Source of the DNA: a candidate division FCPU426 bacterium
GTDB taxonomy: Bacteria > Oederibacteriota > Muellerivitia > Muellerivitales > Muellerivitaceae
Direction: 5' to 3'
Assembly (NCBI GenBank): GCA_027452205.1
Contig: DAIDGV010000023.1
Coordinates: 1 to 64,000, forward strand
DNA length: 64,000 bases
The notes below the pieces were generated by a model. That model saw nothing but the letters and a program-made list of their open reading frames with translations. It was not told where the DNA came from and ran no database searches. Below are positions 1 to 64,000 of this stretch, piece after piece. The first letter of the stretch is position 1; every line of letters begins with the position of its first letter. A program made the translations under genes and the position numbers.

Positions 1-194
1 GGGTAAGGCTATCATTTTGATTTTTAGGTATCATCCCGAGTGTTTAAATTATTTAGGCTGCTTTAAGTTCACCGCTTTTTAAATTTCCCTATGATTTTCA
101 AAAGTGCATCATTTAAGAACTTAGGTACGTTTCTTGCTTTAAAACCTCTTCTTAATTCAGTGATTTTATATTCAAATTTTCAGAATGAGAAAAA

Positions 195-1229
195 GTGAAA
201 AATCTTCTTTTAGGTTGTTTAATCAATATGACGTTGCTTTCGGCGGTTTTTGCTGACGCAGAAGCGCCAATGACGAGTATGAAAATGGACGGCGGGACTT
301 CGCAAGGTTCCGAAATGAGAGACATGATGGGCGCTCCGGTGCCATTCGGGATCATGATCGGGATGGCCGGGCAATGGATGGTCGGCTATCAGTACATGTT
401 TGAAAAGTTGGATCGTATTCTCGATGGGACTACCAACGTTAGTCAGGCGAGTGTTCTTAATCGCTTCGCGACGACACCGACTGACATGACGATGCAAACG
501 CACATGGGAATGATTATGTACGCGCCGACGGATCGATTCACACTCATGGCAATGCTCCCTTATGTTGCGATGTCGATGGACGAACTCCACCGCGATGGCA
601 CGCGATCTACTGAACGAAGCGAAGGGTTTGGTGACTTTGAGTTGAGGAGCTTGTATTCCCTGTATGAAACGAAAGATTTTCACCATAGGTTCTTGGTGAA
701 CTTTGGATTTGGTTTTCCCACGGGCTCCATCAATCTGCTTGGTGCCGATGGAGCACGGCTGGAATATCCGATGCAAACCGGGTCAGGAACATTCTCACTA
801 CTGCCAGGTTTTACTTATCTCGGGCAATCTTTGCCATGGAGTTGGGGTGCGGAAATTAATACGACGGTGCGGCTTGGGTTGAACGGGAACGGATATCGGC
901 TTGGAGACAGGCTCAAATCGACTCTTTGGGTTGCGCGACAGTTGACAAGTTGGATGAATCTCTCGGCTGGCACCAGCGGCGAGTTTTGGGGAAACATCAA
1001 TGGGTCAGATCCTTTACTGGATACTACGGATGAGCCCACAAAGGATCCGAATTTACAAGGAGGTCAAAGTCTCAATGCCTTGTTGGGGATCACCTTTCAT
1101 CCGCAGAGCAATTTCTTCAAAGGTCAGGAGTTTCTTCTCCAAGGCGACCTGCCGGTAGCGCAATCCTTGGATGGCCCACAACTTGAGAAGAGTTTTATGG
1201 TGAATGTTGCCTGGCAGTGGGGATTCTGA
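195..1229 (+). CDS. Met-rich outer-membrane beta-barrel protein of a metal-resistance locus
   Basis: A 344-residue protein with a GTG start preceded by a purine-rich stretch, a signal peptide ending near AVFADA, and alternating hydrophobic strands ending in an aromatic residue (AWQWGF), as in outer-membrane barrels. The first 130 residues are strikingly Met-rich (MTSMKMDGG, MRDMMG, MGMIMY), which suits binding or passage of Cu(I). It resembles the uncharacterised transporter-like barrels found beside copper ATPases. The downstream genes (small Met-rich protein, metal-binding peptide, copper ATPase) support a role in metal handling. The precise function is inferred. Confidence 0.75.
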   Translation: MKNLLLGCLINMTLLSAVFADAEAPMTSMKMDGGTSQGSEMRDMMGAPVPFGIMIGMAGQWMVGYQYMFEKLDRILDGTTNVSQASVLNRFATTPTDMTMQTHMGMIMYAPTDRFTLMAMLPYVAMSMDELHRDGTRSTERSEGFGDFELRSLYSLYETKDFHHRFLVNFGFGFPTGSINLLGADGARLEYPMQTGSGTFSLLPGFTYLGQSLPWSWGAEINTTVRLGLNGNGYRLGDRLKSTLWVARQLTSWMNLSAGTSGEFWGNINGSDPLLDTTDEPTKDPNLQGGQSLNALLGITFHPQSNFFKGQEFLLQGDLPVAQSLDGPQLEKSFMVNVAWQWGF

Positions 1230-1286
1230 CCCTGATAAAAGACGAAAGTGAATGTTTGTGGAATTAAAAAATTAAAGGAGAAGAAA

Positions 1287-1490
1287 ATGAAAAAGTTATT
1301 GAGTTTGTTAGTGGTTGTTGGGTTGTTAATGGTTGTAAATGTGGTTTGCGCGGATGATATGAGCGGTATGGCGAGAATGTCTAAACAGGAGATGAAGGCG
1401 ATGCCGATTGCGACGCCAATGGCCAAACACAAGGTCAAGAAAACCAAGAAAAAGATAGCGACGACCACAACTCCAGTGGCGAAAAAATAA
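1287..1490 (+). CDS. Small secreted Met/Lys-rich protein
   Basis: A 67-residue protein starting at an ATG 6 bases after a strong AAAGGAG ribosome site; an upstream in-frame ATG at 1248 has no such site. It has a cleavable signal peptide (MKKLLSLLVVVG to VCA), a short Met-rich mature part (DDMSGMARMSKQEM) and a Lys/Thr-rich tail. It sits 57 bases after the barrel gene and before the metal-binding peptide. It may be a periplasmic copper-binding peptide, but no family is recognised. Confidence 0.6.
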   Translation: MKKLLSLLVVVGLLMVVNVVCADDMSGMARMSKQEMKAMPIATPMAKHKVKKTKKKIATTTTPVAKK

Positions 1491-1588
1491 ACTGACGGGG
1501 ACCACCAGCGACAAGTCGGTCAAGTGGTCTGAGTACAGTATGAATGTGGTGTTTGATCTGCTTTTGACGTTAAAGAAACGAGGGAGTT

Positions 1589-1705
1589 ATGACACAACAG
1601 GACAGTAATGAAAAAGTTTATGTCTGCCTGATGCATCCAGAGGTGAAGTCTGATAAGCAAGGTAAGTGTCCCAAGTGTGGGATGAATCTCGAATTAAAGA
1701 AATAG
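1589..1705 (+). CDS. Orphan heavy-metal-binding domain peptide
   Basis: A 38-residue ORF starting ATG after an AGGGAG ribosome site. It is essentially one heavy-metal-binding domain: YVCLMHPEV, then CPKCGMNLE near the end. The same CxMHPE and CPKCGM pair occurs at the N-terminus of the ATPase encoded 4 bases downstream, so this looks like a free-standing copy of that domain translated with the pump. It may be a cytoplasmic metal carrier or a duplicated module. Its size means many gene callers would miss it. Confidence 0.65.
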
Positions 1706-1709
1706 CCCT

Positions 1710-3845
1710 ATGACAACCGATTTAGGTGCTTCCATATACACTTGCCCAATGCATCCAGAAGTGCGGCAAGACCATCCGGGAGATTGTCCTAAATGCGGGA
1801 TGCATTTGGAACCGCTTAAAGTGACCGCTGGCTCAGAAGACAACGAGGAGTTAAAGAACATGACTCGGCGTTTCTGGGTGAGCGCCGTTTTAACGGTTCC
1901 GTTCCTTACCTGGATGGTTAACGAAGTCATACCCAGCCACCCATTTCAAAGCTTTTTGCCAATGAAGGGAATGGGCATTATTCAAGCCTGTATTGCCACG
2001 CCAGTGATTCTTTGGGCGGGTTGGCCTCTTCTAGTTAAAGGCTGGCAATCAGTTATTCATCGATCACTCAACATGTTTACCTTGATTGGGTTGGGCATCT
2101 CAGTTTCCTACATTTACAGTCTAATAGCGGCTTTTGTACCCAATTGGTTTCCCGCCTCATTTCAGGATGGAGAAGGTATGGTTCCTGTTTATTTTGAGGC
2201 CGCAGCTTTCATCACCACCTTGGTTTTACTGGGGCAAGTCATGGAACTTAAAGCCCGCAGTCAGACTGGCTCAGCTATTCGGGCTCTTTTGGATTTGGCG
2301 CCTAAAAAGGCCCGCCGTGTTGGCGTAAATGGGTCAGAGGAAGATGTGCCCATTGATGCGCTCCAAGTGGGGGATAAGCTTCGTGTCCGCCCTGGGGAAA
2401 AAGTGCCGGTGGACGGTGTCGTTTTAGAAGGTTCTAGTTCGGTGGACGAATCCATGGTCACAGGTGAGGCGATTCCAGTTGAAAAACAAAAGGGCGATAA
2501 AGTAGTTGGCGCTACGGTTAACGGAACCGGTTCCATTCTTATACAAGCAGAGAAAGTAGGAACAGAAACGCTACTCTCTCAAATCGTGCAAATGGTTTCG
2601 GATGCTCAGCGTAGCCGTGCGCCCATTCAAAAGCTGGCTGATCAAGTTTCTGGTTATTTTGTGCCGATCGTTATTGGTATTGCTTTAATTACCTTTGTGA
2701 TTTGGGCGCTTGTAGGACCATCGCCCCGAATGGTCTTCGCTCTTGTGAATGCTGTTGCGGTTCTTATTGTGGCTTGTCCCTGTGCGCTTGGATTAGCCAC
2801 ACCCATGTCTATTATGGTGGCTACGGGAAAGGGGGCTACGGCGGGAATTCTTTTCAAGAACGCTGAAGCGATAGAGACGTTGCGTAAAGTGAATACTTTA
2901 CTGGTTGATAAAACGGGAACCTTGACCGAAGGAAAACCAAAACTTCAAACAGTCTTTGTGATTGATGGATGGAAAGAAAGTGATTTATTGCGGTTGGCCG
3001 CAAGTCTTGAAAAAGGAAGCGAACATCCATTGGCGGATGCCATTGTGAATGGAGCGAAGGAAAAAGGGATCGTGCCAGCGGACGTTCAGGAGTTTAATTC
3101 GATTACTGGTAAAGGCGTTTCAGGAAAAGTTGATGGGCTGTCAATTTCTTTGGGAAACATAAAATTATTGGATGAGTTGAAAGTGGAAGCAAATAGTTTG
3201 AAAGATAAAGCTGAGTCCCTAAGGCTAGAGGGTCAAACAGTAATGTTTGTGGTTGTTGATGAAAAGGTTGTGGGTCTTATAGGTGTAGCCGACCCCATTA
3301 AAACCACGACTCCTGAGGCGGTTGCATCTCTTCAGAAGATTGGAGTAAGGGTGGTTATGGTTACAGGCGATAGCCAAACCACAGCACAGGCGGTGGCCAA
3401 GAAACTGAATTTGGATGAGGTGATTGCAGAAGTTCTTCCAGAGGGAAAAGTAGATGTAGTTAAAAGACTGCAAGCTGAAGGCCGTACGGTTGCGATGGCT
3501 GGAGATGGTGTAAACGATGCGCCTGCTTTGGCACAAGCCGAGGTTGGAATCGCAATGGGGACAGGAACAGATGTAGCTATGCAAAGCGCTGGAGTTACTT
3601 TGGTGAAAGGCGATCTCACGGGTATTGTACGAGCGGTTAACATAAGCCACCATACGATGACCAATATTCGCCAGAACCTTTTCTTTGCCTTTGTTTACAA
3701 TGCCCTTGGGGTACCAATAGCGGCTGGAGTTTTGTATCCCTTTTTCGGAATATTGCTGAGTCCTATTTTAGCCGGAGCGGCTATGAGTTTTAGTTCCGTG
3801 TCCGTTATTTTGAATTCGCTTCGAATAAGGAATGTTCGGCTTTAG
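1710..3845 (+). CDS. copA: Copper-translocating P1B-type ATPase (CopA-like)
   Basis: A 711-residue P-type ATPase that exports Cu(I) from the cytoplasm. It begins with a heavy-metal-binding domain (CPMHPE, CPKCGM; residues about 11-40) in place of the usual MXCXXC ferredoxin-fold domain. Visible motifs are TGEA in the actuator domain, the membrane CPC site in [11 protein letters not shown] (about 355), the phosphorylated DKTGT (about 400), SEHPLA (about 437) and GDGVND (about 599). The last helices contain NALG and MSFSS, which fits the P1B-1 copper class. It has full family length. It starts 4 bases after the metal-binding peptide and is probably cotranscribed with it. Confidence 0.95.
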
Positions 3846-3856
3846 CAATGTGTATT

Positions 3857-3871
3857 GTCCACGACGGGGAC
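3857..3871. repeat. GTCCACGACGGGGAC palindromic motif, copy 1
   Basis: A 15-bp imperfect palindrome located 11 bases after the copper ATPase stop codon. The same 15 bases recur exactly at 10951-10965, with close variants at 4675 and 10420. It may be an operator or the trace of a mobile-element end. Confidence 0.55.
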
Positions 3872-3912
3872 CCTTCATGGTTAGCTTTTGACGGCGGAAA
3901 AGGGAGCGGGAT

Positions 3913-4084
3913 ATGGACAGTGCTGCAATACCAACCGAATTGTATCCATACATGGAATGTGGATTACAGGGATCAGGAAACAGCAAAAAAGTGCGAAGCG
4001 TGGTGCAAAGAACACCAAAGTTGTAATCTGGAAATCACTCGAGAATCAGTTGAGCGTTCGCGGAAATATAAGCCGTCTAATTAG
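3913..4084 (+). pseudogene. Frameshifted copy of the small Cys-rich protein encoded at 4640-4858
   Basis: An ATG at 3913, well placed after AGGGAGCGGG, opens a frame reading PYMECGL and then stops at 4026. The following DNA in a second frame encodes YRDQETAKKCEAWCKEH and SCNLEI, almost identical to the intact paralogue downstream. Aligned with that paralogue, this copy lacks 5 bases (gaatgtggatt joined directly to acaggga), which causes the frameshift. A longer reading from 3848 exists but loses the first two cysteines. I read it as a decayed duplicate. Confidence 0.6.
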
Positions 4085-4102
4085 GAGAAAGCGCAAGGGA
4101 CA

Positions 4103-4633
4103 ATGAAAAATAGCGAGGTTTTTTCCCGTCGAATTATTCACTTCTCTTTCGAGATTGGAGTCTTTCTCAAGGGGTTCGACGGCCTCTTGGAGGTCCTTGG
4201 AGCGATAATCCTGTATTTTACCTCTCCCCAGCAAATCAGCTGGATGGTCACATTGTTGACACAACACGAACTCAGCGAGGATTCAAACGACTTTATCGCA
4301 AACCATTTGCAGTCGGCGATTGGACACATATCCGCCGACACAAAAGCATTCGCCGGCTTTTATTTACTCATACATGGTGTATTAAAGGTCTTCCTGGTCT
4401 GGGCCTTGTTCAGGTCAAGGCTTTGGGCTTATCCCACCGCTATCGTGGTTTTCATGGTTTTTGGTTTATACCAGATGTATCGATATACCCTTTCCCATTC
4501 GGCAGCCATGTTCGCGTTGATAATCCTCGACGTATTCGTCATCTTGCTGACTTGGGCTGAATACCACGAACTACGCAAAAATCAGGCTAGAAGGCAAAGA
4601 GCCCGGATCATGAAAACTGGAATCGGTTTATAA
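4103..4633 (+). CDS. DUF2127 family membrane protein
   Basis: A 176-residue integral membrane protein with four hydrophobic segments. Features typical of DUF2127 are an N-terminal GVFLKGFDGLLEVLGA motif, a mid-protein FAGFYLLIHGVLKVFLVWAL helix, and a YQMYRYTLSHS stretch before the last helix. The function of the family is unknown. The ribosome site is GGAGAAAGCGCAAGGG. It lies between the two copies of the small Cys-rich gene, so the duplication flanks this gene. Confidence 0.8.
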   Translation: MKNSEVFSRRIIHFSFEIGVFLKGFDGLLEVLGAIILYFTSPQQISWMVTLLTQHELSEDSNDFIANHLQSAIGHISADTKAFAGFYLLIHGVLKVFLVWALFRSRLWAYPTAIVVFMVFGLYQMYRYTLSHSAAMFALIILDVFVILLTWAEYHELRKNQARRQRARIMKTGIGL

Positions 4634-4639
4634 AGAATC

Positions 4640-4858
4640 GTGGAAGCAAGGATAGGACCAAAGGAAGAAAACTTGTCCACAACGGGGAGCACATTATTGT
4701 ACCAATGCCTGGAATGTGGATTGCATTACAGGGACCAGGGAACAGCGAAGAAGTGCGAAGGGTGGTGCAAAGAACATCAAAGCTGCAATTTGGAAATTAC
4801 TTGCCAGTCGGTTGAGCGCTCGTGGAAAGACAAGCAATCCACGGGTTCACTTGAATAA
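4640..4858 (+). CDS. Small Cys-rich (zinc-ribbon-like) protein
   Basis: A 72-residue ORF with a GTG start 7 bases after the DUF2127 gene. Its core YQCLECGLHYRDQ, then KKCEGWCKEHQSC, has a CxxC pair followed by three more cysteines, suggesting a metal-binding fold. I recall similar small uncharacterised proteins with this CLECGLHY pattern. The start is uncertain because a TTG just before the YQCLECG core would remove the N-terminal third. It is the intact member of a duplicated pair. Confidence 0.6.
   Translation: MEARIGPKEENLSTTGSTLLYQCLECGLHYRDQGTAKKCEGWCKEHQSCNLEITCQSVERSWKDKQSTGSLE
4675..4689. repeat. GTCCAC-type palindromic motif, variant copy 2
   Basis: The sequence GTCCACAACGGGGAG differs at two positions from the 15-bp motif at 3857. 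It lies inside the proposed 5' end of the small Cys-rich gene, which is one reason to doubt that gene's GTG start. Confidence 0.35.
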
Positions 4859-4905
4859 GGGAGTTCATGTGATGTATGATTTAATCTCTCGGAGAGAAAT
4901 TGAAT

Positions 4906-5247
4906 ATGCCTTCGCTTTTCAAAAAACTGACCGCCTTTGGATTGCTGGTGTTGTGGTTCACCCTTTTGGGGGTGCCCTTGGCTGAGGCGATGGATGCCTT
5001 TCACGAATCCCCGGATGCCGCCGACCACGCCATCGAAAAAGTTTTTCGCCTTCCAACCCTGAATCCTGACTTCCAGATGGAACAGGGTAAAACCGCTCCT
5101 GCAATTTCTTCTATCTTTCTTGTTGCAATGCCGATCATTCCGTCCTTTTTTGAGGCAACCCATGATGATCTTCGCCTTGTTTTGGGTGGGCCGCCAGGTT
5201 CACCTGGAGTCGCCCTGTTCAAGATTCTTTCCAACTTCCGCATTTAA
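4906..5247 (+). CDS. Small secreted protein upstream of the RND operon
   Basis: A 113-residue protein beginning at an ATG with GGAGAG ribosome site 10 bases upstream. It has a clear signal peptide (LLVLWFTLLGVPLAEA) and a short periplasmic part rich in Asp, His and Glu, ending LFKILSNFRI. No family is recognised. It is 65 bases ahead of the TolC-like gene, in a position often held by small accessory proteins of metal efflux operons. A metal-related role is inferred only from position. Confidence 0.55.
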   Translation: MPSLFKKLTAFGLLVLWFTLLGVPLAEAMDAFHESPDAADHAIEKVFRLPTLNPDFQMEQGKTAPAISSIFLVAMPIIPSFFEATHDDLRLVLGGPPGSPGVALFKILSNFRI

Positions 5248-5312
5248 TTCCAATCGTCAATTAATGCCTGCCTTGCGGGCTGTTGTTTATTTTTTGACGG
5301 ATTGGATTCAAA

Positions 5313-6788
5313 TTGAGAAACAACCATTTCAACAACCGATTTAAAGGCAATGTGCGGAAGCCGACAAGGCCATCCTGGGGCCGTGCCTTGTTCCCATTGG
5401 CGGTTATCGGGGCTCTGACAACCGGGTGCGCCTCTTTCCACCCTAAACCCCTTCTGCCAAGCCAAACCGCCACTTCTTTCGAGGCTCGGAGCCTGAACGA
5501 CCCCGGCCTCAAGAAATATATGGAAGCCGCCCTGCGCCGTGAAATCAAACCCTGGCCGCCTTCTGCCTGGAATTTTCCGCTGTTAACCCTAGCCGCCTTT
5601 TACTACAACCCCGATTTGGACGTGGCAAGAGCGGAGTGGGGTGTCACCCAAGCTGGAATCCTGACGGCGGGGGAAAGTCCGAATCTCGGATTGATTTTAA
5701 ATCCGGCCTATGTCACCAATGCCGCTCTTTACGGTTTCTCTCCCTGGATACTGGGGTTCATCTTCGACGTTCCTTTTGAAACCGCGGGGAAAAAGGACGC
5801 GAGGGTTGACCAAGCGCAGCACCTTTCGGACGCCGCGCGCCTCAAGATAGCCTCTGCCGCTTGGAGGGCGAGAAGCCGCCTTCGGTCAAAACTTTTGGAT
5901 TTGTACGCGGCAGGCCGATCGGAAACTTTTCTTGAGAATGAAAAGTCCGACCTTGAAAAATATGTGGCCCTTCTCAAAGGACTCTCGAACTCCCCTGCCG
6001 AGCCGTCACTGCTTCTCCTCCAAGCGGAAACTTTATTGGAAAAGACCGATCTTTTTCTGTCCGAAGCCCGGCAAAAGAAAACCGAAGCCCATGTCAGCCT
6101 GGCCCAGGCCATCGGCATACCGGCTTCGGCATTGGAGGAAGCGGCTGTTTCTTTTGATGATCTCACGGGTCCCTTGCCCGATGAAATCAGCCTGGGAGAA
6201 GCCAAGGAAAAAGCCCTGGTGAACCGCTCTGACATCTTAAGCGCCCTGGAGGTATACGAAGCCTCACAGGACGCGCTCAAAGTCGAGATCGCCAAACAGT
6301 TTCCCGATTTCCACCTGGGACCGGGGTACACGTGGAACCAGGGCCAGGATCAATGGTCCTTGGGGATTTCCCTGACACTGCCCCTTTTCAACCAGAATCA
6401 GGGGCCCATCGCGCAAGCCGAAGCCAACCGGAAAGTCGAAGCGGCGCGGTTTCGCGCCCTCCAGGATTCGGTGATTGCCGATATCGACCGGGCAAGGGTT
6501 GGATATGAGGGAGTTCTTGAGAAGCTGAAGCAAGCGGAAAAGCTCCTGGCCCTTCAAGAGAAAAAACAGAAGTGGATTGAGGAAATGGGTTCATCCTCTT
6601 ATATACAGCGCTCAACGTTGCTCCAAACCCGCCAGGAAATTTTAGAGGCGCAAAAAGCCCGGTTGGACGCCTACGTGGAAGCCCAATCCACTCTGGGCCT
6701 CCTGGAAGACGCGCTTGAGCGGCCATTGGAATCCACGGAAAACATACCGGATGTCTCCACGAATCCAAGGGACGAGGATAAAAAATGA
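5313..6788 (+). CDS. TolC/CzcC-type outer-membrane efflux lipoprotein
   Basis: Up to 491 residues. A lipobox (GALTTGCASF) follows a hydrophobic segment, and two long alpha-helical repeats typical of outer-membrane factors follow, with the family pattern QFPDFHLGPGYTWNQG and LGISLTLPLFNQNQGPIAQAEA. It should form the trimeric outer-membrane channel of the efflux complex with the next two products. The TTG start at 5313 is weak; a GTG about 40 bases downstream would still keep the lipobox. The stop overlaps the ATGATG start of the next gene. Confidence 0.85.
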   Translation: MRNNHFNNRFKGNVRKPTRPSWGRALFPLAVIGALTTGCASFHPKPLLPSQTATSFEARSLNDPGLKKYMEAALRREIKPWPPSAWNFPLLTLAAFYYNPDLDVARAEWGVTQAGILTAGESPNLGLILNPAYVTNAALYGFSPWILGFIFDVPFETAGKKDARVDQAQHLSDAARLKIASAAWRARSRLRSKLLDLYAAGRSETFLENEKSDLEKYVALLKGLSNSPAEPSLLLLQAETLLEKTDLFLSEARQKKTEAHVSLAQAIGIPASALEEAAVSFDDLTGPLPDEISLGEAKEKALVNRSDILSALEVYEASQDALKVEIAKQFPDFHLGPGYTWNQGQDQWSLGISLTLPLFNQNQGPIAQAEANRKVEAARFRALQDSVIADIDRARVGYEGVLEKLKQAEKLLALQEKKQKWIEEMGSSSYIQRSTLLQTRQEILEAQKARLDAYVEAQSTLGLLEDALERPLESTENIPDVSTNPRDEDKK

Positions 6789-7207
6789 TGGCTTCTACCG
6801 GCAATAAGATTCGGGTCAAGGTAGCGGCTGGAGTCTCCCTCTTTTTATTTTTGGGCCTCCTTTTCCTCGTGGAGTGGCGGCGGAAAGGCATGGAGGCGGG
6901 ACAACAACCAATCAGTCCGGCTCCCCGCGTGCGTCTGAAGGAAGGCGCCAAAGTGGTGGTCATGGATAAATCCATCCAAACCCAGAGCGGTATTAAGGTT
7001 CTTCTCCTGGAGGGAGCTGTGCCGCTCTCGGCACAAGTTTGGCTAAATGGCGAGAATTGGGTTTACGTGGAGAAGGCTTCTGGAGAATTTGAAAAGGTAA
7101 AAGTTTCCAGGGCAAAGCCGGGCGACCGGATCGTGATTCAGGGTGGCCAAATGCTCTTGTCCGAGGAATTCCGCCAACTGATGCCCGCGAACGAAGACGA
7201 TGATTAA
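6785..7207 (+). CDS. Unusually short periplasmic adaptor-like protein
   Basis: Only 140 residues, whereas RND adaptor (membrane-fusion) proteins are usually 350-450. One N-terminal membrane anchor (VSLFLFLGLLFLVEW) is followed by about 90 residues resembling the last part of CusB/CzcB adaptors: NWVYVEKASGEFEKVKVS, then PGDRIVIQGGQMLLSEEFR, that is, the membrane-proximal domain. The lipoyl, alpha-hairpin and most of the beta-barrel domains are absent. The gene overlaps the TolC-like gene by 4 bases and is 11 bases before the RND gene, so it fills the adaptor slot. Confidence 0.7.
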   Translation: MMASTGNKIRVKVAAGVSLFLFLGLLFLVEWRRKGMEAGQQPISPAPRVRLKEGAKVVVMDKSIQTQSGIKVLLLEGAVPLSAQVWLNGENWVYVEKASGEFEKVKVSRAKPGDRIVIQGGQMLLSEEFRQLMPANEDDD

Positions 7208-7218
7208 AAGGATTTTTT

Positions 7219-10200
7219 ATGCTTAAAACCATAGTCCAATTTTCCCTGAGGCATCGAGGGGTCGTCCTGGGTTTGGGATTGGCGCTTTTGGGCGACGGGC
7301 TTTACACGCTCACCCATGCCCGTTACGGCGTCTTCCCTGATTTCGCTCCTCCTCAAGCCGTCATTCAAACCGAAGCGCCCGGCTTTTCTCCGGAGCAAGT
7401 CGCTCTTTTGATCACCCAACCCATCGAGAACGCTGTCAACGGCATAGCCGGAATTGATCGGTTGAACTCCGGCTCGATTCAGGGGCTCTCAGTGATCACC
7501 ATCACTTTCCAGGCCTCTAGTGATGTTTACCGCTCACGCCAGGAGGTGGCGGAACGGCTTGCCACGTTAGGAAGTCTTCCCCAGGGCGTCCGTCCTCCTG
7601 TGTTGACCCCCTTGACCTCTTCCACCAGCATCGCACTCGCCATTGGTTTGACTTCCTCAAAACTTTCACAGATGGATTTGAGAACCCTTGCCGACTGGAC
7701 GGTGAAGCAGCAGGTTTTGGCCGTGCCTGGAGTTTCCAAAATCGCCGTCTTTGGCGGACAGGTCAAGCAGTACCAGGTTCAAATTCAACCTGACCGCCTG
7801 ATCCGGTACAACCTCTCGGTGGCGGATGTGGCCGATTCCGCGCGAAAGTCGTCGGGAATCCAGGGCGCCGGTTTTATTGAAACTCCCAACCAGCGGATTG
7901 TCCTTGAGTCCCAGGGAGGAACATCACCCACCGTTGAGGATTTGCGGAAGATGCCCCTGGTTTTCCAAAACGATGGCATGAACCTCAGTCTTACCCTGGG
8001 AAACGTAGCCAAGGTCGTTGAGACCCCCGCGCCGCCCATTGGGGGGGCGCTTGTAAACGGAACCGAAGGGGTTATTCTCATGATTTCTTCACAGCCTGGG
8101 GCAAACACCCTGGAGGTTACCCGAAGGGTCGAAGATTCCCTCAAGAGCCTGCGGGCCTCCCTTTCCACCCAAGGAGTTGAACTGACAACGGTTTTTAGGC
8201 CCGCAGATTTTATCCAAATGGCCGTGGGAAATATTCGTTCCTCGCTTCTTTTGGGAGCGCTGCTTGTCATGGCCGTATTATTTCTCTTCCTCCTGAATTT
8301 GCGGACAGCCGCTATTTCCTGCGCGGCCATCCCCTTGTCCCTGTTATCCGCCGTCATGGTCTTGGAGCATTTGGGTTTGAGCCTGAACACGCTCTCCCTG
8401 GGAGGTCTTGCCATTGCCATTGGGGAGGTCGTGGACGACGCCGTCATCGATGTCGAGAATATTCAAAGACGGTTGAGGGAAAACCGGCGAATGAAAAAAC
8501 CGGAGTCCTTGTTTCAAGTCGTCCTTAAAGCCTCCCTGGAAGTTAGGAGCGCGGTGGTTTACGCCACTTTCGCGGTCATCCTGGTTTTTTTGCCTATCTT
8601 GACGCTATCAGGGGTCGCGGGCCGCCTGTTCGCGCCCCTGGGATGGGCTTATCTTTCCGCCGTATTCGCGTCCCTCCTGGTCGCTCTTACCCTCACGCCG
8701 GCCCTTTGTTTTATGTTTCTGGGTCAAGAGAAGTCCAGCCCAAAAGAACCTCCATTGGTTCAATGGTTAAAAAAACGCTATCGGCCCCTGCTCCTGGGAG
8801 TGGAAAAGTCACCGCGCATTTTCTTCGCGGCGGCTTTACTTTCTACCCTGTTGGGTCTGGCCTTGATACCCTTCTTGGGCGGGGAGTTTATTCCGCAATT
8901 GAACGAAGGGCATTTCATCGTGCACATGACAGCAGTCCCGGGGACTTCGTTGGCGGAATCCCTGAGAATGGGCAAGAAGGTAAGTCAGGTTCTTCTGGCA
9001 ATTCCTGGAGTCCAATTGGTCGCCCAGCGGGTAGGTCGGGCCGAACTGGCGGACGATGTTTATGGAACCAACAACAGCGAGTTTGAGGTGGATTTGAAGC
9101 CAATGAGCGGAAAGGAAATGAATCAAATCCAGTCACGCATCCGTGAAGCCCTCGCCCAATTTGTGGGAATGAATTTTTCCATCAATACCTTCCTGGCTGA
9201 GCGGATTGATGAAACCCTGTCGGGATATACGGCCCCGTTCGTCGTCAATATTTTCGGAAATGACCTGAACTCAATCGACGGGAAAGCGAAGGAGATCGCC
9301 CAAGTCCTCAACGGGATTCCGGGAGCCGCAGATGTCCAGGTTCAGGCCCCAACAGGCGCACCCCAAGTTTCCATCCGGCTGAGGAAGGAAGCGCTGGAAC
9401 AATGGGATTTCGATCCTGCCCAAGTGCTGGATACCGTGGGCTTGGCTTATCAGGGAAGTGTGGTCGGGCAAGTGTACGAGGGAAACAGAGTTTTCGACCT
9501 TCTGGTTATCCTTGATCCCAAAGACCGGCAAACGCCGGAGCAGGTCAAACAACTTCTCCTGCGCAGCCCATCCGGGGTTTATGTCCGTTTGGGGAATTTG
9601 GCGGACATCGCGGAGGAATCAGGGCGAAGCATCGTCTTGCACGAGGGAGCCCGGCCTGTTCAAGTGGTCACCAGCAATGTGGCCGGGCGCGATTTGAGTT
9701 CGTTCCTCTCGGAAGCCCAAAAGCGGATTTCCGCAGTCGCCCTGCCGCCAGACATACACGTGGAATTCGGTGGAGTTGGGCAGGGACAGGCCCGGGCTTA
9801 CCGTGATTTAGCGGTGAACACTGCCCTAGCCTTGGCAGGCATTATTCTGCTTTTATCCATTGTGTTGAAAAATTACCGAAATCTTTTACTGGTTTTGTTG
9901 AATATTCCATTCGCGCTGGTGGGAGGCGTTATGGCAGCCTTCTTTTCTGGTGGATCACTTTCCCTCGGGTCTTTTATCGGTTTCATCACTCTTTTCGGCA
10001 TCACTCTTCGCAACTCCATCATGCTGATCTCCCACTATGAACATTTGGTTTCCGTGGAAGGGTTACCTTGGGGACTGGAAGCGGCGGTCCGGGGGGCTTC
10101 AGAAAGGCTGGCACCCATTTTGATGACTGCCCTAGTTACCGGCCTAGGACTGCTTCCCTTGGCGATTCGAAGCGGATCGCCGGGCCAGGAAATCGAGGGG

Positions 10201-10329
10201 CCCATGGCCATCGTTATTCTGGGCGGATTGGTGACTTCAACCCTTCTGAATTTACTGGTACTGCCTGCTTTGAGTCTGAGGTACGGCCGCTTCTCCAAAG
10301 CGGGGGAACAAAACAATGTCATGGATTGA
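7219..10329 (+). CDS. RND heavy-metal efflux pump (CzcA/CusA family)
   Basis: A 1036-residue inner-membrane proton-driven pump of full family length. It has a first helix, a large periplasmic loop, helices 2-6 with the TM4 motif SLGGLAIAIGEVVDDAVIDVEN typical of heavy-metal RND proteins, a second periplasmic loop starting GGEFIPQLNEGHF, and a final six-helix block (GFITLFGITLRNSIMLI). The ribosome site is AAAAGGATTTTTT. The substrate is probably a monovalent or divalent metal; copper is favoured by the upstream ATPase, but the sequence alone does not settle it. Confidence 0.9.
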   Translation: MLKTIVQFSLRHRGVVLGLGLALLGDGLYTLTHARYGVFPDFAPPQAVIQTEAPGFSPEQVALLITQPIENAVNGIAGIDRLNSGSIQGLSVITITFQASSDVYRSRQEVAERLATLGSLPQGVRPPVLTPLTSSTSIALAIGLTSSKLSQMDLRTLADWTVKQQVLAVPGVSKIAVFGGQVKQYQVQIQPDRLIRYNLSVADVADSARKSSGIQGAGFIETPNQRIVLESQGGTSPTVEDLRKMPLVFQNDGMNLSLTLGNVAKVVETPAPPIGGALVNGTEGVILMISSQPGANTLEVTRRVEDSLKSLRASLSTQGVELTTVFRPADFIQMAVGNIRSSLLLGALLVMAVLFLFLLNLRTAAISCAAIPLSLLSAVMVLEHLGLSLNTLSLGGLAIAIGEVVDDAVIDVENIQRRLRENRRMKKPESLFQVVLKASLEVRSAVVYATFAVILVFLPILTLSGVAGRLFAPLGWAYLSAVFASLLVALTLTPALCFMFLGQEKSSPKEPPLVQWLKKRYRPLLLGVEKSPRIFFAAALLSTLLGLALIPFLGGEFIPQLNEGHFIVHMTAVPGTSLAESLRMGKKVSQVLLAIPGVQLVAQRVGRAELADDVYGTNNSEFEVDLKPMSGKEMNQIQSRIREALAQFVGMNFSINTFLAERIDETLSGYTAPFVVNIFGNDLNSIDGKAKEIAQVLNGIPGAADVQVQAPTGAPQVSIRLRKEALEQWDFDPAQVLDTVGLAYQGSVVGQVYEGNRVFDLLVILDPKDRQTPEQVKQLLLRSPSGVYVRLGNLADIAEESGRSIVLHEGARPVQVVTSNVAGRDLSSFLSEAQKRISAVALPPDIHVEFGGVGQGQARAYRDLAVNTALALAGIILLLSIVLKNYRNLLLVLLNIPFALVGGVMAAFFSGGSLSLGSFIGFITLFGITLRNSIMLISHYEHLVSVEGLPWGLEAAVRGASERLAPILMTALVTGLGLLPLAIRSGSPGQEIEGPMAIVILGGLVTSTLLNLLVLPALSLRYGRFSKAGEQNNVMD

Positions 10330-10419
10330 AAAAACTAAAAAAAGTTTTGTTTGACTTCCTTAGAAGCATTTTTCAAATAACGTTGAAAGATTAAACGGGG
10401 AAAATCCCATTTAATACCT

Positions 10420-10448
10420 GTCCACGATGAGGAACTGTCGTAGACAAG
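10420..10448. repeat. GTCCAC-type palindromic element, copy 3
   Basis: Begins GTCCACGATGAGGAAC and ends GTAGACAAG, an imperfect hairpin. Aligned with the element at 10949-10978 it matches in both direct and inverted orientation (22 of 30 positions inverted), because each element is itself palindromic. The two elements flank the gene at 10486-10896. Confidence 0.5.
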
Positions 10449-10485
10449 TTGGTAGACAAGTCGTACAGAATGGAGACGGTTAAAT

Positions 10486-10896
10486 ATGAAAAATAAAAAA
10501 ATATTTATTTGGATAAGCGCGATTGTTGCCGTTCTGGGAGTTCTCCTTTTGGTCGTGTGGTTGATGTTCAAAAAGGATATTGAAGAAGCTGTCACAAAAA
10601 CGGTCCTTAAATATTTTGAACATTTGGATCGGGTTGACGCGAAGTGTTTGGCTTTTGAGGAAAAATATTCCCGGTGGCCCAAAGACATAGCCGAACTTCA
10701 AAATTTCATAAATGAAAATAAGGAGAACGGTAATTTGGATTTAAGACAGTATAAAAACTTAACGCTTACAGAAACCCCCGAGAAAAGCTTGAAAATTCAT
10801 TATGACATCTACTACCAAGGGCGCGTAGCCCATGGCACCTATGCCGGCAATGGGGTTTACGATGAGGAGCTCAAAATGGACTCCTTGAAAAAATAA
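10486..10896 (+). CDS. Hypothetical single-pass membrane protein
   Basis: A 136-residue protein after a GGAGACGG ribosome site. One N-terminal helix (FIWISAIVAVLGVLLLVVWLM) anchors an extracytoplasmic domain of about 100 residues starting EEAVTKTVLKYF and ending YDEELKMDSLKK, with a GRVAHGTYAGNG segment. The arrangement of a membrane helix followed by a charged region recalls minor pilin-like proteins, but there is no clear prepilin cleavage site. Family not recognised. It is bracketed by two copies of the GTCCAC palindrome. Confidence 0.6.
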   Translation: MKNKKIFIWISAIVAVLGVLLLVVWLMFKKDIEEAVTKTVLKYFEHLDRVDAKCLAFEEKYSRWPKDIAELQNFINENKENGNLDLRQYKNLTLTETPEKSLKIHYDIYYQGRVAHGTYAGNGVYDEELKMDSLKK

Positions 10897-10948
10897 ATTT
10901 AATGGTTCGCAAATCGCAAGGGATGAGGAGTCGTTTAAATAGTTAGGG

Positions 10949-10978
10949 TTGTCCACGACGGGGACTCGTAGTGGACAA
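10949..10978. repeat. GTCCAC palindromic element, copy 4, with perfect 8-bp arms
   Basis: TTGTCCAC at 10949-10956 is repeated in inverted form as GTGGACAA at 10971-10978, with a 14-base centre. It contains the exact 15-bp motif seen at 3857. It could fold as a hairpin in RNA, bind a dimeric protein, or be a short mobile palindrome. Confidence 0.6.
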
Positions 10979-11003
10979 TGATTTTTTATAATTCGAGGTC
11001 AAA

Positions 11004-11333
11004 TTATTCTAAAAATTTTATGATTCCGCCCTCGGAAATGATTTGGGCGTTGGCTTCTCTCAACAAGTAGTTCTCGAAGCTTATTTTTTCAATCAACATG
11101 GGACGACCTGGAATGACAGTAAAAGGCAGCGGTTTCCCAGCCACCCTGGCTTTGCTCAAAATATTTCGAATGGTCTGAGGTTTTCGGCGGTAATGCTTTT
11201 CAATATCCGCGGTCGTGAGAAACTCGCCTAAGTGGGCCGTGGGGAACAGTTCAGGCCGTTTGAAGATTTTATTGCCGTTAAATGGGATCTTAATCCGTGT
11301 GTCTTTAGAGTTGTCTGATTTGTTCTTTTCCAA
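11004..11333 (-). CDS. Hypothetical protein, possibly a DNA-binding helix-turn-helix protein
   Basis: A 109-residue protein on the minus strand. The start is a TTG, but a well-spaced AAGGAAATCA precedes it. The middle (GEFLTTADIEKHYRRKPQTIRNILSKARV, split here as LTTADIEKHYRRK and QTIRNILSK) has the look of a helix-turn-helix that selects a start of alternating helices, as in excisionase-like proteins. The remaining C-terminus may contact DNA or a partner. It is divergent from the XRE regulator at 11677. The function is inferred weakly. Confidence 0.5.
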   Translation of the reverse strand: MEKNKSDNSKDTRIKIPFNGNKIFKRPELFPTAHLGEFLTTADIEKHYRRKPQTIRNILSKARVAGKPLPFTVIPGRPMLIEKISFENYLLREANAQIISEGGIIKFLE

Positions 11334-11413
11334 TGATTTCCTTCAAGCCCCGTAAATAGCCTAAACCCATTATTTCCATTTGCGTCTCGAGGTTGGTCCA
11401 TGTTAAAGGCGAT

Positions 11414-11626
11414 CTATTGGGTCGGGGCCCAAAAACGATCCTGCAACTCTTGGGGGATCGTGTCTTTGCCCTCGTAAGTGATCTGGCCCATGGTCCAATT
11501 CGTTTCCCGCAGACATTTCAATAGGGCTAAATCCGAATTGGGAGCTTGGGTCTGGTATATGGCACCGAGTCGGCCATTTTTGAAGAAGTAGACGTGATCC
11601 GACAAAGCGTCCCTCAGAAACAACAA
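11414..11626 (-). CDS. Possible small hypothetical protein
   Basis: A 70-residue minus-strand frame with a TTG start and no obvious ribosome site. It is divergent from the XRE regulator and its start touches the palindrome at 11625-11640. The translation is soluble and protein-like (YFFKNGRLGAIYQTQAP, then WTMGQITYEGKD), which is why I keep it. No family is recognised, and a start further inside is possible. Confidence 0.35.
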   Translation of the reverse strand: MLFLRDALSDHVYFFKNGRLGAIYQTQAPNSDLALLKCLRETNWTMGQITYEGKDTIPQELQDRFWAPTQ

Positions 11627-11640
11627 TATCTATAGATATT
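11625..11640. promoter_or_regulatory. Perfect 16-bp palindrome, probable XRE operator
   Basis: AATATCTATAGATATT is perfectly self-complementary and ends 36 bases before the XRE regulator start, in the space shared by two divergent genes. Small XRE regulators commonly repress their own promoter through such dyads. It is probably the autoregulatory operator; binding is inferred. Confidence 0.55.
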
Positions 11641-11676
11641 TCTGATATTAATACCCCGCCCTCTATCTTGTAAAGC

Positions 11677-11901
11677 ATGAAAAAGTCTAAATACACGGAA
11701 GTTCTGAAGTTTGGAGAAAACGTTCGGAAACTTCGAGTGAAAAAGGGATTAACCCAGGAAGATTTGGCTGATTTAACCAATCTCCAGGCCGCTTATATTG
11801 GCTTTGTTGAAAGGGGATTGCGGGCGCCATCCGTGCGCACTATTGCCAAACTTTACAAAGCATTGGGGACGGTTCCCAATAACCTCTTCAAGGGAGTTTA
11901 G
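11677..11901 (+). CDS. XRE-family helix-turn-helix regulator
   Basis: A 74-residue protein that is almost entirely a Cro/C1-type HTH: FGENVRKLRVKKGLTQEDLA, then NLQAAYIGFVERGLRAPS and IAKLYKALGTVPNNLF. The recognition helix falls around residues 30-40. It lacks an extra ligand domain, as is usual for small element-encoded regulators. A perfect palindrome lies in its promoter. It may control the divergent small genes or the transfer operon further downstream. Confidence 0.85.
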   Translation: MKKSKYTEVLKFGENVRKLRVKKGLTQEDLADLTNLQAAYIGFVERGLRAPSVRTIAKLYKALGTVPNNLFKGV

Positions 11902-12039
11902 CCGTCCGCTTATAGTCACTCCTGTCAAAAAGAAGGCGGTTTTAGGAAAATCGCTTTCCCTCATGATGACCCTTGCATTCCCTGTTTTTAAAGTCCTAGA
12001 GTAGAACCAAGAAATATTTCAACGTCCGGGTGGTCGGGC

Positions 12040-12510
12040 ATGAAAACTCTAAGCGAATTAATCGTAAACTATTTTCCAATTATTTTTTTATTGGTCTTGT
12101 TCTTTGTTGCCTTGCCGTTTCTCGCAGAGGGGTTCGCTTTTACCAGTGGAATTTTATTTTTCATTTTTTACCCGCTTTATTTCCTAACTATCAAACCAAT
12201 TGTTTGGGCCGTTAAAAGCCTTTTCGAAACCCGTTGTCCCAAGTGCAAGAAGTTTTTCCAGAGAGAATTTGTGCGCGGTGAATTTGTCGATGAGCAAGAG
12301 ATCGTCAGGGACATTCCGAGAACCGAAAGCGGCGTCCTTTATTCCAACCACCTTTTAGAACCGGATCAGCGGATTGACATGACGCGAACTGTACCCGTTA
12401 AATTTATCCAACGTTGGTCGGAAGATCACTATCGGTGCAAGGACTCTGTGTGCGGCCATGAATGGGTGAAGGCATCTTCCGTCGAGTATGAAGCTTCGCC
12501 TACGGAATAA
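12040..12510 (+). CDS. Membrane protein with a cytoplasmic zinc-ribbon-like domain
   Basis: A 156-residue protein with two hydrophobic segments at residues about 8-60 followed by a soluble domain holding CPKCKKFF and, 60 residues later, CKDSVCGHEWV. These four cysteines form a split zinc-ribbon pattern. Between them is a variable loop (RDIPRTESGVLYSNH). I know of no assigned role for proteins of this layout. The start was placed at the ATG just after GGTCGGGC. No operon partner is close. Confidence 0.65.
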   Translation: MKTLSELIVNYFPIIFLLVLFFVALPFLAEGFAFTSGILFFIFYPLYFLTIKPIVWAVKSLFETRCPKCKKFFQREFVRGEFVDEQEIVRDIPRTESGVLYSNHLLEPDQRIDMTRTVPVKFIQRWSEDHYRCKDSVCGHEWVKASSVEYEASPTE

Positions 12511-12564
12511 TCATCGTCCTACCGATTTGAATTTTTTATCAGCATCAATCTCAATTCTAAATTT

Positions 12565-12598
12565 AAAACTCATTGAGTCCGTTTTCGCTCTGAGTTTT
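12565..12598. terminator. Possible hairpin terminator after the zinc-ribbon membrane protein
   Basis: AAAACTCA and TGAGTTTT are inverted repeats around an 18-base centre that adds a GAG/CTC pairing. The right arm ends in TTTT but no long T run follows, so this is a weak call. Confidence 0.3.
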
Positions 12599-13089
12599 AG
12601 TTATGTATTGTCGTCGAAAGAAGAACCGGCTTTTATTCTTAAGTGGCCGAAGGGTTGAATTTGAAGTGACGGTAAGCGATGGACAGTGATAGGGGAGACT
12701 TTTCGTAGATACACACAACGGAGAATTTTTTGTCGCAAAATCAATTTAAAATCGTAACAAAAAACGTTTGAAGTTAATTCAGCCCAAAAACCGTCCAATA
12801 AAAAATTATAAAAAAATTAAAATTTTGAAACTTTTTTCGGTCTTCGCCGTCTATAGTAAAAGAGTCAAAAATATTAAAGTTGTTTTAATCGAATCGAAAT
12901 TCTGAAGTTGTTGTTAACGGGGTTTGTTATAGCAGGGTAGCCATATGAACAAGTTGACGCTTGTATCTTTTTGTTTCGCCTATCTACCGGTTAAATGGTT
13001 TATCCACGGTTGTGCCATCGTGGAAACTTTTTCTAACCGTTTGAAATCCGCTGAGCCCATCCTTCCAATCGAAAAAAATTCGAAGTCGC
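12599..13089. other. AT-rich intergenic region without a convincing gene
   Basis: This stretch is AT-rich compared with its surroundings. A short + strand frame at 12945-13169 has no good ribosome site and is crossed by the strong promoter at 13090-13117, so I do not call it a gene. Minus-strand frames look like chance. Confidence 0.5.
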
Positions 13090-13117
13090 TTGACACCCAT
13101 GTTTTGAGTGGTATAAA
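13090..13117 (+). promoter_or_regulatory. Sigma-70-like promoter ahead of the transfer operon
   Basis: TTGACA at 13090-13095 and TATAAA at 13112-13117 are separated by 16 bases. This is among the best consensus matches I noticed in the window. It points rightward and would transcribe the lipoprotein, barrel and type IV secretion-like genes. Confidence 0.6.
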
Positions 13118-13205
13118 TACAGATGGTATACACTTGTATACTTATTGGAAGCTCTCCGCCAAAGCATAGGGCGAAGACAGAGTGCTATGTAAATAGGGTA
13201 GTCGT

Positions 13206-13607
13206 ATGAAGCAGAACGGTTTTGTATTTAGCAGTTTCGTATTTTGGGCGGTGGGAACCGTTATTTCGGCCTGGGGTTCAAGCGGCCAGAGGGCGCAACA
13301 CTATATTGCCTTTTTGCCGACCCCAATTCCCACCGGTCACACGGACCCGGGTATTCATTGTGAAATGCACCCAGGGCAACTCCTTCTAACTTTTTTCTCA
13401 CTCAAAACTATCCGCTCAAAAATATCCAGCTTGTCGTCACGAATTACCAATCAGATCAAAACCGAATCGGTTCATGTAAATGATTTTTATGTTGGGGGCA
13501 GGGGATCTTGCCCGCCCCTGAATGGGACGTTTTTGAATTTGTTTTTTTCAACAACGGGTCTGTTCAGGTTTGAATTTGTCCCAATAAGGCGAATTCAATA
13601 TTTATGA
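13206..13607 (+). pseudogene. Possible decayed secreted-protein gene
   Basis: An open frame of 133 codons begins with a plausible signal peptide (MKQNGFVFSSFVFWAVGTV) and a FLPTPIPTG stretch like the PT linkers in the next two genes. After about residue 60 the composition becomes poor, while a different frame reads NYPLKNIQLVVTNYQSDQN and, after a stop, PAPEWDVFEFVFFNNGSVQ, both more protein-like. I infer a secreted protein gene broken by frameshifts or stops. An intact but unusual protein cannot be excluded. Confidence 0.35.
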
Positions 13608-13625
13608 GTTGTATTGGAGGGTTTT

Positions 13626-14723
13626 ATGAAGAAGTACACTATTTTAGTTTTGCTTTTTATGTCGTTTATGCCGATGGCAACACTACTCTTACCTTTGGGG
13701 TGTGGCAACAAGGAGACGCCCGCCGCGCCCTATGACATCGCCTTTTCTCCGACTCCAACGCCGGTTGTTCAAGTGATCGGGCCGGTTGGAGTAGCGGTCG
13801 CGGATAAGGGGGTAGGGGTTGTCGGCTTAACGGTGTATGCCATACCACCGTCCGGGGTTCCAACCTATACGGCGACTACGGTCACCACCGGAATCGCAAC
13901 CTTTAACCCTTCGTCCCTCCAACTGGGTATTTGGACTTTTGTTGTTCCGGCACAAACTCCGTTTCCGTTCGCGCCCTCGACCACTACGATGGCCGTTTCG
14001 GTCGCGAATGAGGTCGCTAACTTCAACTCAGCGGGGGCAGCTCTTTACCTGACCCCAACAGTACCGGAAACATTCACTTCAACTAATCCAGGATCACCCT
14101 ATACCTACAACCTCGTTTACAGCCAGCCTGGAAATTTATTCGTCCCGGCACAACTTGCTTTTTCGTCGCTTCCGAACAACTGGAGCGCTTCCTATGCGCC
14201 TAAGACGATTGGGTATGGGAGTGGGGATACTGCCACGGTAAGTCTCTCCGCCGTCAACTGCGTGGATCAGGCTCCCAACTTCTCGGTGACGGCCATGGAT
14301 TTAGAGTCCACGTCTTATCCCCGCGCCATTAGTACACCCCAAGTTATTACGAAAGGGTTCACTTCCACCGTTACGGTGTCGTGGAACACGACAGGACTCA
14401 ATAACAGTTTTTGCAACAACGGAGACGGTATAGGCATCGTCTACGGAAACCTCGTTGTTTCGGCTTCCAATAGTTGTTCACCGGTCGTGAGTGTTTCCAT
14501 GAATGCCGGTAACTGTTGCTACAGCCGTTTTGCTACTCCCAATGGAACCCAGAGCGCGGCTAATTGCGGGGGAGGCTCCGTCCAATTCGGGCCGGGTAGT
14601 TATTCCTGTGAGATTGACAGCGGGGCAACTTGGGGAGCTTTGACCTGTTCTTATAACGGAGTAACCAACACTGTGGCTGTTCCCACGTCTGGTTCAGTCC
14701 AGATTTTAAGCACGTCTTATTGA
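13626..14723 (+). CDS. Secreted lipoprotein with a PTPTP linker
   Basis: A 365-residue protein starting ATG after GGAGGG. The signal peptide ends in a lipobox (LLLPLGC), followed by a linker (AFSPTPTPVV) and an all-beta region rich in Thr, Ser, Val and Gly with many short repeats of Ig-like character. The C-terminal third has seven or more cysteines (NCCYSRF, CGGG, CEIDSG, CSYNG) that could form disulfides outside the cell. It is the first intact gene of the transfer-like operon. It may be a surface adhesin or channel accessory; family not recognised. Confidence 0.65.
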   Translation: MKKYTILVLLFMSFMPMATLLLPLGCGNKETPAAPYDIAFSPTPTPVVQVIGPVGVAVADKGVGVVGLTVYAIPPSGVPTYTATTVTTGIATFNPSSLQLGIWTFVVPAQTPFPFAPSTTTMAVSVANEVANFNSAGAALYLTPTVPETFTSTNPGSPYTYNLVYSQPGNLFVPAQLAFSSLPNNWSASYAPKTIGYGSGDTATVSLSAVNCVDQAPNFSVTAMDLESTSYPRAISTPQVITKGFTSTVTVSWNTTGLNNSFCNNGDGIGIVYGNLVVSASNSCSPVVSVSMNAGNCCYSRFATPNGTQSAANCGGGSVQFGPGSYSCEIDSGATWGALTCSYNGVTNTVAVPTSGSVQILSTSY

Positions 14724-14735
14724 TCGGAGGGAGAC

Positions 14736-15968
14736 ATGAAAAATCAAATAGCTTTAGTCCTCGTATTCTTGGCGACGGTATCGACCGCCATGGGAAAACC
14801 AAAACCGACGATTACGCCCACGCCCACCCAAACACTGGGTTCGACCCTTTCACCTACACCAACCCCCAAGCCCGTTTGGGTTCAACCGCCGTCGGTGGAC
14901 AAGGATTCCAAGTCCCTCAACGCTACTGTTGCCTTGCACTATTCGGACGATGTGAATGGCTCCAAGGCGGATTCTTTGTTCGATTTATCCGCCGTCAGGA
15001 AGTTGGATGAAAATGACGTTTCGGCCCAGGGAACCGTCCGTTTCGAAAAATCAGCTTCGGGTTCGGATGATGTGGAAAGTCTGGAACTACGGGAAGCGAA
15101 CATCTCCCTTTCCGAACCTTGGTTTGAGGCCAGGGCTGGTCGGATGGATTTGTCCGATCTTGTCACCACGACCCATTTTTTCGGTCTTTACCCGCTGATG
15201 GGCCAACGGCGTTTGGACGGCATTAAGATTTATATCCCGTTTAAATTCTTCTTTGGCGTTGAGGACTATAAGAGCGTCTCAAGCCCGCCAACTTCCTTAA
15301 GCTTTTTTTATTTCCCAAGTTTCTTTTCAAGTCAAAATTCCGCGATTGACGGCTCCCAGGGATTTTTCATGGGACAGGCCCGGATGAAGCTGGATTTCGG
15401 AGACCTTCGAACGGTGCTTCTTTTCAACTTAGGGGCGAGTTTCAACAACTGGCTCTATTACGGTTCTTTAAGCGGCAATCCAACCTATTCGATTTGTGGG
15501 GAGGCGACATTGAACAAAAACAATTCCCTCTATTTCGAGTATGGGGTCCTGAACGCGGCTGACACTGCCGATACGAACGTTTTTGCTTTCGGCGGAAAGT
15601 TACAGCACCTATTTACTTGGGAATTTCTTTCTCTGGATGAAGTCATTCTTGAGGTGCAGCTACCATTGGGCACCAATACTAATGACCCTTTCACCGGTGG
15701 AAACGGAATTGATCCATCCTTGGCTGGCCTTGCCCAGACAGTCTGGTATGGGAAGGCGAGAGTTCGTATTCGTTCCATCTTCATCGATTTCAATATCACC
15801 AATTCCCAGAACGATTACACACTGGCGCGGCTCAACACCTACAACATCAATACACCCCTGCCGCTTCCCGTTGGACGGGGAAATGAGACGGATGGATTGG
15901 AAACGCCGCTCTCGTCCTCAGGGTACGGCAACATAGCTTTCAGCGTGGATATGGGGGTGCCGTTTTGA
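14736..15968 (+). CDS. Outer-membrane beta-barrel protein with a PTPTP linker
   Basis: A 410-residue protein with a signal peptide (IALVLVFLATVSTAMG), a linker containing ITPTPTQT and SPTPTPKP, and a barrel-like body of alternating amphipathic strands ending in Phe (FSVDMGVPF). It is likely to sit in the outer membrane. It is 12 bases after the lipoprotein gene and overlaps the next gene by 4 bases, so it belongs to the transfer-like operon. It could supply the outer-membrane pore that VirB7, VirB9 and VirB10 make in classical systems, but that is an inference. Confidence 0.65.
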   Translation: MKNQIALVLVFLATVSTAMGKPKPTITPTPTQTLGSTLSPTPTPKPVWVQPPSVDKDSKSLNATVALHYSDDVNGSKADSLFDLSAVRKLDENDVSAQGTVRFEKSASGSDDVESLELREANISLSEPWFEARAGRMDLSDLVTTTHFFGLYPLMGQRRLDGIKIYIPFKFFFGVEDYKSVSSPPTSLSFFYFPSFFSSQNSAIDGSQGFFMGQARMKLDFGDLRTVLLFNLGASFNNWLYYGSLSGNPTYSICGEATLNKNNSLYFEYGVLNAADTADTNVFAFGGKLQHLFTWEFLSLDEVILEVQLPLGTNTNDPFTGGNGIDPSLAGLAQTVWYGKARVRIRSIFIDFNITNSQNDYTLARLNTYNINTPLPLPVGRGNETDGLETPLSSSGYGNIAFSVDMGVPF

Positions 15969-16456
15969 AAAGCATGGTTCTTTTCCTTTTGACCGTCACT
16001 CCCGCGCTAGCTGACCAGAATCTTTTTATTCCGATTCGGGAGAGGTATCAGTGGGCCATTGAACAGCTTATGGAACACCAAAAACGGACTGATTGGTCCC
16101 AATTGGATGTGACGGTTAAGAAAGAGAAATTGAAAAGACTTAAGGAGATAGCCCAGGCAACGGCTGTCCCTTTTCAACCCAAAACGTTCACCTTCGTGGC
16201 TGAGACGGATAAGGCGAAAGTGAACGTTACGGTGACGACATTGGATGGGAATTTCATCATTGATGTTTCGGCGGACCAGTCCATTCAAGGCTGGATTTTA
16301 AAGCGGCAATCCACCCGTCAGGTTTTCCTGAAGGGTGGAGCCGGTGACAACCCCTACCAGACCCGAATCCGGGTGGAAAGGCCTTACGTCGCGGATTTCG
16401 GCCTTACGGTTTTCGTGTCCGATGACAGTGATCCGGCGTTTGTGCGGCTTTTTTGA
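15965..16456 (+). CDS. Periplasmic protein of the transfer-like operon
   Basis: A 163-residue protein with a short signal peptide (MKSMVLFLLTVTPALA). A helical charged segment (RERYQWAIEQLMEHQKR) precedes a beta-rich region with VNVTVTTLDGNFIIDVSAD and a C-terminus ending VSDDSDPAFVRLF. It overlaps the barrel gene at ATGA-type junctions (TTGA here) and is 9 bases before the PH-domain gene. No family is recognised; it could link inner- and outer-membrane parts of the apparatus. Confidence 0.6.
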   Translation: MKSMVLFLLTVTPALADQNLFIPIRERYQWAIEQLMEHQKRTDWSQLDVTVKKEKLKRLKEIAQATAVPFQPKTFTFVAETDKAKVNVTVTTLDGNFIIDVSADQSIQGWILKRQSTRQVFLKGGAGDNPYQTRIRVERPYVADFGLTVFVSDDSDPAFVRLF

Positions 16457-16465
16457 GGTGTCGTT

Positions 16466-16951
16466 ATGGAAGAACAAAAGAAAGAACTAAAACTTGCTCA
16501 AGACTCTGAGGGCTTGGGGATCAAGGTGTTGAGGGTTTTGCATCCCTCTTTTTACCATTACGTTACGGTTTTGCTGATCCCCTTGGCTTTGCTGGGCCTT
16601 ATCCCGTTGGGGGTGGACTTTATCTTCGTTCTCTTGACAGTCTGGGTTTTTGAAATCCTGATGGTTTCGGGGTGTTGGGTTGCTTTGGTTACGACCCGAT
16701 ATGTCATACAGGCTGACCGCATTGAAATAACTTCGGGCATTTTGGTCAGGCAATCCCGGAGTGTTCCTTATGACAAGATTGTCAATATCACGGGGGACCA
16801 AAGCCTTTTACAAAGGTTGTTCAATATCGGAAATATTTTCATCGATACAGCGGGCGGCAAACCGTTTGAGACAGCCCTTTTTGGGGTCGAGAATCATCAA
16901 GAAGTAGTGGACTTCCTTTTTGCTCTCAAACAGCAAGGAGGAATCAAATGA
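16466..16951 (+). CDS. Membrane protein with bacterial PH (YdbS-like) domain
   Basis: A 161-residue protein. Two membrane helices (LLIPLALLGLIPLGVDFIFV and FEILMVSGCWVALV) precede a bacterial PH domain with the family signature YVIQADRIEITSGILVRQ, then VPYDKIVNITGDQSLLQR and DTAGG. Such domains are usually found in membrane stress or secretion accessory proteins. A PH protein inside a secretion operon is unusual. The gene overlaps the following gene by 4 bases (ATGA). Confidence 0.8.
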   Translation: MEEQKKELKLAQDSEGLGIKVLRVLHPSFYHYVTVLLIPLALLGLIPLGVDFIFVLLTVWVFEILMVSGCWVALVTTRYVIQADRIEITSGILVRQSRSVPYDKIVNITGDQSLLQRLFNIGNIFIDTAGGKPFETALFGVENHQEVVDFLFALKQQGGIK

Positions 16952-17811
16952 AAACCATCCTGATATGGTCTTTGGTGGCCTTATTCACCATTCAGCCTGT
17001 TTACGCGGACCTCACCCCGGATGATCCTAAGGTCGATGAGGAGTTGAAGAACAATGTTTTCGAATTCCGGGATTGGATGATGAAGGAGTTGGGACAGTTT
17101 CCCAAACCGGACCCCTCGCGGGTTTATCGCGGAATGGGTGTGGCCGCTATCACCAAGAAAAACTCAGTTTTTACGACAAGCCAATACAACCAAGCGGCTA
17201 AATCGGATTGGGTGAAGTGCCAGGTCATGCAAGGGCTTTCGCTTTTGAGCCAGCAACTTTCCACCACTGTTGGAACCGCTTTGGCTCCTCAAAGCTCGAC
17301 CCAGCTTCAGCAATACGCGACCCAGTTACAACAAAGCGACGATCCGCAATTCCAGCAAATTGGAACGCTTTACACCCAGGAAGCCCAAGCGATTCAAAGC
17401 GGAAATGTCCAAGCCGCCGATTCAGCGGCCAGCCAGGTTACTGCCGTGGCTCCGCCCATTGTCGCTTCCAGTTATCAACCGAGTAGCAGTGAAAGCAGTT
17501 TGGCCCAGGCTTTCACGACGATCCTTAGCATGGTGATGATGGCTTATGGATCGGTTTTCGGGGCGGCTTTTGTCAGTCAACTGACACAGGCGATGAATGG
17601 GAATACGAGTTCAAGTTCGTTGATGGGAACCGGCGCAAGCCTGGGCACTATGATTTCGGCTGGACAAAATCCGGGTGCGGCGTCCAGTAGCTCGGTGCTA
17701 ACCACTATCCAGGGCAGCGGTGCGGTGATGCAGCAATTGGGAACGGTCAATGTCCAGCCACGCCAATCCCAGAACTCGACGAATGCAGGAAGCGCGCCAC
17801 CGGCACAGTGA
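16948..17811 (+). CDS. Secreted Gln/Ser-rich protein of the transfer-like operon
   Basis: A 287-residue protein with a signal peptide (IWSLVALFTIQPVYA). The region before residue 100 has a WMMKELGQFPKPDPSR motif; the middle is Gln-rich and helical (QQYATQLQQSDDPQFQQ), and a hydrophobic segment (ILSMVMMAYGSVFGAAFVS) lies near residue 200. The tail is Gly/Ser/Asn-rich and disordered-looking. The layout recalls VirB5- or TrbJ-type minor pilus proteins, without a recognisable family match. Confidence 0.55.
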   Translation: MKTILIWSLVALFTIQPVYADLTPDDPKVDEELKNNVFEFRDWMMKELGQFPKPDPSRVYRGMGVAAITKKNSVFTTSQYNQAAKSDWVKCQVMQGLSLLSQQLSTTVGTALAPQSSTQLQQYATQLQQSDDPQFQQIGTLYTQEAQAIQSGNVQAADSAASQVTAVAPPIVASSYQPSSSESSLAQAFTTILSMVMMAYGSVFGAAFVSQLTQAMNGNTSSSSLMGTGASLGTMISAGQNPGAASSSSVLTTIQGSGAVMQQLGTVNVQPRQSQNSTNAGSAPPAQ

Positions 17812-17907
17812 GGATTATCAGGTGGGCGTGGGAATATTAATACAGCGGTAATTCGCGAAAAGGAGGCATGGACGGTAAGAGAGGTTTCTATTTCAAGGAG
17901 GAAATAT

Positions 17908-18270
17908 ATGAGAAGGGAAATATTTAAACAATGGATGAGCCGGATCGGAATGGGAATTTATTTCTTGGCGGCATCGGGGGAAGCGGGCGCGCAGGCGCTT
18001 GCCAGTTTGCCCGAACTGTCTCCGGTTAAAACGATGATTCTTTTTATCATCGACGCTTATGGAACTTGGAAGCTCATTGGGTGCGTCAAGAACGTCCTTG
18101 ACCACCTAGCAGATTCCAGCAAAGGGGATACCACGGCCAAGGACAGGGTATGGGGAAGCGTTCTGGCCTTTGTGGGGATTCTCATGGTCGGCGTGATGGT
18201 GAATGTTTTGATTTTGAAGGCGGGCCAATTTGGGGCCAGGCCGGTGAGTTCGGTTTTATCCGGTAACTGA
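17908..18270 (+). CDS. Small two-helix membrane protein, VirB2-like by position
   Basis: A 120-residue protein after a perfect AAGGAGGAAATAT ribosome site. Hydrophobic stretches at residues about 12-30 and 88-110 (VLAFVGILMVGVMVNVLIL) surround a polar loop (DHLADSSKGDTTAKD). The strong ribosome site implies high expression. Size, two hydrophobic segments and position just before the VirB6-like gene suggest a VirB2/TrbC pilin-like subunit. No conserved pilin signature is seen, so the assignment is tentative. Confidence 0.5.
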   Translation: MRREIFKQWMSRIGMGIYFLAASGEAGAQALASLPELSPVKTMILFIIDAYGTWKLIGCVKNVLDHLADSSKGDTTAKDRVWGSVLAFVGILMVGVMVNVLILKAGQFGARPVSSVLSGN

Positions 18271-18284
18271 TATGGCGGTGAGAT

Positions 18285-20201
18285 ATGAAGTTGAGTTTAT
18301 GTATTTGTTTATTCATTTTTGTCTTGATTGAAGCGTCCGAGGCTTTCGCTGTCACGGTTTTGTCCACGGACAGCGGGCCTACGACGGAAACCATCAAGCA
18401 AGGTGTCAGCGAAGGGATCTTCGATTCCATCGCGAAACACGCGGGGGATTGGGTTTCCAATGGAATGAATTCCATCGGCAACTGGGCGCTTCAAACCCTC
18501 TTTATGATTTATGACAAATACATCGGCACTTTCCTTATCTACATTCCCGATTTAGCTTCTCCCCAGACCTATACAGCGCTGATTTCCACCAATGGGGTTG
18601 CGGCATCCAATGCGGTCAATGTGGTCTTGAATATCCTTCAGATCACTTGTGGATTTGGTCTCTACATTTTGTTTGTGGGGTTCGTTTTGGACGTGGGCCA
18701 GCGATCTTCTGGTTTGTGGAATAGGTCGGTGGAGCCTTCAATGGTCATTGGATTTTCCACCGCGTTTATCTGTATCTTCGCGTGGCCCATCGTCCATTCA
18801 TACATCACCAACGCCATAACGGCGATGGGATATTACATCTATAACCAAAATACATTGAGGACAACCGGGGTTTTGGAAGGGCTCCAAAATATTGACCTCA
18901 ACTCTTCCGGTTTGAATGTTGTCCAGTCCGCCCAAGTCAATTTTAGAAGCAACTTTATAACTTCACAGGGAATGGCTTGGAATCTAGTTTATATCCTCTC
19001 TTTGGGATTTGTTGTGGTTGGCTTTTACAACTGTTATTCGGCTATCTCGGGTGGGGATGGAAAAAACGGTAGCTACCGGTTTTTCCAGGCTGTCGCTGGA
19101 ATCGTCTTGATCTTAGGTGTGCCGACCGTGATACACGCTTTCATCAGCCGTGGGGCTGATACGGTCAGTAGTCAACCGGCAATTCCGGGCGAGACCCTTC
19201 AAACCTTCTCGCTCCAAGGTCTCATCCAGGACAACGGAATTCAATTTCCCGGCCAACAAACAGGAGCCACTTCCAATATTGGAACGGCGGGAAACAATCC
19301 GGTGGCTCAGCCCACTAGCCGGGTAGCCACTTTCGCCGCTGGCCTTATCAAAGTTGGAGTCTCCCTCTGGGGTTTGATTGTTTGTTTCGGCGTTATCTTC
19401 GCCAAGTTTTTCCAGATTCTTAATATCTGGGTCATGTTCGTCCTGGGACCGATTTTTATTGGATGCCTGGGACATCCAGCCACCGCGCCCATTTTTTGGG
19501 GGGCGCTTCGGTATTTCACCAAATTACTTCTTTATTCCATTGTTTGGGCGATCACGCTGGTCGGGCTTTATCTGGTTCCAAACATCAATTGGGGAGTCGA
19601 GACCATCGGAGTGAACAGCCTTTTGACCGCTTGCGCGGTTTTGGCGGGTCTCCAATTGATCTCTAACGTCCAGGAATTCGCGTCTTTGTTCACCAGTTTC
19701 CAGGGAGCCAACCTCAAAGGTGAGGGATACAAGGACGCAATTCGTGACACGGCAGGAGCGGTGGGCCTCGCCAATGCCGCGAGGGTGAAAACTTTCGGTG
19801 GGGTGAAAGCTGTTACGGGAGAAGCGGGGCAAGCGGCGGCAACTGCGGCTGGGGCCGCAGTTGGTTCTGTTGTCCCATTTGTAGGTACGGCGGGCGGGGC
19901 TATGGCGGGCCAAAAGATTATGAAGGGTATCCACATGGGAGCGAAGTTCGCCGGATTCAGCACGAAGAACCGGGGCGAACAGGGTGAGACTAATCCGACT
20001 TCCAGTTTAATCAAAAGATTTTCCGGCGATGTGATCTCCAAGAATTTGGCGAAAGATTCAAAAAAGGACTTTTCACAAAAAGAAACGGCGAACCGTCAGC
20101 TCATCGGGGCCTATGCCAGGAGACTTGAGAGAAGCGGGACGCCACCTACCAACCGGGGGACGGGTGGAGACAGGAGGGGCGGCGATGGCAATTCCACTTG
20201 A
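18285..20201 (+). CDS. VirB6/TrbL-like inner-membrane secretion component
   Basis: A 638-residue polytopic protein. A signal-like N-terminus (CICLFIFVLIEASEAFA) precedes at least six long hydrophobic segments between residues about 100 and 480, then an Ala/Gly-rich cytoplasmic-type tail (AAATAAGAAVGSVVPFVGTA) ending in Arg/Gly repeats. This layout is typical of VirB6/TrbL, the membrane channel of type IV secretion. It is followed directly by VirB3- and VirB4-like genes, the expected order neighbours. Confidence 0.75.
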   Translation: MKLSLCICLFIFVLIEASEAFAVTVLSTDSGPTTETIKQGVSEGIFDSIAKHAGDWVSNGMNSIGNWALQTLFMIYDKYIGTFLIYIPDLASPQTYTALISTNGVAASNAVNVVLNILQITCGFGLYILFVGFVLDVGQRSSGLWNRSVEPSMVIGFSTAFICIFAWPIVHSYITNAITAMGYYIYNQNTLRTTGVLEGLQNIDLNSSGLNVVQSAQVNFRSNFITSQGMAWNLVYILSLGFVVVGFYNCYSAISGGDGKNGSYRFFQAVAGIVLILGVPTVIHAFISRGADTVSSQPAIPGETLQTFSLQGLIQDNGIQFPGQQTGATSNIGTAGNNPVAQPTSRVATFAAGLIKVGVSLWGLIVCFGVIFAKFFQILNIWVMFVLGPIFIGCLGHPATAPIFWGALRYFTKLLLYSIVWAITLVGLYLVPNINWGVETIGVNSLLTACAVLAGLQLISNVQEFASLFTSFQGANLKGEGYKDAIRDTAGAVGLANAARVKTFGGVKAVTGEAGQAAATAAGAAVGSVVPFVGTAGGAMAGQKIMKGIHMGAKFAGFSTKNRGEQGETNPTSSLIKRFSGDVISKNLAKDSKKDFSQKETANRQLIGAYARRLERSGTPPTNRGTGGDRRGGDGNST

Positions 20202-20475
20202 GAAGGAGTCCAAAATGTGGGGCATGTTTTATAACTCCGATTTCCACAAACTCATGTTCGCGTTCATTGCCGATTCCTTGGCGTTCATGGCGTTTTTTGC
20301 CTTGTGGGGTTTGGAGGGGAGCCTAGTTCTCTTTTTCGCCGTTTTGGGGATTGTCACGGTTTACTTCGTGATGAAGAGTTTTTGGCCGGAGAAATATTTG
20401 GAAAACATCATCCGTTACCACCGTGAACCGAAGGAATATTTTCACGGCAAGGAGAAAAGCGAGGTTGAACTATGA
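20185..20475 (+). CDS. VirB3/TrbD-like small membrane protein
   Basis: A 96-residue protein with two adjacent hydrophobic helices (FIADSLAFMAFFALWGL and LVLFFAVLGIVTVYFVM) and a charged C-terminus. The gene lies immediately before the VirB4-like ATPase and overlaps it by 4 bases, as virB3 does before virB4. Two starts are possible: ATG 20185 after AGGAGGGG, overlapping virB6 by 17 bases, or ATG 20215 after AAGGAG. I chose the first, but the second is equally well served. Confidence 0.65.
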   Translation: MAIPLEKESKMWGMFYNSDFHKLMFAFIADSLAFMAFFALWGLEGSLVLFFAVLGIVTVYFVMKSFWPEKYLENIIRYHREPKEYFHGKEKSEVEL

Positions 20476-22976
20476 AAACTCAAAAAGCATCGATTGCGGA
20501 ATTGCTGAGGATAAGGGCGGTGGGTCCTGGCTTCATTGTTTTGAGGAACCCGGAACAGTTTGTCGCCGTTTTTAAGATAACGGGAGGCTTCAACCCCTGG
20601 ATGGAAGCCCCGGATGTTTTGGCGGATAAGGTCTCGAAACTAGACGCGGCGTTGGGAGACTTGAGACGGGGGGAGGAAGTGCAGTTTCTAACCAAACGGG
20701 CTTCCGCTGACGTGGAAACCGTCATCGATCATTTCCAAAATCGGATTCATGAAAACGCCCCGGAAGTATTCCGGCATCAATATCCCGAATTCCTGAGAAA
20801 TTGGCTCCGTGAATTTTATTTGGACCACCGTATTTGCCGTTATCTTTCCTTCGTCCTTTTCACAATTACCCCGCCGTCATCCGGGCCGAAAGGTGTAAGC
20901 GGTTTAAAGATCGAGGAAATACTGAGACGTGGGAAATCCTGGGCCTCCCAACTGAATCATTTGGGAATGGACATCTTGGAGCCGTCTGAAGAGGAAATTT
21001 ATACACTTTTATATGAAGAACTGTCTCTTGAACGTTTTTATGGCAATCCGCAAAGGTTCAAAAACTCCTATTCCTTTTCCGGGGGTGACCAAGGATTCCA
21101 GACCATCCGCGAAATGCTGGCAACCAGTCCTTGGGATTTCAAGGACCCCAACTGTTTCAAAGTAGGCGACACCTTTGGGAAAGTTCTCTATGTCACCGAG
21201 TTTCCTGGTTTCAACGAACAAAGTCTTTTCTTCCGGGAGCTATACGAACAATCGGATGATTTCAAAGTTTCGCTTTTTGTGAAGGGCGTGGATTCTTTCC
21301 GTGCCTTGTCCATTGTTGAGAAACAAATCCAGGCGGACCAGGGGGCGATTTGGAAGAAAGAGAATGTCGTTAATTATGAGGCTAAAGCATCCTTGGATTA
21401 TCGGCAGGAAGTCCTTTCCTTGGTTTCGGAACGAAAGACATTTCTCGCCAAATTCTCCCTTTACGTGACCCTCTTTTCCAATGACCGCCAAAAGCTCATG
21501 ACGGGTTATGAGAACTTGGCCCGAATGTTCAAAAACGTTCACCCTCTATCCGGGTATGCCGAACAAAAGCCGCTTTTCCTATCAACGTTACCCCAAGCCG
21601 CAGATGTTGCGCTTCATGAGCATCTTCAGGCCACCGCAATCATTGCCAACGCCGTTCCCAGCCTTTATGAACCTATCGCTGATACGGATGGAATCCCCCT
21701 TGGGAAAACTCTCTCCGGCCAAATGGTGCTTTTGGACCTATGGAACAAGGAAACGGAAAACTGGAACATCCTAGTGGTTGGGTCTTCCGGAACCGGGAAA
21801 TCCTTCACGATCAACCAGCTTCTCATCAAGAACCGCCATTTGAATCCCTACGTCATGATTAACGACAAGTCGAAGTCGTACAAAACGCTATGTCTGTTAT
21901 CCGGTGGCAAGTACCTCAATTACGACCTGGACAGCAAACACCACCTGAATATTTTTGATTACCCGTTGGATGAGATCAAGGAACTGGACGGCGAGATTGA
22001 TCCCGACCATGTTTCCCACGTCATCATGTACCTGGGTGTCGTTCTCGCCAATGTGAAAGGGGACGTAATTGAGGAAACGGAGGAGTTGGATAAGGCATTA
22101 CTCCAGGAGGCGGTCAAACAAACCTACCGAAACGTCATAGGTGAAAAACGAGTTCCCATTTTATCCGACCTGAAGGAAACCCTTTTGAAAATGTCGGACG
22201 ACCGCAAAGTGCCGGCCCAATTCCAATACATCTGCCGCAAGCAGGCTGAAATTCTAAAGCTTTTCACCGGCAAGGGTATTTACGCGAACTTGTCTGACCG
22301 GGAATCGACCGTCCAATTGGATAACAACTTTATCGTTTTTGACACTTCGGGGATTAGCGACAACGATAAAAAGGCCTTGGGGTTAGCGGTTTTTGTTATC
22401 TCGAATTATTGCCTCCAAAAAGCAAAAGAAAATATGGCATTGAATCGCCTCTCCCAACTCGTCCTTGATGAGGCATGGCACTTGGCCCAATACCCGGCGG
22501 GACTAGCTTTTCTTTTGCGGATAGCGAAAACAGCCCGTCACCTTCGCCTCCAACCTACATTCGCGACCCAAGAGATCGGAGAGTTCTTCGGCGTGAAGGG
22601 TGTTGAAGCCATCCTGAAGAATACCGCCACCAAGATATTGCTCAAGTTGGTCGGAGACGATGTTGGACACGCAAGAGGGCTTCTGCAACTTAATCCTAAC
22701 CAAGTCGAAAAAGTGATGAATTTGCACCAAGTCAAAGGTGTCTACTCCCAAGCTCTGATCCATCAGACCCATCGGCAGGGAGTGGTCAATATCTATCCTG
22801 ACGAGTTGGCCTACCACATCGCGACAACATACGGCCCGGAAGCGGCTATCCGGGAGCGTTATTTGGAAGCTTATGCCAGTGACGGGGACCCGATAAAAAT
22901 TCTTGGAGCCATCAGTAAGTGGATTGATGACAAGGACAACCATCGAGTTCTTAAGGAATCAGTCGTATCAAAATAA
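20472..22976 (+). CDS. virB4: VirB4/TrbE-type type IV secretion ATPase
   Basis: An 834-residue AAA-type ATPase that powers pilus assembly or substrate movement. The Walker A motif GSSGTGKS is at about residue 437 and the Walker B motif QLVLDEAWHLA at about 663. The N-terminal half matches the VirB4 N-domain (FLRNWLREFYL, YLSFVLFTITPP). The C-terminal part has FATQEIGEFF and ILKNTATKILLKL, typical for this family. Full length. This is the most certain gene of the transfer apparatus and the best search seed. Confidence 0.93.
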   Translation: MKTQKASIAELLRIRAVGPGFIVLRNPEQFVAVFKITGGFNPWMEAPDVLADKVSKLDAALGDLRRGEEVQFLTKRASADVETVIDHFQNRIHENAPEVFRHQYPEFLRNWLREFYLDHRICRYLSFVLFTITPPSSGPKGVSGLKIEEILRRGKSWASQLNHLGMDILEPSEEEIYTLLYEELSLERFYGNPQRFKNSYSFSGGDQGFQTIREMLATSPWDFKDPNCFKVGDTFGKVLYVTEFPGFNEQSLFFRELYEQSDDFKVSLFVKGVDSFRALSIVEKQIQADQGAIWKKENVVNYEAKASLDYRQEVLSLVSERKTFLAKFSLYVTLFSNDRQKLMTGYENLARMFKNVHPLSGYAEQKPLFLSTLPQAADVALHEHLQATAIIANAVPSLYEPIADTDGIPLGKTLSGQMVLLDLWNKETENWNILVVGSSGTGKSFTINQLLIKNRHLNPYVMINDKSKSYKTLCLLSGGKYLNYDLDSKHHLNIFDYPLDEIKELDGEIDPDHVSHVIMYLGVVLANVKGDVIEETEELDKALLQEAVKQTYRNVIGEKRVPILSDLKETLLKMSDDRKVPAQFQYICRKQAEILKLFTGKGIYANLSDRESTVQLDNNFIVFDTSGISDNDKKALGLAVFVISNYCLQKAKENMALNRLSQLVLDEAWHLAQYPAGLAFLLRIAKTARHLRLQPTFATQEIGEFFGVKGVEAILKNTATKILLKLVGDDVGHARGLLQLNPNQVEKVMNLHQVKGVYSQALIHQTHRQGVVNIYPDELAYHIATTYGPEAAIRERYLEAYASDGDPIKILGAISKWIDDKDNHRVLKESVVSK

Positions 22977-22996
22977 GGTATTTGAAGGAGTGTTAT

Positions 22997-23593
22997 ATGA
23001 GCGAGAACAAGGGTTTGAATTTTTTGGATGAAATCGACGAGGAATCTAAGGGTTCCAACAAAGCCACCAGGATGGTCATGTTTGTGTTGGGGGTGGCGTT
23101 GGTTGGAATTTTGCTAACTTTTCTTTGGGGAAGATCGCGGGCGACGGTAACGCCTTCACAGGCCAAGACTGTTCAAGTCAAGGATTTGAAAGCCGTACAA
23201 ACCGAGACCCAATACGGACCCATCACGGACTTTGCGGAAAGGTTCGCAATTGCCGCTTTTAATGTCAGTTACGCGACCATCAATCGGCAAGTGGATAAGG
23301 TGACCGGCCTGATGACCGACAACCTGATGTCCTATTACCAGGAAGCGTTTTTGGACCAATCCTGGGTTTCTTTCTTGACCACGAATAAGGCTTACGTCAG
23401 CTACCAAAAAATAGAGCGATCTAGCGTGATGAACGTGGAAGGGAACCACTATTGGATCAAAGTCATCGGCGTCAGCCGCTTTAACTCGGACAAATTAGGA
23501 TTGGAATCATCAATCGACCTTCCTATGAACCTGATCGTAGTAGTCAAGAGTGATAACGGTTCGCTTCAAATTTCAAATTTTGAGAGGTTTTAA
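22997..23593 (+). CDS. VirB8/TraE-like bitopic assembly protein
   Basis: A 198-residue protein starting ATG after GAAGGAG. A 35-residue cytoplasmic part is followed by one membrane helix (MVMFVLGVALVGILLTFLW) and a periplasmic domain of about 130 residues with NTF2-like features (FAERFAIAAFNVSY, then DNLMSYYQEAFLDQSWV and IDLPMNLIVVV). This is the topology and size of VirB8/TraE, the periplasmic nucleation factor of type IV secretion. Its position directly after virB4 agrees. Confidence 0.7.
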   Translation: MSENKGLNFLDEIDEESKGSNKATRMVMFVLGVALVGILLTFLWGRSRATVTPSQAKTVQVKDLKAVQTETQYGPITDFAERFAIAAFNVSYATINRQVDKVTGLMTDNLMSYYQEAFLDQSWVSFLTTNKAYVSYQKIERSSVMNVEGNHYWIKVIGVSRFNSDKLGLESSIDLPMNLIVVVKSDNGSLQISNFERF

Positions 23594-23594
23594 C

Positions 23595-25064
23595 ATGGAG
23601 ACATTACAAATCAACCCGGAGTTAGCGAGGCAATGCCTTCAAGCAGCCCACCTTTATATGGAAACCAAGGCTTATAAAAAAGCGCTCAAGCATTTCGACG
23701 ATGTTATCTATTCCCACCAACCTCACAACGTTGAGGCCTACTTGGAGTCGGCCCGAATTTATGCCAGGTTCGGCAAGCCGGAATCGATTCTCAAGGTGAT
23801 AAACCGGCTCCACAACTTTTCTGCCAAGACGCCCGAGAGCCTTGTTCTTTTAGCCAGGGCCCAATTCTTAATGAAACAGTACGCGGAATGTGACGTTACG
23901 CTCAAAGAGATATTCACCAAGGCGCGGGATTTTTCGGAAGCCCTCGCGTTAGAGGCGGAACTGTTTATCTATACCGAGAAGTGTGAGAACGCGATTGAAA
24001 TGCTTCAAAGTTTGAACCTTCGGTTCCCGAAAAACCGTGAATATCTGATCCTCTTAGCCACGGCTTATTACTCCTCAAAAAAATACCATCGCACGATCCA
24101 TATTTGCTCCACGTTGATGCAGGCGGGATTTAACGACCCGAAAGTTAAAGGGTTGTTCGAGATTGCCAAAAAGCAGGAGAAAACGGAGGCGCTTGAAAAA
24201 TTGAAGGAGACGAAACCTTTTAAATGGTGTCTTGCGCTTACGTTCCCTTGGCTTTTAGAGGGGGAACTGCGGACGAACTCTGCGGATAAAACGCTGCAAG
24301 AAAACTTGGTTCAAGAAACCCTGATTGATGACCGCACTGGCCTTTACAACGACCGGGCGGCCAGGCATCAGATCCCCGCCTTGGCCGCCAGGAGAAAGAA
24401 ACAGTTCTTTTTGACCATGGCGGATATCGACTTTTTCAAATCCTTCAATGACGTTCACTACAACCATCAGGTGGGAAACGCTGTTTTGAAAGCCCTGGCC
24501 AAAGCGGGGCAAAAAATATTTACCAAGGACCGTATTTGGCGCTACGGAGGGGAAGAAATTATTTGGGTCCATGATGGCAGTGAGCAAGAGGCTGTGGAGA
24601 AGGCGGAGGAGTTCAGGAAATATGTCGAGGAGCATGTCGCCGAGGACGCGAATGAAATCATTAAAAGGGAAGACATAAAGCATTACGCGGATGGATGGGA
24701 TCACAAAAAGGACGAGGTATTTGTCGTTCATTATCCGGTCACGCTAAGCCAGGCCATTGTTCTTTGGGGTGAAGACGGAAATAGCTTGGAAAGCCTTTTG
24801 ACGGCAGCGGACGACGGGCTTTACAACGCCAAAGAAGCTGGGAGGAACGCGATTGTATATAGGAGCATCCTCAGGAACAAAGGCGAGAAGCCTATCAAGT
24901 ACACGCCTGAATTACTTGAAGTGCTCCATGAATATTCGATTAAGAAGGGAGCACCGAATTGGTGGAGTTATCTCTCAAACCTTTCCCAAGTGGCCCGAGA
25001 AGAGGTTTTGGAGTATGCGCGGAACACATTGACGAATAAGGAGGTGATGCAGTCTCGAAAGTGA
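23595..25064 (+). CDS. TPR-repeat diguanylate cyclase (GGDEF domain)
   Basis: A 489-residue soluble protein. The first 230 residues form TPR-like helical repeats (YKKALKHFDDVIYSHQPHN). The GGDEF domain has the metal-binding DIDFFKSFND and the active-site RYGGEEI (about 316-322), a GGEEF variant ending in Ile. The inhibitory RxxD site is replaced by FTKD, so product inhibition is unlikely. It should make cyclic di-GMP. The gene begins 1 base after the VirB8-like stop, so it is translated within the secretion operon. Confidence 0.88.
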   Translation: METLQINPELARQCLQAAHLYMETKAYKKALKHFDDVIYSHQPHNVEAYLESARIYARFGKPESILKVINRLHNFSAKTPESLVLLARAQFLMKQYAECDVTLKEIFTKARDFSEALALEAELFIYTEKCENAIEMLQSLNLRFPKNREYLILLATAYYSSKKYHRTIHICSTLMQAGFNDPKVKGLFEIAKKQEKTEALEKLKETKPFKWCLALTFPWLLEGELRTNSADKTLQENLVQETLIDDRTGLYNDRAARHQIPALAARRKKQFFLTMADIDFFKSFNDVHYNHQVGNAVLKALAKAGQKIFTKDRIWRYGGEEIIWVHDGSEQEAVEKAEEFRKYVEEHVAEDANEIIKREDIKHYADGWDHKKDEVFVVHYPVTLSQAIVLWGEDGNSLESLLTAADDGLYNAKEAGRNAIVYRSILRNKGEKPIKYTPELLEVLHEYSIKKGAPNWWSYLSNLSQVAREEVLEYARNTLTNKEVMQSRK

Positions 25065-25104
25065 GTTGTGTATTTTTAGTGAATATATTTTAAGGAGAAA
25101 AGTT

Positions 25105-25410
25105 ATGGCTCTGAAAGTAAGTATCAAGCGGATGTATCCCTATGAAGGCGAGGGCAATATCAAAGCCTTTTTCGATGTTAAGTGCTCGATGGGAGGTCGT
25201 GTTTTCGGTTTCAACGACCTGAAACTCATCAAGAGCGAGAACACCGGGCTTTTTGTTGGACACCCTTCTAAGGCTGGAAGCCAAGAAGGGGAGTTCTTTG
25301 ACTATTCCTATACGGATGGGAAGTCAAAGCAGGACATTCAAAGGGCGGCCATTGCGGCCTACAACAAGAAGCTTAAGGAAAAGACTTCAGCGACCGCCCA
25401 GGCGAGCTGA
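25105..25410 (+). CDS. SpoVG-like protein
   Basis: A 101-residue protein starting ATG after AAGGAG. The core FGFNDLKLIKSENTGLFVG, then PSKAGSQEGEFFDYSY and KQDIQRAAIAAYNKK, matches the SpoVG fold, where a conserved NGLFVAMPSK motif has the same layout. SpoVG proteins bind nucleic acid and act as site-specific regulators. Here it lies between the secretion genes and the excisionase/integrase pair, so it could control element expression. The role is inferred. Confidence 0.8.
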   Translation: MALKVSIKRMYPYEGEGNIKAFFDVKCSMGGRVFGFNDLKLIKSENTGLFVGHPSKAGSQEGEFFDYSYTDGKSKQDIQRAAIAAYNKKLKEKTSATAQAS

Positions 25411-25431
25411 AGGGTAAAGAGGGGGTTTGTC

Positions 25432-25725
25432 ATGAAAGACCGAAGGAATGGATTTGAGCGGCGGGGCCAAGATCAAGATTACCTTATGACAGAGATCGAG
25501 GTGGCTAAATTGGCAAGGGTTTCTGTTAACACGGTTCGATATTGGCGTCAGACCGGAATCATTCCATTCGTGAAAGTAGGTCGCCATCCGCGGGTATGGT
25601 GGTCCGCCTTTCAAACGGTCTTTCATAGGCCCTCGATACCTGAAACGTTGGAACGAAACCTCGATTCTGATAAAATAGCCAAAGTTGTGGACCGACAGAG
25701 GAGGAAATCCGATGTCACGTCCTAG
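25432..25725 (+). CDS. Excisionase-like helix-turn-helix protein
   Basis: A 97-residue protein with a MerR/HTH_17-type domain: EIEVAKLARVSVNTVRYWR, then GIIPFVKVGRHPRVWW, the pattern of Xis-like proteins. The gene overlaps the integrase gene by 14 bases, as excisionase genes often do. It probably directs recombination towards excision or represses the integrase. Short charged tail (VDRQRRKSD) after the domain. Another possibility is a transcription regulator for the operon. Confidence 0.75.
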   Translation: MKDRRNGFERRGQDQDYLMTEIEVAKLARVSVNTVRYWRQTGIIPFVKVGRHPRVWWSAFQTVFHRPSIPETLERNLDSDKIAKVVDRQRRKSDVTS

Positions 25726-26785
25726 CAAATTTGGCTTTCGGGGTCTTCGAAAGGACCACCGGGGTTATTACGTCGATCATTACTTTATGGAAGGGGGCAA
25801 AAAGAAAAGGAAAAGAGAATGGCTGGGCCATATCACGTTGCCGGAAGCAAAACGGATCATGGAAAAGAAAATGCCGACCATCAGCAGACCCGGATCAAGA
25901 ATTACGTTTGTTGAAGCGGCGGATGGTTTTTTAGCTTTTTCCGAAGTGCGGAAGAAAAGCCATCACCAAGATCTGATTTATGTAAAAAGGCTTAAGGCGT
26001 TTTTTGGCACGAAGCCGTTGGAAAGCTTGAACCTAGACGAAGTTGAGAAGTTTCTCGCCGATCATAAGAAGCGGCGGGAGGAAGCGGGAGAACCGCCTCT
26101 TAAAGGCTCAAGCCTGAATCGCTATCTTGCTTGTTTGAAAACCATCGTAAGAAGAGCGTTTTTGAACGGGCATATTGATAGAAATCCGATTCAAGGAATA
26201 AGGCTTTTTAAAGAGACTCCTCGTGATACCACGATCACGCAAGAGGAATTCCAGAACCTTCTCGACCAATGTCTACCTCATATGAAGCCGGTTGTGGAAC
26301 TGGCTTATTACACTTGTATGAGGAAGGGCGAGATACTTGGGCTCGAATGGCCTCAGATTGATTTCAAGAATAAGATACTTACTCTTGAAGCGTCTGATAC
26401 CAAGACCGAGGAAAAGCGCGAGATACCGCTGGATGATACACTCCTTGCGATATTTAGGAACATCCCTCGGACGCTCGGGACAAACCAGGTCTTCACGTAC
26501 CAAGGTCAGGCTATCGCGGATATTCGTACAGGATTCGCTTCTGCGTGTCGTAAAGCGGGGATCAAGGGTTTGCATTTCCACGATCTGAGAAGATGCGCGA
26601 TAACGAATATGCGGAAAGCAGGTGTTCCTGAGTCCGTGATAATGTCCATCAGCGGGCATAAGACACAAGCTGTTTTCAGACGGTACAACCGTATCGACAG
26701 GGAAGACCGCCGCCAAGCGCTGGAAAAAGTTCGTGACTGGTCGAAAGACACTCATAAGACAGTGAACTCGATCAGGGCTGTTTAA
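25712..26785 (+). CDS. int: Tyrosine recombinase (integrase)
   Basis: A 357-residue phage-type integrase starting ATG after GAGGAGG. The N-terminal SAM-like DNA-binding domain (about 60-160) precedes the catalytic domain with Arg in CMRKGEILGLEW (about 204), HDLRR (His 290, Arg 293), ISGHK (about 315) and the nucleophile Tyr in RRYNRID (about 324). The set is complete, so it should be active. The next feature downstream is the 3' half of a tRNA-Leu gene, the expected attachment site. Confidence 0.95.
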   Translation: MSRPSKFGFRGLRKDHRGYYVDHYFMEGGKKKRKREWLGHITLPEAKRIMEKKMPTISRPGSRITFVEAADGFLAFSEVRKKSHHQDLIYVKRLKAFFGTKPLESLNLDEVEKFLADHKKRREEAGEPPLKGSSLNRYLACLKTIVRRAFLNGHIDRNPIQGIRLFKETPRDTTITQEEFQNLLDQCLPHMKPVVELAYYTCMRKGEILGLEWPQIDFKNKILTLEASDTKTEEKREIPLDDTLLAIFRNIPRTLGTNQVFTYQGQAIADIRTGFASACRKAGIKGLHFHDLRRCAITNMRKAGVPESVIMSISGHKTQAVFRRYNRIDREDRRQALEKVRDWSKDTHKTVNSIRAV

Positions 26786-26845
26786 AAAGTTTACTTTTAA
26801 AAGGTTTTTTGCAGAAACTGAGCTATTAAAACCCGATGTAGATTT

Positions 26846-26900
26846 CTCAAAATCTATCGACTTCACGGTCATGTCGGTTCAAGTCCGACCTCGGGCACCA
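26846..26900 (+). other. attR: 3' half of a tRNA-Leu(CAA) gene
   Basis: From CTCAAAA (anticodon loop with CAA) the sequence gives the right anticodon stem TCTAT, a variable arm with GAC/GTC pairing, the T arm GTCGG-TTCAAGT-CCGAC, the acceptor strand CTCGGGC, discriminator A and encoded CCA. The upstream bases cannot form the matching anticodon stem (GATTT instead of ATAGA) and no GCCCGAG acceptor strand precedes it, so no full tRNA is here. This is the usual scar of integration in the anticodon loop. Confidence 0.75.
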
Positions 26901-26961
26901 TTTTTTCGGGTTAGAGATTTCCCTTCGAAAACTCTCAAAATCATTGTCCCCAGCGGAATTC

Positions 26962-27003
26962 AAGGCTCTTGTCCGATCAAAAAAATCGGGCAGGGCCTTT
27001 TTT
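26962..27003 (+). terminator. Rho-independent terminator downstream of the tRNA-Leu remnant
   Basis: AAGGC and GCCTT form an outer stem, TGTCCGAT and ATCGGGCA an inner stem (one G-T pair) around CAAAAAA, followed directly by six T. It is placed where the terminator of the original tRNA gene would be. Confidence 0.65.
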
Positions 27004-27194
27004 ATTTAGGACGGTTCGGGAGGGATTTGGAGGGCAAAAAAGGGTCGAAAAGGGGTTCGAATGACACGGATAAGACGCGGGAAAGACCGGGGAGGTCACT
27101 AGCCTTTTAGACTATTGGGGGAACTAGGTGGGGGGTGTCATTCTTGTGTTCTTGGGCTCCCTTGACATTCGGGATGGTAAGGATAAAAATGTAT

Positions 27195-27212
27195 ATAGTT
27201 TTTAATAACTAT
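27195..27212. promoter_or_regulatory. Inverted repeat ahead of abiEi, probable AbiEi operator
   Basis: ATAGTT (27195-27200) and AACTAT (27207-27212) form a dyad 17 bases before the abiEi start, downstream of TTGACA at 27162. AbiEi antitoxins are known to repress their own promoter through inverted repeats. The exact -10 box is unclear. Confidence 0.45.
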
Positions 27213-27228
27213 AGACGGTATTATCCAA

Positions 27229-27849
27229 ATGGAAACGACGACCAAAACCAAATCATACGAAAAAGCCATCCGGGTCTTTCGAAGCCACGGAGGCCTTCTC
27301 TCGTCCACCGAGGCCATGCGGGAGGGCATCCATCCCAGGGACCTCTACGCCATGCGGGATGCCAAACTGCTGGATCAGCTCAGCCGAGGTCTTTACCGGC
27401 TTTCCAATATGCCATCCCTGGAAAACCCAGACATCGTGACGGTGGCTAAACGGGTGCCTGAAGGTGTCCTTTGTCTTATTTCAGCGCTTGCCCTTCATGA
27501 ACTGACCACCCAAATACCCCATGAGGTTTATCTGGCTCTCAAGATGGGTGCCAGGGTTCCACGGCTTGAGAATCCACCCCTGAGGGTGTTCCATTTTTCG
27601 GGCAAGGCCTTTACGGAGGGGATCGAGGAGAGAAAGGTGGATGGCATAACCTACCGGGTTTATTCCCGCGAGAAAACCCTAGCCGATTGTTTCAAACACC
27701 GGAATGTCGTTGGAATGGATACGGCACTGGAAGCCCTCCGAAATTATTGGAAGAGCAAGTGGAAGAAAACGGATGAACTCACAAGATTCTCTAAAATCTG
27801 CCGTGTGGAAAAGGTGATGGCGCCATACCTGGAGGCTATCCAGGTATGA
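27229..27849 (+). CDS. abiEi: AbiEi-type antitoxin of a type IV toxin-antitoxin system
   Basis: A 206-residue protein with an N-terminal winged helix-turn-helix (EKAIRVFRSHGGLLSSTEA, then MREGIHPRDLYAMRDAKLL) and the C-terminal AbiEi antitoxin domain (GVLCLISALALHELT, then YSREKTLADCFKHRNVVGMD). In the family this protein represses the operon and neutralises the toxin without direct binding. It overlaps the toxin gene by 4 bases (ATGA), the standard arrangement. Confidence 0.92.
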   Translation: METTTKTKSYEKAIRVFRSHGGLLSSTEAMREGIHPRDLYAMRDAKLLDQLSRGLYRLSNMPSLENPDIVTVAKRVPEGVLCLISALALHELTTQIPHEVYLALKMGARVPRLENPPLRVFHFSGKAFTEGIEERKVDGITYRVYSREKTLADCFKHRNVVGMDTALEALRNYWKSKWKKTDELTRFSKICRVEKVMAPYLEAIQV

Positions 27850-28772
27850 ACAAGCCCATCGTCAATATGGCGGCCTCGGTGCATCAGCGGCTTCTCAATA
27901 AGGCCCAAAAGTCGAAGCGTCCTTTTAACGAGCTCCTCCACTATTACGCTATGGAAAGGTTCCTGTACCGCCTTTCCAGGTCCAAGTATTCGGATAAATT
28001 CATCTTGAAGGGGGCCCTTCTTTTCACCGCATGGGAAGTCGCCGATTCCAGGGCGACCATGGACATCGACCTATTGGGGAAGATGAAGAATGTGCCGGGG
28101 AGCATAGCCCAAGTTGTGAAGGAGATTTGTGGTCATGATGATCATGATGATGGTCTTCGATTTGACCCTGCCACGGTGAAGGCAACCCGGATCGTAGAAG
28201 GGGCGGATTACCACGGCGTAAGGGTCAAATTCCAAGCTAAACTGGCTAACGCCAGGATACCCATGCAGATCGACATAGGATTTGGCGATCCCCATTCAGG
28301 GGGCTCGGTTTCTTTGGTGTACCCAACCCTTTTGGACCATCCAGCACCCCACCTTAAGGGTTACCGGCCAGAAAACGCCATTGCGGAGAAATTCGAGGCT
28401 ATGTGCAAGCGCGGAATGGTCAATACCCGGATGAAGGACTTTTTCGACGTCTGGCTATTGGCGCGCCGGTTCGACTTTGATGGGAGCGCCCTTTCGAGAG
28501 CTATCATGGAAACCTTTGCGAGTCGTCATGTAGAAGTGCCTATGGAGCCAACGGCTTTCGGATCAGCGTTTTCCAGGGATAAAGTCAAAAACGTCCAATG
28601 GAAAGCCTTTTTGAAAAAGAGCCGGGCGCCTCATGCACCGACGAACCTTGCCGGTGCGGTTAAGGTGATAAAAGGCTTTCTGGGACCGGTCGCAAAGACT
28701 TTGGCCGAGAAAAAGAATTTCGTCGGGAAGTGGAAGGCACCGGGGCCGTGGAAAATTACGAGAGGGCGTTAA
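27846..28772 (+). CDS. abiEii: AbiEii-type nucleotidyltransferase toxin
   Basis: A 308-residue protein of the AbiEii/DUF1814 family. The nucleotidyltransferase motif appears as FILKGALLFTAW followed by RATMDIDLLGK, where the two aspartates bind metal. Further conserved parts are PMQIDIGFGDP and AEKFEAMCKRGMVNTRMKDFFDVW. Toxins of this family add nucleotides to tRNA acceptor ends or otherwise block growth, giving phage abortive infection. The pair is just outside the integrated element's right end. Length is typical. Confidence 0.92.
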   Translation: MNKPIVNMAASVHQRLLNKAQKSKRPFNELLHYYAMERFLYRLSRSKYSDKFILKGALLFTAWEVADSRATMDIDLLGKMKNVPGSIAQVVKEICGHDDHDDGLRFDPATVKATRIVEGADYHGVRVKFQAKLANARIPMQIDIGFGDPHSGGSVSLVYPTLLDHPAPHLKGYRPENAIAEKFEAMCKRGMVNTRMKDFFDVWLLARRFDFDGSALSRAIMETFASRHVEVPMEPTAFGSAFSRDKVKNVQWKAFLKKSRAPHAPTNLAGAVKVIKGFLGPVAKTLAEKKNFVGKWKAPGPWKITRGR

Positions 28773-28782
28773 AAACACTAAA

Positions 28783-28815
28783 ACACAAACCCCTTAGTTA
28801 TTAAGGGGTTTGTGT
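28783..28815. terminator. Strong 13-bp-stem hairpin after abiE
   Basis: ACACAAACCCCTT and AAGGGGTTTGTGT form a perfect 13-bp stem with a 7-base loop, 11 bases after the toxin stop codon. On the minus strand the stem is followed by a T-rich stretch, so it may stop transcription from both sides. Confidence 0.7.
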
Positions 28816-29018
28816 AACCTACCGAAAAAGGGCAATAGGGACAGGGATATAAGCCATGAGCACAGCAGAAATTTCGCAACCGATAAGCGGTGACAAGCTT
28901 TACCAGAAGCGTGCTCGCGAAGCCTTTCCGCTCCTTGTTTAATGGGCCGCGAGATTAAATTTTCGTCATCTTTCACATTTAACTTGAACTCTTCCTTGAA
29001 TTGAAATCACATACCCTC

Positions 29019-29693
29019 ATGAAAATTTTGATTGTTGAGGACGAAGCCAAAACCGCGAACTACCTCGCCAAAGGGCTTGAGGAAAACGGCTTTTCCGTGG
29101 ACCGAGCTTTGACAGGTGAAGAAGGGTATCGATTGGCCGGGTCGGGAAGTTATGACCTGCTAATCCTCGATGTCATGCTTCCCGGTAAAGACGGTTGGTC
29201 CATCTTGCGGGACCTGCGCCAAACAGGGCATAAATTCCCCATTCTTTTTTTAACCGCGAGGGACGCGGTGGAGGACCGCGTCAAGGGATTGGAATCCGGC
29301 GCGGACGACTATCTGGTCAAGCCTTTCGCTTTTTCTGAATTGTTGGCCCGGGTACGGTCGCTATTGAGACGGGGGCCGACACGGCTATCGGATATCCTCC
29401 AGATCGCCGACCTGGAGATCGACCCCATACGACACAAGGTCCAACGGTCCGGTCAACGATTGGACCTGACACCCAAAGAATTCTCGCTTTTGTATTTGTT
29501 GGCTTCCAGGAACGGTGATGTTTTATCCCGTACGTTCTTGGCGGAACAGGTATGGGACATGAACTTTGACAGCGATACGAACGTGGTCGACGTCCATGTC
29601 CGGAGGCTTCGATCGAAAGTCGACGATCCGTTCGATCGAAAGCTGATCCATACGGTGCGGGGGGTGGGGTATGTTCTCGAAGACCGGGGATAA
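29019..29693 (+). CDS. OmpR-family heavy-metal response regulator (CusR/CopR-like)
   Basis: A 224-residue response regulator. The receiver domain has acidic pocket EDE at 7-9, the phosphorylated Asp at 51 ([13 protein letters not shown]), Thr in LFLTARD and Lys in DYLVKPF. The C-terminal winged helix shows [13 protein letters not shown] and [16 protein letters not shown] chose the ATG at 29019 (MKILIVEDE) over upstream in-frame codons. It overlaps the sensor kinase gene by 23 bases. Target genes are probably the efflux genes downstream. Confidence 0.92.
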
Positions 29694-31110
29694 AGAAGGA
29701 AAAAAATGGCCCGGGTCGCTGGCCGCCCGAATGACCCTTTGGTACGGCCTTTCCGCTTTTGCCTTAGTGCTGATGGCCACGGGATTCCTTTATCACGCGC
29801 TTTCAATGGGTTTAGCTCAAGAGGATGATGTCCTGCTCACCCAAAACATCCAAAGCGTAAAGGCGTTATTGAGGGAATCCCCGGGTGAACTGGAAGACCT
29901 CCAACAAGCGGTGGGTGATCGTGAAACATCACCCCGAGTCCCATGGCTTTGGACCAGGATACTTGATGCGTCCAGCCGGGTCGTGGCGGAAACTCCCGGG
30001 ATGTCAAAAAAACTGCCCGCGGGTTCTTTCCCGGCCGCGGTTTCGGCGGCGCTTTCCCCCGGGCTGAGTTCGGTGATCGATTCCCCCGATCGAAGATCTT
30101 TCCGTGTCCTGTCGGCGAAAGGTGATTGGCCCGGGCATTCCCCCCCGGACGTCACCGTCCAAATGGCGATCGACATGACCTCGGACGAAGACATACTTGA
30201 AAAATTCGGGTCAAAACTTTTGTGGTTACTCGTCGTTTCCCTCGGGGCCTGTGCTTTGGCGGGTTATTGGATCGCCCAACGAGGTATCCGTCCGGTGAGG
30301 GAGATAGCAGGGACTGCCAGCCGCATCGGATCCAGCACCCTCCATGAGCGGTTGGAAAGGTCGGGTCTTCCCAGTGAACTATTCGATCTGGCGGGAACCT
30401 TTAATGACATGTTGGACCGGCTGGAGGCTTCGTTCACCCGGCTTACCCGGTTTAGCTCCGATATCGCCCATGAATTAAGGACCCCGATCCAAAATCTTCG
30501 GGTGGCCGTTGAAGTCGCCTTAAGAAAAGAGCGCGAACCAGAAGAGTACAGGGATTTTTTAGGCTCCTGCCTGGAAGAGTATCAACGCCTTTCCAACCTG
30601 ATCGACCGCCTCCTTTTCCTGGCCCGCGCCGAGTACCCGGGGGCTTCCATCGAGCGGGAAAAGGTGAATCTTAAAAAGGAACTTGAGCTTCTCCTGGATT
30701 TTTACGGGCTGTCGGCCTCGGAATCCGGAATTGCCTTGGATATCGAAGCTCCGGAGGATTTACGGGCGGAATTGGACCGATCCTTGTTTCAACGGGCCGT
30801 TGGTAACTTGGTCGAGAATGCCTTGAAATACACGTCGTCCGGGGGAAACGTCCGGATAAAGGCGTCCGCGACGGCGGGAAACATCCGCGTCGAGGTTTCA
30901 GACACGGGCCGCGGAATACCCGAAGACCAATTATCCCGGGTATTCGACCGCTTTTACCGGGTCGATGAATCCCGGACGGCGGTTTCCGGCGGAGCCGGAC
31001 TGGGACTGTCCATTGTGAAGAGCATCATGGACCTGCACGGTGGGACCGTGGAAATCCAAAGCAAAGTCGGTCAAGGGACCCTCGTAGTCCTATTTTTTCC
31101 CATTGTTTAA
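29671..31110 (+). CDS. Heavy-metal sensor histidine kinase (CusS-like)
   Basis: A 479-residue membrane sensor kinase. Two membrane helices (about 17-37 and 182-200) flank a periplasmic sensing domain, then HAMP ([18 protein letters not shown]), H-box with His near 267 ([16 protein letters not shown]), N-box ([12 protein letters not shown]), and G boxes ([21 protein letters not shown]). This is the complete set for autophosphorylation and transfer to the partner encoded upstream. CusS-like architecture suggests metal sensing in the periplasm, consistent with the efflux genes that follow. Confidence 0.92.
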
Positions 31111-31223
31111 GATGACGAAATCGTAATTTCGCCGTCATCCCCGCGACAGGGTCGAAACCTATGATGACAAGGCAGGAATTAATGATTTAAATTTTTCCTG
31201 ACTTTGGTTGTAGGAGAGTTGAA

Positions 31224-31589
31224 ATGAAAATGGATCGGATGTTATTGAGGTGGAAAGTTGTTTTTACGATAGCCGCCTTGGCCATACCCGGGTTGAGCTT
31301 GGCGGCACCGAAACCGCCTAAAAACGTGATTTCCATGCCGAAAGCCCGTCAGGTCGCGTTGAAGACGGTGTCGGGGAAGATAACGAGCGGTGAATTGGAG
31401 TTCGAGAACAAACTGTGGATCTATTCCTTCGATATGTCCGGGAAAGACGGAAAAAACCACGAGGTCAATGTGGATGCGATGACGGGCAAGGTGGTTTCCG
31501 CTACCATTGAAACCCCCGCGATGGAAGCGAAAGAGGCGAAGCAAGACAAGGCCGCCGCTCCTTCCGTCGCGACAGATCAAAAAAAGTAA
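31224..31589 (+). CDS. PepSY-domain secreted protein
   Basis: A 121-residue secreted protein. The signal peptide ends near GLSLAAP, followed by a single PepSY domain (ISMPKARQVALKTVSGKI, then LEFENKLWIYSFDM and HEVNVDAMTGKVVS) and an Ala/Lys-rich tail. PepSY domains bind or inhibit extracytoplasmic proteins and commonly sit beside two-component sensors. A strong terminator 18 bases after its stop closes this transcription unit with the sensor pair. Confidence 0.85.
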   Translation: MKMDRMLLRWKVVFTIAALAIPGLSLAAPKPPKNVISMPKARQVALKTVSGKITSGELEFENKLWIYSFDMSGKDGKNHEVNVDAMTGKVVSATIETPAMEAKEAKQDKAAAPSVATDQKK

Positions 31590-31606
31590 GGGTTTTTATT
31601 TAAATG

Positions 31607-31646
31607 ACCTTTCCCCCGCCCTCAAAAGCGGGGAAAAGGTTTTTTT
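31607..31646 (+). terminator. Rho-independent terminator after the PepSY gene
   Basis: ACCTTT, CCCC and GC pair with GC, GGGG and AAAGGT (one C-A mismatch) around an 8-base loop and are followed by a run of seven T. A classic intrinsic terminator separating the sensor unit from the next operon. Confidence 0.8.
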
Positions 31647-31687
31647 AAAACATAAATCGAAAATTTAAAACGGGACGGAGGCAGACC

Positions 31688-32521
31688 GTGGCCAAACAAA
31701 AAAGCGCGGACGTTTCAAAAACCAGGTTCATGTTAAGTAAGGTTCCGGAGGTCACGCTTTATTTCTGGATCATAAAAATACTATGCACGACCGTCGGTGA
31801 AACCGCGGCGGATTTTTTAAGTGAAAAACTAAAGTTTGGTTTAACCAATACTTCGGTTTTGATGGGCGCTTTGCTTTTGGTTGTCCTTGCCCTTCAGTTC
31901 AGGGCCGAGAAATATGTCCCTTCGATTTACTGGCTGGCTGTTGTTCTGCTCAGCATCGTGGGAACGCTAATTACGGACAATCTTACGGATCATTTTGGGG
32001 TCCCTTTGGTCATTTCCACTTCCGTCTTTTCAGCCGCCCTCGTGGTTACTTTTGTGGTGTGGTATTTGAGCGAAAAGACCCTGTCCGTCCACTCCATAGT
32101 CACGACAAAGCGGGAATTTTTCTATTGGACCGCTATTTTATTCACCTTTTCGTTGGGTACGGCATCGGGCGACTTGATCGCCGAACAATTTAAGATCGGT
32201 TATTCGCCTTCGGCCCTTATTTTCGCCGGGGTCATCGCGCTCGTAACGGCGGCTCATTACGCGGTCAGGGGCATGCTAGCCTTGGAACATCGCCATCAAT
32301 CGACCAACGCGGTTCTCGCTTTTTGGTTGGCCTATATTTTTACCCGCCCGCTAGGCGCCTCGATCGGCGATTATTTGTCGCAAGCGCGCGCGGATGGCGG
32401 GCTTGGATTGGGGGCGACGACAACCAGTTCGATCTTTTTGGCCGCTATTTTAGGATTGGTCGTCTATTTAACGGCAACTAAACGAGATGAAATTATCGTC
32501 ACTAAAAAGGACGTAAGTTAG
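31688..32521 (+). CDS. COG4705 family membrane protein
   Basis: A 277-residue integral membrane protein with a GTG start after ACGGAGGC. It is built from four repeats of about 60 residues, each with a motif like KVPEVTLYFWIIKILCTTVGE, TASGDLIAEQFKIGYSPSAL or RPLGASIGDYLSQ, with about ten helices. The function of COG4705 is unknown; members are often found next to metal efflux or stress genes. The position between a metal two-component system and an RND operon agrees with that pattern. Confidence 0.85.
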   Translation: MAKQKSADVSKTRFMLSKVPEVTLYFWIIKILCTTVGETAADFLSEKLKFGLTNTSVLMGALLLVVLALQFRAEKYVPSIYWLAVVLLSIVGTLITDNLTDHFGVPLVISTSVFSAALVVTFVVWYLSEKTLSVHSIVTTKREFFYWTAILFTFSLGTASGDLIAEQFKIGYSPSALIFAGVIALVTAAHYAVRGMLALEHRHQSTNAVLAFWLAYIFTRPLGASIGDYLSQARADGGLGLGATTTSSIFLAAILGLVVYLTATKRDEIIVTKKDVS

Positions 32522-32639
32522 TCCTTTCACTATTCCGGTTCTCTGCGGTATGGGCCGAGGATAATTTGAAAAAATGAAACTGACCCGGGGTTACGGCCAT
32601 CGGGAAATAAAGTGTTTTGAAAACAGGGAAGGCTGAACA

Positions 32640-33908
32640 ATGCTGGTTTTAAAAGTGATTCCATTGTTCCTGGGCGTTATGACAGCTTGGGCTTTGCCGG
32701 GTTTTTCCCGCGCGGGGGAACTCAGCCTTTCCCAAAGCCTGGATCTGGCCCGGACCCGATCCCTCCAACAAATCCAGGCCGCCTTGCAAGAGACCAAGGC
32801 CAAGGCCGCGATGGATTCGGCTGCCAGCCAGCGCTGGCCGCAAATTTCGGCCCAAGCCCAGTACAACTCGACGACGAATCTCTTCACCCAGGTTCCGGCG
32901 GGATTCCAAAGCGCTATCCAGGCACAGGAAAACCTTGTTCCGTTCCTTTCCCCGGAATGGATCCGGGTCGGGCAGGCGAAAGAAGCCTATGAGGCCGCCC
33001 GTACGGATCGCGTGGCTACCCGGCAGGACGTGGAACTGTTGGTCAAGCAGCTTTTTTTTGCCGTGTTGCGCGACAGGGACGCCGTCCAGCGCATGGACCA
33101 GGTGACGCGGGAGTTCCAGACCCTCTTGAACTACCTGGTACCGCAGTTCAGCGTAGGCCGTGCGCCGCGTTTTGACGTGGTCAAGGTGAAAGCATCCCTT
33201 TCCGACCTGGCGCGCTCCAAATCCCTGACCCTGGCCCAGTTGGCGGGCGAAAAAAGCGAATTGGCCCAATTGTTGGGGTTCAAGCCGGACGAAGACTTGG
33301 ATCTTAAAGCTGTTTCGGCCTTACCCTCGATGCCGTCCTCGTTGGCCGGCGATGACCTTAAGGGAAATCCCACCCTGCGGGCCTTGGGCCAAAGGGCGGA
33401 GGCGGCACGGATCGGTTTGGACGCGGATGACTTCGCCCGCCTTCCCAGCCTGACGGCGGATTTCGCCTATGGCTACACTTCTCCAACCTTTAACGGCTTG
33501 GAAACCGACTGGAACCTGAGCCTCCAGGTCAGCCTGCCGATCTTTGATTGGGGCCTGATCTCCTCCCAAAGGGAGCAGGATCGTGCGGATTGGCAACTCG
33601 CCCAAAACGCCCGGGAGAACCAAAAACAACAGCTTACAAGCCAGTTGAAACAAGCGCGGGCTACGGCACAAGCAAACTTGGAAGACCAAAAAAGGTTGGA
33701 AGCGTTATTGCCGCAGACGGAACAAGCTTCGCATGCGGCCCTCAAGCAGTATCGCGGGGGGGCCATGGGGATCGTGGAAACCACCGACGCGGTAAACCTT
33801 TGGCTCCAAACGAACTTGAATGAACGAAACGCCTTTTATTCCTATTTAACGGACCTGGCCCAATTGGAACGCCTGACGGGAGAAAAGGAAAAAGTGCGAT
33901 ATGAGTGA
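32640..33908 (+). CDS. TolC-family outer-membrane efflux protein
   Basis: A 422-residue protein with a signal peptide (FLGVMTAWALPGFSRAG) and two TolC-type repeats. Characteristic parts are LSLSQSLDLARTRS, the conserved QPRFDVV-like SVGRAPRFDVVKVKASLSD, and LSLQVSLPIFDWGLIS in the second repeat. It has no lipobox, unlike the TolC-like protein at 5313. It forms the outer channel of the second RND system. Its stop overlaps the start of the adaptor gene by 8 bases. Confidence 0.88.
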   Translation: MLVLKVIPLFLGVMTAWALPGFSRAGELSLSQSLDLARTRSLQQIQAALQETKAKAAMDSAASQRWPQISAQAQYNSTTNLFTQVPAGFQSAIQAQENLVPFLSPEWIRVGQAKEAYEAARTDRVATRQDVELLVKQLFFAVLRDRDAVQRMDQVTREFQTLLNYLVPQFSVGRAPRFDVVKVKASLSDLARSKSLTLAQLAGEKSELAQLLGFKPDEDLDLKAVSALPSMPSSLAGDDLKGNPTLRALGQRAEAARIGLDADDFARLPSLTADFAYGYTSPTFNGLETDWNLSLQVSLPIFDWGLISSQREQDRADWQLAQNARENQKQQLTSQLKQARATAQANLEDQKRLEALLPQTEQASHAALKQYRGGAMGIVETTDAVNLWLQTNLNERNAFYSYLTDLAQLERLTGEKEKVRYE

Positions 33909-34572
33909 GCGGGGATATTCCACCGGGTTCGATCCAAAACCATCTTTCCTGTGCCTTTGCGGCCTCACAATGATATTGGCCTTAACCGGCTGCTCCCAAG
34001 GGAAAATGAGCGTATCGGACATCACGGATGAACCGATGACCGCGCAGGTGACCGTGAAGGACCTGCCGGAAATGGTGCCCGCTTACGGCGTAGTGGCGGG
34101 CAAGACGATCGAGGTTAACCTGGAAGCCAAGGACGGTCCCCTGGTGCATTTGTCGCAAAAAGCCTTTGCCCGCTTGAGCGCATCCTCCCAAACGCCCGAG
34201 TGCCGGGTCGTTAAGATTTTCAGGAACGCGAATACGGCGACGGGCCAGGCCATTGCCTGGCTTAAACCCCTTTCCTCGGAACCGCTGCCCGACGGTGATT
34301 TTGTGTCGGCCCAGATCGTCATCCGCGTGAAGCAACAAGTGCTTACCGTTCCCAGGGAAGCGGTTTATATCAAGGACGGACAGACCATGGCGCTTTTCGC
34401 CCAAAAGGCGAAGGACGGAACGGTGTCTTATGGTCCGGTGACGGTTCGAACGGGGATCGAGTCGGATAAAGACGTCGAGATCATCTCCGGTTTAAAACCC
34501 GGCGATGAAGTGGTGACCCAAGCGGGCATCGGGTATCTCTATCCCGATTTTAAAGCCAACGCGGATGATTGA
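33901..34572 (+). CDS. Half-size periplasmic adaptor lipoprotein
   Basis: A 223-residue lipoprotein (lipobox MILALTGCSQ). It carries only the beta-barrel and membrane-proximal parts of RND adaptors: VSAQIVIRVKQQVLTVPREA, then AVYIKDGQ and VEIISGLKPGDEVVTQAG. The alpha-helical hairpin and lipoyl domains, which normally contact TolC, are missing, and no split second half is seen nearby. It sits in the adaptor position of its operon. Together with the 140-residue protein at 6785 it suggests a recurring short-adaptor design. Confidence 0.72.
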   Translation: MSERGYSTGFDPKPSFLCLCGLTMILALTGCSQGKMSVSDITDEPMTAQVTVKDLPEMVPAYGVVAGKTIEVNLEAKDGPLVHLSQKAFARLSASSQTPECRVVKIFRNANTATGQAIAWLKPLSSEPLPDGDFVSAQIVIRVKQQVLTVPREAVYIKDGQTMALFAQKAKDGTVSYGPVTVRTGIESDKDVEIISGLKPGDEVVTQAGIGYLYPDFKANADD

Positions 34573-34625
34573 GGAATATAGAACGGTTCTATCCACCCTT
34601 TCGGCATGCCATCGTCCCGTAGGGA

Positions 34626-37600
34626 ATGAAAAACTGGAAAAGGCAAAATATCATGTTCGCGAAATTTCTCGATAAAGTCCTAAAGTCCCCGGGATTGGTG
34701 GGGATACTGGTGGCCATGGCTTTTGTGGCCGGTTATTTCACCTACAAGGGCATGACGGTCGACCTGTTCCCGCCCTTGAATTTCCCGACGCTCAACGTCA
34801 TTACCGAACTTCCCAGTTATTCGTCGTTGGAAATGGAGAAACGCGTCACCATTCCGCTGGAAAGCGCCGTGGGCGGTGTTTTAGGGGTGACCCGGGTACG
34901 TTCCACCTCGGCCACGGGCATTTCGGAAGTGACGGTCGATTTTAAATGGGGAACGGATATGTTGGTGGCCCGCCAGTTGATCCTGGAAGCCTTGGCGAAC
35001 GTCCAGTCCCAGCTGCCCTCGGAGGCCCAACCTTCCATCGAAACCCTGGCCGCGACCCTTTCCCTTATCGAAGGGTATAGTTTCCAGGGCGGGAACGATC
35101 CGGTCCAATTACACGACTTGGCCCAATATGGCCTCAAACCCCGTCTTCAGCGCATTCCCGGCATCTATAAAGTGGTGGTGATGGGCGGCAAGATCCTGGA
35201 ATACGCGGTGCGGATCAACCCTTACCGCATGATCCAGTACGGGGTCACCCTGGATGATGTCCAAACCACCCTCACGGCCAATAACGTGCTGGCCAACCCG
35301 GGTGTGGTGAATCATTACAACCAGGAATTAGTCCTTCACACCAATGGACAGTTTGGGAATGCCCAGGAGATCGGGAATGTGGTCTTGGCGGTCAAGAATG
35401 GCGTTCCGGTGCGTTTGCGGGACGTGGCTTCGGTCTCGCAATCCTATGAATATGAACGGGGAGACAGTTCGGCCAATGGTTCCCCCGCGGTCCTTATCAA
35501 TATTTATAAACAGCCCAGTTATGACACCGGGGAAGTGGCCGATGCGGTGGCGGCCCAGATCAAGTCCTTCCAGGCCGGTTTGCCGAAGGGTTACCAAGTG
35601 GATAATTTCTATGACCAGGCCCAACTGGTCCGGGATTCCATCGGCAGTGTGACCGAAAGCGTCTGGGTGGGAGCGGTTTTTGTCATCCTGGTCATCGCTT
35701 TTTTCCTGCGTCACTTGAGGTCCACCCTGGTGGCGGCGGTCAGCATTCCCGTTTCGGTGGTGACGGCCCTCGCCCTCATGAGCCTTTTCCACATCGGCAT
35801 CAACATCATGTCCCTGGGAGGGCTTGCCATCGGCACCAGTATCATCGTGGACAATACCATCGTGGTCCTGGAAAACATCTTCCGCTGGCTTTCCACCCCG
35901 GCTTTAAGGGGCGAAAAAAGCCATTCCCAGGTCATCATTGAGGCGACGCAAGAAGTCATCCAGCCGGTCCTGGTTTCCACCCTGGCCAACATCGCCATAT
36001 TCATTCCCATGGGCTTCGTGGCCGGGTTCGCGGGCCGTCTTTTTACCCCCGTCAGTTTTACCGTCACTTTCGCGCTTTTAGCCTCGCTGGTGGTGGCCGT
36101 CACGGTGGTGCCGGTCCTGGTCAATAGCTGGCTGGCGGGCCGCGTAGAGCACCAGGGCGAAGAGGTTACTTTCCTGCCTTGGTACGACAAACCCTTGAAA
36201 TGGTCCATTGGAAAACCCAAAACCGTCCTCTTGGGCGCTTTGACCTTGGTGGCCGCGGCGGTGTTGGTTTTTCCGCGTTTGAACACGGGCTTCCTGCCGG
36301 AATTGGACGAGGGCGCGGTGCTCCTCAATGTGCTCATGCCGCCGGGGGTTTCCTTGGCCGAATCCCAGCGGTTCAGCTTCAAATTGGAGAAATGGATCAT
36401 GGGCATGCCGGGAGTGGTCACCGTGGCCAGGCGTACCGGCCACGCGGCGGGAGCCCAGGATACGGATAACCTGAACCACAGCGACATCATGGTCAAGCTG
36501 GCGCCGAAGAACAAAAGGCCCATCTCCTTGGATGGCTTCATCGATCTTTTACAATCCAAGACGGATGCCTTGGCCGGCGCCCAAGTCAGTTACTTGATGC
36601 CCCTGGCCGATAAGATCAATGACGCTTTGGGCGGGGTGCCGGCCGATTTGGGGGTCGACTTCTACGGCCAAGACACGGCGAAACTGCACGAATACGCCTC
36701 GGCCCTTTTGACACAAATGCAAAAAGTCCCGGGCATCGCCAATTTAAAGCCGCCGACGGATATACCCGTTCCTTCACTGGAGATCACCGTCGACCGGAAA
36801 AAGGCGGGCGACCTGGGAATTACGGAGCAGACCCTGAACGACACCCTGGCGGCTTATTCGACCACCGGGCTGGTGGTGACGGGAATCCATGAATTGCTCA
36901 AGGAGATCAATGTCACCCTCTATTTTGGGACGCCAGGGCATGAGCTGAGTTTGGAACAACTTCAATCCCTTCCGTTAAAGACGGTGACGGGATCGACGGT
37001 CCCGCTCGAACAAGTGGCGATGATCCGTTATGGACAGATACCCAGCGAAATCTACCACGATCACATGACCCGGAAATTGACCGTAACCGCCGATATCCAA
37101 GGCCGCAACGCGGCGGATGTGGCGGCGGATGTCACGAAGGTCATTGACGGACTTCATCTCGCGCCGGGCTATTCCTGGGGGTTTTCCGGTAAATACGAAA
37201 GCGGCCAAAAGGCCCTCGACAATATGTTGATGGTCCTGGCCCTGGCGGTCCTCATGGTGGCTTTTATCCTCTGGCTCGAATTCAAATCATGGATCCAGGT
37301 TTTCCTTATCCTGTTGACGGTCCCCCTGGCGGTGGTTGGCGCGGTCTTCAGCTTATTGGTCATGGGACAAAGCGTGAACGTTTCGTCCATGATCGGGATC
37401 GTGCTTTTGGTGGGTATTGTGGTCCGGAACGGCATCATCCTGCTGGACTATATGAACATCCAACTGCATCAGGGCAAGTCATCCGAAGAAGCCATCATCG
37501 ACGCTTCACGCAAACGGGCCCGGCCCATTCTCATGACCGCGTCGGTCATGATCCTCGGGCTCCTGCCGCTCGCATCGGGCTGGGGTACGGGTTCCGAACT

Positions 37601-37712
37601 GCAAAGGCCTTTGGCCATCGCGGTCATCGGCGGTATCTTTACTTCGACCCTTCTGACCTTGGTCGTTTTACCCGCGGCGGTCCGGCTGGCGGAGAGATTT
37701 CGGAAAGGATGA
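34626..37712 (+). CDS. RND efflux pump (CusA/CzcA-like), second system
   Basis: A 1028-residue RND transporter. It has the first helix (LVGILVAMAFVAGYF), periplasmic loop starting VDLFPPLNFPTLNV, the TM4 block SLGGLAIGTSIIVDNTIVVLEN, a second loop starting NTGFLPELDEGAVLLNV, and a final helix block (GIVLLVGIVVRNGIILLD). The helix-4 pattern is closer to the metal-exporting branch than to the drug-exporting branch, but substrate is unproven. A second start at 34653 (MFAKFLDKV) is as plausible as 34626. The operon lies just after the metal two-component system. Confidence 0.9.
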   Translation: MKNWKRQNIMFAKFLDKVLKSPGLVGILVAMAFVAGYFTYKGMTVDLFPPLNFPTLNVITELPSYSSLEMEKRVTIPLESAVGGVLGVTRVRSTSATGISEVTVDFKWGTDMLVARQLILEALANVQSQLPSEAQPSIETLAATLSLIEGYSFQGGNDPVQLHDLAQYGLKPRLQRIPGIYKVVVMGGKILEYAVRINPYRMIQYGVTLDDVQTTLTANNVLANPGVVNHYNQELVLHTNGQFGNAQEIGNVVLAVKNGVPVRLRDVASVSQSYEYERGDSSANGSPAVLINIYKQPSYDTGEVADAVAAQIKSFQAGLPKGYQVDNFYDQAQLVRDSIGSVTESVWVGAVFVILVIAFFLRHLRSTLVAAVSIPVSVVTALALMSLFHIGINIMSLGGLAIGTSIIVDNTIVVLENIFRWLSTPALRGEKSHSQVIIEATQEVIQPVLVSTLANIAIFIPMGFVAGFAGRLFTPVSFTVTFALLASLVVAVTVVPVLVNSWLAGRVEHQGEEVTFLPWYDKPLKWSIGKPKTVLLGALTLVAAAVLVFPRLNTGFLPELDEGAVLLNVLMPPGVSLAESQRFSFKLEKWIMGMPGVVTVARRTGHAAGAQDTDNLNHSDIMVKLAPKNKRPISLDGFIDLLQSKTDALAGAQVSYLMPLADKINDALGGVPADLGVDFYGQDTAKLHEYASALLTQMQKVPGIANLKPPTDIPVPSLEITVDRKKAGDLGITEQTLNDTLAAYSTTGLVVTGIHELLKEINVTLYFGTPGHELSLEQLQSLPLKTVTGSTVPLEQVAMIRYGQIPSEIYHDHMTRKLTVTADIQGRNAADVAADVTKVIDGLHLAPGYSWGFSGKYESGQKALDNMLMVLALAVLMVAFILWLEFKSWIQVFLILLTVPLAVVGAVFSLLVMGQSVNVSSMIGIVLLVGIVVRNGIILLDYMNIQLHQGKSSEEAIIDASRKRARPILMTASVMILGLLPLASGWGTGSELQRPLAIAVIGGIFTSTLLTLVVLPAAVRLAERFRKG

Positions 37713-37878
37713 CTTAGGGCATGGAGCGCCGGTTGGGCTATGACGGCGTACAGGGAACCCGGGTAATGATTCCCCCCAGCCAAGTCCGCTACCCTGAGGT
37801 TGCGGTTGGGAAGACCCGTTTTTTCGAAGAAGCTACCGTAGATGTTATTTATGGCTATTAAAATTCAATTGTGCCAAT

Positions 37879-39342
37879 TTACTTTTTGATGGATGAATCG
37901 GCATTGGGAGCGATGGGCGTAGGAACGGCACTACTCTCGGACGAGTGGAACAGCTTCGCGTAAACCAGATGGACCAACCCGCGGGTTCCGTGCTCATGCA
38001 CATACCAAGCGCCGAATAATAGGGTGGCGGCAATTCCTAAGATGAAAACGGCCTGGACGTACTTGTAGAGGTCGAATATCTCCAGGCATTTGCGTAGTAG
38101 CTTCCAGGTCATCTTGACGGCCTTGAGTGTCCACTTCACGGCCAGCTTGGTCAGCCGGAAACCGTTCTTGACCAGCCAGACCAGTCCATGCCAAAGGTTG
38201 TACCCGGCCAAAAGGCATACTTCGAACAGGTTCGGCCTTTCACCCTTCTTGATCTTGGACCTGATCTTGGCGATCACGGACATCCCCGCGACAGCTTCAA
38301 AGAGGGCGGTCTCAGCGGAGCCCATCGCCTGCTGCGAACCATCAGGGTGAGCAGCGAGATTTGGCTGTGCCGATTCCTGAGGGGCTTTAGCCCCGGTAAT
38401 GGGGGAATTGACATGGGTTGCTTGGACAGATTTAGGGGTATGGGTGGCTGGGTTGGTACCCATTTTTGGTTTGGGTGAAATGGGTATACTCAAGGCTTGC
38501 TTCTCGGCTTGTGGCCTCGAAGCAGAGGGGTTGGCTGCTTTGGGGTCGAAGCTCTCCGCCACCTGTGCCGAGGCCGCCAGCCGAGGCGCACGCTTTGGTT
38601 GTGTCGATTCCTTAAAGGAATCGACTGGGTTGCCCGCCTGGACCCAGGTAACCAACCGTTTGGCCTGGTCGGCGGTTAGGTAGTCGTCCAAGACCAGCTG
38701 AAGGGCTTGCTGGACTTTGTCGGGATCTTCCAGTCCGGCCAAGGTCAGCAAGGTTTGTTCGGTGATCGAAAAACCCTTATTTTTTGTGATTACATCGTAA
38801 TCACCATTTTTAAGGCTTTTTTGAATATTTTCCTTAACCATGATCCGGGCGGCTGGGTTGAGGGTTTTAGTGATCTTCAGAGCCCAGTTGACCCTTGTTT
38901 GGGTCTGGCCCAACTCATTAGCAATGTCTCTTTGGCTCTTCTGGGAGGTCTTATCGACCCCCTCGATAACCAGATACCACTCCCACCAGTGCATATCCCG
39001 GATGTTGTTATCCCGGGCGGCGGCACTGATGGTTTCCTCAGGGGTGATATCCTCGATGGTGCATTTGAGGGTTTTAAACTGGTTCAGCAGGGCGGCTTCG
39101 CGCCGGCCATGCCCGCCAATAAGCATGACTCAGGCGCCGGGGTGGGCGGCTTGTTCTATCTCGGTCAGGGGCCTCACCCGGGCGGCCACTTCTTGGCCTT
39201 TGGCCTTCATGGAAGCGGCTAATAGCTCAATGGCTTCCTTGTGTTCGAACTGCCGGGGTTGGTCGGGGTTGGGGATGACCTGTTCCAGGGGAATTTGAAC
39301 CTCTTGGTTCAGCGGATAGGGAAAACCGACAGGTAGAGTCAT
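37879..39342 (-). pseudogene. ParB-like protein with membrane anchor, interrupted by an in-frame TGA
   Basis: On the minus strand a 70-codon frame (from 39342) carries the ParB N-terminal motif IPLEQVIPNPDQPRQFEH, stops at TGA (39132-39130), and the same frame continues with VMLIGGHGRREAALLNQF, which completes the ParB/Srx nuclease-like motif. The remaining 415 codons include the ParB HTH (SQRDIANELGQTQTRVNWAL), a Pro/Ala-rich linker and a C-terminal hydrophobic helix (AVFILGIAATLLFGAWYV). A TGG-to-TGA change would explain the break. Internal restart at ATG 39126 could still give the C-terminal part. Confidence 0.7.
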
Positions 39343-39384
39343 AGCGGGCTCCTAACAGGGAATAAAGACGAGATAAATTTATAA

Positions 39385-39507
39385 AAACCTATTCCTGGGT
39401 GATAAGTAGAAAAAGCAGAATTTGGGATTTTCGTTAAACCTTAGGCCTGTACCGTTTTAAGGTTTGGGTGTAGAAGGGAAACCTGGTAGGTTTGAGGGGC
39501 GATGGAG
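39385..39507. repeat. Dispersed repeat of about 110-120 bp, copy A
   Basis: It shares TTCGTTAAACCTT, then GGCCTGTACCGTTTTAAG, TTGGGTGTA and GGTAGGTTTGAGG with copy B at 42345 and partly with copy C at 44281. It lies upstream of the broken ParB-like gene. It is noncoding and conserved in blocks, so a recombination site, mobile noncoding repeat or structured RNA are all possible. Confidence 0.6.
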
Positions 39508-39552
39508 TAAATCAAATATTATGTCAAAGTGAGGAAGTGAAATGGATAAAGA

Positions 39553-39750
39553 AAACCATACAAGCGCGAACAAATACTTGAAACATATAGGGTTGAAATA
39601 CACCAGATTCTTGATGATGCAAAAAGGAGGACAGATGAAGTCATTGACCGAGCAACAAGAACTTATGAGCGTTTGGAAAGGAAAATGAACAAAAATGCAA
39701 ATAAAGTTCGATCTCTAAAACTGATAGAACATTATAGGAACAAAAGATGA
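39553..39750 (+). pseudogene. Startless coiled-coil coding remnant
   Basis: One frame, open from just after a TAA, reads REQILETYRVEIHQILDDAK, then VIDRATRTYERLERKMN and LIEHYRNKR before TGA at 39750. It is highly charged with heptad spacing, unlike chance DNA, but has no start codon until near its end. An overlapping ATG at 39542 opens a different frame that stops at 39688. I infer a small coiled-coil gene broken by a one-base change near its 5' end. Confidence 0.4.
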
Positions 39751-39816
39751 CCAAGAAGTTAAGCGTGTCCCCCCTTTGTTGCGTACGATGGCAAACAGTT
39801 CGACCAAGGAGGTAGT

Positions 39817-39924
39817 GTGAAAATCAATAAAAAATACTTAAAGCCGATCGTGGATCAATTGATCGCGGCTTACGAAAGCGTCACGGTGAAAGAAGTGAAA
39901 CGATTGGCCAGGGATTTCAAATAG
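39817..39924 (+). CDS. Very small hypothetical protein
   Basis: A 35-codon frame, GTG start after a perfect AAGGAGGT. The product reads MKINKKYLKPIVDQLIAAY and then ESVTVKEVKRLARDFK, a helix-forming basic peptide. No family is recognised. The strong ribosome site is the main reason to list it. It may be an element-encoded small protein or a truncated N-terminus. Confidence 0.4.
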   Translation: MKINKKYLKPIVDQLIAAYESVTVKEVKRLARDFK

Positions 39925-39981
39925 GGTGATTTCAATGCTTTGTGCTTGACTCGATTCGAGAAGGAATTAAAAAATCAAAAA

Positions 39982-40302
39982 ATGTTCAACAAAAGCGATA
40001 TTTTAAAATTAAGCGATCAGCTCGATAACTATTTTCAAAAGCCATTTGTGTCATTTAATACAGAGCTCAAAATTGGCGGTGTTCTAGCATTACTGTTCTT
40101 AACTCCTGCGATCAGTCGTCTGGTTTACGATCCCTCCGCAAATGCTGCTTCTGCGGCGATGATTAGCACTCACATGGCTATCGTTTTGATGCTTGTAAGC
40201 GTTTCTGCATCTTTTCATAAAATCCCAGATGTTCTTTTAGAATTGAAACTAAAAAGGATTTCTCGATTGTTGAAGGAATTGTCGCTTTATGCTGCGGCTT
40301 AA
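39982..40302 (+). CDS. Hypothetical two-helix membrane protein
   Basis: The frame reads to TAA at 40302; I take the ATG at 39982 (MFNKSDILKL) as start, giving 106 residues, since the upstream TTG at 40-codon distance has no ribosome site. Two hydrophobic segments (IGGVLALLFLTPAISRLVY and THMAIVLMLVSVSAS) join a charged C-terminus (LKLKRISRLLKEL). Family unknown. The AT-rich base use resembles neighbouring accessory genes rather than the polysaccharide genes. Confidence 0.5.
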   Translation: MFNKSDILKLSDQLDNYFQKPFVSFNTELKIGGVLALLFLTPAISRLVYDPSANAASAAMISTHMAIVLMLVSVSASFHKIPDVLLELKLKRISRLLKELSLYAAA

Positions 40303-40379
40303 GAGAAAAATAATCTCGTTTTACGTTTCGTTTTTTGTTTTAGATTAAGTGAAGCTCCAATCTGCCCTTTCTTTTCAAG

Positions 40380-40634
40380 AGTTCGATGAACCAACATGAA
40401 TGCCGCTACGACAACGCGGTGTTTGAGAGTTTCTTCAAGACGCTGAAAGCGGAGTTGGTCCGAACGGTGCGGTTTGATCGGATCGAAGATACGAGGACGA
40501 AATTGTTCGAGTTTATCGAGGTTTTTTACAACCGGAAGAGGCTGCATTCTTCCTTGGGGTACAAAAGCCCGGTAGAATTTGAGAGCAGAACTACACCGAA
40601 TTAGAGTGTCCACTAAATCGGGGGAAGTCCACTA
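40380..40634 (+). mobile_element. IS3-family transposase remnant with one end
   Basis: A 72-codon frame (40386-40604) encodes the C-terminus of an IS3-type Orf[20 protein letters not shown], then [20 protein letters not shown] and VEFES, containing the last catalytic Glu and the conserved HSSLGY motif. The N-terminal two thirds of the transposase are missing. Directly after the stop, TGTCCACTAAATCGGGGGAA (to 40634) looks like the terminal inverted repeat of such an element. A truncated, inactive copy. Confidence 0.8.
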
Positions 40635-40670
40635 TGGCCTTTTTCATTTAATGGTTCCGAGGTTTTTGAA

Positions 40671-41582
40671 ATGGATTGGAAAGATAAATTTTGTAATTTA
40701 TTGTTTCCGTTAAATGCGTCTGATCGTAACGAGGCCGAAGCCGAAAAGCTTAAGTATGTAAACCGTCCCAAACTGGTATTTAAATATAGAGGCGTCGATC
40801 CAGAACGATTTCCTAAATATTTAGATCAAATAGAAAAGAATGCAATTTGGTTATCGCGACCAGACTCTTTTAATGATCCCTATGATTGCTATTTCGTGGG
40901 GTCTTTTCAGATAACCTTTTTTGAATATGTTTTGAAAGCATTGCCTGAATTCGCAAACGCTCCAGGTGTTGATCTGGATGCTTGCCGTAATAGTCCCGAA
41001 CCTGCAAAAATGTTGTTTCAAATGGTGTTGTTAAGCGCTGGAAATTTTACTCAAGAAAATTTAAAGGCTATAGAAGACCAGTTTTCGCGACAAAGTTTTA
41101 AAGAGCAAAGGGAAGATCTAAACAACACGATTAGAATTTGTTGTTTTAGTGAGCGGAACGATTCGATCCTCATGTGGTCTCATTACTCTGATGATCATAA
41201 GGGTTTTTGTTTAAGTTACGATTTAGAACAATCCACCGAAGCTTCTTTTCGGAATTTATATCCGGTGATTTATAGGACGGAAATAGCTGATGTCACAGCT
41301 GAATTGACCAAACGATTTAAAGGGTGGGGGGGTAAACCTTCTATCTTCAAATCTTTGGAATGGAGCTATGAGCAAGAGTGGAGACAACTTCAGGTAATTC
41401 CTGACAAAAGCCATCCGGGAGCTTTAATGAATTTTCATCCAATTAGGGGTTTGTATTTGGGTAAAGCAATTAGTCCTGAAAATAAAGCTGTTCTGACTGC
41501 GTTAGCTCAAACGAAGAGAATTCCTGTTTATCAAATGTCGATGTCTGAAAAAGAATTTAAGCTAGTTGCTACCCCAATTTAA
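40671..41582 (+). CDS. DUF2971 family protein
   Basis: A 303-residue protein of the DUF2971 family. Typical parts are LVFKYRGVDPERF near the start, IWLSRPDSFNDPYDCYF, and ICCFSERNDSILMWSHYSDD, followed by HKGFCLSYDLEQS and EWSYEQEWRQL. The conserved His, Asp and Glu positions hint at an enzyme or nucleic-acid-related role, but the family has no proven function; members often occur in defence or mobile regions. AT-rich codon use suggests recent acquisition. It lies between an IS remnant and a toxin-antitoxin pair. Confidence 0.8.
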   Translation: MDWKDKFCNLLFPLNASDRNEAEAEKLKYVNRPKLVFKYRGVDPERFPKYLDQIEKNAIWLSRPDSFNDPYDCYFVGSFQITFFEYVLKALPEFANAPGVDLDACRNSPEPAKMLFQMVLLSAGNFTQENLKAIEDQFSRQSFKEQREDLNNTIRICCFSERNDSILMWSHYSDDHKGFCLSYDLEQSTEASFRNLYPVIYRTEIADVTAELTKRFKGWGGKPSIFKSLEWSYEQEWRQLQVIPDKSHPGALMNFHPIRGLYLGKAISPENKAVLTALAQTKRIPVYQMSMSEKEFKLVATPI

Positions 41583-41634
41583 TTAATTAGGCCACCATAA
41601 AACATTTTGTGGGTTGGGCTGATCGCCGATGATC

Positions 41635-41946
41635 TTACAACCCTAGAGCAAAGGCGATGGCCTGGCGCAGTTCCGACATTTTGGCATTGGGTAGGGAAGT
41701 GATGAGCCCGCCCAATTTGGCTTTTGAGACGGTTTGAATATGATCGCAGTTGATGGCGCAGGATCTCTCCATGCCCTCCGCGGGTCCCAGCGCCACTTCG
41801 CTGGGGATATCCCGAACGGTGGAAGTGATCGGGGCCACGGTGACCTCATTCATATATTCGATGATGGAGGTCCGGGTCAGAACGACTACCGGTCGTTTTT
41901 TGTCCGGATGGGTGAATTTGTACCAGCGAACTTCGCCGCGTTTCAC
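41635..41946 (-). CDS. MazF/PemK-family toxin (mRNA endoribonuclease)
   Basis: A 103-residue toxin with GTG start, sharing four bases (GTGA) with the antitoxin gene. The MazF fold appears as VKRGEVRWYKF, RPVVVLTRTSIIEYMNEVTV, APITSTVRDIPSEV and CAINCDHIQTVSKAKLG, where the Arg in VLTRT and Thr in ITST are the usual catalytic region. Such toxins cleave mRNA. A longer frame starting upstream inside the antitoxin gene is unlikely to be used. Confidence 0.88.
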   Translation of the reverse strand: MKRGEVRWYKFTHPDKKRPVVVLTRTSIIEYMNEVTVAPITSTVRDIPSEVALGPAEGMERSCAINCDHIQTVSKAKLGGLITSLPNAKMSELRQAIAFALGL

Positions 41947-42176
41947 GCGTCGCCCCAGGCTTGTTCTTCCTCCCAAACCCCGACTTCTTCACGGGTGGCC
42001 GGGCGCGAGCGATAACCCTTTTGATGCCGGTCTTCCAATTGCTTGATCTTCAGATTTCGCAAGGCTTCCTTGAGCGCGGACCGGGTAAAGGCCGAACGGG
42101 TGGTGTGTAATTGTTTGGCGGCTTGATCCACCGAACGGATCAAGGCTTCTTCTAGGGTCATTTGAACGGTTTTCAT
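41943..42176 (-). CDS. Ribbon-helix-helix antitoxin (MazE-like)
   Basis: A 77-residue protein. The N-terminal ribbon-helix-helix (VQMTLEEALIRSVDQAAKQL, then TTRSAFTRSALKEALRNLK) binds DNA; the acidic C-terminus (REEVGVWEEEQAWGDA) is the usual toxin-binding tail. A GGAGAAAGCG ribosome site precedes the ATG. It should neutralise the adjacent MazF-like toxin and repress the pair. Confidence 0.85.
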   Translation of the reverse strand: MKTVQMTLEEALIRSVDQAAKQLHTTRSAFTRSALKEALRNLKIKQLEDRHQKGYRSRPATREEVGVWEEEQAWGDA

Positions 42177-42189
42177 CGCTTTCTCCTGG

Positions 42190-42208
42190 TAGCTATAAAG
42201 ATAGCTAT
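42190..42208. promoter_or_regulatory. TAGCTAT repeat operator of the MazEF-like pair
   Basis: TAGCTAT occurs at 42190-42196 and 42202-42208, 14 bases upstream of the antitoxin start. TAGCTA is self-complementary, so each copy fits a ribbon-helix-helix dimer. Probable autorepression site. Confidence 0.5.
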
Positions 42209-42518
42209 ATTTATATAGGTTCCCGCTGTTTCCGACAAGTAGCGGTTTTGGACTATTTTTCAGCTAAATGCTCACGCGGACAAAGCTTGTCGCTTGGCTG
42301 GTGGAGAAAGACAAATGAGCCAGGCGGATCCCTTTGCATCCACATTAACCCGGGTGCTAAGTGGAAAAAAAGAATTGTTAGGCCTTCGTTAAACCTTTGG
42401 CCTGTACCGTTTTAAGAATTGGGTGTAAAAGGGAACCCGGTAGGTTTGAGGCGTGATGGGGCAGGGAAGTTAGCTTGACCTCTTAGTTTTATCACTCAAT
42501 ACAAGTTCCCCGGCGGCC
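42209..42518. other. Intergenic region containing repeat copy B
   Basis: No convincing gene. The central part is the dispersed repeat described at 42345-42461. AT-rich DNA before it probably holds the antitoxin promoter. Confidence 0.6.
42345..42461. repeat. Dispersed repeat of about 110-120 bp, copy B
   Basis: The best-preserved middle copy. It shares GGCCTGTACCGTTTTAAG and GGTAGGTTTGAGG with copy A, and CGGGTGCTAAGTGGAAAA, TTGTTAGG and TTCGTTAAACCTTTGGCCT with copies A or C. Its first half also contains an AGGCC/GGCCT inverted pair. Lies upstream of the membrane gene at 42519. Confidence 0.6.
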
Positions 42519-44267
42519 ATGAACCAAACTGAAGTCGAACAAACCCAACCTATTCCGGCCCCTCCCACCCACGAAATGTCGTGGTGGAAGAAAAGCATTT
42601 TAAAAATAGACTCGTTCTTGGAACGAAAGCCTTTTGAGGGTTCTTTTTTAGTCGCGCTATTCTTAGTGGTTCCGATCCTGGTCTTCTTCAAATTTTATTT
42701 TCAGTTGTGCGACGATATTTACGCCCTTTTCCTGCTCAAGGGCACCGTGTTAACCACCGCGCCCATCGAGTTCAATTTCGAAGAAAACTCCCTTCTTTGC
42801 CTCGCGCTGAAAAGCCTTTATCTTTCCTTCCCGAACATCCAATGGTATGGCGGCCTTTTCGTTATCATGCTTTTCTTGTCGGTTTGGGGAATGTTGTTCG
42901 CGCTCCATCTGGGGGCTGATCGGTTTTTAAAGACCTGTCTTTTCATCGTGGGCTCGGCGGTCACGGTCGAACGCTTCTTTATTCCGCTTCAATGGACGTC
43001 CGTTGCGGCGGCTGCCGGAATAGGGGGCCTTATGCTATTGGCTGCCCTTTGGCGAAGGGAAGACTCGAAGTTCCTTCCATCCGGTCTTTGTCTTTCTTTC
43101 GTGCTGATCATGGCCTCGGCTTTGATCCGTTTCGACGCGCTGCTTTTGATCGCTTTGCTTTCGGTCCCTGTCGCGGTCTTCTTTCTTTTGAAGCTGAAAC
43201 TGACGCCCGCGCGGCGAACGATCTTGGTGTTCCTAGCGATGACCACCCTGTTGTCCGTCGCCGCTCTCGAATTCGACCGCTATTCCTATTCCCAGGACCC
43301 GGCCTGGGAGGGATCGGTATCGTTCTTCAAGCAAGTTCGCTGGTTGAACTCGTTCCAAAATTTAGCCTATACCGAAGGCACCAAACCCTTCTTCGACTCG
43401 ATCGGCTGGACCGAAAACGACCTGAACCTTTTCAAGAACAATTACTTCATGGACCCGGGAACCTATAGCGCCGAAAAGATCCGGCGAGTGAACGATCATT
43501 TCTCCGAATGGACCTTCGACAAAAATCCGCAGGGCACTTTTGGGATGATGTTCTCCAATCCCTTCACGGTCGTCGAACTGGTGTTTTTCTTCATCGCGTT
43601 ATTGTTCATTCCAGCCGGGTCTTTTGGGTTCGCGTTCCTTTATTTGGCCTGGGTCTTTTTGGTCCTTTTGTTTTTCAGGCTATTCCTGTGGATACCCGAG
43701 AGAATTTATATGCCCTGCTTGTTTGCGCTCACCAACGTCGCCGTATTCCTCTCGGCCTCAAAGTTCGGGGCCGAAAGCAAAGATCCCCCAACCCCTTCCC
43801 GGTCTTTCAAATGGGGAGTTGTTCTGTCGGCGCTCTTTTTCATCTTTTCCCTCGTTATTTATTACTACGACCAGTACGACAACCGTTATTGGACCGACAA
43901 AGAAGCGAAATTGAAGTCCACAGTGGCAGATCTCAACCCGCAAGACGACCAGCTGTTCGTGGTGTGGGGTTCTTCTTTTCCCTATATCGAGATCGGGGCC
44001 TTTGATGACGATGAATGGCTAAAGAAATTCCATGTTGTTTCGGTGGACTGGTTCCAACGCACCCCCGCCACAAGGGCCATGATGGATCGTTTTGGCGTGA
44101 AAGACCTCTTCAAGGATCTGGTCAATAACCCCAAGGCCTTTTTGATCTGCACCCCGGGCCAGTGGTATTTGTACCAGGTGTACATGAAGGAAAAATACAA
44201 TGAGGACGTGAAGTTCAAGTTTTACTTTCGGTCGGACCAATTCGCGGCTTTAAGCATCTATCGATAA
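42519..44267 (+). CDS. Multi-pass membrane protein, possible GT-C-type glycosyltransferase
   Basis: A 582-residue protein with roughly ten hydrophobic segments between residues 40 and 460 and a soluble C-terminal domain of about 120 residues (LFVVWGSSFPYIEIG, FHVVSVDWFQRTP, FLICTPGQWYLYQVY). An early CDDIYA with paired acidic residues after the first helix is what GT-C enzymes often have. No family is identified with certainty. It is bracketed by two copies of the dispersed repeat, which could make it a movable unit. Confidence 0.6.
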   Translation: MNQTEVEQTQPIPAPPTHEMSWWKKSILKIDSFLERKPFEGSFLVALFLVVPILVFFKFYFQLCDDIYALFLLKGTVLTTAPIEFNFEENSLLCLALKSLYLSFPNIQWYGGLFVIMLFLSVWGMLFALHLGADRFLKTCLFIVGSAVTVERFFIPLQWTSVAAAAGIGGLMLLAALWRREDSKFLPSGLCLSFVLIMASALIRFDALLLIALLSVPVAVFFLLKLKLTPARRTILVFLAMTTLLSVAALEFDRYSYSQDPAWEGSVSFFKQVRWLNSFQNLAYTEGTKPFFDSIGWTENDLNLFKNNYFMDPGTYSAEKIRRVNDHFSEWTFDKNPQGTFGMMFSNPFTVVELVFFFIALLFIPAGSFGFAFLYLAWVFLVLLFFRLFLWIPERIYMPCLFALTNVAVFLSASKFGAESKDPPTPSRSFKWGVVLSALFFIFSLVIYYYDQYDNRYWTDKEAKLKSTVADLNPQDDQLFVVWGSSFPYIEIGAFDDDEWLKKFHVVSVDWFQRTPATRAMMDRFGVKDLFKDLVNNPKAFLICTPGQWYLYQVYMKEKYNEDVKFKFYFRSDQFAALSIYR

Positions 44268-44280
44268 AAGCTGAAATTTA

Positions 44281-44360
44281 TAAAGACCCTTTCCCGGGCG
44301 CTAAGCGGAAAATGAACATTGTTAGGTCTTCGTTAAACCTTTGGCCTTTTTCATTAAAAC
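44281..44360. repeat. Dispersed repeat, partial copy C
   Basis: Covers only the first two thirds of the repeat: CCCGGGCGCTAAGCGGAAAA, TTGTTAGG, TTCGTTAAACCTTTGGCCT, then diverges. It lies 13 bases after the membrane gene at 42519, so copies B and C flank that gene in the same orientation. Confidence 0.55.
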
Positions 44361-44451
44361 AATAAAAATCAAGAAACATAATGTCTTCCGGCTTTTTAAA
44401 TGCCAATAATGTGTTGGCTTTTGAAAACGCTAAAGCACTGGAGACAAACCA

Positions 44452-45045
44452 ATGATCCACAAGATCGCAATATTCGTCTATCAGTTCATCCGTAAGGTTA
44501 TTTATGGGCGGGCAGTTCGGTATACGAATGAGATCGCAAGATACCGGGACTTTGAGATCGGTGATTATACCTATGGGAAGCCCCTGGTTTATTGGTGGGG
44601 TGGTTCCACGAAGTTGAAAATTGGAAAGTATTGCTCGCTTGCACCCGGATCTACTTTTGTCGTTGGAGGGGAACATTCCACCCGACATATAACCACCTAT
44701 CCATTTATTAGTTTTTCCGGGAAAAGGCCCGATACGGGGAAAGGCAATGTCGTGATCGGCAATGATGTGTGGATCGGATTGAACGCTCTGGTCCTATCCG
44801 GGGTTACCATCGGGGATGGCGCGGTCATTGGGGCTGGGTGTGTCGTAACGAAAGACGTGGCACCCTATGCCATTGTCGCTGGAAATCCCGCTCGATTGAT
44901 ACGCTATCGTTTTTCCCCTGAAACGATCGAATCATTGCTGAAGATCAAATGGTGGGATTGGCCGCATGAGAAGGTAATGGCTTCGATGGATATTCTGGAT
45001 AGTCCGGATCTGGAAAAATTCAAGGAATTGGTTGAGGCAAAGTAG
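44452..45045 (+). CDS. CatB/Vat-like left-handed beta-helix acetyltransferase
   Basis: A 197-residue hexapeptide-repeat acyltransferase. The parts [35 protein letters not shown] (with the catalytic-region His) and [20 protein letters not shown], then [14 protein letters not shown], match the CatB/xenobiotic acetyltransferase branch. In such enzymes acetyl-CoA is used to modify sugars or drugs. Here, next to polysaccharide genes, a sugar acetyltransferase is the likelier job; antibiotic resistance is not implied. Confidence 0.85.
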
Positions 45046-45083
45046 GAAAAAAGCATCCGGTAAATAACGTCTTTTCGAGGGAG

Positions 45084-45944
45084 ATGACCGTGCAAGACCC
45101 CCATGCGATCGCACCTGAAAGCTCAGCGGTTCGAGTGGCGCTCTGGCGGGCTTTACATGTCCAAGTGGATGCCAAGCCCCCAGTGCTGGAAGACGAAATC
45201 GGTCTCCAGTTGGCGGCCCCGGATGCGGGTTGGCGCGACAGGCCGGATATGAACCCCGAGTTCACGAAAATTTTCCGCGCTTCCATCGTTGCGCGGACCC
45301 GCTTTATCGAGGACCTTGTGGCGGGACAAGCGGCCAAGGGCGTCGCCCAATATGTCATCCTCGGCGCGGGTTTGGATACTTTCGCCCAGCGAAGGCCGGA
45401 GATCGCCTCCAAACTCAAAGTGTTCGAGGTGGACCAGCCCGGCTCCCAGGCCTGGAAGCGTCAACGCTTGATGGACCTGGGTTTCGGTATTCCGGAATGG
45501 CTACGGTTCGTGCCGGTCAATTTTGAAGAGGGCGCTTTTTGGTTGGATGAAGTCAAAAAAGCTGGTTTTGATATGGGGAAACCGGCGGTGGTGGTCTCGA
45601 CCGGGGTCAGTATGTACCTGACGAAAGATGCGAATGAGGCCATGCTACGTCAAATATCGGCATTGGCACCGGGTTCGACTTTGGCCATGACCTATATCTT
45701 GCCTATTGAACTGGTAGCGCCTGAGGAACGGATGGGGTTTGAAATGGCGATCAAGGGCGCCCAAGCCAGCGGTACACCTTTTCTGAGCTTTTTCAAACCC
45801 GAAGAGATGGCGACATTAGCCCGTCAGGCGGGTTTTCAAGAAGTCCGGTCCGTGTCGGGGGCCCAACTGACCCGGCTTTATTTTGCGGGTAGGACCGATG
45901 GGCTTCACCCTGGGTCTGAGGAGTTGTTGGTCGCGGTCTCGTAG
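45084..45944 (+). CDS. SAM-dependent methyltransferase, LCM-like (TIGR00027-type)
   Basis: A 286-residue methyltransferase. The SAM-binding site appears as YVILGAGLDTFAQRRPE and VFEVDQPGSQAWKRQRLMDLG, and VVVSTGVSMYLTKDANEAML follows, all typical of the leucine-carboxyl-methyltransferase-like TIGR00027 group. Start GTG/ATG choice: I used the ATG at 45084 after GAGGGAG. Substrate unknown; it may methylate a small molecule or a cell-surface compound. It lies between the acetyltransferase and GH18 genes. Confidence 0.85.
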   Translation: MTVQDPHAIAPESSAVRVALWRALHVQVDAKPPVLEDEIGLQLAAPDAGWRDRPDMNPEFTKIFRASIVARTRFIEDLVAGQAAKGVAQYVILGAGLDTFAQRRPEIASKLKVFEVDQPGSQAWKRQRLMDLGFGIPEWLRFVPVNFEEGAFWLDEVKKAGFDMGKPAVVVSTGVSMYLTKDANEAMLRQISALAPGSTLAMTYILPIELVAPEERMGFEMAIKGAQASGTPFLSFFKPEEMATLARQAGFQEVRSVSGAQLTRLYFAGRTDGLHPGSEELLVAVS

Positions 45945-46095
45945 AGGGCCTACCGGAACTGAAATGAAGAGGTCTATCGCTTACCCAAATTTGCTCTCTT
46001 TGCGGTTGAGCTCAGCCATTGACCTGGGGTACAAAAGCCAAGTTTTAAATATGATGAAGGCTTTTTGGAAAAGTCCGTTTGCCAAAGGGGAAGGC

Positions 46096-48039
46096 ATGAA
46101 ACCGATCCGCGACGCGATCTGGATATTTTTTTGCTTGTTGGGGATGACGACCGTGGGCTGGGCCAAGCCGGATCACCTGGTGGTTGGGTGTTCCTGTTAT
46201 TGGCTGGACAACATCTATCCGATCGAAAACTATAATTTTGATGCCCTGACCCACATCACCCGCGTCTGCCTCGCGACCAAGGATAATGGGGACCTGGTGG
46301 TGCCTGGCAGTTTTTTTGACGATGAACTGGAAAAACGGGCCCATGATCACGGTGTGAAGATGATCGCCGCAGTGGGGGGGGCGGCTCCCGACGCTAAGAA
46401 TTGGCTTTCAATGGCCACCCATCCCGAATATGAAAAGAATTTCTTCGACCAGTTGGACCAATTATTGACGTCCCATCATTACGACGGCGTCGACATCGAT
46501 TGGGAACCTTCCGCTTTGAACGACAAAGATCAAGGCATCTTCACGGCTTTTCTAAAGGATCTGCGCCATCGTTTCCCCAATTGGGTGATCTACACCGACC
46601 TGGGCGGGGGAAATTATTGGACCGACCACGTTTCTTGGACGGAAGTGGCGGACCAAGTGGATTTTATCGATTTTACCGGTTATTGCTTCGCAGGAAGTTG
46701 GAATGGTTATTCAGCTTATAATTCCAATCTTGATAAAGCTAAGGACATACCGGATACGGGGATCAGCGATAAGGAACGTATCCATGCCCTTGTCACGAAA
46801 TACCATGTGCCGCCGGAAAAGATCGTCCTCGGCATCCCTTTTTACGGCATCCAATTTTTCACGAAAAGCATGGGCACTTCTTTCCTGGGCGACCCCAATG
46901 ATGAGGGGACAGAGATCACTTATTATGAGGTGGCGCCGCTTCTCACGAATAAAGACTACCGTGTTCATTGGGACGATGGCGCTCAGGTGCCTTATTTGGA
47001 GAGGGTCAAAGGCGGGTTTGAGGCCAGCTATGACGACCCGCGCTCTATCCGTTTGAAGTGTGAATTTGCCGCTCGGTCACACCTCAAGGGCGTCCTGATC
47101 TGGACATTGGGCAGGGACATTTCGGGGGGAAAGACCCCTTTGATGGACGCGGTCGCCGAATCCTTTGGCGCTAAACCCATGAACCTGCCACCGGAAGGGT
47201 TGCTCAAGACCGTTACCGGTTTTGCGGCTATTGTTTCGAACGCTTATACCCAACTTTCCGCCGACTATAACGAACTGATCAAAGCGAAAAAAACAGAGGG
47301 GGCGAAGGGCATCGATCCTGGGCCCCAACCGGATGTTACTATCCCGGATTCCATGGATCCGAAAGTCCTAGGCGGGACCTTGTTCAAATTACAAACTTTG
47401 TTGACGGGGTATAACCGTCAATTACAGGATGCCCGGATCTTGTTAAGGAACCTGCCGGAGCAAGAAATAAAAGGCATACCCCTAATTTCGAAACGCAACC
47501 GTTTTTTGTTGGATGACTTCGAAAAAAGCGGAAATAGCAACCGCTTGGGGGGGATATGGGTGACGGAGTGCGATCAAAACAAATTGGGGACGGTCATGAA
47601 TCCCATGCCCTATCAAAGGTCCAAGGGCGGAAGCAAGAAAACCCCGAAACACTCGGCCCATATTTGGGGCCATTTAGGCCGTAATGTCGCCCCCTGGGCT
47701 TGGGCTGACTTGTCCTGTCCTTTATCGCCCAGTTTTGCCCCAGTGGACATCAGTCAGTTCAAGAAGATCGAATTTTGGGTCAAGGGGAACGGGAAGGACT
47801 ATACCGCTATCTTGGGCCGATCGGCCGTGAAGGATCACGCGACCTTCCAGGCGGACTTTAAGGCGCCCGCCCAGTGGACTAAAGTTTCTTTGACCTTGGC
47901 GGATTTCAAGCAACCCGCTTGGGGACGTCAAATTCCCCTTAAGTTAAACGATATTCTTTTTATCGCTTTCTCACCCGCGGCTAGCTTTAGCGACGATGAC
48001 TTCGATCTTTGGATCGACGACATCACCTTGGTGAAGTGA
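46096..48039 (+). CDS. Secreted glycoside hydrolase family 18 protein with C-terminal beta-domain
   Basis: A 647-residue secreted protein. The ATG at 46096 follows GGGGAAGG and gives a clear signal peptide (IWIFFCLLGMTTVGWA). The GH18 domain (about 25-370) has DGVDIDWE with catalytic Glu near 137 and QVDFIDFTGYCFAG, then GVLIWTLGRDISGG. A linker helix region follows, and the last 170 residues (FLLDDFEKSGNSNRLGG to LWIDDITLVK) resemble CBM11/CIA30-type beta-sandwiches. It may cut beta-1,4-GlcNAc polymers, perhaps the local polysaccharide. Confidence 0.88.
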   Translation: MKPIRDAIWIFFCLLGMTTVGWAKPDHLVVGCSCYWLDNIYPIENYNFDALTHITRVCLATKDNGDLVVPGSFFDDELEKRAHDHGVKMIAAVGGAAPDAKNWLSMATHPEYEKNFFDQLDQLLTSHHYDGVDIDWEPSALNDKDQGIFTAFLKDLRHRFPNWVIYTDLGGGNYWTDHVSWTEVADQVDFIDFTGYCFAGSWNGYSAYNSNLDKAKDIPDTGISDKERIHALVTKYHVPPEKIVLGIPFYGIQFFTKSMGTSFLGDPNDEGTEITYYEVAPLLTNKDYRVHWDDGAQVPYLERVKGGFEASYDDPRSIRLKCEFAARSHLKGVLIWTLGRDISGGKTPLMDAVAESFGAKPMNLPPEGLLKTVTGFAAIVSNAYTQLSADYNELIKAKKTEGAKGIDPGPQPDVTIPDSMDPKVLGGTLFKLQTLLTGYNRQLQDARILLRNLPEQEIKGIPLISKRNRFLLDDFEKSGNSNRLGGIWVTECDQNKLGTVMNPMPYQRSKGGSKKTPKHSAHIWGHLGRNVAPWAWADLSCPLSPSFAPVDISQFKKIEFWVKGNGKDYTAILGRSAVKDHATFQADFKAPAQWTKVSLTLADFKQPAWGRQIPLKLNDILFIAFSPAASFSDDDFDLWIDDITLVK

Positions 48040-48112
48040 ATGGCTTCGCGATAACTATGATCGCGTTTGAAATTTAAAGGTTATCTTTTTTCCCTCATTT
48101 TTGGATTCCCCC

Positions 48113-48142
48113 TTGATACAGATCAGTTTATTGAGATACATT
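48113..48142 (+). promoter_or_regulatory. Possible promoter of the exopolysaccharide operon
   Basis: TTGATA (48113-48118) and TACATT (48137-48142) are 18 bases apart in the 200-base AT-rich gap before the export gene. The match is moderate. Confidence 0.35.
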
Positions 48143-48241
48143 TCAAACGCCGAGCCTGCCCGCTCGGTTTTTGAATAGAAACCGGCTATTTATTGAATTT
48201 TTATTTTTGTTCCAATGCGATGCCTCGCCGGAACGGAGATT

Positions 48242-48928
48242 ATGACGGTGCCGACCCTTTATGATTCGCGAAAAGCAGTATGCTTTTTTTTGATATTAAA
48301 CCTGGTATTGATGGGCCCTGTTTCTTGGGCCTGGGCGGACAATAGCGCCAACTCCTATCCACCCTTGGTCATCGGCCCGGGGGACCTATTGGATATCTTC
48401 GTTTATGAAGAGAACAAGCTCCCCCTCGAGTATCAAGTAGACCCCGACGGTGATATCACTTTTCCTTACGTCGGGAAGGTTTACGTCGAAGGTCTCAGCG
48501 CCTCTGAAACCAGCGAAAAACTTTCGAAATTGCTGGATAAACCCCGTAAGGTCAACGTTCTCATTAAGGAATCGAATACCTATTGGGTCTCCGTCCTGGG
48601 GGATGTTTCCAAGCCGGGTAAGTACCAGATCCACGGCAAACCCACATTGCTTTCCGCCTTGGCCGAAGCGGGCGGTCCCTTGCCCGATACGGATCTTGGC
48701 GGCGCCATGTTGATCCATTACGGAACGAACAAGACCGTTGAAAAGAAAAAGATCGACTTGAGCCGATATCTGCGGGGAGAAGGCGTGACGGCCCCCGAAC
48801 CCTATCTCTATCCCGGCGACATTCTCATGGTGCCGAAGAACGGCTGGCCGAACGTCGAGGAGTGGGCCATTATTGCCAGCATCCTCGCTAGCGCGGCCAT
48901 CCTCGTCCAGAACTTGCCCAACAAGTGA
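48242..48928 (+). CDS. Polysaccharide export protein (Wza/GumB-like)
   Basis: A 228-residue secreted protein from the polysaccharide-export family. It has a signal peptide (ILNLVLMGPVSWAWA), the Poly_export domain (LVIGPGDLLDIFVYEENKLP, then VDPDGDITFPYVGKVYVEG), an SLBB-type domain (SVLGDVSKPGKYQIHGKPTL) and a C-terminal helix. It has no lipobox, so it may be anchored by its C-terminal hydrophobic helix (WAIIASILASAAILVQ). Genes for the chain-length regulator and initiating transferase follow directly. Confidence 0.88.
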   Translation: MTVPTLYDSRKAVCFFLILNLVLMGPVSWAWADNSANSYPPLVIGPGDLLDIFVYEENKLPLEYQVDPDGDITFPYVGKVYVEGLSASETSEKLSKLLDKPRKVNVLIKESNTYWVSVLGDVSKPGKYQIHGKPTLLSALAEAGGPLPDTDLGGAMLIHYGTNKTVEKKKIDLSRYLRGEGVTAPEPYLYPGDILMVPKNGWPNVEEWAIIASILASAAILVQNLPNK

Positions 48929-48935
48929 CCCGGCC

Positions 48936-50654
48936 ATGAACTTCCAAGAGCCGTCCCAATTCGAGGAAACCACGATGATCGCTACCGAAAACGTGGATGA
49001 ACTCGATTTTGGTGAAATGATCCGGGTGGTACTTTTTTATTCCCGGACCATAGTCCTGGTGATGGGCCTGTCTTTGGTACTGGGCTTGATCTACGCGTTC
49101 TGTTTTCCGCCTACTTTCAAGGCCACGACATTCCTAAAGGTCCCCGAATCATCCCCGATGGGCGACCGGACGATGGGACTCCTGGATTTTCTTTCGGCTG
49201 GCGGCAACCAGATGGACACCTACACCGAGATCTGCCAGTTGAAGACCGTGGCCAACCGAGCGATCCAAGCCCTGACCCTTCAGGATAAGGCGGAATACCA
49301 AGGGCTCTCCCAAGAGGCGCTTTTGGAAAAACTCCGCAAGAACGTTGAGGTCGCCAGCATCAAAAAATCGACTTTGGTCTCCATCACCGTCAAATCCCAA
49401 GACCCCCAACTGGCCGCGGACCTGGCGAATGCCTGGTCCCAGGCTTTCATCGACGTCAACTTGGACCTGATCCGCAGCGCGGCGACTTCCAAACGAAAGT
49501 TCATTCAGGAGCAGGTCGACAATATCCAGACAGAACTTAAAAACCCAAATCTGCGCCTCGATGAGGAATCGAAGGCCGACGAGGTGATGTACGACAGTTT
49601 GATGGGAAAATTGAAGGAAGCCCGGGTCGCCGAAAACGTGGAGGACCCGGGGATCGTCATTGTCGATCCGGCGACAAAACCCCTGAAACCGGTCAGTCCC
49701 AAAAAAACCGAGGCGGTCCTCGCAAGCCTGCTCATTGGTTTAGCGGTGGGCATCCAATTGGCCTTTTTCCTGAATTGGCGCCGTGATTTCATCATGGACG
49801 AAGACCGGTTGGGCCGCATAACGGGTTTGCCCAATTACGCGGTGGTCCCCGAGCTCGATGAAAAGATGATAAATGGGAAGCGGGCACAAGGAAGGAATGT
49901 CCATTCCCTGATCCATCGTCCTGAATTCCGGTATCCCGATGCCTTGGAAAGCTACCGCTTCTTAAGGACCAATCTGTTGCTGGCCCCCGCGAATAAGCCC
50001 TTGAACGCGATCGCCGTTCTTTCGGCGGATCACGACGAAGGGAAGACCTTGATGGCCTCTAATTTGGCGATCTCTTTGGCCCAGTCGGGAAAACGAACGC
50101 TCTTGGTCGACGCGGATTTTCGTCATCCTTCGGTGGCCGGACAATTTGGGCTGTCGGTCCAAAAGGAAGTGGGACTACCTTTGGCGCTTTCGGGGCAAAA
50201 ATCCTGGGCCTCGATGGTACGCGCCTCCTCCGTGGAGGGGTTGGACTTGTTACCCAATTCAGTCATCCCGGTGAACGCGCCTGAATTGTTGGGAAGCGCG
50301 AGGATGGACCGCCTGGTTTCCGAATTCCGGGAGAAATATGACATGGTTGTGTTCGATGGGGCGCCAGTATTGCCTTTTTCCGATTCGGCGGTGCTTTCTT
50401 CCCATTTGGACGGGGTCATTGTTTTGGTTCGGTTTGAATTCACGAAAGCCGTGGACCTATCCCGTGCGTTGGACCAATTAAGGCATGTGGGCGCCAATTT
50501 GATCGGGACGGTGTTCAACCGGGTGCGCGCCCGCAAGGTGTTCTGGGGTCATGAATATGGTTACGGTTATAGCCAGCTCAGGAGCAAGTGGATGCCTTCC
50601 GCATCCCAAACGGGCATCACGCAAGGGACAAGTAAAACGGGAAAGGGGCCATGA
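48936..50654 (+). CDS. Wzc-like chain-length determinant / BY-kinase
   Basis: A 572-residue inner-membrane protein. The N-terminal Wzz domain lies between helices (TIVLVMGLSLVLGLIYAF and LLIGLAVGIQLAFFLNW), with a coiled periplasmic part. The C-terminal ATPase has Walker A DHDEGKT, Walker A' LLVDADFRHPSVAGQFGL and a Walker B-like MVVFDGAPVLPFSDS. The usual PxxGKS form of Walker A is replaced by DEGKT. A short YGYGY cluster near the C-terminus could be the autophosphorylated tyrosines. It pairs with the Wza-like gene 7 bases upstream. Confidence 0.87.
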   Translation: MNFQEPSQFEETTMIATENVDELDFGEMIRVVLFYSRTIVLVMGLSLVLGLIYAFCFPPTFKATTFLKVPESSPMGDRTMGLLDFLSAGGNQMDTYTEICQLKTVANRAIQALTLQDKAEYQGLSQEALLEKLRKNVEVASIKKSTLVSITVKSQDPQLAADLANAWSQAFIDVNLDLIRSAATSKRKFIQEQVDNIQTELKNPNLRLDEESKADEVMYDSLMGKLKEARVAENVEDPGIVIVDPATKPLKPVSPKKTEAVLASLLIGLAVGIQLAFFLNWRRDFIMDEDRLGRITGLPNYAVVPELDEKMINGKRAQGRNVHSLIHRPEFRYPDALESYRFLRTNLLLAPANKPLNAIAVLSADHDEGKTLMASNLAISLAQSGKRTLLVDADFRHPSVAGQFGLSVQKEVGLPLALSGQKSWASMVRASSVEGLDLLPNSVIPVNAPELLGSARMDRLVSEFREKYDMVVFDGAPVLPFSDSAVLSSHLDGVIVLVRFEFTKAVDLSRALDQLRHVGANLIGTVFNRVRARKVFWGHEYGYGYSQLRSKWMPSASQTGITQGTSKTGKGP

Positions 50655-52303
50655 TCATGACAGATACCGCCCGATTCCTGTTCCTCTTTGCCTTGAGTTT
50701 GGTCAGTAGCCTATTGCTAGTATCAGTGGCCATCAATTGGGCCCCTCGACTGGGGTTAATGGACCAGCCCGGTAATCGAAAGATCCATCTAACGGCCATT
50801 CCCAGAGTTGGCGGCATTGTTGTCTTCTCGTCGGTTTTGGTCGTGATGGTCTTTTCTTATATTACTGGGTGGTTACCGGTCTCTGATTTTAAAGATCATG
50901 AGGAGATCTGGCTGGTCCTGGGGGTTAGCCTGGGGACAGCTTTGGTAGGCCTGGTCGATGACATATTCACGCTCTTGCCCAAATACAAACTTTTGGGTCA
51001 GGCGGTGATCGGTGCCCTCTTTGTTCTCTTCGGTTGTCGATTCGAGATATTGCATATTCCAGGCTTCGAACCGATCTATCTTCATTGGTTATCCTTGCCC
51101 ATCACGCTTTTTTGGATCCTCGCGACGGTTAATGCATTCAATTTCATCGACGGGGTGGATGGTTTGGCGGGCACGGTTTCCATGGGTATTTTTTTCCTAG
51201 TCGGTGTGGCGGCTGCGCTTTGTGGAAATAGCGAGATATTGATCCTGTGCCTGACCTTTATGGGCGCGCTAGGCGGTTTTTTGATCTGGAATTGGAGTCC
51301 TGCCCGGGCCTATTTGGGTGACGCCGGCTCTAACGGTTTGGGTATGTTAGTGGCCTGTTCGCTTTTGAGCTTGGGCAATCAGCCCCGTTGGTTCTTGGCC
51401 CGACCAGAATCCACGCAAGTTAATCCGATACCTTACGAATTTTTCGTTCTCACCCTGCTCATGGCATTTCCTGCGATCGAGATCACCTTGTCGGTGATAA
51501 GGCGGATCTTCCGTGGACGCGCCCTCTTCCGAGCGGACAAGGGGCACATCCATCATCGCCTTCTCAAATTCGACTGGTCCCATCCCGCCATTTGTATGGC
51601 CGCTCTTTTTGTGACCTTGGTCCTGGGCGGGGCCTCCTTGGCGGTGCTTTCCCATGAATATGGTAAGGCGGCTTGGCTTCTGGTTTTTTCGGGAGGGTTC
51701 GTAGGATTGTCCCTTTCGATTCTGGGGTTCTTTGATTTTCTTTCAGCGGATTTCGTCGCCCGGACCCGGAACCATTTCCTGATCGCGGACCATTTCATCA
51801 AGATGCAGCGACTTAAACTGCGGTTTTCCAACGATCTGGGTGAGGTCATGGCGCTTTTGAGCCAAACTTGCGCTGAATTCGGTGTTCAAAACTTCAGTAT
51901 CTTCATGAATCTGAAGGGCTGGGCCAAGAAGATATGCATTTACTCTTGGGAAAGACAATCAGATGTCCAACAGGAATACCTGAATTATTTCAAGGTCACC
52001 GGCGCCAAGGAAAGTTTAAGCCGTTTCAAAGAAAGTATCAGTTTGGAGGCCGGCGTTTGCGAAGCGCATTGGGTTTTCGAACCCCACATCGTGGAAGGAG
52101 ACTTGGATGTGGAGTATCGGGTCCTGGTCAGCGATTTCATGCGGGAAGTCCTGGTTCACGCCTATCCCTTCCAAGAACAGGGCGCGGAACCAGTCCATAT
52201 CAAGGTCCCCGGGTTGGCGTACGCCAAGGTCAGATCCAGCCTATTGCACCGCCGTCAACAGCTAGCCACGTTAGAAAAGGTCGGCATCCATGAAAGGGTC
52301 TAA
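50651..52303 (+). CDS. WecA/MraY-type phosphosugar transferase with a long C-terminal extension
   Basis: A 550-residue protein. The first 360 residues form the polytopic WecA/MraY-type core (PRVGGIVVFSS, VGLVDDIFTLLPKYK, NAFNFIDGVDGLAGTVS, YLGDAGSNGLGML), with the catalytic Asp pair and the HIHHRLLKF loop. It would transfer the first sugar phosphate to undecaprenyl phosphate. Unusually, about 180 further residues of cytoplasmic-type sequence (FSNDLGEVMALLSQTCAEFG, then GAKESLSRFKES) follow the last helix. It overlaps the Wzc-like gene by 4 bases (ATGA). Confidence 0.87.
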   Translation: MIMTDTARFLFLFALSLVSSLLLVSVAINWAPRLGLMDQPGNRKIHLTAIPRVGGIVVFSSVLVVMVFSYITGWLPVSDFKDHEEIWLVLGVSLGTALVGLVDDIFTLLPKYKLLGQAVIGALFVLFGCRFEILHIPGFEPIYLHWLSLPITLFWILATVNAFNFIDGVDGLAGTVSMGIFFLVGVAAALCGNSEILILCLTFMGALGGFLIWNWSPARAYLGDAGSNGLGMLVACSLLSLGNQPRWFLARPESTQVNPIPYEFFVLTLLMAFPAIEITLSVIRRIFRGRALFRADKGHIHHRLLKFDWSHPAICMAALFVTLVLGGASLAVLSHEYGKAAWLLVFSGGFVGLSLSILGFFDFLSADFVARTRNHFLIADHFIKMQRLKLRFSNDLGEVMALLSQTCAEFGVQNFSIFMNLKGWAKKICIYSWERQSDVQQEYLNYFKVTGAKESLSRFKESISLEAGVCEAHWVFEPHIVEGDLDVEYRVLVSDFMREVLVHAYPFQEQGAEPVHIKVPGLAYAKVRSSLLHRRQQLATLEKVGIHERV

Positions 52304-52347
52304 GCTATGACCGCTACGCCCTTCGCTCGATTCCATTAAGGTCCATT

Positions 52348-53694
52348 ATGCGCCAGTTACTCAAGGATATTCATTCCCAGTACGTCTCCCGAAAGGGCTC
52401 CGCTGGTTCATTTTGGAAAGCGTCCTCGGTCAGCGCGATCAACCAAGGCGTGAGTAGCGGGACGAATTTTTTTCTAAGCTTGGTCTTGGTCCGTGTCTTG
52501 ACCCCGGCGGAATTCGGCCTGTATGGGATCGGTATCGCGGCCAGTATTTTCGCGTGCGGGTTCGGGGACTCACTTTTTTTGACACAGATGGTGGTCCATT
52601 CGCCCGATAAAAAACCCGAGAACAGGCCTATTTATGCGGCAAGCATCCTGACGGCAGTTTCGCTTTTTTGCCTGATCGTCATATTGGCCCTGATCCCTGG
52701 ATTGTTGCTTGCGGACTGTTTTTCACTTCTGTCGGTCTTCCAGGTCCATTTTGCGTTCGCGGTAGCGGCGGCTTTTGCTTCGTTCGTTCTGAAAGATTTC
52801 TTTGTGCGCCACGCCTACAACATCCGTCAGGAAACCATTGCCTTGCAAGTCAATTTGGTCGTTGCGGTAAGCATGGCTTTTCTTTTATCGGTTCTCTTTT
52901 TTTGGAAACCCGGATTCAATGTGCTGAATTCGCTTTGGATCTATTCCGGCTCCAATGGTGTCGGGGCCCTTTTCGGGTATTGGAGGTCGAAGCTACCCCT
53001 GCGAAAAGTAAGGTGGCCCTTATTGAAATCGGATTTCCAGGAAGCCTGGGAAGGAGGACGTTGGGCCTCGATAGCCAGTTTGGCTTATCAATTCAGGGCC
53101 TATGCCTACATGATCGCCACAGGCATATTGATCGGGCCGGTAGGAGTCGGAATGCTTAATGCTTCCCGGATGCTTATTCAACCGGTGGCTCAAATGACAC
53201 AAGCCTTGAGCATGGTTTTTATCCCAAGATTGGCATCGGAACGCCAGCAAGACCCCGGAAAAATGCTTCGGACCGGGGTTTTGTGTTCGTTGGGGCTTTT
53301 AGTCTTGGCTCTCATCTATTCCTTGGTCCTGCTGCTGGCCTATGACCATTTGGTCCCGTTGGTGCTGGGTGGGAAATATTCGAATTTGAAAACAGTAACG
53401 ATCTTTTGGTGTTTTTATATCTGTGTCTCATCCTTTCGGTTGGGTTTAGAGGTGACTTGTTTGGCCTTTAAAAAATTCTCCCGATTGATGCAGGCGGGGT
53501 TCGTGGGGGCGGTCGCGACCATCACGGCAACATACCTGATGTGCAGGGGTTTTGGCCTATGGGGAGCGGTCATGGGCCTATCGATCGGGGAATGTGCTTT
53601 GATCCCGATTCTTTGGAGTGTTCTCGCTTTTGGAATGAAAACCCTGGGTCATCGGACAGAGCCAGCTCGGTCCATGTCGGCCGTGGAAGGCTGA
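52348..53694 (+). CDS. Lipid-linked oligosaccharide flippase (Wzx-like)
   Basis: A 448-residue protein with about twelve hydrophobic helices and no other domain. The N-terminal part (WKASSVSAINQGVSSGTNFF, LVRVLTPAEFGLYGIG) is typical for polysaccharide-transport proteins of the Wzx/MATE-like group. It would move undecaprenyl-linked repeat units across the inner membrane. Gene context (initiating transferase before, ligase and glycosyltransferases after) supports this strongly. Confidence 0.88.
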   Translation: MRQLLKDIHSQYVSRKGSAGSFWKASSVSAINQGVSSGTNFFLSLVLVRVLTPAEFGLYGIGIAASIFACGFGDSLFLTQMVVHSPDKKPENRPIYAASILTAVSLFCLIVILALIPGLLLADCFSLLSVFQVHFAFAVAAAFASFVLKDFFVRHAYNIRQETIALQVNLVVAVSMAFLLSVLFFWKPGFNVLNSLWIYSGSNGVGALFGYWRSKLPLRKVRWPLLKSDFQEAWEGGRWASIASLAYQFRAYAYMIATGILIGPVGVGMLNASRMLIQPVAQMTQALSMVFIPRLASERQQDPGKMLRTGVLCSLGLLVLALIYSLVLLLAYDHLVPLVLGGKYSNLKTVTIFWCFYICVSSFRLGLEVTCLAFKKFSRLMQAGFVGAVATITATYLMCRGFGLWGAVMGLSIGECALIPILWSVLAFGMKTLGHRTEPARSMSAVEG

Positions 53695-54100
53695 CGCATG
53701 AAAATGGAAACGAACGGAACCGCCAATTTGAGGAAATTTGTTTTTGTACAGGATTCACCGTTTTGCTTCTGGAAGTCCTGGATAAATATCTTTCCGTTTA
53801 TGCCGATAGCACGATCGGTATCAATATCCAAACGATCGCTCAAGGTGAAAGGGGATTGTTCAGTACGGCTTTACCTCTCTTTCGGGTCTATGGGTTCCGA
53901 TATTTTTTGTGGAAAACGTCAGGGATGCTATTTTCCAAATTGAGGCAGTTGTTGAAGGAAAACCGGTTCGTTCCTTGTGGAGCGTTGTTGGATCAGTATT
54001 TTGGACCGACAAGGAAGAACAACGAATTATCAGGCTGGTGCTGAGCCGGGATCAGCGTCCGGTTCGTTGTGGAAACTTTTTAAGCCGAAAAGGGGCCGCC
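53695..54100. other. Region of broken or unclear coding between flippase and methyltransferase
   Basis: All three plus frames contain short stretches but none runs through. One frame starts at ATG 53698 and stops at 53943; a second reads LDKYLSVYADSTIGINIQTI and KLRQLLKENRFVPCGALLDQ to 54044; a third (from 53909) is continuous with the FkbM gene. The switch of plausible frames suggests a decayed gene. If the FkbM gene truly began at 53909 its N-terminus would be 64 residues longer. Confidence 0.4.
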
Positions 54101-54826
54101 GTGAGCGTTAAACATGAATTGCGCAAGTTGTTATGGAAGTTTGGTTACGATCTGTCCCGATTCGAGCCGGGTGGCCATCCCGTTGCCCGAAAAAAACAGT
54201 TACTCAAGGCCTACGGCATCGATCTGGTGCTGGATGTAGGCGCGAATGATGGGGATCACGCCCAAAAAATGAGGATCGAACTCGATTATCACGATCGGAT
54301 CGTTTCATTTGAACCTATGAGCAGGGCTTTCCGGTCGCTGAGTGCCAAGGCCGAGAGGGATACCTCTTGGGAGGTGTTTCAATTGGCGTTGGGGAACAAA
54401 AATGGGAAGGAAACTATCCACGTGGCGGGCAATTCCTATAGCAGCTCCATTTTGAACATGCTGCCTTCCCACGTGAGCGCGGCTCCAGAATCGAAATATC
54501 TCGATCAGGAAATCATTGAGATCCGCACCTTAGATTCTTTGTGGGACGAGGTCCGGAGGGATAGGCGGAATGTTTTTTTGAAAATCGACACACAGGGTTA
54601 TGAACACAAAGTGCTGAAAGGGGCCGACAAGGCTTTGAATGATATTGATTCGGTCCAAATGGAGATGTCCCTGGTCCCGTTATATGAAGGGGAACTTTTA
54701 TTTCACGAGTTGAACGGATTTATGACGGAAAAAGGTTATCAACTGGTCGCTTTAGATCCCGCTTTCATTAATTCTAAAAACGGACAGGTGTTGCAAATTG
54801 ATGGCTTTTTTCACAGGGAACGATGA
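54101..54826 (+). CDS. FkbM-family methyltransferase
   Basis: A 241-residue SAM-dependent methyltransferase of the FkbM family. Characteristic parts are LVLDVGANDGDHAQKMR (SAM motif), IVSFEPMSRAFRSLSA and FLKIDTQGYEHKVLKGAD. The GTG start (VSVKHELRKLL) follows AGGGGCC; an ATG at 53909 in the same frame would lengthen it. It would methylate a sugar of the polysaccharide. It ends one base before the start of the ligase-like gene. Confidence 0.87.
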   Translation: MSVKHELRKLLWKFGYDLSRFEPGGHPVARKKQLLKAYGIDLVLDVGANDGDHAQKMRIELDYHDRIVSFEPMSRAFRSLSAKAERDTSWEVFQLALGNKNGKETIHVAGNSYSSSILNMLPSHVSAAPESKYLDQEIIEIRTLDSLWDEVRRDRRNVFLKIDTQGYEHKVLKGADKALNDIDSVQMEMSLVPLYEGELLFHELNGFMTEKGYQLVALDPAFINSKNGQVLQIDGFFHRER

Positions 54827-54827
54827 A

Positions 54828-56258
54828 ATGCAACTTCGACCGATGGTCCAGAATAGGACCTTGCGATCCGCTGAAGATCTTTGGGAAAAGCGGTGGCGTT
54901 TGGGTGCATGGATCTTTTTGGCAACTATTGTCATTCAGGGGTTGCCCCTGGAAAGGGGATTGAGCCATCCCCAGTCGGTGTTGCTTGATGAACTTCGGGA
55001 GGAAACAGTCGCAACCGTTACAACATTGGGTTATCAAAATAATTTTCTATACACCGCTATTTGGGCTTTACTTTATATGACTTCGGTAATGCTCGTGATA
55101 CGAAAAGAAGCCAAACGTACGGTTTTGTGGGTCTTCCAACAACAATGGCCCCTAGCCTTATCCCTTTTTTTAGTGCCTCTAAGCTTGTTGTGGACTGAAT
55201 ATCCTGGAAAAGTGTTGATGAGTTCAGCCCATGCCATCGGGACAACTTTTATTACATTGGTAGCTTATCTTTATTATCGGGGGAAACCCGGGCTCTTCGT
55301 TCGGCATCTTGGTTTGGTCTTGGGGGCAACCCTGTTGCTGCAATGGTTATCCGTTCTGTTGCTTCCCGACCTGACCATCTACGCTGATGACCGATGGATG
55401 GGGATGACAGGTCAGCCAAATGGTTTGGCCGGAATGGCCTACTGTGGGATTTGGGCCAACGCTACCGCTATTGTTTTGAACAGAAAAGCCTTCAAGGCCC
55501 TACATTTGTTGGCCGTCGGCGTGAGTATAGTTGTGCTTCGCGGTTCTTATAGCGTAACGGCGATCCTAGCTTCGACAGTCGCTTTATCAACACTTTTTCT
55601 TCTGACTTATGTGACCAAACGGATGTCATCCCGGCGGTTCTGGAACGGTGTGAACCAATTAGCGATTTTGGGGGTGATGGCGTTGGTGATCCTGGTAATG
55701 GAGGCCCAAAACCTTGTTCAGATCTTTGCTCCCATGTTCGGTCGTTCCTCGGATCTGACGGGCCGGGTGTTCCTTTGGCAAGATGCCATCAAATTGATCC
55801 GAGAAAAACCATTTTTGGGATGGGGATTCGATGACAATGCGCAGGTCATTGTCAAAACCGGAATGGCTTTTATTCAATATCATGATGGTTATTTAGATGT
55901 GGCTGTTCGAGGTGGATTGATCGCCTTATTTCTTTTGGGAGTATCCCTGGCTGTTTTTTATCAGAATGTAACGCGTTCCAAGATGGATGTGGTCTTAATG
56001 ACGATTCCTTTTGTTCTTTCGATGTTGATCTACAACATTGCACAAGGAACCCTGCTGGAGTTTCGGTGTTTAGTATGGAACATTTATGTTCTCTTGCTAT
56101 TCATGGCCCTTCCGTACGGGGTTCCGAGAAGATGGGGAAAATCGACCGGGAAGATCATGATCAGATCGATCAACAGAACCGGGGTTGGTTTGCCGGTTAA
56201 AGGAACATTTGGGAGTTTTGAGCATCAGCCAAAAGGGAAGAAAAATCATGCGGTCTAA
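54828..56258 (+). CDS. O-antigen ligase/polymerase (Wzy_C family)
   Basis: A 476-residue membrane protein with 10-12 helices. The WaaL/Wzy_C signature region appears as DLTGRVFLWQDAIKLIREKP followed by FLGWGFDDNAQ and a downstream YHDGYLDVAVRGG, where His and Arg are the usual catalytic positions. It polymerises or ligates the lipid-linked repeat units in the periplasm. Chosen start is the ATG right after the FkbM stop. An in-frame upstream ATG at 54798 overlaps the FkbM gene. Confidence 0.87.
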   Translation: MQLRPMVQNRTLRSAEDLWEKRWRLGAWIFLATIVIQGLPLERGLSHPQSVLLDELREETVATVTTLGYQNNFLYTAIWALLYMTSVMLVIRKEAKRTVLWVFQQQWPLALSLFLVPLSLLWTEYPGKVLMSSAHAIGTTFITLVAYLYYRGKPGLFVRHLGLVLGATLLLQWLSVLLLPDLTIYADDRWMGMTGQPNGLAGMAYCGIWANATAIVLNRKAFKALHLLAVGVSIVVLRGSYSVTAILASTVALSTLFLLTYVTKRMSSRRFWNGVNQLAILGVMALVILVMEAQNLVQIFAPMFGRSSDLTGRVFLWQDAIKLIREKPFLGWGFDDNAQVIVKTGMAFIQYHDGYLDVAVRGGLIALFLLGVSLAVFYQNVTRSKMDVVLMTIPFVLSMLIYNIAQGTLLEFRCLVWNIYVLLLFMALPYGVPRRWGKSTGKIMIRSINRTGVGLPVKGTFGSFEHQPKGKKNHAV

Positions 56259-57099
56259 TCGAAATGCTGGAACGCTGACCATACACGTTCTGCTTGCTTG
56301 CCATAACAGAAAGACAAAAACCCTGACTTGTTTAAAGTCCCTGCGGCGTCAGAAGGGGTTGCCCAAGGGGGTTAAGATCCGGGTCGTCCTATTCGACGAT
56401 GGGAGCACCGATGGGACCGCCAAAGCGGTCCGCGCGGGGAAATTGGCGGATAAGATCGTTCAGGGAGACGGGAATTATTTCTGGAGCCGGGCCATGCGGG
56501 CACTGGTACTGGGATTAAAGGCTAAGGACCGGGATCAGATCCTTTTGTTGAATGACGATACCGTACTGGAACCCAATGCGGCCGCATTACTTCTCCGTAC
56601 CTGGAAATGGTCAGTTGAACAGGATCCTCAAGGCGGCATCGTTGTCGGGGCCTTCCGAGGCATTAACAGCGATGAAACGACCTATTCAGGATTGGTCAGG
56701 GTTAATTTTTGGCATCCTTTGAAGGTGAGATCATTGGACCCGGGAAGCGAACCTTTGATGTGCGAAACGTTGCACGCGAATTGCGTCATGGTCCCTAAGA
56801 CCATCATGGATAAAGTAGGCGGGCTTTCTGCGGCATATACCCATTCGGGCGCTGATTATGACCTGGGCTTCCGGGCCCGCCGGATGGGTATCCCGGTGTG
56901 GCTGGCGCCGGGTTATGTCGGACGGTGCGACTTCAATCCCCCGATGAAAAAAGCCGCAACTTTTAAAGATCGCTGGAAAGACCTGAGCCACCCAAAAAAA
57001 TTCCCGGCCCGGGAAATGCTTCGTTTTTCCAGGGAATTTGGCGGTTTCAGGGGTCAGATCATCTGGTTTGGGGCAATCATCAAGAGGTTATTACCGTGA
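56248..57099 (+). CDS. Family 2 glycosyltransferase
   Basis: A 283-residue GT-A-fold enzyme. It has HVLLACHNRKTKTLTCLKSL, FDDGSTDGTA, LLNDDTVLEPNA (DxD-type metal site) and GADYDLGFRARRMG, all typical of GT2 rhamnosyl- or galactosyltransferase-like members. It should add a sugar to the growing repeat unit on the cytoplasmic face. The gene overlaps the ligase gene by 11 bases and the next gene by 4. Confidence 0.9.
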   Translation: MRSNRNAGTLTIHVLLACHNRKTKTLTCLKSLRRQKGLPKGVKIRVVLFDDGSTDGTAKAVRAGKLADKIVQGDGNYFWSRAMRALVLGLKAKDRDQILLLNDDTVLEPNAAALLLRTWKWSVEQDPQGGIVVGAFRGINSDETTYSGLVRVNFWHPLKVRSLDPGSEPLMCETLHANCVMVPKTIMDKVGGLSAAYTHSGADYDLGFRARRMGIPVWLAPGYVGRCDFNPPMKKAATFKDRWKDLSHPKKFPAREMLRFSREFGGFRGQIIWFGAIIKRLLP

Positions 57100-57899
57100 C
57101 CGAGACTGTGGTTCGTTCCAATCCCAAATTGATGTCCGAGAACGAGAATGTGCTGGGTTTTCTTGTTTATTCCGCCGGTGTGGAGTCTTGTGTTCGAAAT
57201 ATCGTCGGATCCTTTCAAGAAAAGGGAGTCTGCCGATGGATGGCATGCTTGAATCCCTATGCTTATGAGCTGGCGCGAAAGGACTCTCTTTTCGAACAAG
57301 CGCTGAAGGATGCTGACTGGTTAGTGCCGGATGGCGTTGGTATTTTGATCGCGGACCGACTTTTGAAAGGGGCAATGAAGGGGCGGATCACCGGGAGCGA
57401 TATTTTTGAAAAGGTCCAGCGAGGGTTGGATTTGGCCGGCGGAAAAAGCGTCTTTTTTTTGGGAGCTTCCGAGGAAACATTGTCGGTCATTAAAGAATTC
57501 ATGAGAAGGGATTACCCGCGCCTAAAAGTAGGGACTTATTCGCCGCCCTTCAAATCGGAATTTTCCAACGAAGACCTAGAGGCCATGATGAAGGCGGTCA
57601 ATGACGCGGCCCCGGATGTACTTTGGGTCGGGATGACGGCCCCTAAACAGGAAAAATGGATCTTTCAGAATCGACACAGGCTTAACGCGCGGTTCGCTGG
57701 CGCGGTCGGCGCGGTCTTTGATTATTACGCGGGACGAGTGAAAAGGGCGCATCCGATCCTTCGGCGGATGGGGTTGGAGTGGGCGGTGCGGTTCTTTAAG
57801 GAACCGCGTCGGGTTTGGCCCCGGGTTTTTTGGGCCGGACCGCTTTTTATATGGCATGTGTTTTTGGCAATGCATGGGGGTGCAAAGACGAGATCTTGA
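57096..57899 (+). CDS. WecG/TagA/CpsF-family glycosyltransferase
   Basis: A 267-residue GT26 enzyme with a GTG start overlapping the previous stop. Typical motifs are WLVPDGVGILIADRLLKG, RITGSDIFEKV, SVFFLGASEETLSVIKEFM, LWVGMTAPKQEKWI and FAGAVGAVFDYYAGRVKRAH. Members transfer N-acetyl-mannosaminuronic acid or ManNAc onto lipid-linked GlcNAc, so it may add the second sugar after the WecA-like product. Confidence 0.92.
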   Translation: MTETVVRSNPKLMSENENVLGFLVYSAGVESCVRNIVGSFQEKGVCRWMACLNPYAYELARKDSLFEQALKDADWLVPDGVGILIADRLLKGAMKGRITGSDIFEKVQRGLDLAGGKSVFFLGASEETLSVIKEFMRRDYPRLKVGTYSPPFKSEFSNEDLEAMMKAVNDAAPDVLWVGMTAPKQEKWIFQNRHRLNARFAGAVGAVFDYYAGRVKRAHPILRRMGLEWAVRFFKEPRRVWPRVFWAGPLFIWHVFLAMHGGAKTRS

Positions 57900-57949
57900 G
57901 TTGGACGAATCCAAAAACGATGTGGTTGAAATAAAAATAAGGAGCAAGT

Positions 57950-58927
57950 ATGAAACGCATATTGGTGAATGGCGCGGGTGGTTTTATCGGGGGTCATTTA
58001 GTGACCCGGTTGAAGAATGAGGGGCATTGGGTCCGGGCGGTCGATCTGAAACAACATGAATATACCCAGTTGCCGGCGGACGAGTTCGTCCAAGCGGACC
58101 TGCGGGAGCAGAGTGTCGTGAAAAAGGTCGTTGAGGGGATAGATGAGATCTATCAATTGGCCGCCGATATGGGTGGGGCGGGCTATATTTTCACCGGCGA
58201 ACATGACGCCGACATCATGCATAATTCGGCGACCATCAACCTGAACACGCTGCATTATGGCCGCTTGTCCGGTGTGAAAAAGTTCTTCTACTCCTCCTCG
58301 GCGTGCATGTATCCAGCCTATAACCAAACGGACCCGGATAATCCCAATTGTGCCGAGGACTCGGCCTATCCAGCCAATCCAGACAGTGAATATGGCTGGG
58401 AAAAGCTTTTTAGTGAACGTTTATTCTTGTCTTATATGCGTAATTACAAGGTAGAGGTCCATGTGGCCCGGTTCCATAACATCTTTGGTCCCCTGGGTAC
58501 CTGGGACGGCGGTAAGGAAAAGGCGCCGGCCGCCATTTGCCGAAAAGTGGCCATGACACCGGATGGTGGCGAAATGGAGATCTGGGGTGATGGCGAACAG
58601 ACCCGTTCTTTTTTGTATGTTGATGAGTGTGTGGAAGCGGTCCGACGTTTGATGGATTCCCAGGTTTCCATTCCTTTGAACATTGGGTCCGAGGAAAAGG
58701 TCACCATTAATCAACTGGCGGCAATGGCCATGGAGATCGCAGGGAAAACAATAAAACTCAAGCACATTCCGGGGCCGCAGGGGGTTCGGGGACGTAACTC
58801 GGATAACCGTTTGATCGAAAAGTCCTTGGGATGGAAACCAAGCCGTCCTTTGCGGGAAGGCATGGAAAAGACATATCGCTGGATCGAAAAACAAGCCGAG
58901 ATCAAATATGGGGTTTTGACAAGCTAG
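57950..58927 (+). CDS. GDP-mannose 3,5-epimerase-like NAD-dependent epimerase
   Basis: A 325-residue extended SDR enzyme preceded by AAGGAGC. The NAD site is VNGAGGFIGGHLVTRL; ADMGGAGYIFTGEHDADIMH is a signature of GDP-mannose 3,5-epimerases, and the catalytic YxxxK is in YGWEKLFSERL. NIFGPLGTWDGGKEKAPAA and GDGEQTRSFLYVDECVEA also match. It probably makes GDP-L-galactose or a related donor for the polysaccharide. Confidence 0.9.
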   Translation: MKRILVNGAGGFIGGHLVTRLKNEGHWVRAVDLKQHEYTQLPADEFVQADLREQSVVKKVVEGIDEIYQLAADMGGAGYIFTGEHDADIMHNSATINLNTLHYGRLSGVKKFFYSSSACMYPAYNQTDPDNPNCAEDSAYPANPDSEYGWEKLFSERLFLSYMRNYKVEVHVARFHNIFGPLGTWDGGKEKAPAAICRKVAMTPDGGEMEIWGDGEQTRSFLYVDECVEAVRRLMDSQVSIPLNIGSEEKVTINQLAAMAMEIAGKTIKLKHIPGPQGVRGRNSDNRLIEKSLGWKPSRPLREGMEKTYRWIEKQAEIKYGVLTS

Positions 58928-58976
58928 GTAAAGCGTGCTCGGGCCAGCTTTTGCCCGCACAGAAAATAGGAACTAA

Positions 58977-60419
58977 ATGCTTTTTAGCTCAATGTCTTTC
59001 TTGATCTTCTTTTGTCTCGTTTTTTGGGGTCATTATTTTGTCTTTGAACGATCTGAGACAGGCCAGGTCCTTTTTCTGACCTTATGCAGTTTATTCTTTT
59101 ATGGTTTTTCCGATCCCTCGTTAACCTTGCTATTGATCCTGAGTTTGTCGGTAAATGGACTTTGCGCTTACTTTTTATTGAAGCGAAAGAACGGCCGAAG
59201 ATTTCTAATGGTGATGGCATTGGTCTTCAACCTAGGTCTCCTGGTCTTTTTTAAATACGCTTATTTGCTCGGATGCCTTTTCTTGGATCCGGAACAGAAC
59301 GCCTCGGTTTTAACCGCGCTTAGGAAAATCCCATTGCCGATCGGGATCTCTTTTTTCACTTTTCGGGCAATTACGTTGATAGTGGACGGCTATCGCGGCG
59401 AAAAAAAGGGGTTTGAAAAGCTCGTCTCGGAAAATAATTTTTTTAAGTTCCAACTCGACGTATGGTTCTACATCTCATTTTTTCCTCAGCTGTTGGCCGG
59501 CCCTATAGCCAAGGCCAATGAATTTCTGGATCAAATTAACCGCAAATCGGTGCGTCAAGTGCCCTGGTACTTGGTCCTTAAATATCTGATCATCGGTTTT
59601 TTTCTCAAAAATTGCATCGCGGATAATTTGAGCGAAGCAACCCTCTACCTTTCTTCCACATTCATACCCCGGCTTCCCAAAATCGATTTGGTGCTTTTGC
59701 TTTATGGATATTCGTTCCAAATGTTCGCTGATTTCGCCGGGTATACTTATTTGGCCATGGGTTTTGGTAAGTTGCTGGGTTACGATTCTCCCCCCAATTT
59801 TAATTTTCCTTATATCTCTCAAAGTGTTACCGAGTTTTGGAGGCGTTGGCACATATCACTTTCCTCCTGGCTCAAAAACTATCTATATATTCCATTGGGC
59901 GGGAACCGAAAAGGTGAACGGCGGACTTATTTGAACCTTATTTTGACCATGATCCTTGGAGGCCTTTGGCATGGGGCGGGTTGGTGTTATGCGATTTGGG
60001 GATTTGCACATGGACTGTTTTTGGCCTTAGAACGCATGGTGATGAGCTTTCGAAAATCGACAACAGAACAGAGAGAGAGGCCCTTATGGGCGCGACTACT
60101 TCTTGTTTTCTACGCGTTTAACGTGGTTTCCGTGTTTTGGCTTCTTTTTAAACTTCCTAATTTTGCGGACGTTTTACTCTATTTTAGGGCCCTGTGGTCC
60201 CAACCCATCTACTCGGACCCGGCCATTGGATATGTCGTGATTTTATATAGTTTTCCCATTGTGGCTTATCACGCTGTTAGGTTCTTTAAGGCCTTTGAAA
60301 CGGCCCCTTCAATGTTGATAGCGAACCCAGTGGCGGAGGCTTGCTGTTTGGGTTTTATGCTGGTTTTGGTATTCACGAATCCGGGTTGTCCCGGAAATTT
60401 CATATATTTCCAATTTTGA
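58977..60419 (+). CDS. AlgI-like MBOAT O-acyltransferase
   Basis: A 480-residue membrane-bound O-acyltransferase. It has the AlgI pattern: LPIGISFFTFRAI, SFFPQLLAGPIAKANEFL, VTEFWRRWHISLSSWLKNY followed by LYIPLGGN, and the active His in GGLWHGAGWCYAIWGFAHG. It would move acyl groups across the membrane for acetylation of the polysaccharide with the SGNH-like partner encoded next. Full family length. Confidence 0.92.
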   Translation: MLFSSMSFLIFFCLVFWGHYFVFERSETGQVLFLTLCSLFFYGFSDPSLTLLLILSLSVNGLCAYFLLKRKNGRRFLMVMALVFNLGLLVFFKYAYLLGCLFLDPEQNASVLTALRKIPLPIGISFFTFRAITLIVDGYRGEKKGFEKLVSENNFFKFQLDVWFYISFFPQLLAGPIAKANEFLDQINRKSVRQVPWYLVLKYLIIGFFLKNCIADNLSEATLYLSSTFIPRLPKIDLVLLLYGYSFQMFADFAGYTYLAMGFGKLLGYDSPPNFNFPYISQSVTEFWRRWHISLSSWLKNYLYIPLGGNRKGERRTYLNLILTMILGGLWHGAGWCYAIWGFAHGLFLALERMVMSFRKSTTEQRERPLWARLLLVFYAFNVVSVFWLLFKLPNFADVLLYFRALWSQPIYSDPAIGYVVILYSFPIVAYHAVRFFKAFETAPSMLIANPVAEACCLGFMLVLVFTNPGCPGNFIYFQF

Positions 60420-60421
60420 CC

Positions 60422-61276
60422 ATGAAAGGATCACTTCTACTGTTTGTAACAGCAACAGTTTTCTTGGCGACCCTATATTTTTGCGTTACCACGTTCAAGT
60501 TGGAAGCGATTTATGCGGAATCGAATTATTTTCGGGATATGCAGCGACTTGAGGGGTTTTTCCGTGCCGATCGCAAGGATGTCATTTTGGTTGGTTCTTC
60601 CATCGCGGCCCGGTTACATCCGGATGAGTTCGAGGATGGGAAATTGGGGTTTGTGAACCTAGGGCTTGATGGCACGGTGATCAACGCGTCTTTGACCATC
60701 CTAGAAAAGGAAAAAGTGAAGCCTAAGTGGTTGTTGGTCGAGTTTTCGGTCCTGACTTTTGCCGCGCCTAGAACGAACGATAATCTTATATTGAGCCAAC
60801 AGAACGACCTGAACCGTTATCTGTGGCGTTTTTTCCCTCTGGCACGCCCCAGCTTTAGACCGAGCAGCATCCTCTATTCCTATCTAAAAAAGAAAAAAGA
60901 AAATGACGCGGCGGCTGAACAGCTAAAAAAACTTCATCTAAGTCGTTCGGAATGCAACGACGCGCTTGAAATGCCAAAGATCAGGCCCGGGTTGATAGTG
61001 GGAGACTCTAATCCAGCGCTGATGAAGTTGGTAAAATTCAAAGATGAAGGTGTTCGGATATTGTTCGTGAAGATCCCATCGGGAGATCAATATGAAGCGC
61101 CGCCGGAGTTCTACGACATGGCTGCCATGCTTAAGGCGCCGATCTTGGATCTTTCCCGACTGACAAAACATAAAAAGGTGGAAATGAACTACACGGATGG
61201 CCTCCATTTGGATAGGGCTTCTGCGAAAATTTGCTCCATGTGGCTGGCTGAAGTTTTGGGCTCGTGCCGGTTTTGA
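60422..61276 (+). CDS. SGNH-like partner of the AlgI-type acyltransferase
   Basis: A 284-residue protein starting ATG two bases after the MBOAT stop. One membrane helix (LLLFVTATVFLATLYFCV) is followed by an extracytoplasmic domain with a Ser-nucleophile block (VILVGSSIAARLHP), FVNLGLDGTVINASL and a C-terminal DGLHLDRASAK, matching SGNH blocks I, II and V. DltD/AlgJ/AlgX-like proteins of this layout finish the acetyl transfer. Function is inferred from motifs and context. Confidence 0.78.
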   Translation: MKGSLLLFVTATVFLATLYFCVTTFKLEAIYAESNYFRDMQRLEGFFRADRKDVILVGSSIAARLHPDEFEDGKLGFVNLGLDGTVINASLTILEKEKVKPKWLLVEFSVLTFAAPRTNDNLILSQQNDLNRYLWRFFPLARPSFRPSSILYSYLKKKKENDAAAEQLKKLHLSRSECNDALEMPKIRPGLIVGDSNPALMKLVKFKDEGVRILFVKIPSGDQYEAPPEFYDMAAMLKAPILDLSRLTKHKKVEMNYTDGLHLDRASAKICSMWLAEVLGSCRF

Positions 61277-61407
61277 TCTCTTCGATCTGGATTTTCTGCC
61301 GTCTTATGGCCCTTCCAATTGTATTGTCTAACCGGATGTCGGATCGTTCGGTCATTTATTCCGTCCCGGCTTCGGGAAGATGCACGGTAGAGGTGGTTTA
61401 AGCCATT

Positions 61408-62040
61408 TCAAACTGCATTTTTTGCAACTCGACCTTTTATGGGCCGAACGAAACGCTTTTTGTCCCTTATTTTGATGATCTTTGCGGGATTGCCGCCCAC
61501 GACGGACCAGGGCGCGACATCCTTGAACACGCTGGATCGAGCGCCTAAGACCGCGCCATCGCCGATGGTCACGCCGGCACCGACAAAGACATCCGCGGCT
61601 ATCCAAACACCTTTTCCAACAATGATGGGGCTAGCCACCATCCGGTGGGCTGGGTCGTTGATATCATGACTGGTCGTGCAAAGGTAACTGTATTGACTGA
61701 CCCAGGAGTGCTCTCCCAACAAGATCTTTTCAATGTTGTATATATCGGTCCAAGACCCGATGCGGCTATAGGGCTTTAATTCCAGGTTCCATGGCGCCCA
61801 AATACGGGCGGTGGGGTAGATCCAGACCCCTTTACCCACCTTCGCGCCAAAAACGCGCATTACGATACGGCGCCAAGCCCAAAAGCCGGGAACCGGGGGA
61901 GTGAATCGAAACAAAAGAAAATAAGCGAAAGCCCAGAGGACCCGGGCGAGTTTGTTAGAAAGACTGAACCCACTCTGGAAAGTCTGGAAGATCAGGGGTT
62001 CCGACACCAGTGGGATGCGCGGTTTGGCTTGGGTCTTCAT
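61408..62040 (-). CDS. WcaF-like hexapeptide acetyltransferase
   Basis: A 210-residue left-handed beta-helix acyltransferase on the minus strand. Motifs are VFGAKVGKGVWIYPTARIWA, LGEHSWVSQYSYLCTTSHD (with the catalytic-region His), and VGKGVWIAADVFVGAGVTIG, ending in VVGGNPAKIIKIRDKKRF. It matches colanic-acid acetyltransferase WcaF-type proteins and probably acetylates a sugar unit. It follows, in its own direction, the glycosyltransferase at 62127. Confidence 0.9.
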   Translation of the reverse strand: MKTQAKPRIPLVSEPLIFQTFQSGFSLSNKLARVLWAFAYFLLFRFTPPVPGFWAWRRIVMRVFGAKVGKGVWIYPTARIWAPWNLELKPYSRIGSWTDIYNIEKILLGEHSWVSQYSYLCTTSHDINDPAHRMVASPIIVGKGVWIAADVFVGAGVTIGDGAVLGARSSVFKDVAPWSVVGGNPAKIIKIRDKKRFVRPIKGRVAKNAV

Positions 62041-62126
62041 TGGCGGTCCCTATCAATGGATTGGTGGAACGTCTTTTGAATAGAAGCCTATCATAACCTA
62101 ATGCCCCGAGGCACCGGTTACGCAAA

Positions 62127-63290
62127 TCAACGGGATAAGGCGGCCTTTAATACCCTCTCGTATTCGTCCATAGATGCCTGAAAGCTGACCTGCATCAGCA
62201 ATGGCTTGACATGGGAAAGCGACTCCGGGGTCACTGGAGAGACCTTTTCTAGCCATTCCTCATAGGCTGCCGTAACCTCCGGAAGATTGTTTGGATCGAC
62301 CCGGGTGCCATTGAGCCCATTCTGGACCAAGACCGATGCCCCGGCGTATTTGGAACAGATGACCGGCAAACCGGAAATAAGGGCTTCGTTTACAACCGCG
62401 CCAAAGGTTTCCCGGCGTGAGGTCAATGAAAACACTTGCCCAATTTGAAACCAAGCGTAGAGGGCTGTGCCTTCGCAGTGTCCAGCGAATATGACCTTGT
62501 TCTCGATGCCCAAAGAAACGCTTAAATCCTTCAAACGTTGGCGTTCAGGTCCCTCTCCGACCAAGACCAAGGTCGTATTTTTTAAACGGGACTGTACTTG
62601 AGAAAAACCCTCTAATAAGACCCCAAGCCGCTTCAATTCAGCTAAACGACCGACATAAAGAAGTACTCTTTGGCCATATAAGTTCCATTTTTGAGCGAGC
62701 TTATCCGCTTCGGGTATGGCAATTTCCAATTGTTGGCGAAAATAGGCATCTTCTTGGAGAATGGGCACGCAGCCCATGGGAAGTTTCGCGCCAAACCGGG
62801 TCCGATAAATTTCGGCCATCGGTTCTAACAGTAGGACCAAGCCGTCCAAGCGAGGTAATAGGATACGTCGAAGTAGTTTGCGCAAGATGACATCCTTTTT
62901 GATCCATTCGGGGTTGTCGTCGGTCATGATCACGTGCTTGTACCGGGCCCCGGTGAAGAGCCTTTTGGCCCAAACGGCCACTGAAGCGGGACAGTATTCA
63001 AAGGTGACGACCACATCGGGTTTAAAACGGTCGATTTCTTTTCCGACGCCAAAGCGAAAGACGCGATTCATGATCTCGAAACCGTTTAACAAATGAGCGT
63101 GGTCAGCCGTTAGCCGTTTCAATAATTCGTTTTGGTCGTATGCGTAATAATCCAAGTTCCAATTGGTGAAGAGGACCTTGAAATCGAACCGCTCGGCCAA
63201 CGTGTTGAACATGGGCAGCCGATAGCCGATCAATGCGGGATAGATCATGAGCACGCGGGGTTTATCGCGGGGCTCTAACGTGGCGTTCAT
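62127..63290 (-). CDS. Family 4 glycosyltransferase
   Basis: A 387-residue GT-B glycosyltransferase. The C-terminal donor domain shows VLLYVGRLAELKRLGVLLEG, TLVLVGEGPERQRLK, VIFAGHCEGTALYAWF and SLTSRRETFGAVVNEALISG with the E-x7-E pattern. The N-terminal acceptor domain starts PRVLMIYPALIGYRLPMFN. It would add a sugar from a nucleotide donor in the cytoplasm. It is transcribed before the WcaF-like gene (86-base gap). Confidence 0.9.
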   Translation of the reverse strand: MNATLEPRDKPRVLMIYPALIGYRLPMFNTLAERFDFKVLFTNWNLDYYAYDQNELLKRLTADHAHLLNGFEIMNRVFRFGVGKEIDRFKPDVVVTFEYCPASVAVWAKRLFTGARYKHVIMTDDNPEWIKKDVILRKLLRRILLPRLDGLVLLLEPMAEIYRTRFGAKLPMGCVPILQEDAYFRQQLEIAIPEADKLAQKWNLYGQRVLLYVGRLAELKRLGVLLEGFSQVQSRLKNTTLVLVGEGPERQRLKDLSVSLGIENKVIFAGHCEGTALYAWFQIGQVFSLTSRRETFGAVVNEALISGLPVICSKYAGASVLVQNGLNGTRVDPNNLPEVTAAYEEWLEKVSPVTPESLSHVKPLLMQVSFQASMDEYERVLKAALSR

Positions 63291-63416
63291 TTGCTATTTC
63301 CTTAAATATTCAAGTCTGAATAGAGATCAAGAGGCTATCGATAGTTCGATTTGCCCCAAAAACAAGCTATATCTTACATTTTTTGGAGGGATTTGCGTAG
63401 CGGACAAATGACTAGG

Positions 63417-64000
63417 TTAGCGAAGGATCAGCAATTTAGAGATCGAGTTTTTTCCATTAATGACAACAGAGACATAGTAAAGACCGTCGGCTAGTTGGGC
63501 TCCCATGCGGTCCAAGAGCCGCACAGCCACGGATTGACCGGGCATGACCAATTGAGAAGGCGAATCATAGACCATGCGGAAAGCCAAGGTATATATCTTG
63601 ATCTTCACGTTCACGGGGGTCTCGAGACCAGGATAGATCGAGATAGTGGAACCAGTGCAGGGATTAGGATAAATGACGGGCGCGGGCAGGCCCAGCGGAG
63701 TCGGGGTAGCGGTGAAGGGCGCCGTGGCGGTGCCGGTAGGAGTGGTCGTTGAAGTGGTTGAAAAGGTATTGGTGAGTATGGGTGTGGCGGTACCGGTGGA
63801 GGTGTTGATTATCTTAACGGTATTTGTCGCAGTCGCGGTCGTTGTGTAAGTCTGTGTGTTGGTGGCGGTGAGGGTGACGGTTTGAGTGTTTGTGACCGTT
63901 TGGCTATTGGTGACCGTGGGTGTACTGGTCAGGGTCTGGGTCGAGCTTTGGGTCGGGCTGAGGGTAGAGGTAGAGGTGTTGAGCGGCGTGTTAGTGATCG
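63417..64000 (-). CDS. Partial secreted protein with Thr/Pro/Ser-rich tract and YPNP C-terminal module
   Basis: The frame is open from the window edge, so the start is beyond it; 194 codons are visible. The first 110 are Thr, Ser, Asn and Pro in repeats such as TVTNSQTVTNTQTVTLTAT. The rest, starting VIYPNPCTGSTISIYPG and continuing VKIKIYTLAFRMVYDS, SVAVRLLDRMG, LADGLYYVSVVIN and SKLLILR, is a C-terminal beta module that resembles sorting or anchoring domains of some uncultured phyla. Confidence 0.75.
   Translation of the reverse strand, partial: ITNTPLNTSTSTLSPTQSSTQTLTSTPTVTNSQTVTNTQTVTLTATNTQTYTTTATATNTVKIINTSTGTATPILTNTFSTTSTTTPTGTATAPFTATPTPLGLPAPVIYPNPCTGSTISIYPGLETPVNVKIKIYTLAFRMVYDSPSQLVMPGQSVAVRLLDRMGAQLADGLYYVSVVINGKNSISKLLILR

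Follow-up and report, generated by a model that had tools for sequence, protein, structure and literature searches.

The VirB7/9/10 outer-membrane core is described in a 2025 review as present in all Gram-negative type IV secretion systems (T4SSs), apart from a few exceptions, PAPI-1 among them, that are unexplained (PMC12857230). Systems of the FATA type are known with MOB_C relaxases (PF13814), and Gram-negative bacteria have been described as lacking such systems (PMC5357655). The locus considered here is likely part of an ICE of ~65.4 kb in tRNA-Leu(CAA), in which non-homologous parts adapt a monoderm-type (FATA) conjugation channel to a diderm envelope. A conserved, repeatedly mobile core-less diderm family with its own porin set would allow a direct test of what can take the place of the core.

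Extent and gene content of the element

The window, the whole stretch of 64,000 nucleotides that was analysed, lies on one contig (C23) of a candidate division FCPU426 bacterium and holds the following features, given together with VirD4 of a second contig (C19) of the same genome:

1-10329, +, right part of a metal cargo (domain matches; RND pump read from sequence)
1710-3845, +, HMBD/E1-E2 ATPase of the metal cargo
5313-6788, +, OEP of the metal cargo
7219-10329, +, CusA-like RND pump of the metal cargo (sequence)
13090-13117, +, promoter-like TTGACA-16-TATAAA ahead of the operon (sequence)
13626-14723, +, lipoA, lipoprotein with lipobox LPLGC (sequence)
14736-15968, +, predicted outer-membrane porin with signal peptide, Pro/Thr-rich linker and ~16-strand β-barrel
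15965-16456, +, orf163, secreted, N-terminal helix and C-terminal Ig-like β-sandwich (predicted structure)
16466-16951, +, bPH_2 membrane protein (Pfam 1e-16)
16948-17811, +, orf287, conserved and secreted, hydrophobic segment at the C-terminus
17908-18270, +, VirB2-like candidate (size, hydrophobic profile, slot)
18285-20201, +, VirB6/TrbL-like polytopic protein (TrbL 4e-5, below cut-off; multiple TM segments)
20185-20475, +, VirB3/PrgI-like protein (weak PrgI-like match)
20472-22976, +, VirB4 ATPase (Pfam P-loop_TraG 5e-23)
22997-23593, +, VirB8-like protein with one TM segment (family profile matches)
23595-25064, +, TPR-GGDEF protein with a GGEEI motif (domain matches)
25066-25410, +, SpoVG-like protein (Pfam 4e-6, NCBIfam 7e-7)
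25432-25725, +, HTH_17 protein, excisionase-like (Xis-like; Pfam domain match)
25712-26785, +, tyrosine integrase (Phage_integrase 8e-24)
26846-26906, +, attR, 61 bp with the 3′ half of tRNA-Leu(CAA) (repeat comparison with C19:53399-53459)
C19:71776-73731, VirD4 coupling protein (TrwB_AAD_bind 4e-15, TraG-D_C 4e-12)

All genes of the run at 13206-26785 are on the + strand, with intergenic gaps of -17 to +96 bp, and the packed series of VirB2/6/3/4/8, Xis-like and integrase genes with a tRNA scar, as given in an earlier sequence-only reading, is real, with VirB2 remaining a candidate. The single promoter proposed ahead of this run is visible as a TTGACA-16-TATAAA match, but promoter-like sites in the region are fewer than in shuffles and the scan did not pick this one, so that the match is no evidence of function.

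The scar is the 3′ half of tRNA-Leu(CAA), of which an intact copy is located on C19 (C19:53367-53453), and the scar and the end of the intact tRNA form 61-bp direct repeats with 60 of the 61 positions identical. The repeats and the intact tRNA are oriented as expected for a tRNA-targeting element, and the orientation of the scar has the element extending leftward beyond the contig start, onto C19. Positions 1-141 of the window are the last 141 bases of C19, a match that is unique within the genome; the element therefore spans 65.4 kb, split over the two contigs, and carries on past the window start as far as C19:53367. The assembler left C19 and C23 unjoined, and a branch in the assembly graph may exist there. 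The left limit originally placed at 13090 is thus moved far outward by the scar orientation and the overlap. As in other ICEs, an integrase and flanking att repeats are found at a tRNA, and VirB4 and a coupling protein are carried on the same element, its two contigs being linked by the unique 141-bp overlap. The integrase and the Xis-like protein would excise the element at the 61-bp repeats.

Translocon, coupling protein and relaxase candidate

The VirB4 family profile matches the solved VirB4 structure 4ag5 (E 5e-36). In the tree the family forms a clade (support 100/99) that is sister to FATA (99/98 with pCF10 and Pontibacillus, the only two references representing FATA), stays with Pontibacillus (100/99) after the longest references, pCF10 included, are dropped, and lies outside the clade of the VirB10-bearing diderm MPF_T/F systems sampled. 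TraC-F gives the top raw score in NCBIfam, whereas the tree groups VirB4 with FATA. PF03135 fails to detect the VirB4 of the window, so that absence of PF03135 means little as a VirB4 marker. A search of IMG/VR for VirB4 returned none. Six further genomes have the same T4SS family, with synteny conserved.

The smaller subunits are linked to known systems by family profiles: the VirB2-candidate profile matches a protein directly ahead of VirB3/VirB4 on the plasmid pYRE (1.7e-5), the VirB3 profile a Pontibacillus protein encoded directly upstream of VirB4 (2e-4), and the VirB8 profile the Legionella IcmL-like 5cnl (E 0.0015) as well as, from the T4SS locus of a genome of another phylum (G055), a membrane protein the size of VirB8 (E 3e-4).

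The initial statement that VirD4 and a relaxase are lacking holds for the window but not for the element, as VirD4 (best NCBIfam match CD1115, 7e-17) and an adjoining relaxase candidate, the divergent MOB_C-like (Replic_Relax) protein p278, are encoded on C19. The missing genes had been suspected to the left, and this applies to these two, but not to VirB9 and VirB10, with no CagX or TrbI match in the whole genome. The relaxase profile PF03432 gave no match, and p278 falls short of the Pfam Replic_Relax profile (PF13814). With a Pfam-positive Replic_Relax protein, hmmsearch gives 22 bits and hhalign ~225 columns (P 3e-4 to 4e-5; shuffles shown 0.04-0.8), the RxPD...ExE motifs of the two align, and D170, E187 and E189 are invariant in the p278 family. 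Pairing of this protein, with its PD...ExE/K motif characteristic of MOB_C, with VirD4 is seen in G000, G001 (three times) and G019, and the G019 gene in the slot of p278 matches PF13814 (1.3e-9). MOB_C is related to PD-(D/E)XK (PMC12857230); CloDF13 was not used as a MOB_C reference because the gene table of its record lists no mobB or mobC. The MOB_C-like nuclease would prepare the DNA, which VirD4 would pass to an inner-membrane translocon of VirB2/3/4/6/8, of the kind used in monoderm (FATA) conjugation and without the VirB7/9/10 outer-membrane core or VirB11. In practice, the assembly split and a relaxase candidate missed by standard profiles mean that the element would be typed as incomplete.

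Proposed route across the outer membrane

The reported gap at VirB9, VirB10 and VirB11 is real within the scopes searched. CagX (PF03524) and TrbI (PF03743), the two profiles used genome-wide, have no match across the seven genomes with the VirB4 family, this one included; VirB9/10/11 (VirB11 as T2SSE, sought among element ORFs) have none among the element ORFs of ~170 aa or more, nearly all of which were scanned; and no Pfam match to the canonical diderm VirB7/9/10 core occurs in the cluster. Because CagX and TrbI are absent from the genome and its six T4SS relatives, the missing core is a family feature rather than a contig artefact. Discovery of the missing genes was to make this an ordinary ICE, and it came about for VirD4 and the relaxase candidate, but not for VirB9/VirB10.

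It is unlikely that the element is an ordinary diderm ICE whose VirB9 and VirB10 have diverged past recognition. Outer-membrane subunits evolve fast, VirB7/9/10 analogues of this sort can escape HMMs, and orf163 is a secreted β-sandwich with lipoproteins adjoining. However, a fold search with orf163 (Ig-like domain at residues 74-162, pLDDT ~94) gave generic Ig-like matches and no VirB9, so that it was rejected as a hidden VirB9, and no protein has the VirB10 layout of cytosolic tail, TM segment, Pro-rich part and β domain. The TrbI profile, negative along with CagX in the seven genomes, does detect the VirB10 of G052, and VirB4 groups with FATA and not with the sampled VirB10-bearing systems.

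Omp85 is present in 7/7 hosts, indicating diderms, and RND/OEP genes are also on the element. Since the host has an outer membrane, exit would most likely proceed via the co-encoded secreted set of porin, orf163, orf287 and lipoproteins. The porin model (AlphaFold pTM 0.76) has Foldseek matches to OmpM1/OprB/OmpF (E 1e-9 to 1e-7); by sequence, neither the porin nor orf287 has a relative in the PDB. Porin homologs lie within or adjoining every cluster except that of G008, lipoA is conserved beside the porin in some relatives, and the bPH_2 protein is missing from some. Across the phylum the VirB set is inherited together with the porin, orf163, orf287 and, mostly, the TPR-GGDEF protein. Replacement of the core by other envelope proteins, as first suggested, is consistent with this conserved synteny and the predicted porin fold but unproven, and the porin may instead belong to the cargo. 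The TPR-GGDEF protein closes the VirB run in a conserved position and, judged by its GGEEI and DIDFF motifs, would have the RxGG(D/E)EF signature and metal-site Asp of a diguanylate cyclase; the motif is GGEEF in G008, G019 and G031, degenerate in two G001 copies and absent in G012. The protein probably couples assembly or activity to c-di-GMP. Tentatively, a whole family of diderm conjugative elements may have taken up a FATA-type translocon and may cross the outer membrane via a non-homologous complex that combines the 16-strand porin and orf287 with the Ig-like periplasmic protein and is controlled by an integral TPR-GGDEF c-di-GMP subunit; the family would form a separate mating-pair-formation class. 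If so, standard T4SS typing would miss such elements or call them incomplete.

A machine derived from a T4SS, now carried as cargo and used for secreting proteins, for surface display or for adhesion controlled by c-di-GMP, would also fit the GGDEF partner, lipoproteins and porin, and likewise the G008 cluster, where housekeeping genes flank the locus and neither integrase nor porin nor VirD4 was seen alongside. Such repurposing is very unlikely given that the element itself and four contigs of relatives carry VirD4 and the MOB_C-like protein, and that the VirB4 family is distributed patchily and in multiple copies, as mobile DNA typically is. Among 45 genomes, VirB4 is found in seven and VirD4 in eight, both together in six (hypergeometric 2e-5, an optimistic value since the genomes are related), with G009 having VirB4 without VirD4 of the family. 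G001:C47, G001:C87 and G019:C68 each carry VirD4 along with the full cluster; on G001:C81, VirD4 and p278 lie ~29 kb from the VirB4-VirB8-GGDEF end in the same order and on the same strand, the VirB4 there missing its N-terminus. The two options first raised, genes missing to the left and a streamlined or repurposed system, are each partly right, but VirD4 in six of the seven VirB4 genomes disfavours repurposing. That a mobilizable island is served by the T4SS of another element while its own VirB set has decayed is hardly credible, since the VirB genes of the window are intact, tightly packed and conserved and the genome has no second VirB4, even though VirD4 without VirB4 in G002 and G004 shows that mobilizable relatives exist. 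Transfer of DNA by the element is inferred but well supported.

Comparison with known systems

The element resembles the diderm MPF_T/F systems (R388 Trw, F-type Tra) in having VirB2/3/4/6/8 and VirD4 in a diderm, but differs in that VirB9/VirB10 have no match, VirB11 has none on the element, and the sampled tree places VirB4 outside the MPF_T/F clade. PAPI-1 of Pseudomonas aeruginosa likewise transfers DNA in a diderm with VirB4 and VirD4 and no recognised outer-membrane core (PMC12857230). By contrast, PAPI-1 needs a type IV pilus, genes for which were not seen on the element, whereas the element has VirB2/3/6/8-like genes and a porin cluster. The T4SSs of Patescibacteria are also FATA-related, lack an outer-membrane core and have VirB2-like pilins (PMC12102498), but their hosts are proposed to have no outer membrane.

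The Myxococcus stipitatus plasmid pYRE (NZ_CP102771.1), from a diderm, shares the layout ArdC-ParA-ParB-VirD4-small protein-VirB2/3/4-like-topoisomerase and is matched by the family profiles of VirB4 (1e-88) and VirD4 (2e-24). Its VirB4, however, clusters with that of a Thermus plasmid, a placement within the VirB4 family of the element being disfavoured (AU p 4e-4), and the GGDEF slot holds a Ser/Thr kinase whose C-terminus is weakly TraM-like (E 0.0027), because of which the kinase may hold a VirB10-like part and pYRE was dropped as a clean core-less control.

The MPF_FATA systems of monoderms (pCF10 Prg/Pcf and the Pontibacillus CD1110 family) are similar in their VirB4, which forms the sister clade, in a VirD4 nearest to the CD1115 family, and in VirB3/PrgI, VirB6 and VirB8 without VirB7/9/10. 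Unlike them, the element has a diderm host and a VirB2-like candidate, its cluster is without a recognised cell-wall hydrolase, and it adds the porin, the Ig-like protein, orf287 and the TPR-GGDEF protein.

Extent of the element and its second half

In the window, the tyrosine integrase gene is followed on its right by a partial tRNA-Leu(CAA) gene, of which only the 3' half is present (26846-26906). Insertion into the 3' end of a tRNA gene leaves an intact tRNA at the opposite side of the element, so that one was expected to the left of the VirB gene run; a tRNA scan of the window detected none. Only one more copy occurs in the genome, an intact gene on a second contig, C19 (53367-53453); it is identical to the half copy at 60 of 61 positions. 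The window's contig, C23, starts with an exact match to the last 141 bases of C19, and this 141-mer does not recur elsewhere in the genome. Because of the tRNA pair and the unique overlap, the element comprises C19:53367-91972 and window positions 142-26906, in total 65,371 bp, and is thus larger than the window shows. Outside these limits, a 541-bp stretch (window 41681-42215) is 72% identical, in inverted orientation, to part of the C19 half (L037:13059-13596). The C19 half encodes the coupling protein:

C19:71776-73731, VirD4-type coupling protein, followed by p278 (278 aa)

The sequence-only reading, which had found neither VirD4 nor a relaxase, thus holds for the window but not for the element, where VirD4 and the relaxase candidate p278 are located on C19. 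Contigs of relatives confirm the union of the two halves: a complete cluster and VirD4, with ParB or ParAB beside it, share one contig in three cases (G001:C47, G001:C87 and G019:C68), and on G001:C81, where VirB4 lacks its N-terminus, VirD4 and p278 lie ~29 kb upstream of the VirB4-VirB8-GGDEF end in the same order and on the same strand. Two further genomes (G002 and G004; L158, L159) carry this VirD4 family without any VirB4; mobilizable elements dependent on a borrowed T4SS show this pattern.

The C19 half also contains three further tyrosine recombinases, ArdC, a complete leuA for 2-isopropylmalate synthase (L037:11179-12873; C19:83151-84845), an AbiE-type toxin-antitoxin pair near the intact tRNA (L036:5738-7352) and genes for metal handling, a set that extends into the window. 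Its Ssp-type phosphorothioate defence genes (L036:7945-19547; C19:59945-71547) match SspB, SspC, SspD and SspA, with PLD-like, ResIII helicase, HATPase and PD-(D/E)XK proteins between or beside them. A second AbiE-type pair lies just outside the element, right of the tRNA scar (window 27229-28772).

The VirB run and its co-inherited genes

The packed run described from the sequence was recovered on the + strand (13206-26785), with neighbouring genes separated by -17 to +96 bp. It opens with a small ORF and genes for a lipoprotein, a porin-like protein, orf163, a bPH_2 membrane protein and orf287, which are followed by those for VirB2-, VirB6- and VirB3-like proteins, VirB4, a VirB8-like protein, TPR-GGDEF, SpoVG-like and HTH_17 proteins and the integrase. 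The identity of VirB4 is certain; the VirB6-like protein matches below the Pfam cut-off, the weak VirB3- and VirB8-like matches improved with a family profile, and VirB2 was assigned by its size, hydrophobicity and slot.

The order of the secreted proteins orf163 and orf287, VirB2/6/3/4/8-like and TPR-GGDEF is kept in nine clusters from six families of one phylum (45 genomes compared), except in G012, where orf163 is not evident and the last protein is TPR-only. The GGDEF motif is intact or nearly so in most copies and degenerate in two. A porin lies in or near all clusters but one; its predicted barrel of ~16 strands, which matches OmpM1, OprB and OmpF, comes after a signal peptide and a linker rich in Pro and Thr. 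The C-terminal end of orf163 is confidently predicted as an Ig-like sandwich, with no likeness to VirB9. Lipoproteins with short collagen-like GPxGPx after the lipobox lie beside the porin in several clusters (L018:3474-4265, L020:2516-3265, L023:12707-13498). In three relatives a topoisomerase III-like gene adjoins the GGDEF gene or lies a few genes away (L023:53-2182, L024:2544-4703, L027:1343-3733); it is absent at the matching position in the window.

The distribution of VirB4 is patchy, a pattern fitting mobile DNA: it occurs in 8/45 genomes if a fragment in one of them is counted, and G001 has several copies. In G008:C30 (L022:6773-14856) a VirB-GGDEF cluster is flanked by housekeeping genes; neither a porin nor an integrase was seen next to it, nor VirD4, which lies on another contig. 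This cluster is possibly a domesticated copy.

A candidate relaxase

None of the seven genomes that carry this VirB4 contains a PF03432 relaxase. In G019 the gene adjoining VirD4 is a Pfam-positive Replic_Relax, a family equated with MOB_C (PMC5357655) and placed among PD-(D/E)XK nucleases (PMC12857230), and p278 occupies the same slot. It did not match the Pfam Replic_Relax profile, and a first single-sequence comparison failed. Its family profile scored 22 bits against the Replic_Relax protein of G031, and hhalign aligned ~225 columns with P of 3e-4 to 4e-5 (shuffles 0.04-0.8), pairing the RxPD...ExE motif of p278 with its counterpart. By these profile alignments p278 is likely a divergent MOB_C relaxase.

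Proposed transfer without a known outer-membrane core

VirB9 and VirB10 are missing, as had been noted for the window: the CagX (VirB9) and TrbI (VirB10) profiles matched nothing in the seven genomes, of which six are 90% complete or more. Among the scanned element ORFs there was likewise no VirB11 match. The TrbI profile recognises VirB10 in a different T4SS locus (G052), and the absence of the core is not an assembly accident. All seven genomes encode Omp85, and the hosts are therefore diderm. The VirB4 family is monophyletic (100/99) and sister to the monoderm FATA type (99/98); with the longest references removed it still groups with a Pontibacillus FATA-type protein (100/99). Since the tree holds two FATA references only and TraC-F gives the best raw NCBIfam score, this placement needs more taxa.

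The analysis shows the limits of the element, its coupling protein, the type of VirB4, the diderm nature of the host, the lack of CagX and TrbI, and the co-inheritance of the cluster genes; the steps of transfer are inferred. The integrase and an Xis-like protein would excise the element, p278 would prepare the DNA, and VirD4 and VirB4 would drive it through an inner-membrane channel of VirB3/6/8. The secreted set may take DNA across the outer membrane or, more modestly, stabilise contact, and the GGDEF protein may couple transfer to c-di-GMP. A helper role for the porin is a milder alternative to core replacement, because porins have been seen elsewhere around or with T4SS cores (PMC12857230).

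In its mode of action the element resembles an ICE that uses a FATA-type T4SS and a MOB_C-like relaxase. Whereas FATA systems belong to monoderm hosts and diderm T4SSs have an outer-membrane core, here the host is diderm and the core is absent, so that the element is assigned to neither class. The complete Myxococcus plasmid pYRE (L152, NZ_CP102771.1, 15454-33175), which is typed as non-mobilizable, has the same ParAB-VirD4-VirB4-topoisomerase layout and carries a Ser/Thr kinase with a weak TraM-like C-terminus in the slot of the GGDEF protein. Among known systems, PAPI-1 comes closest as a diderm case of transfer without the core, and it uses a type IV pilus.
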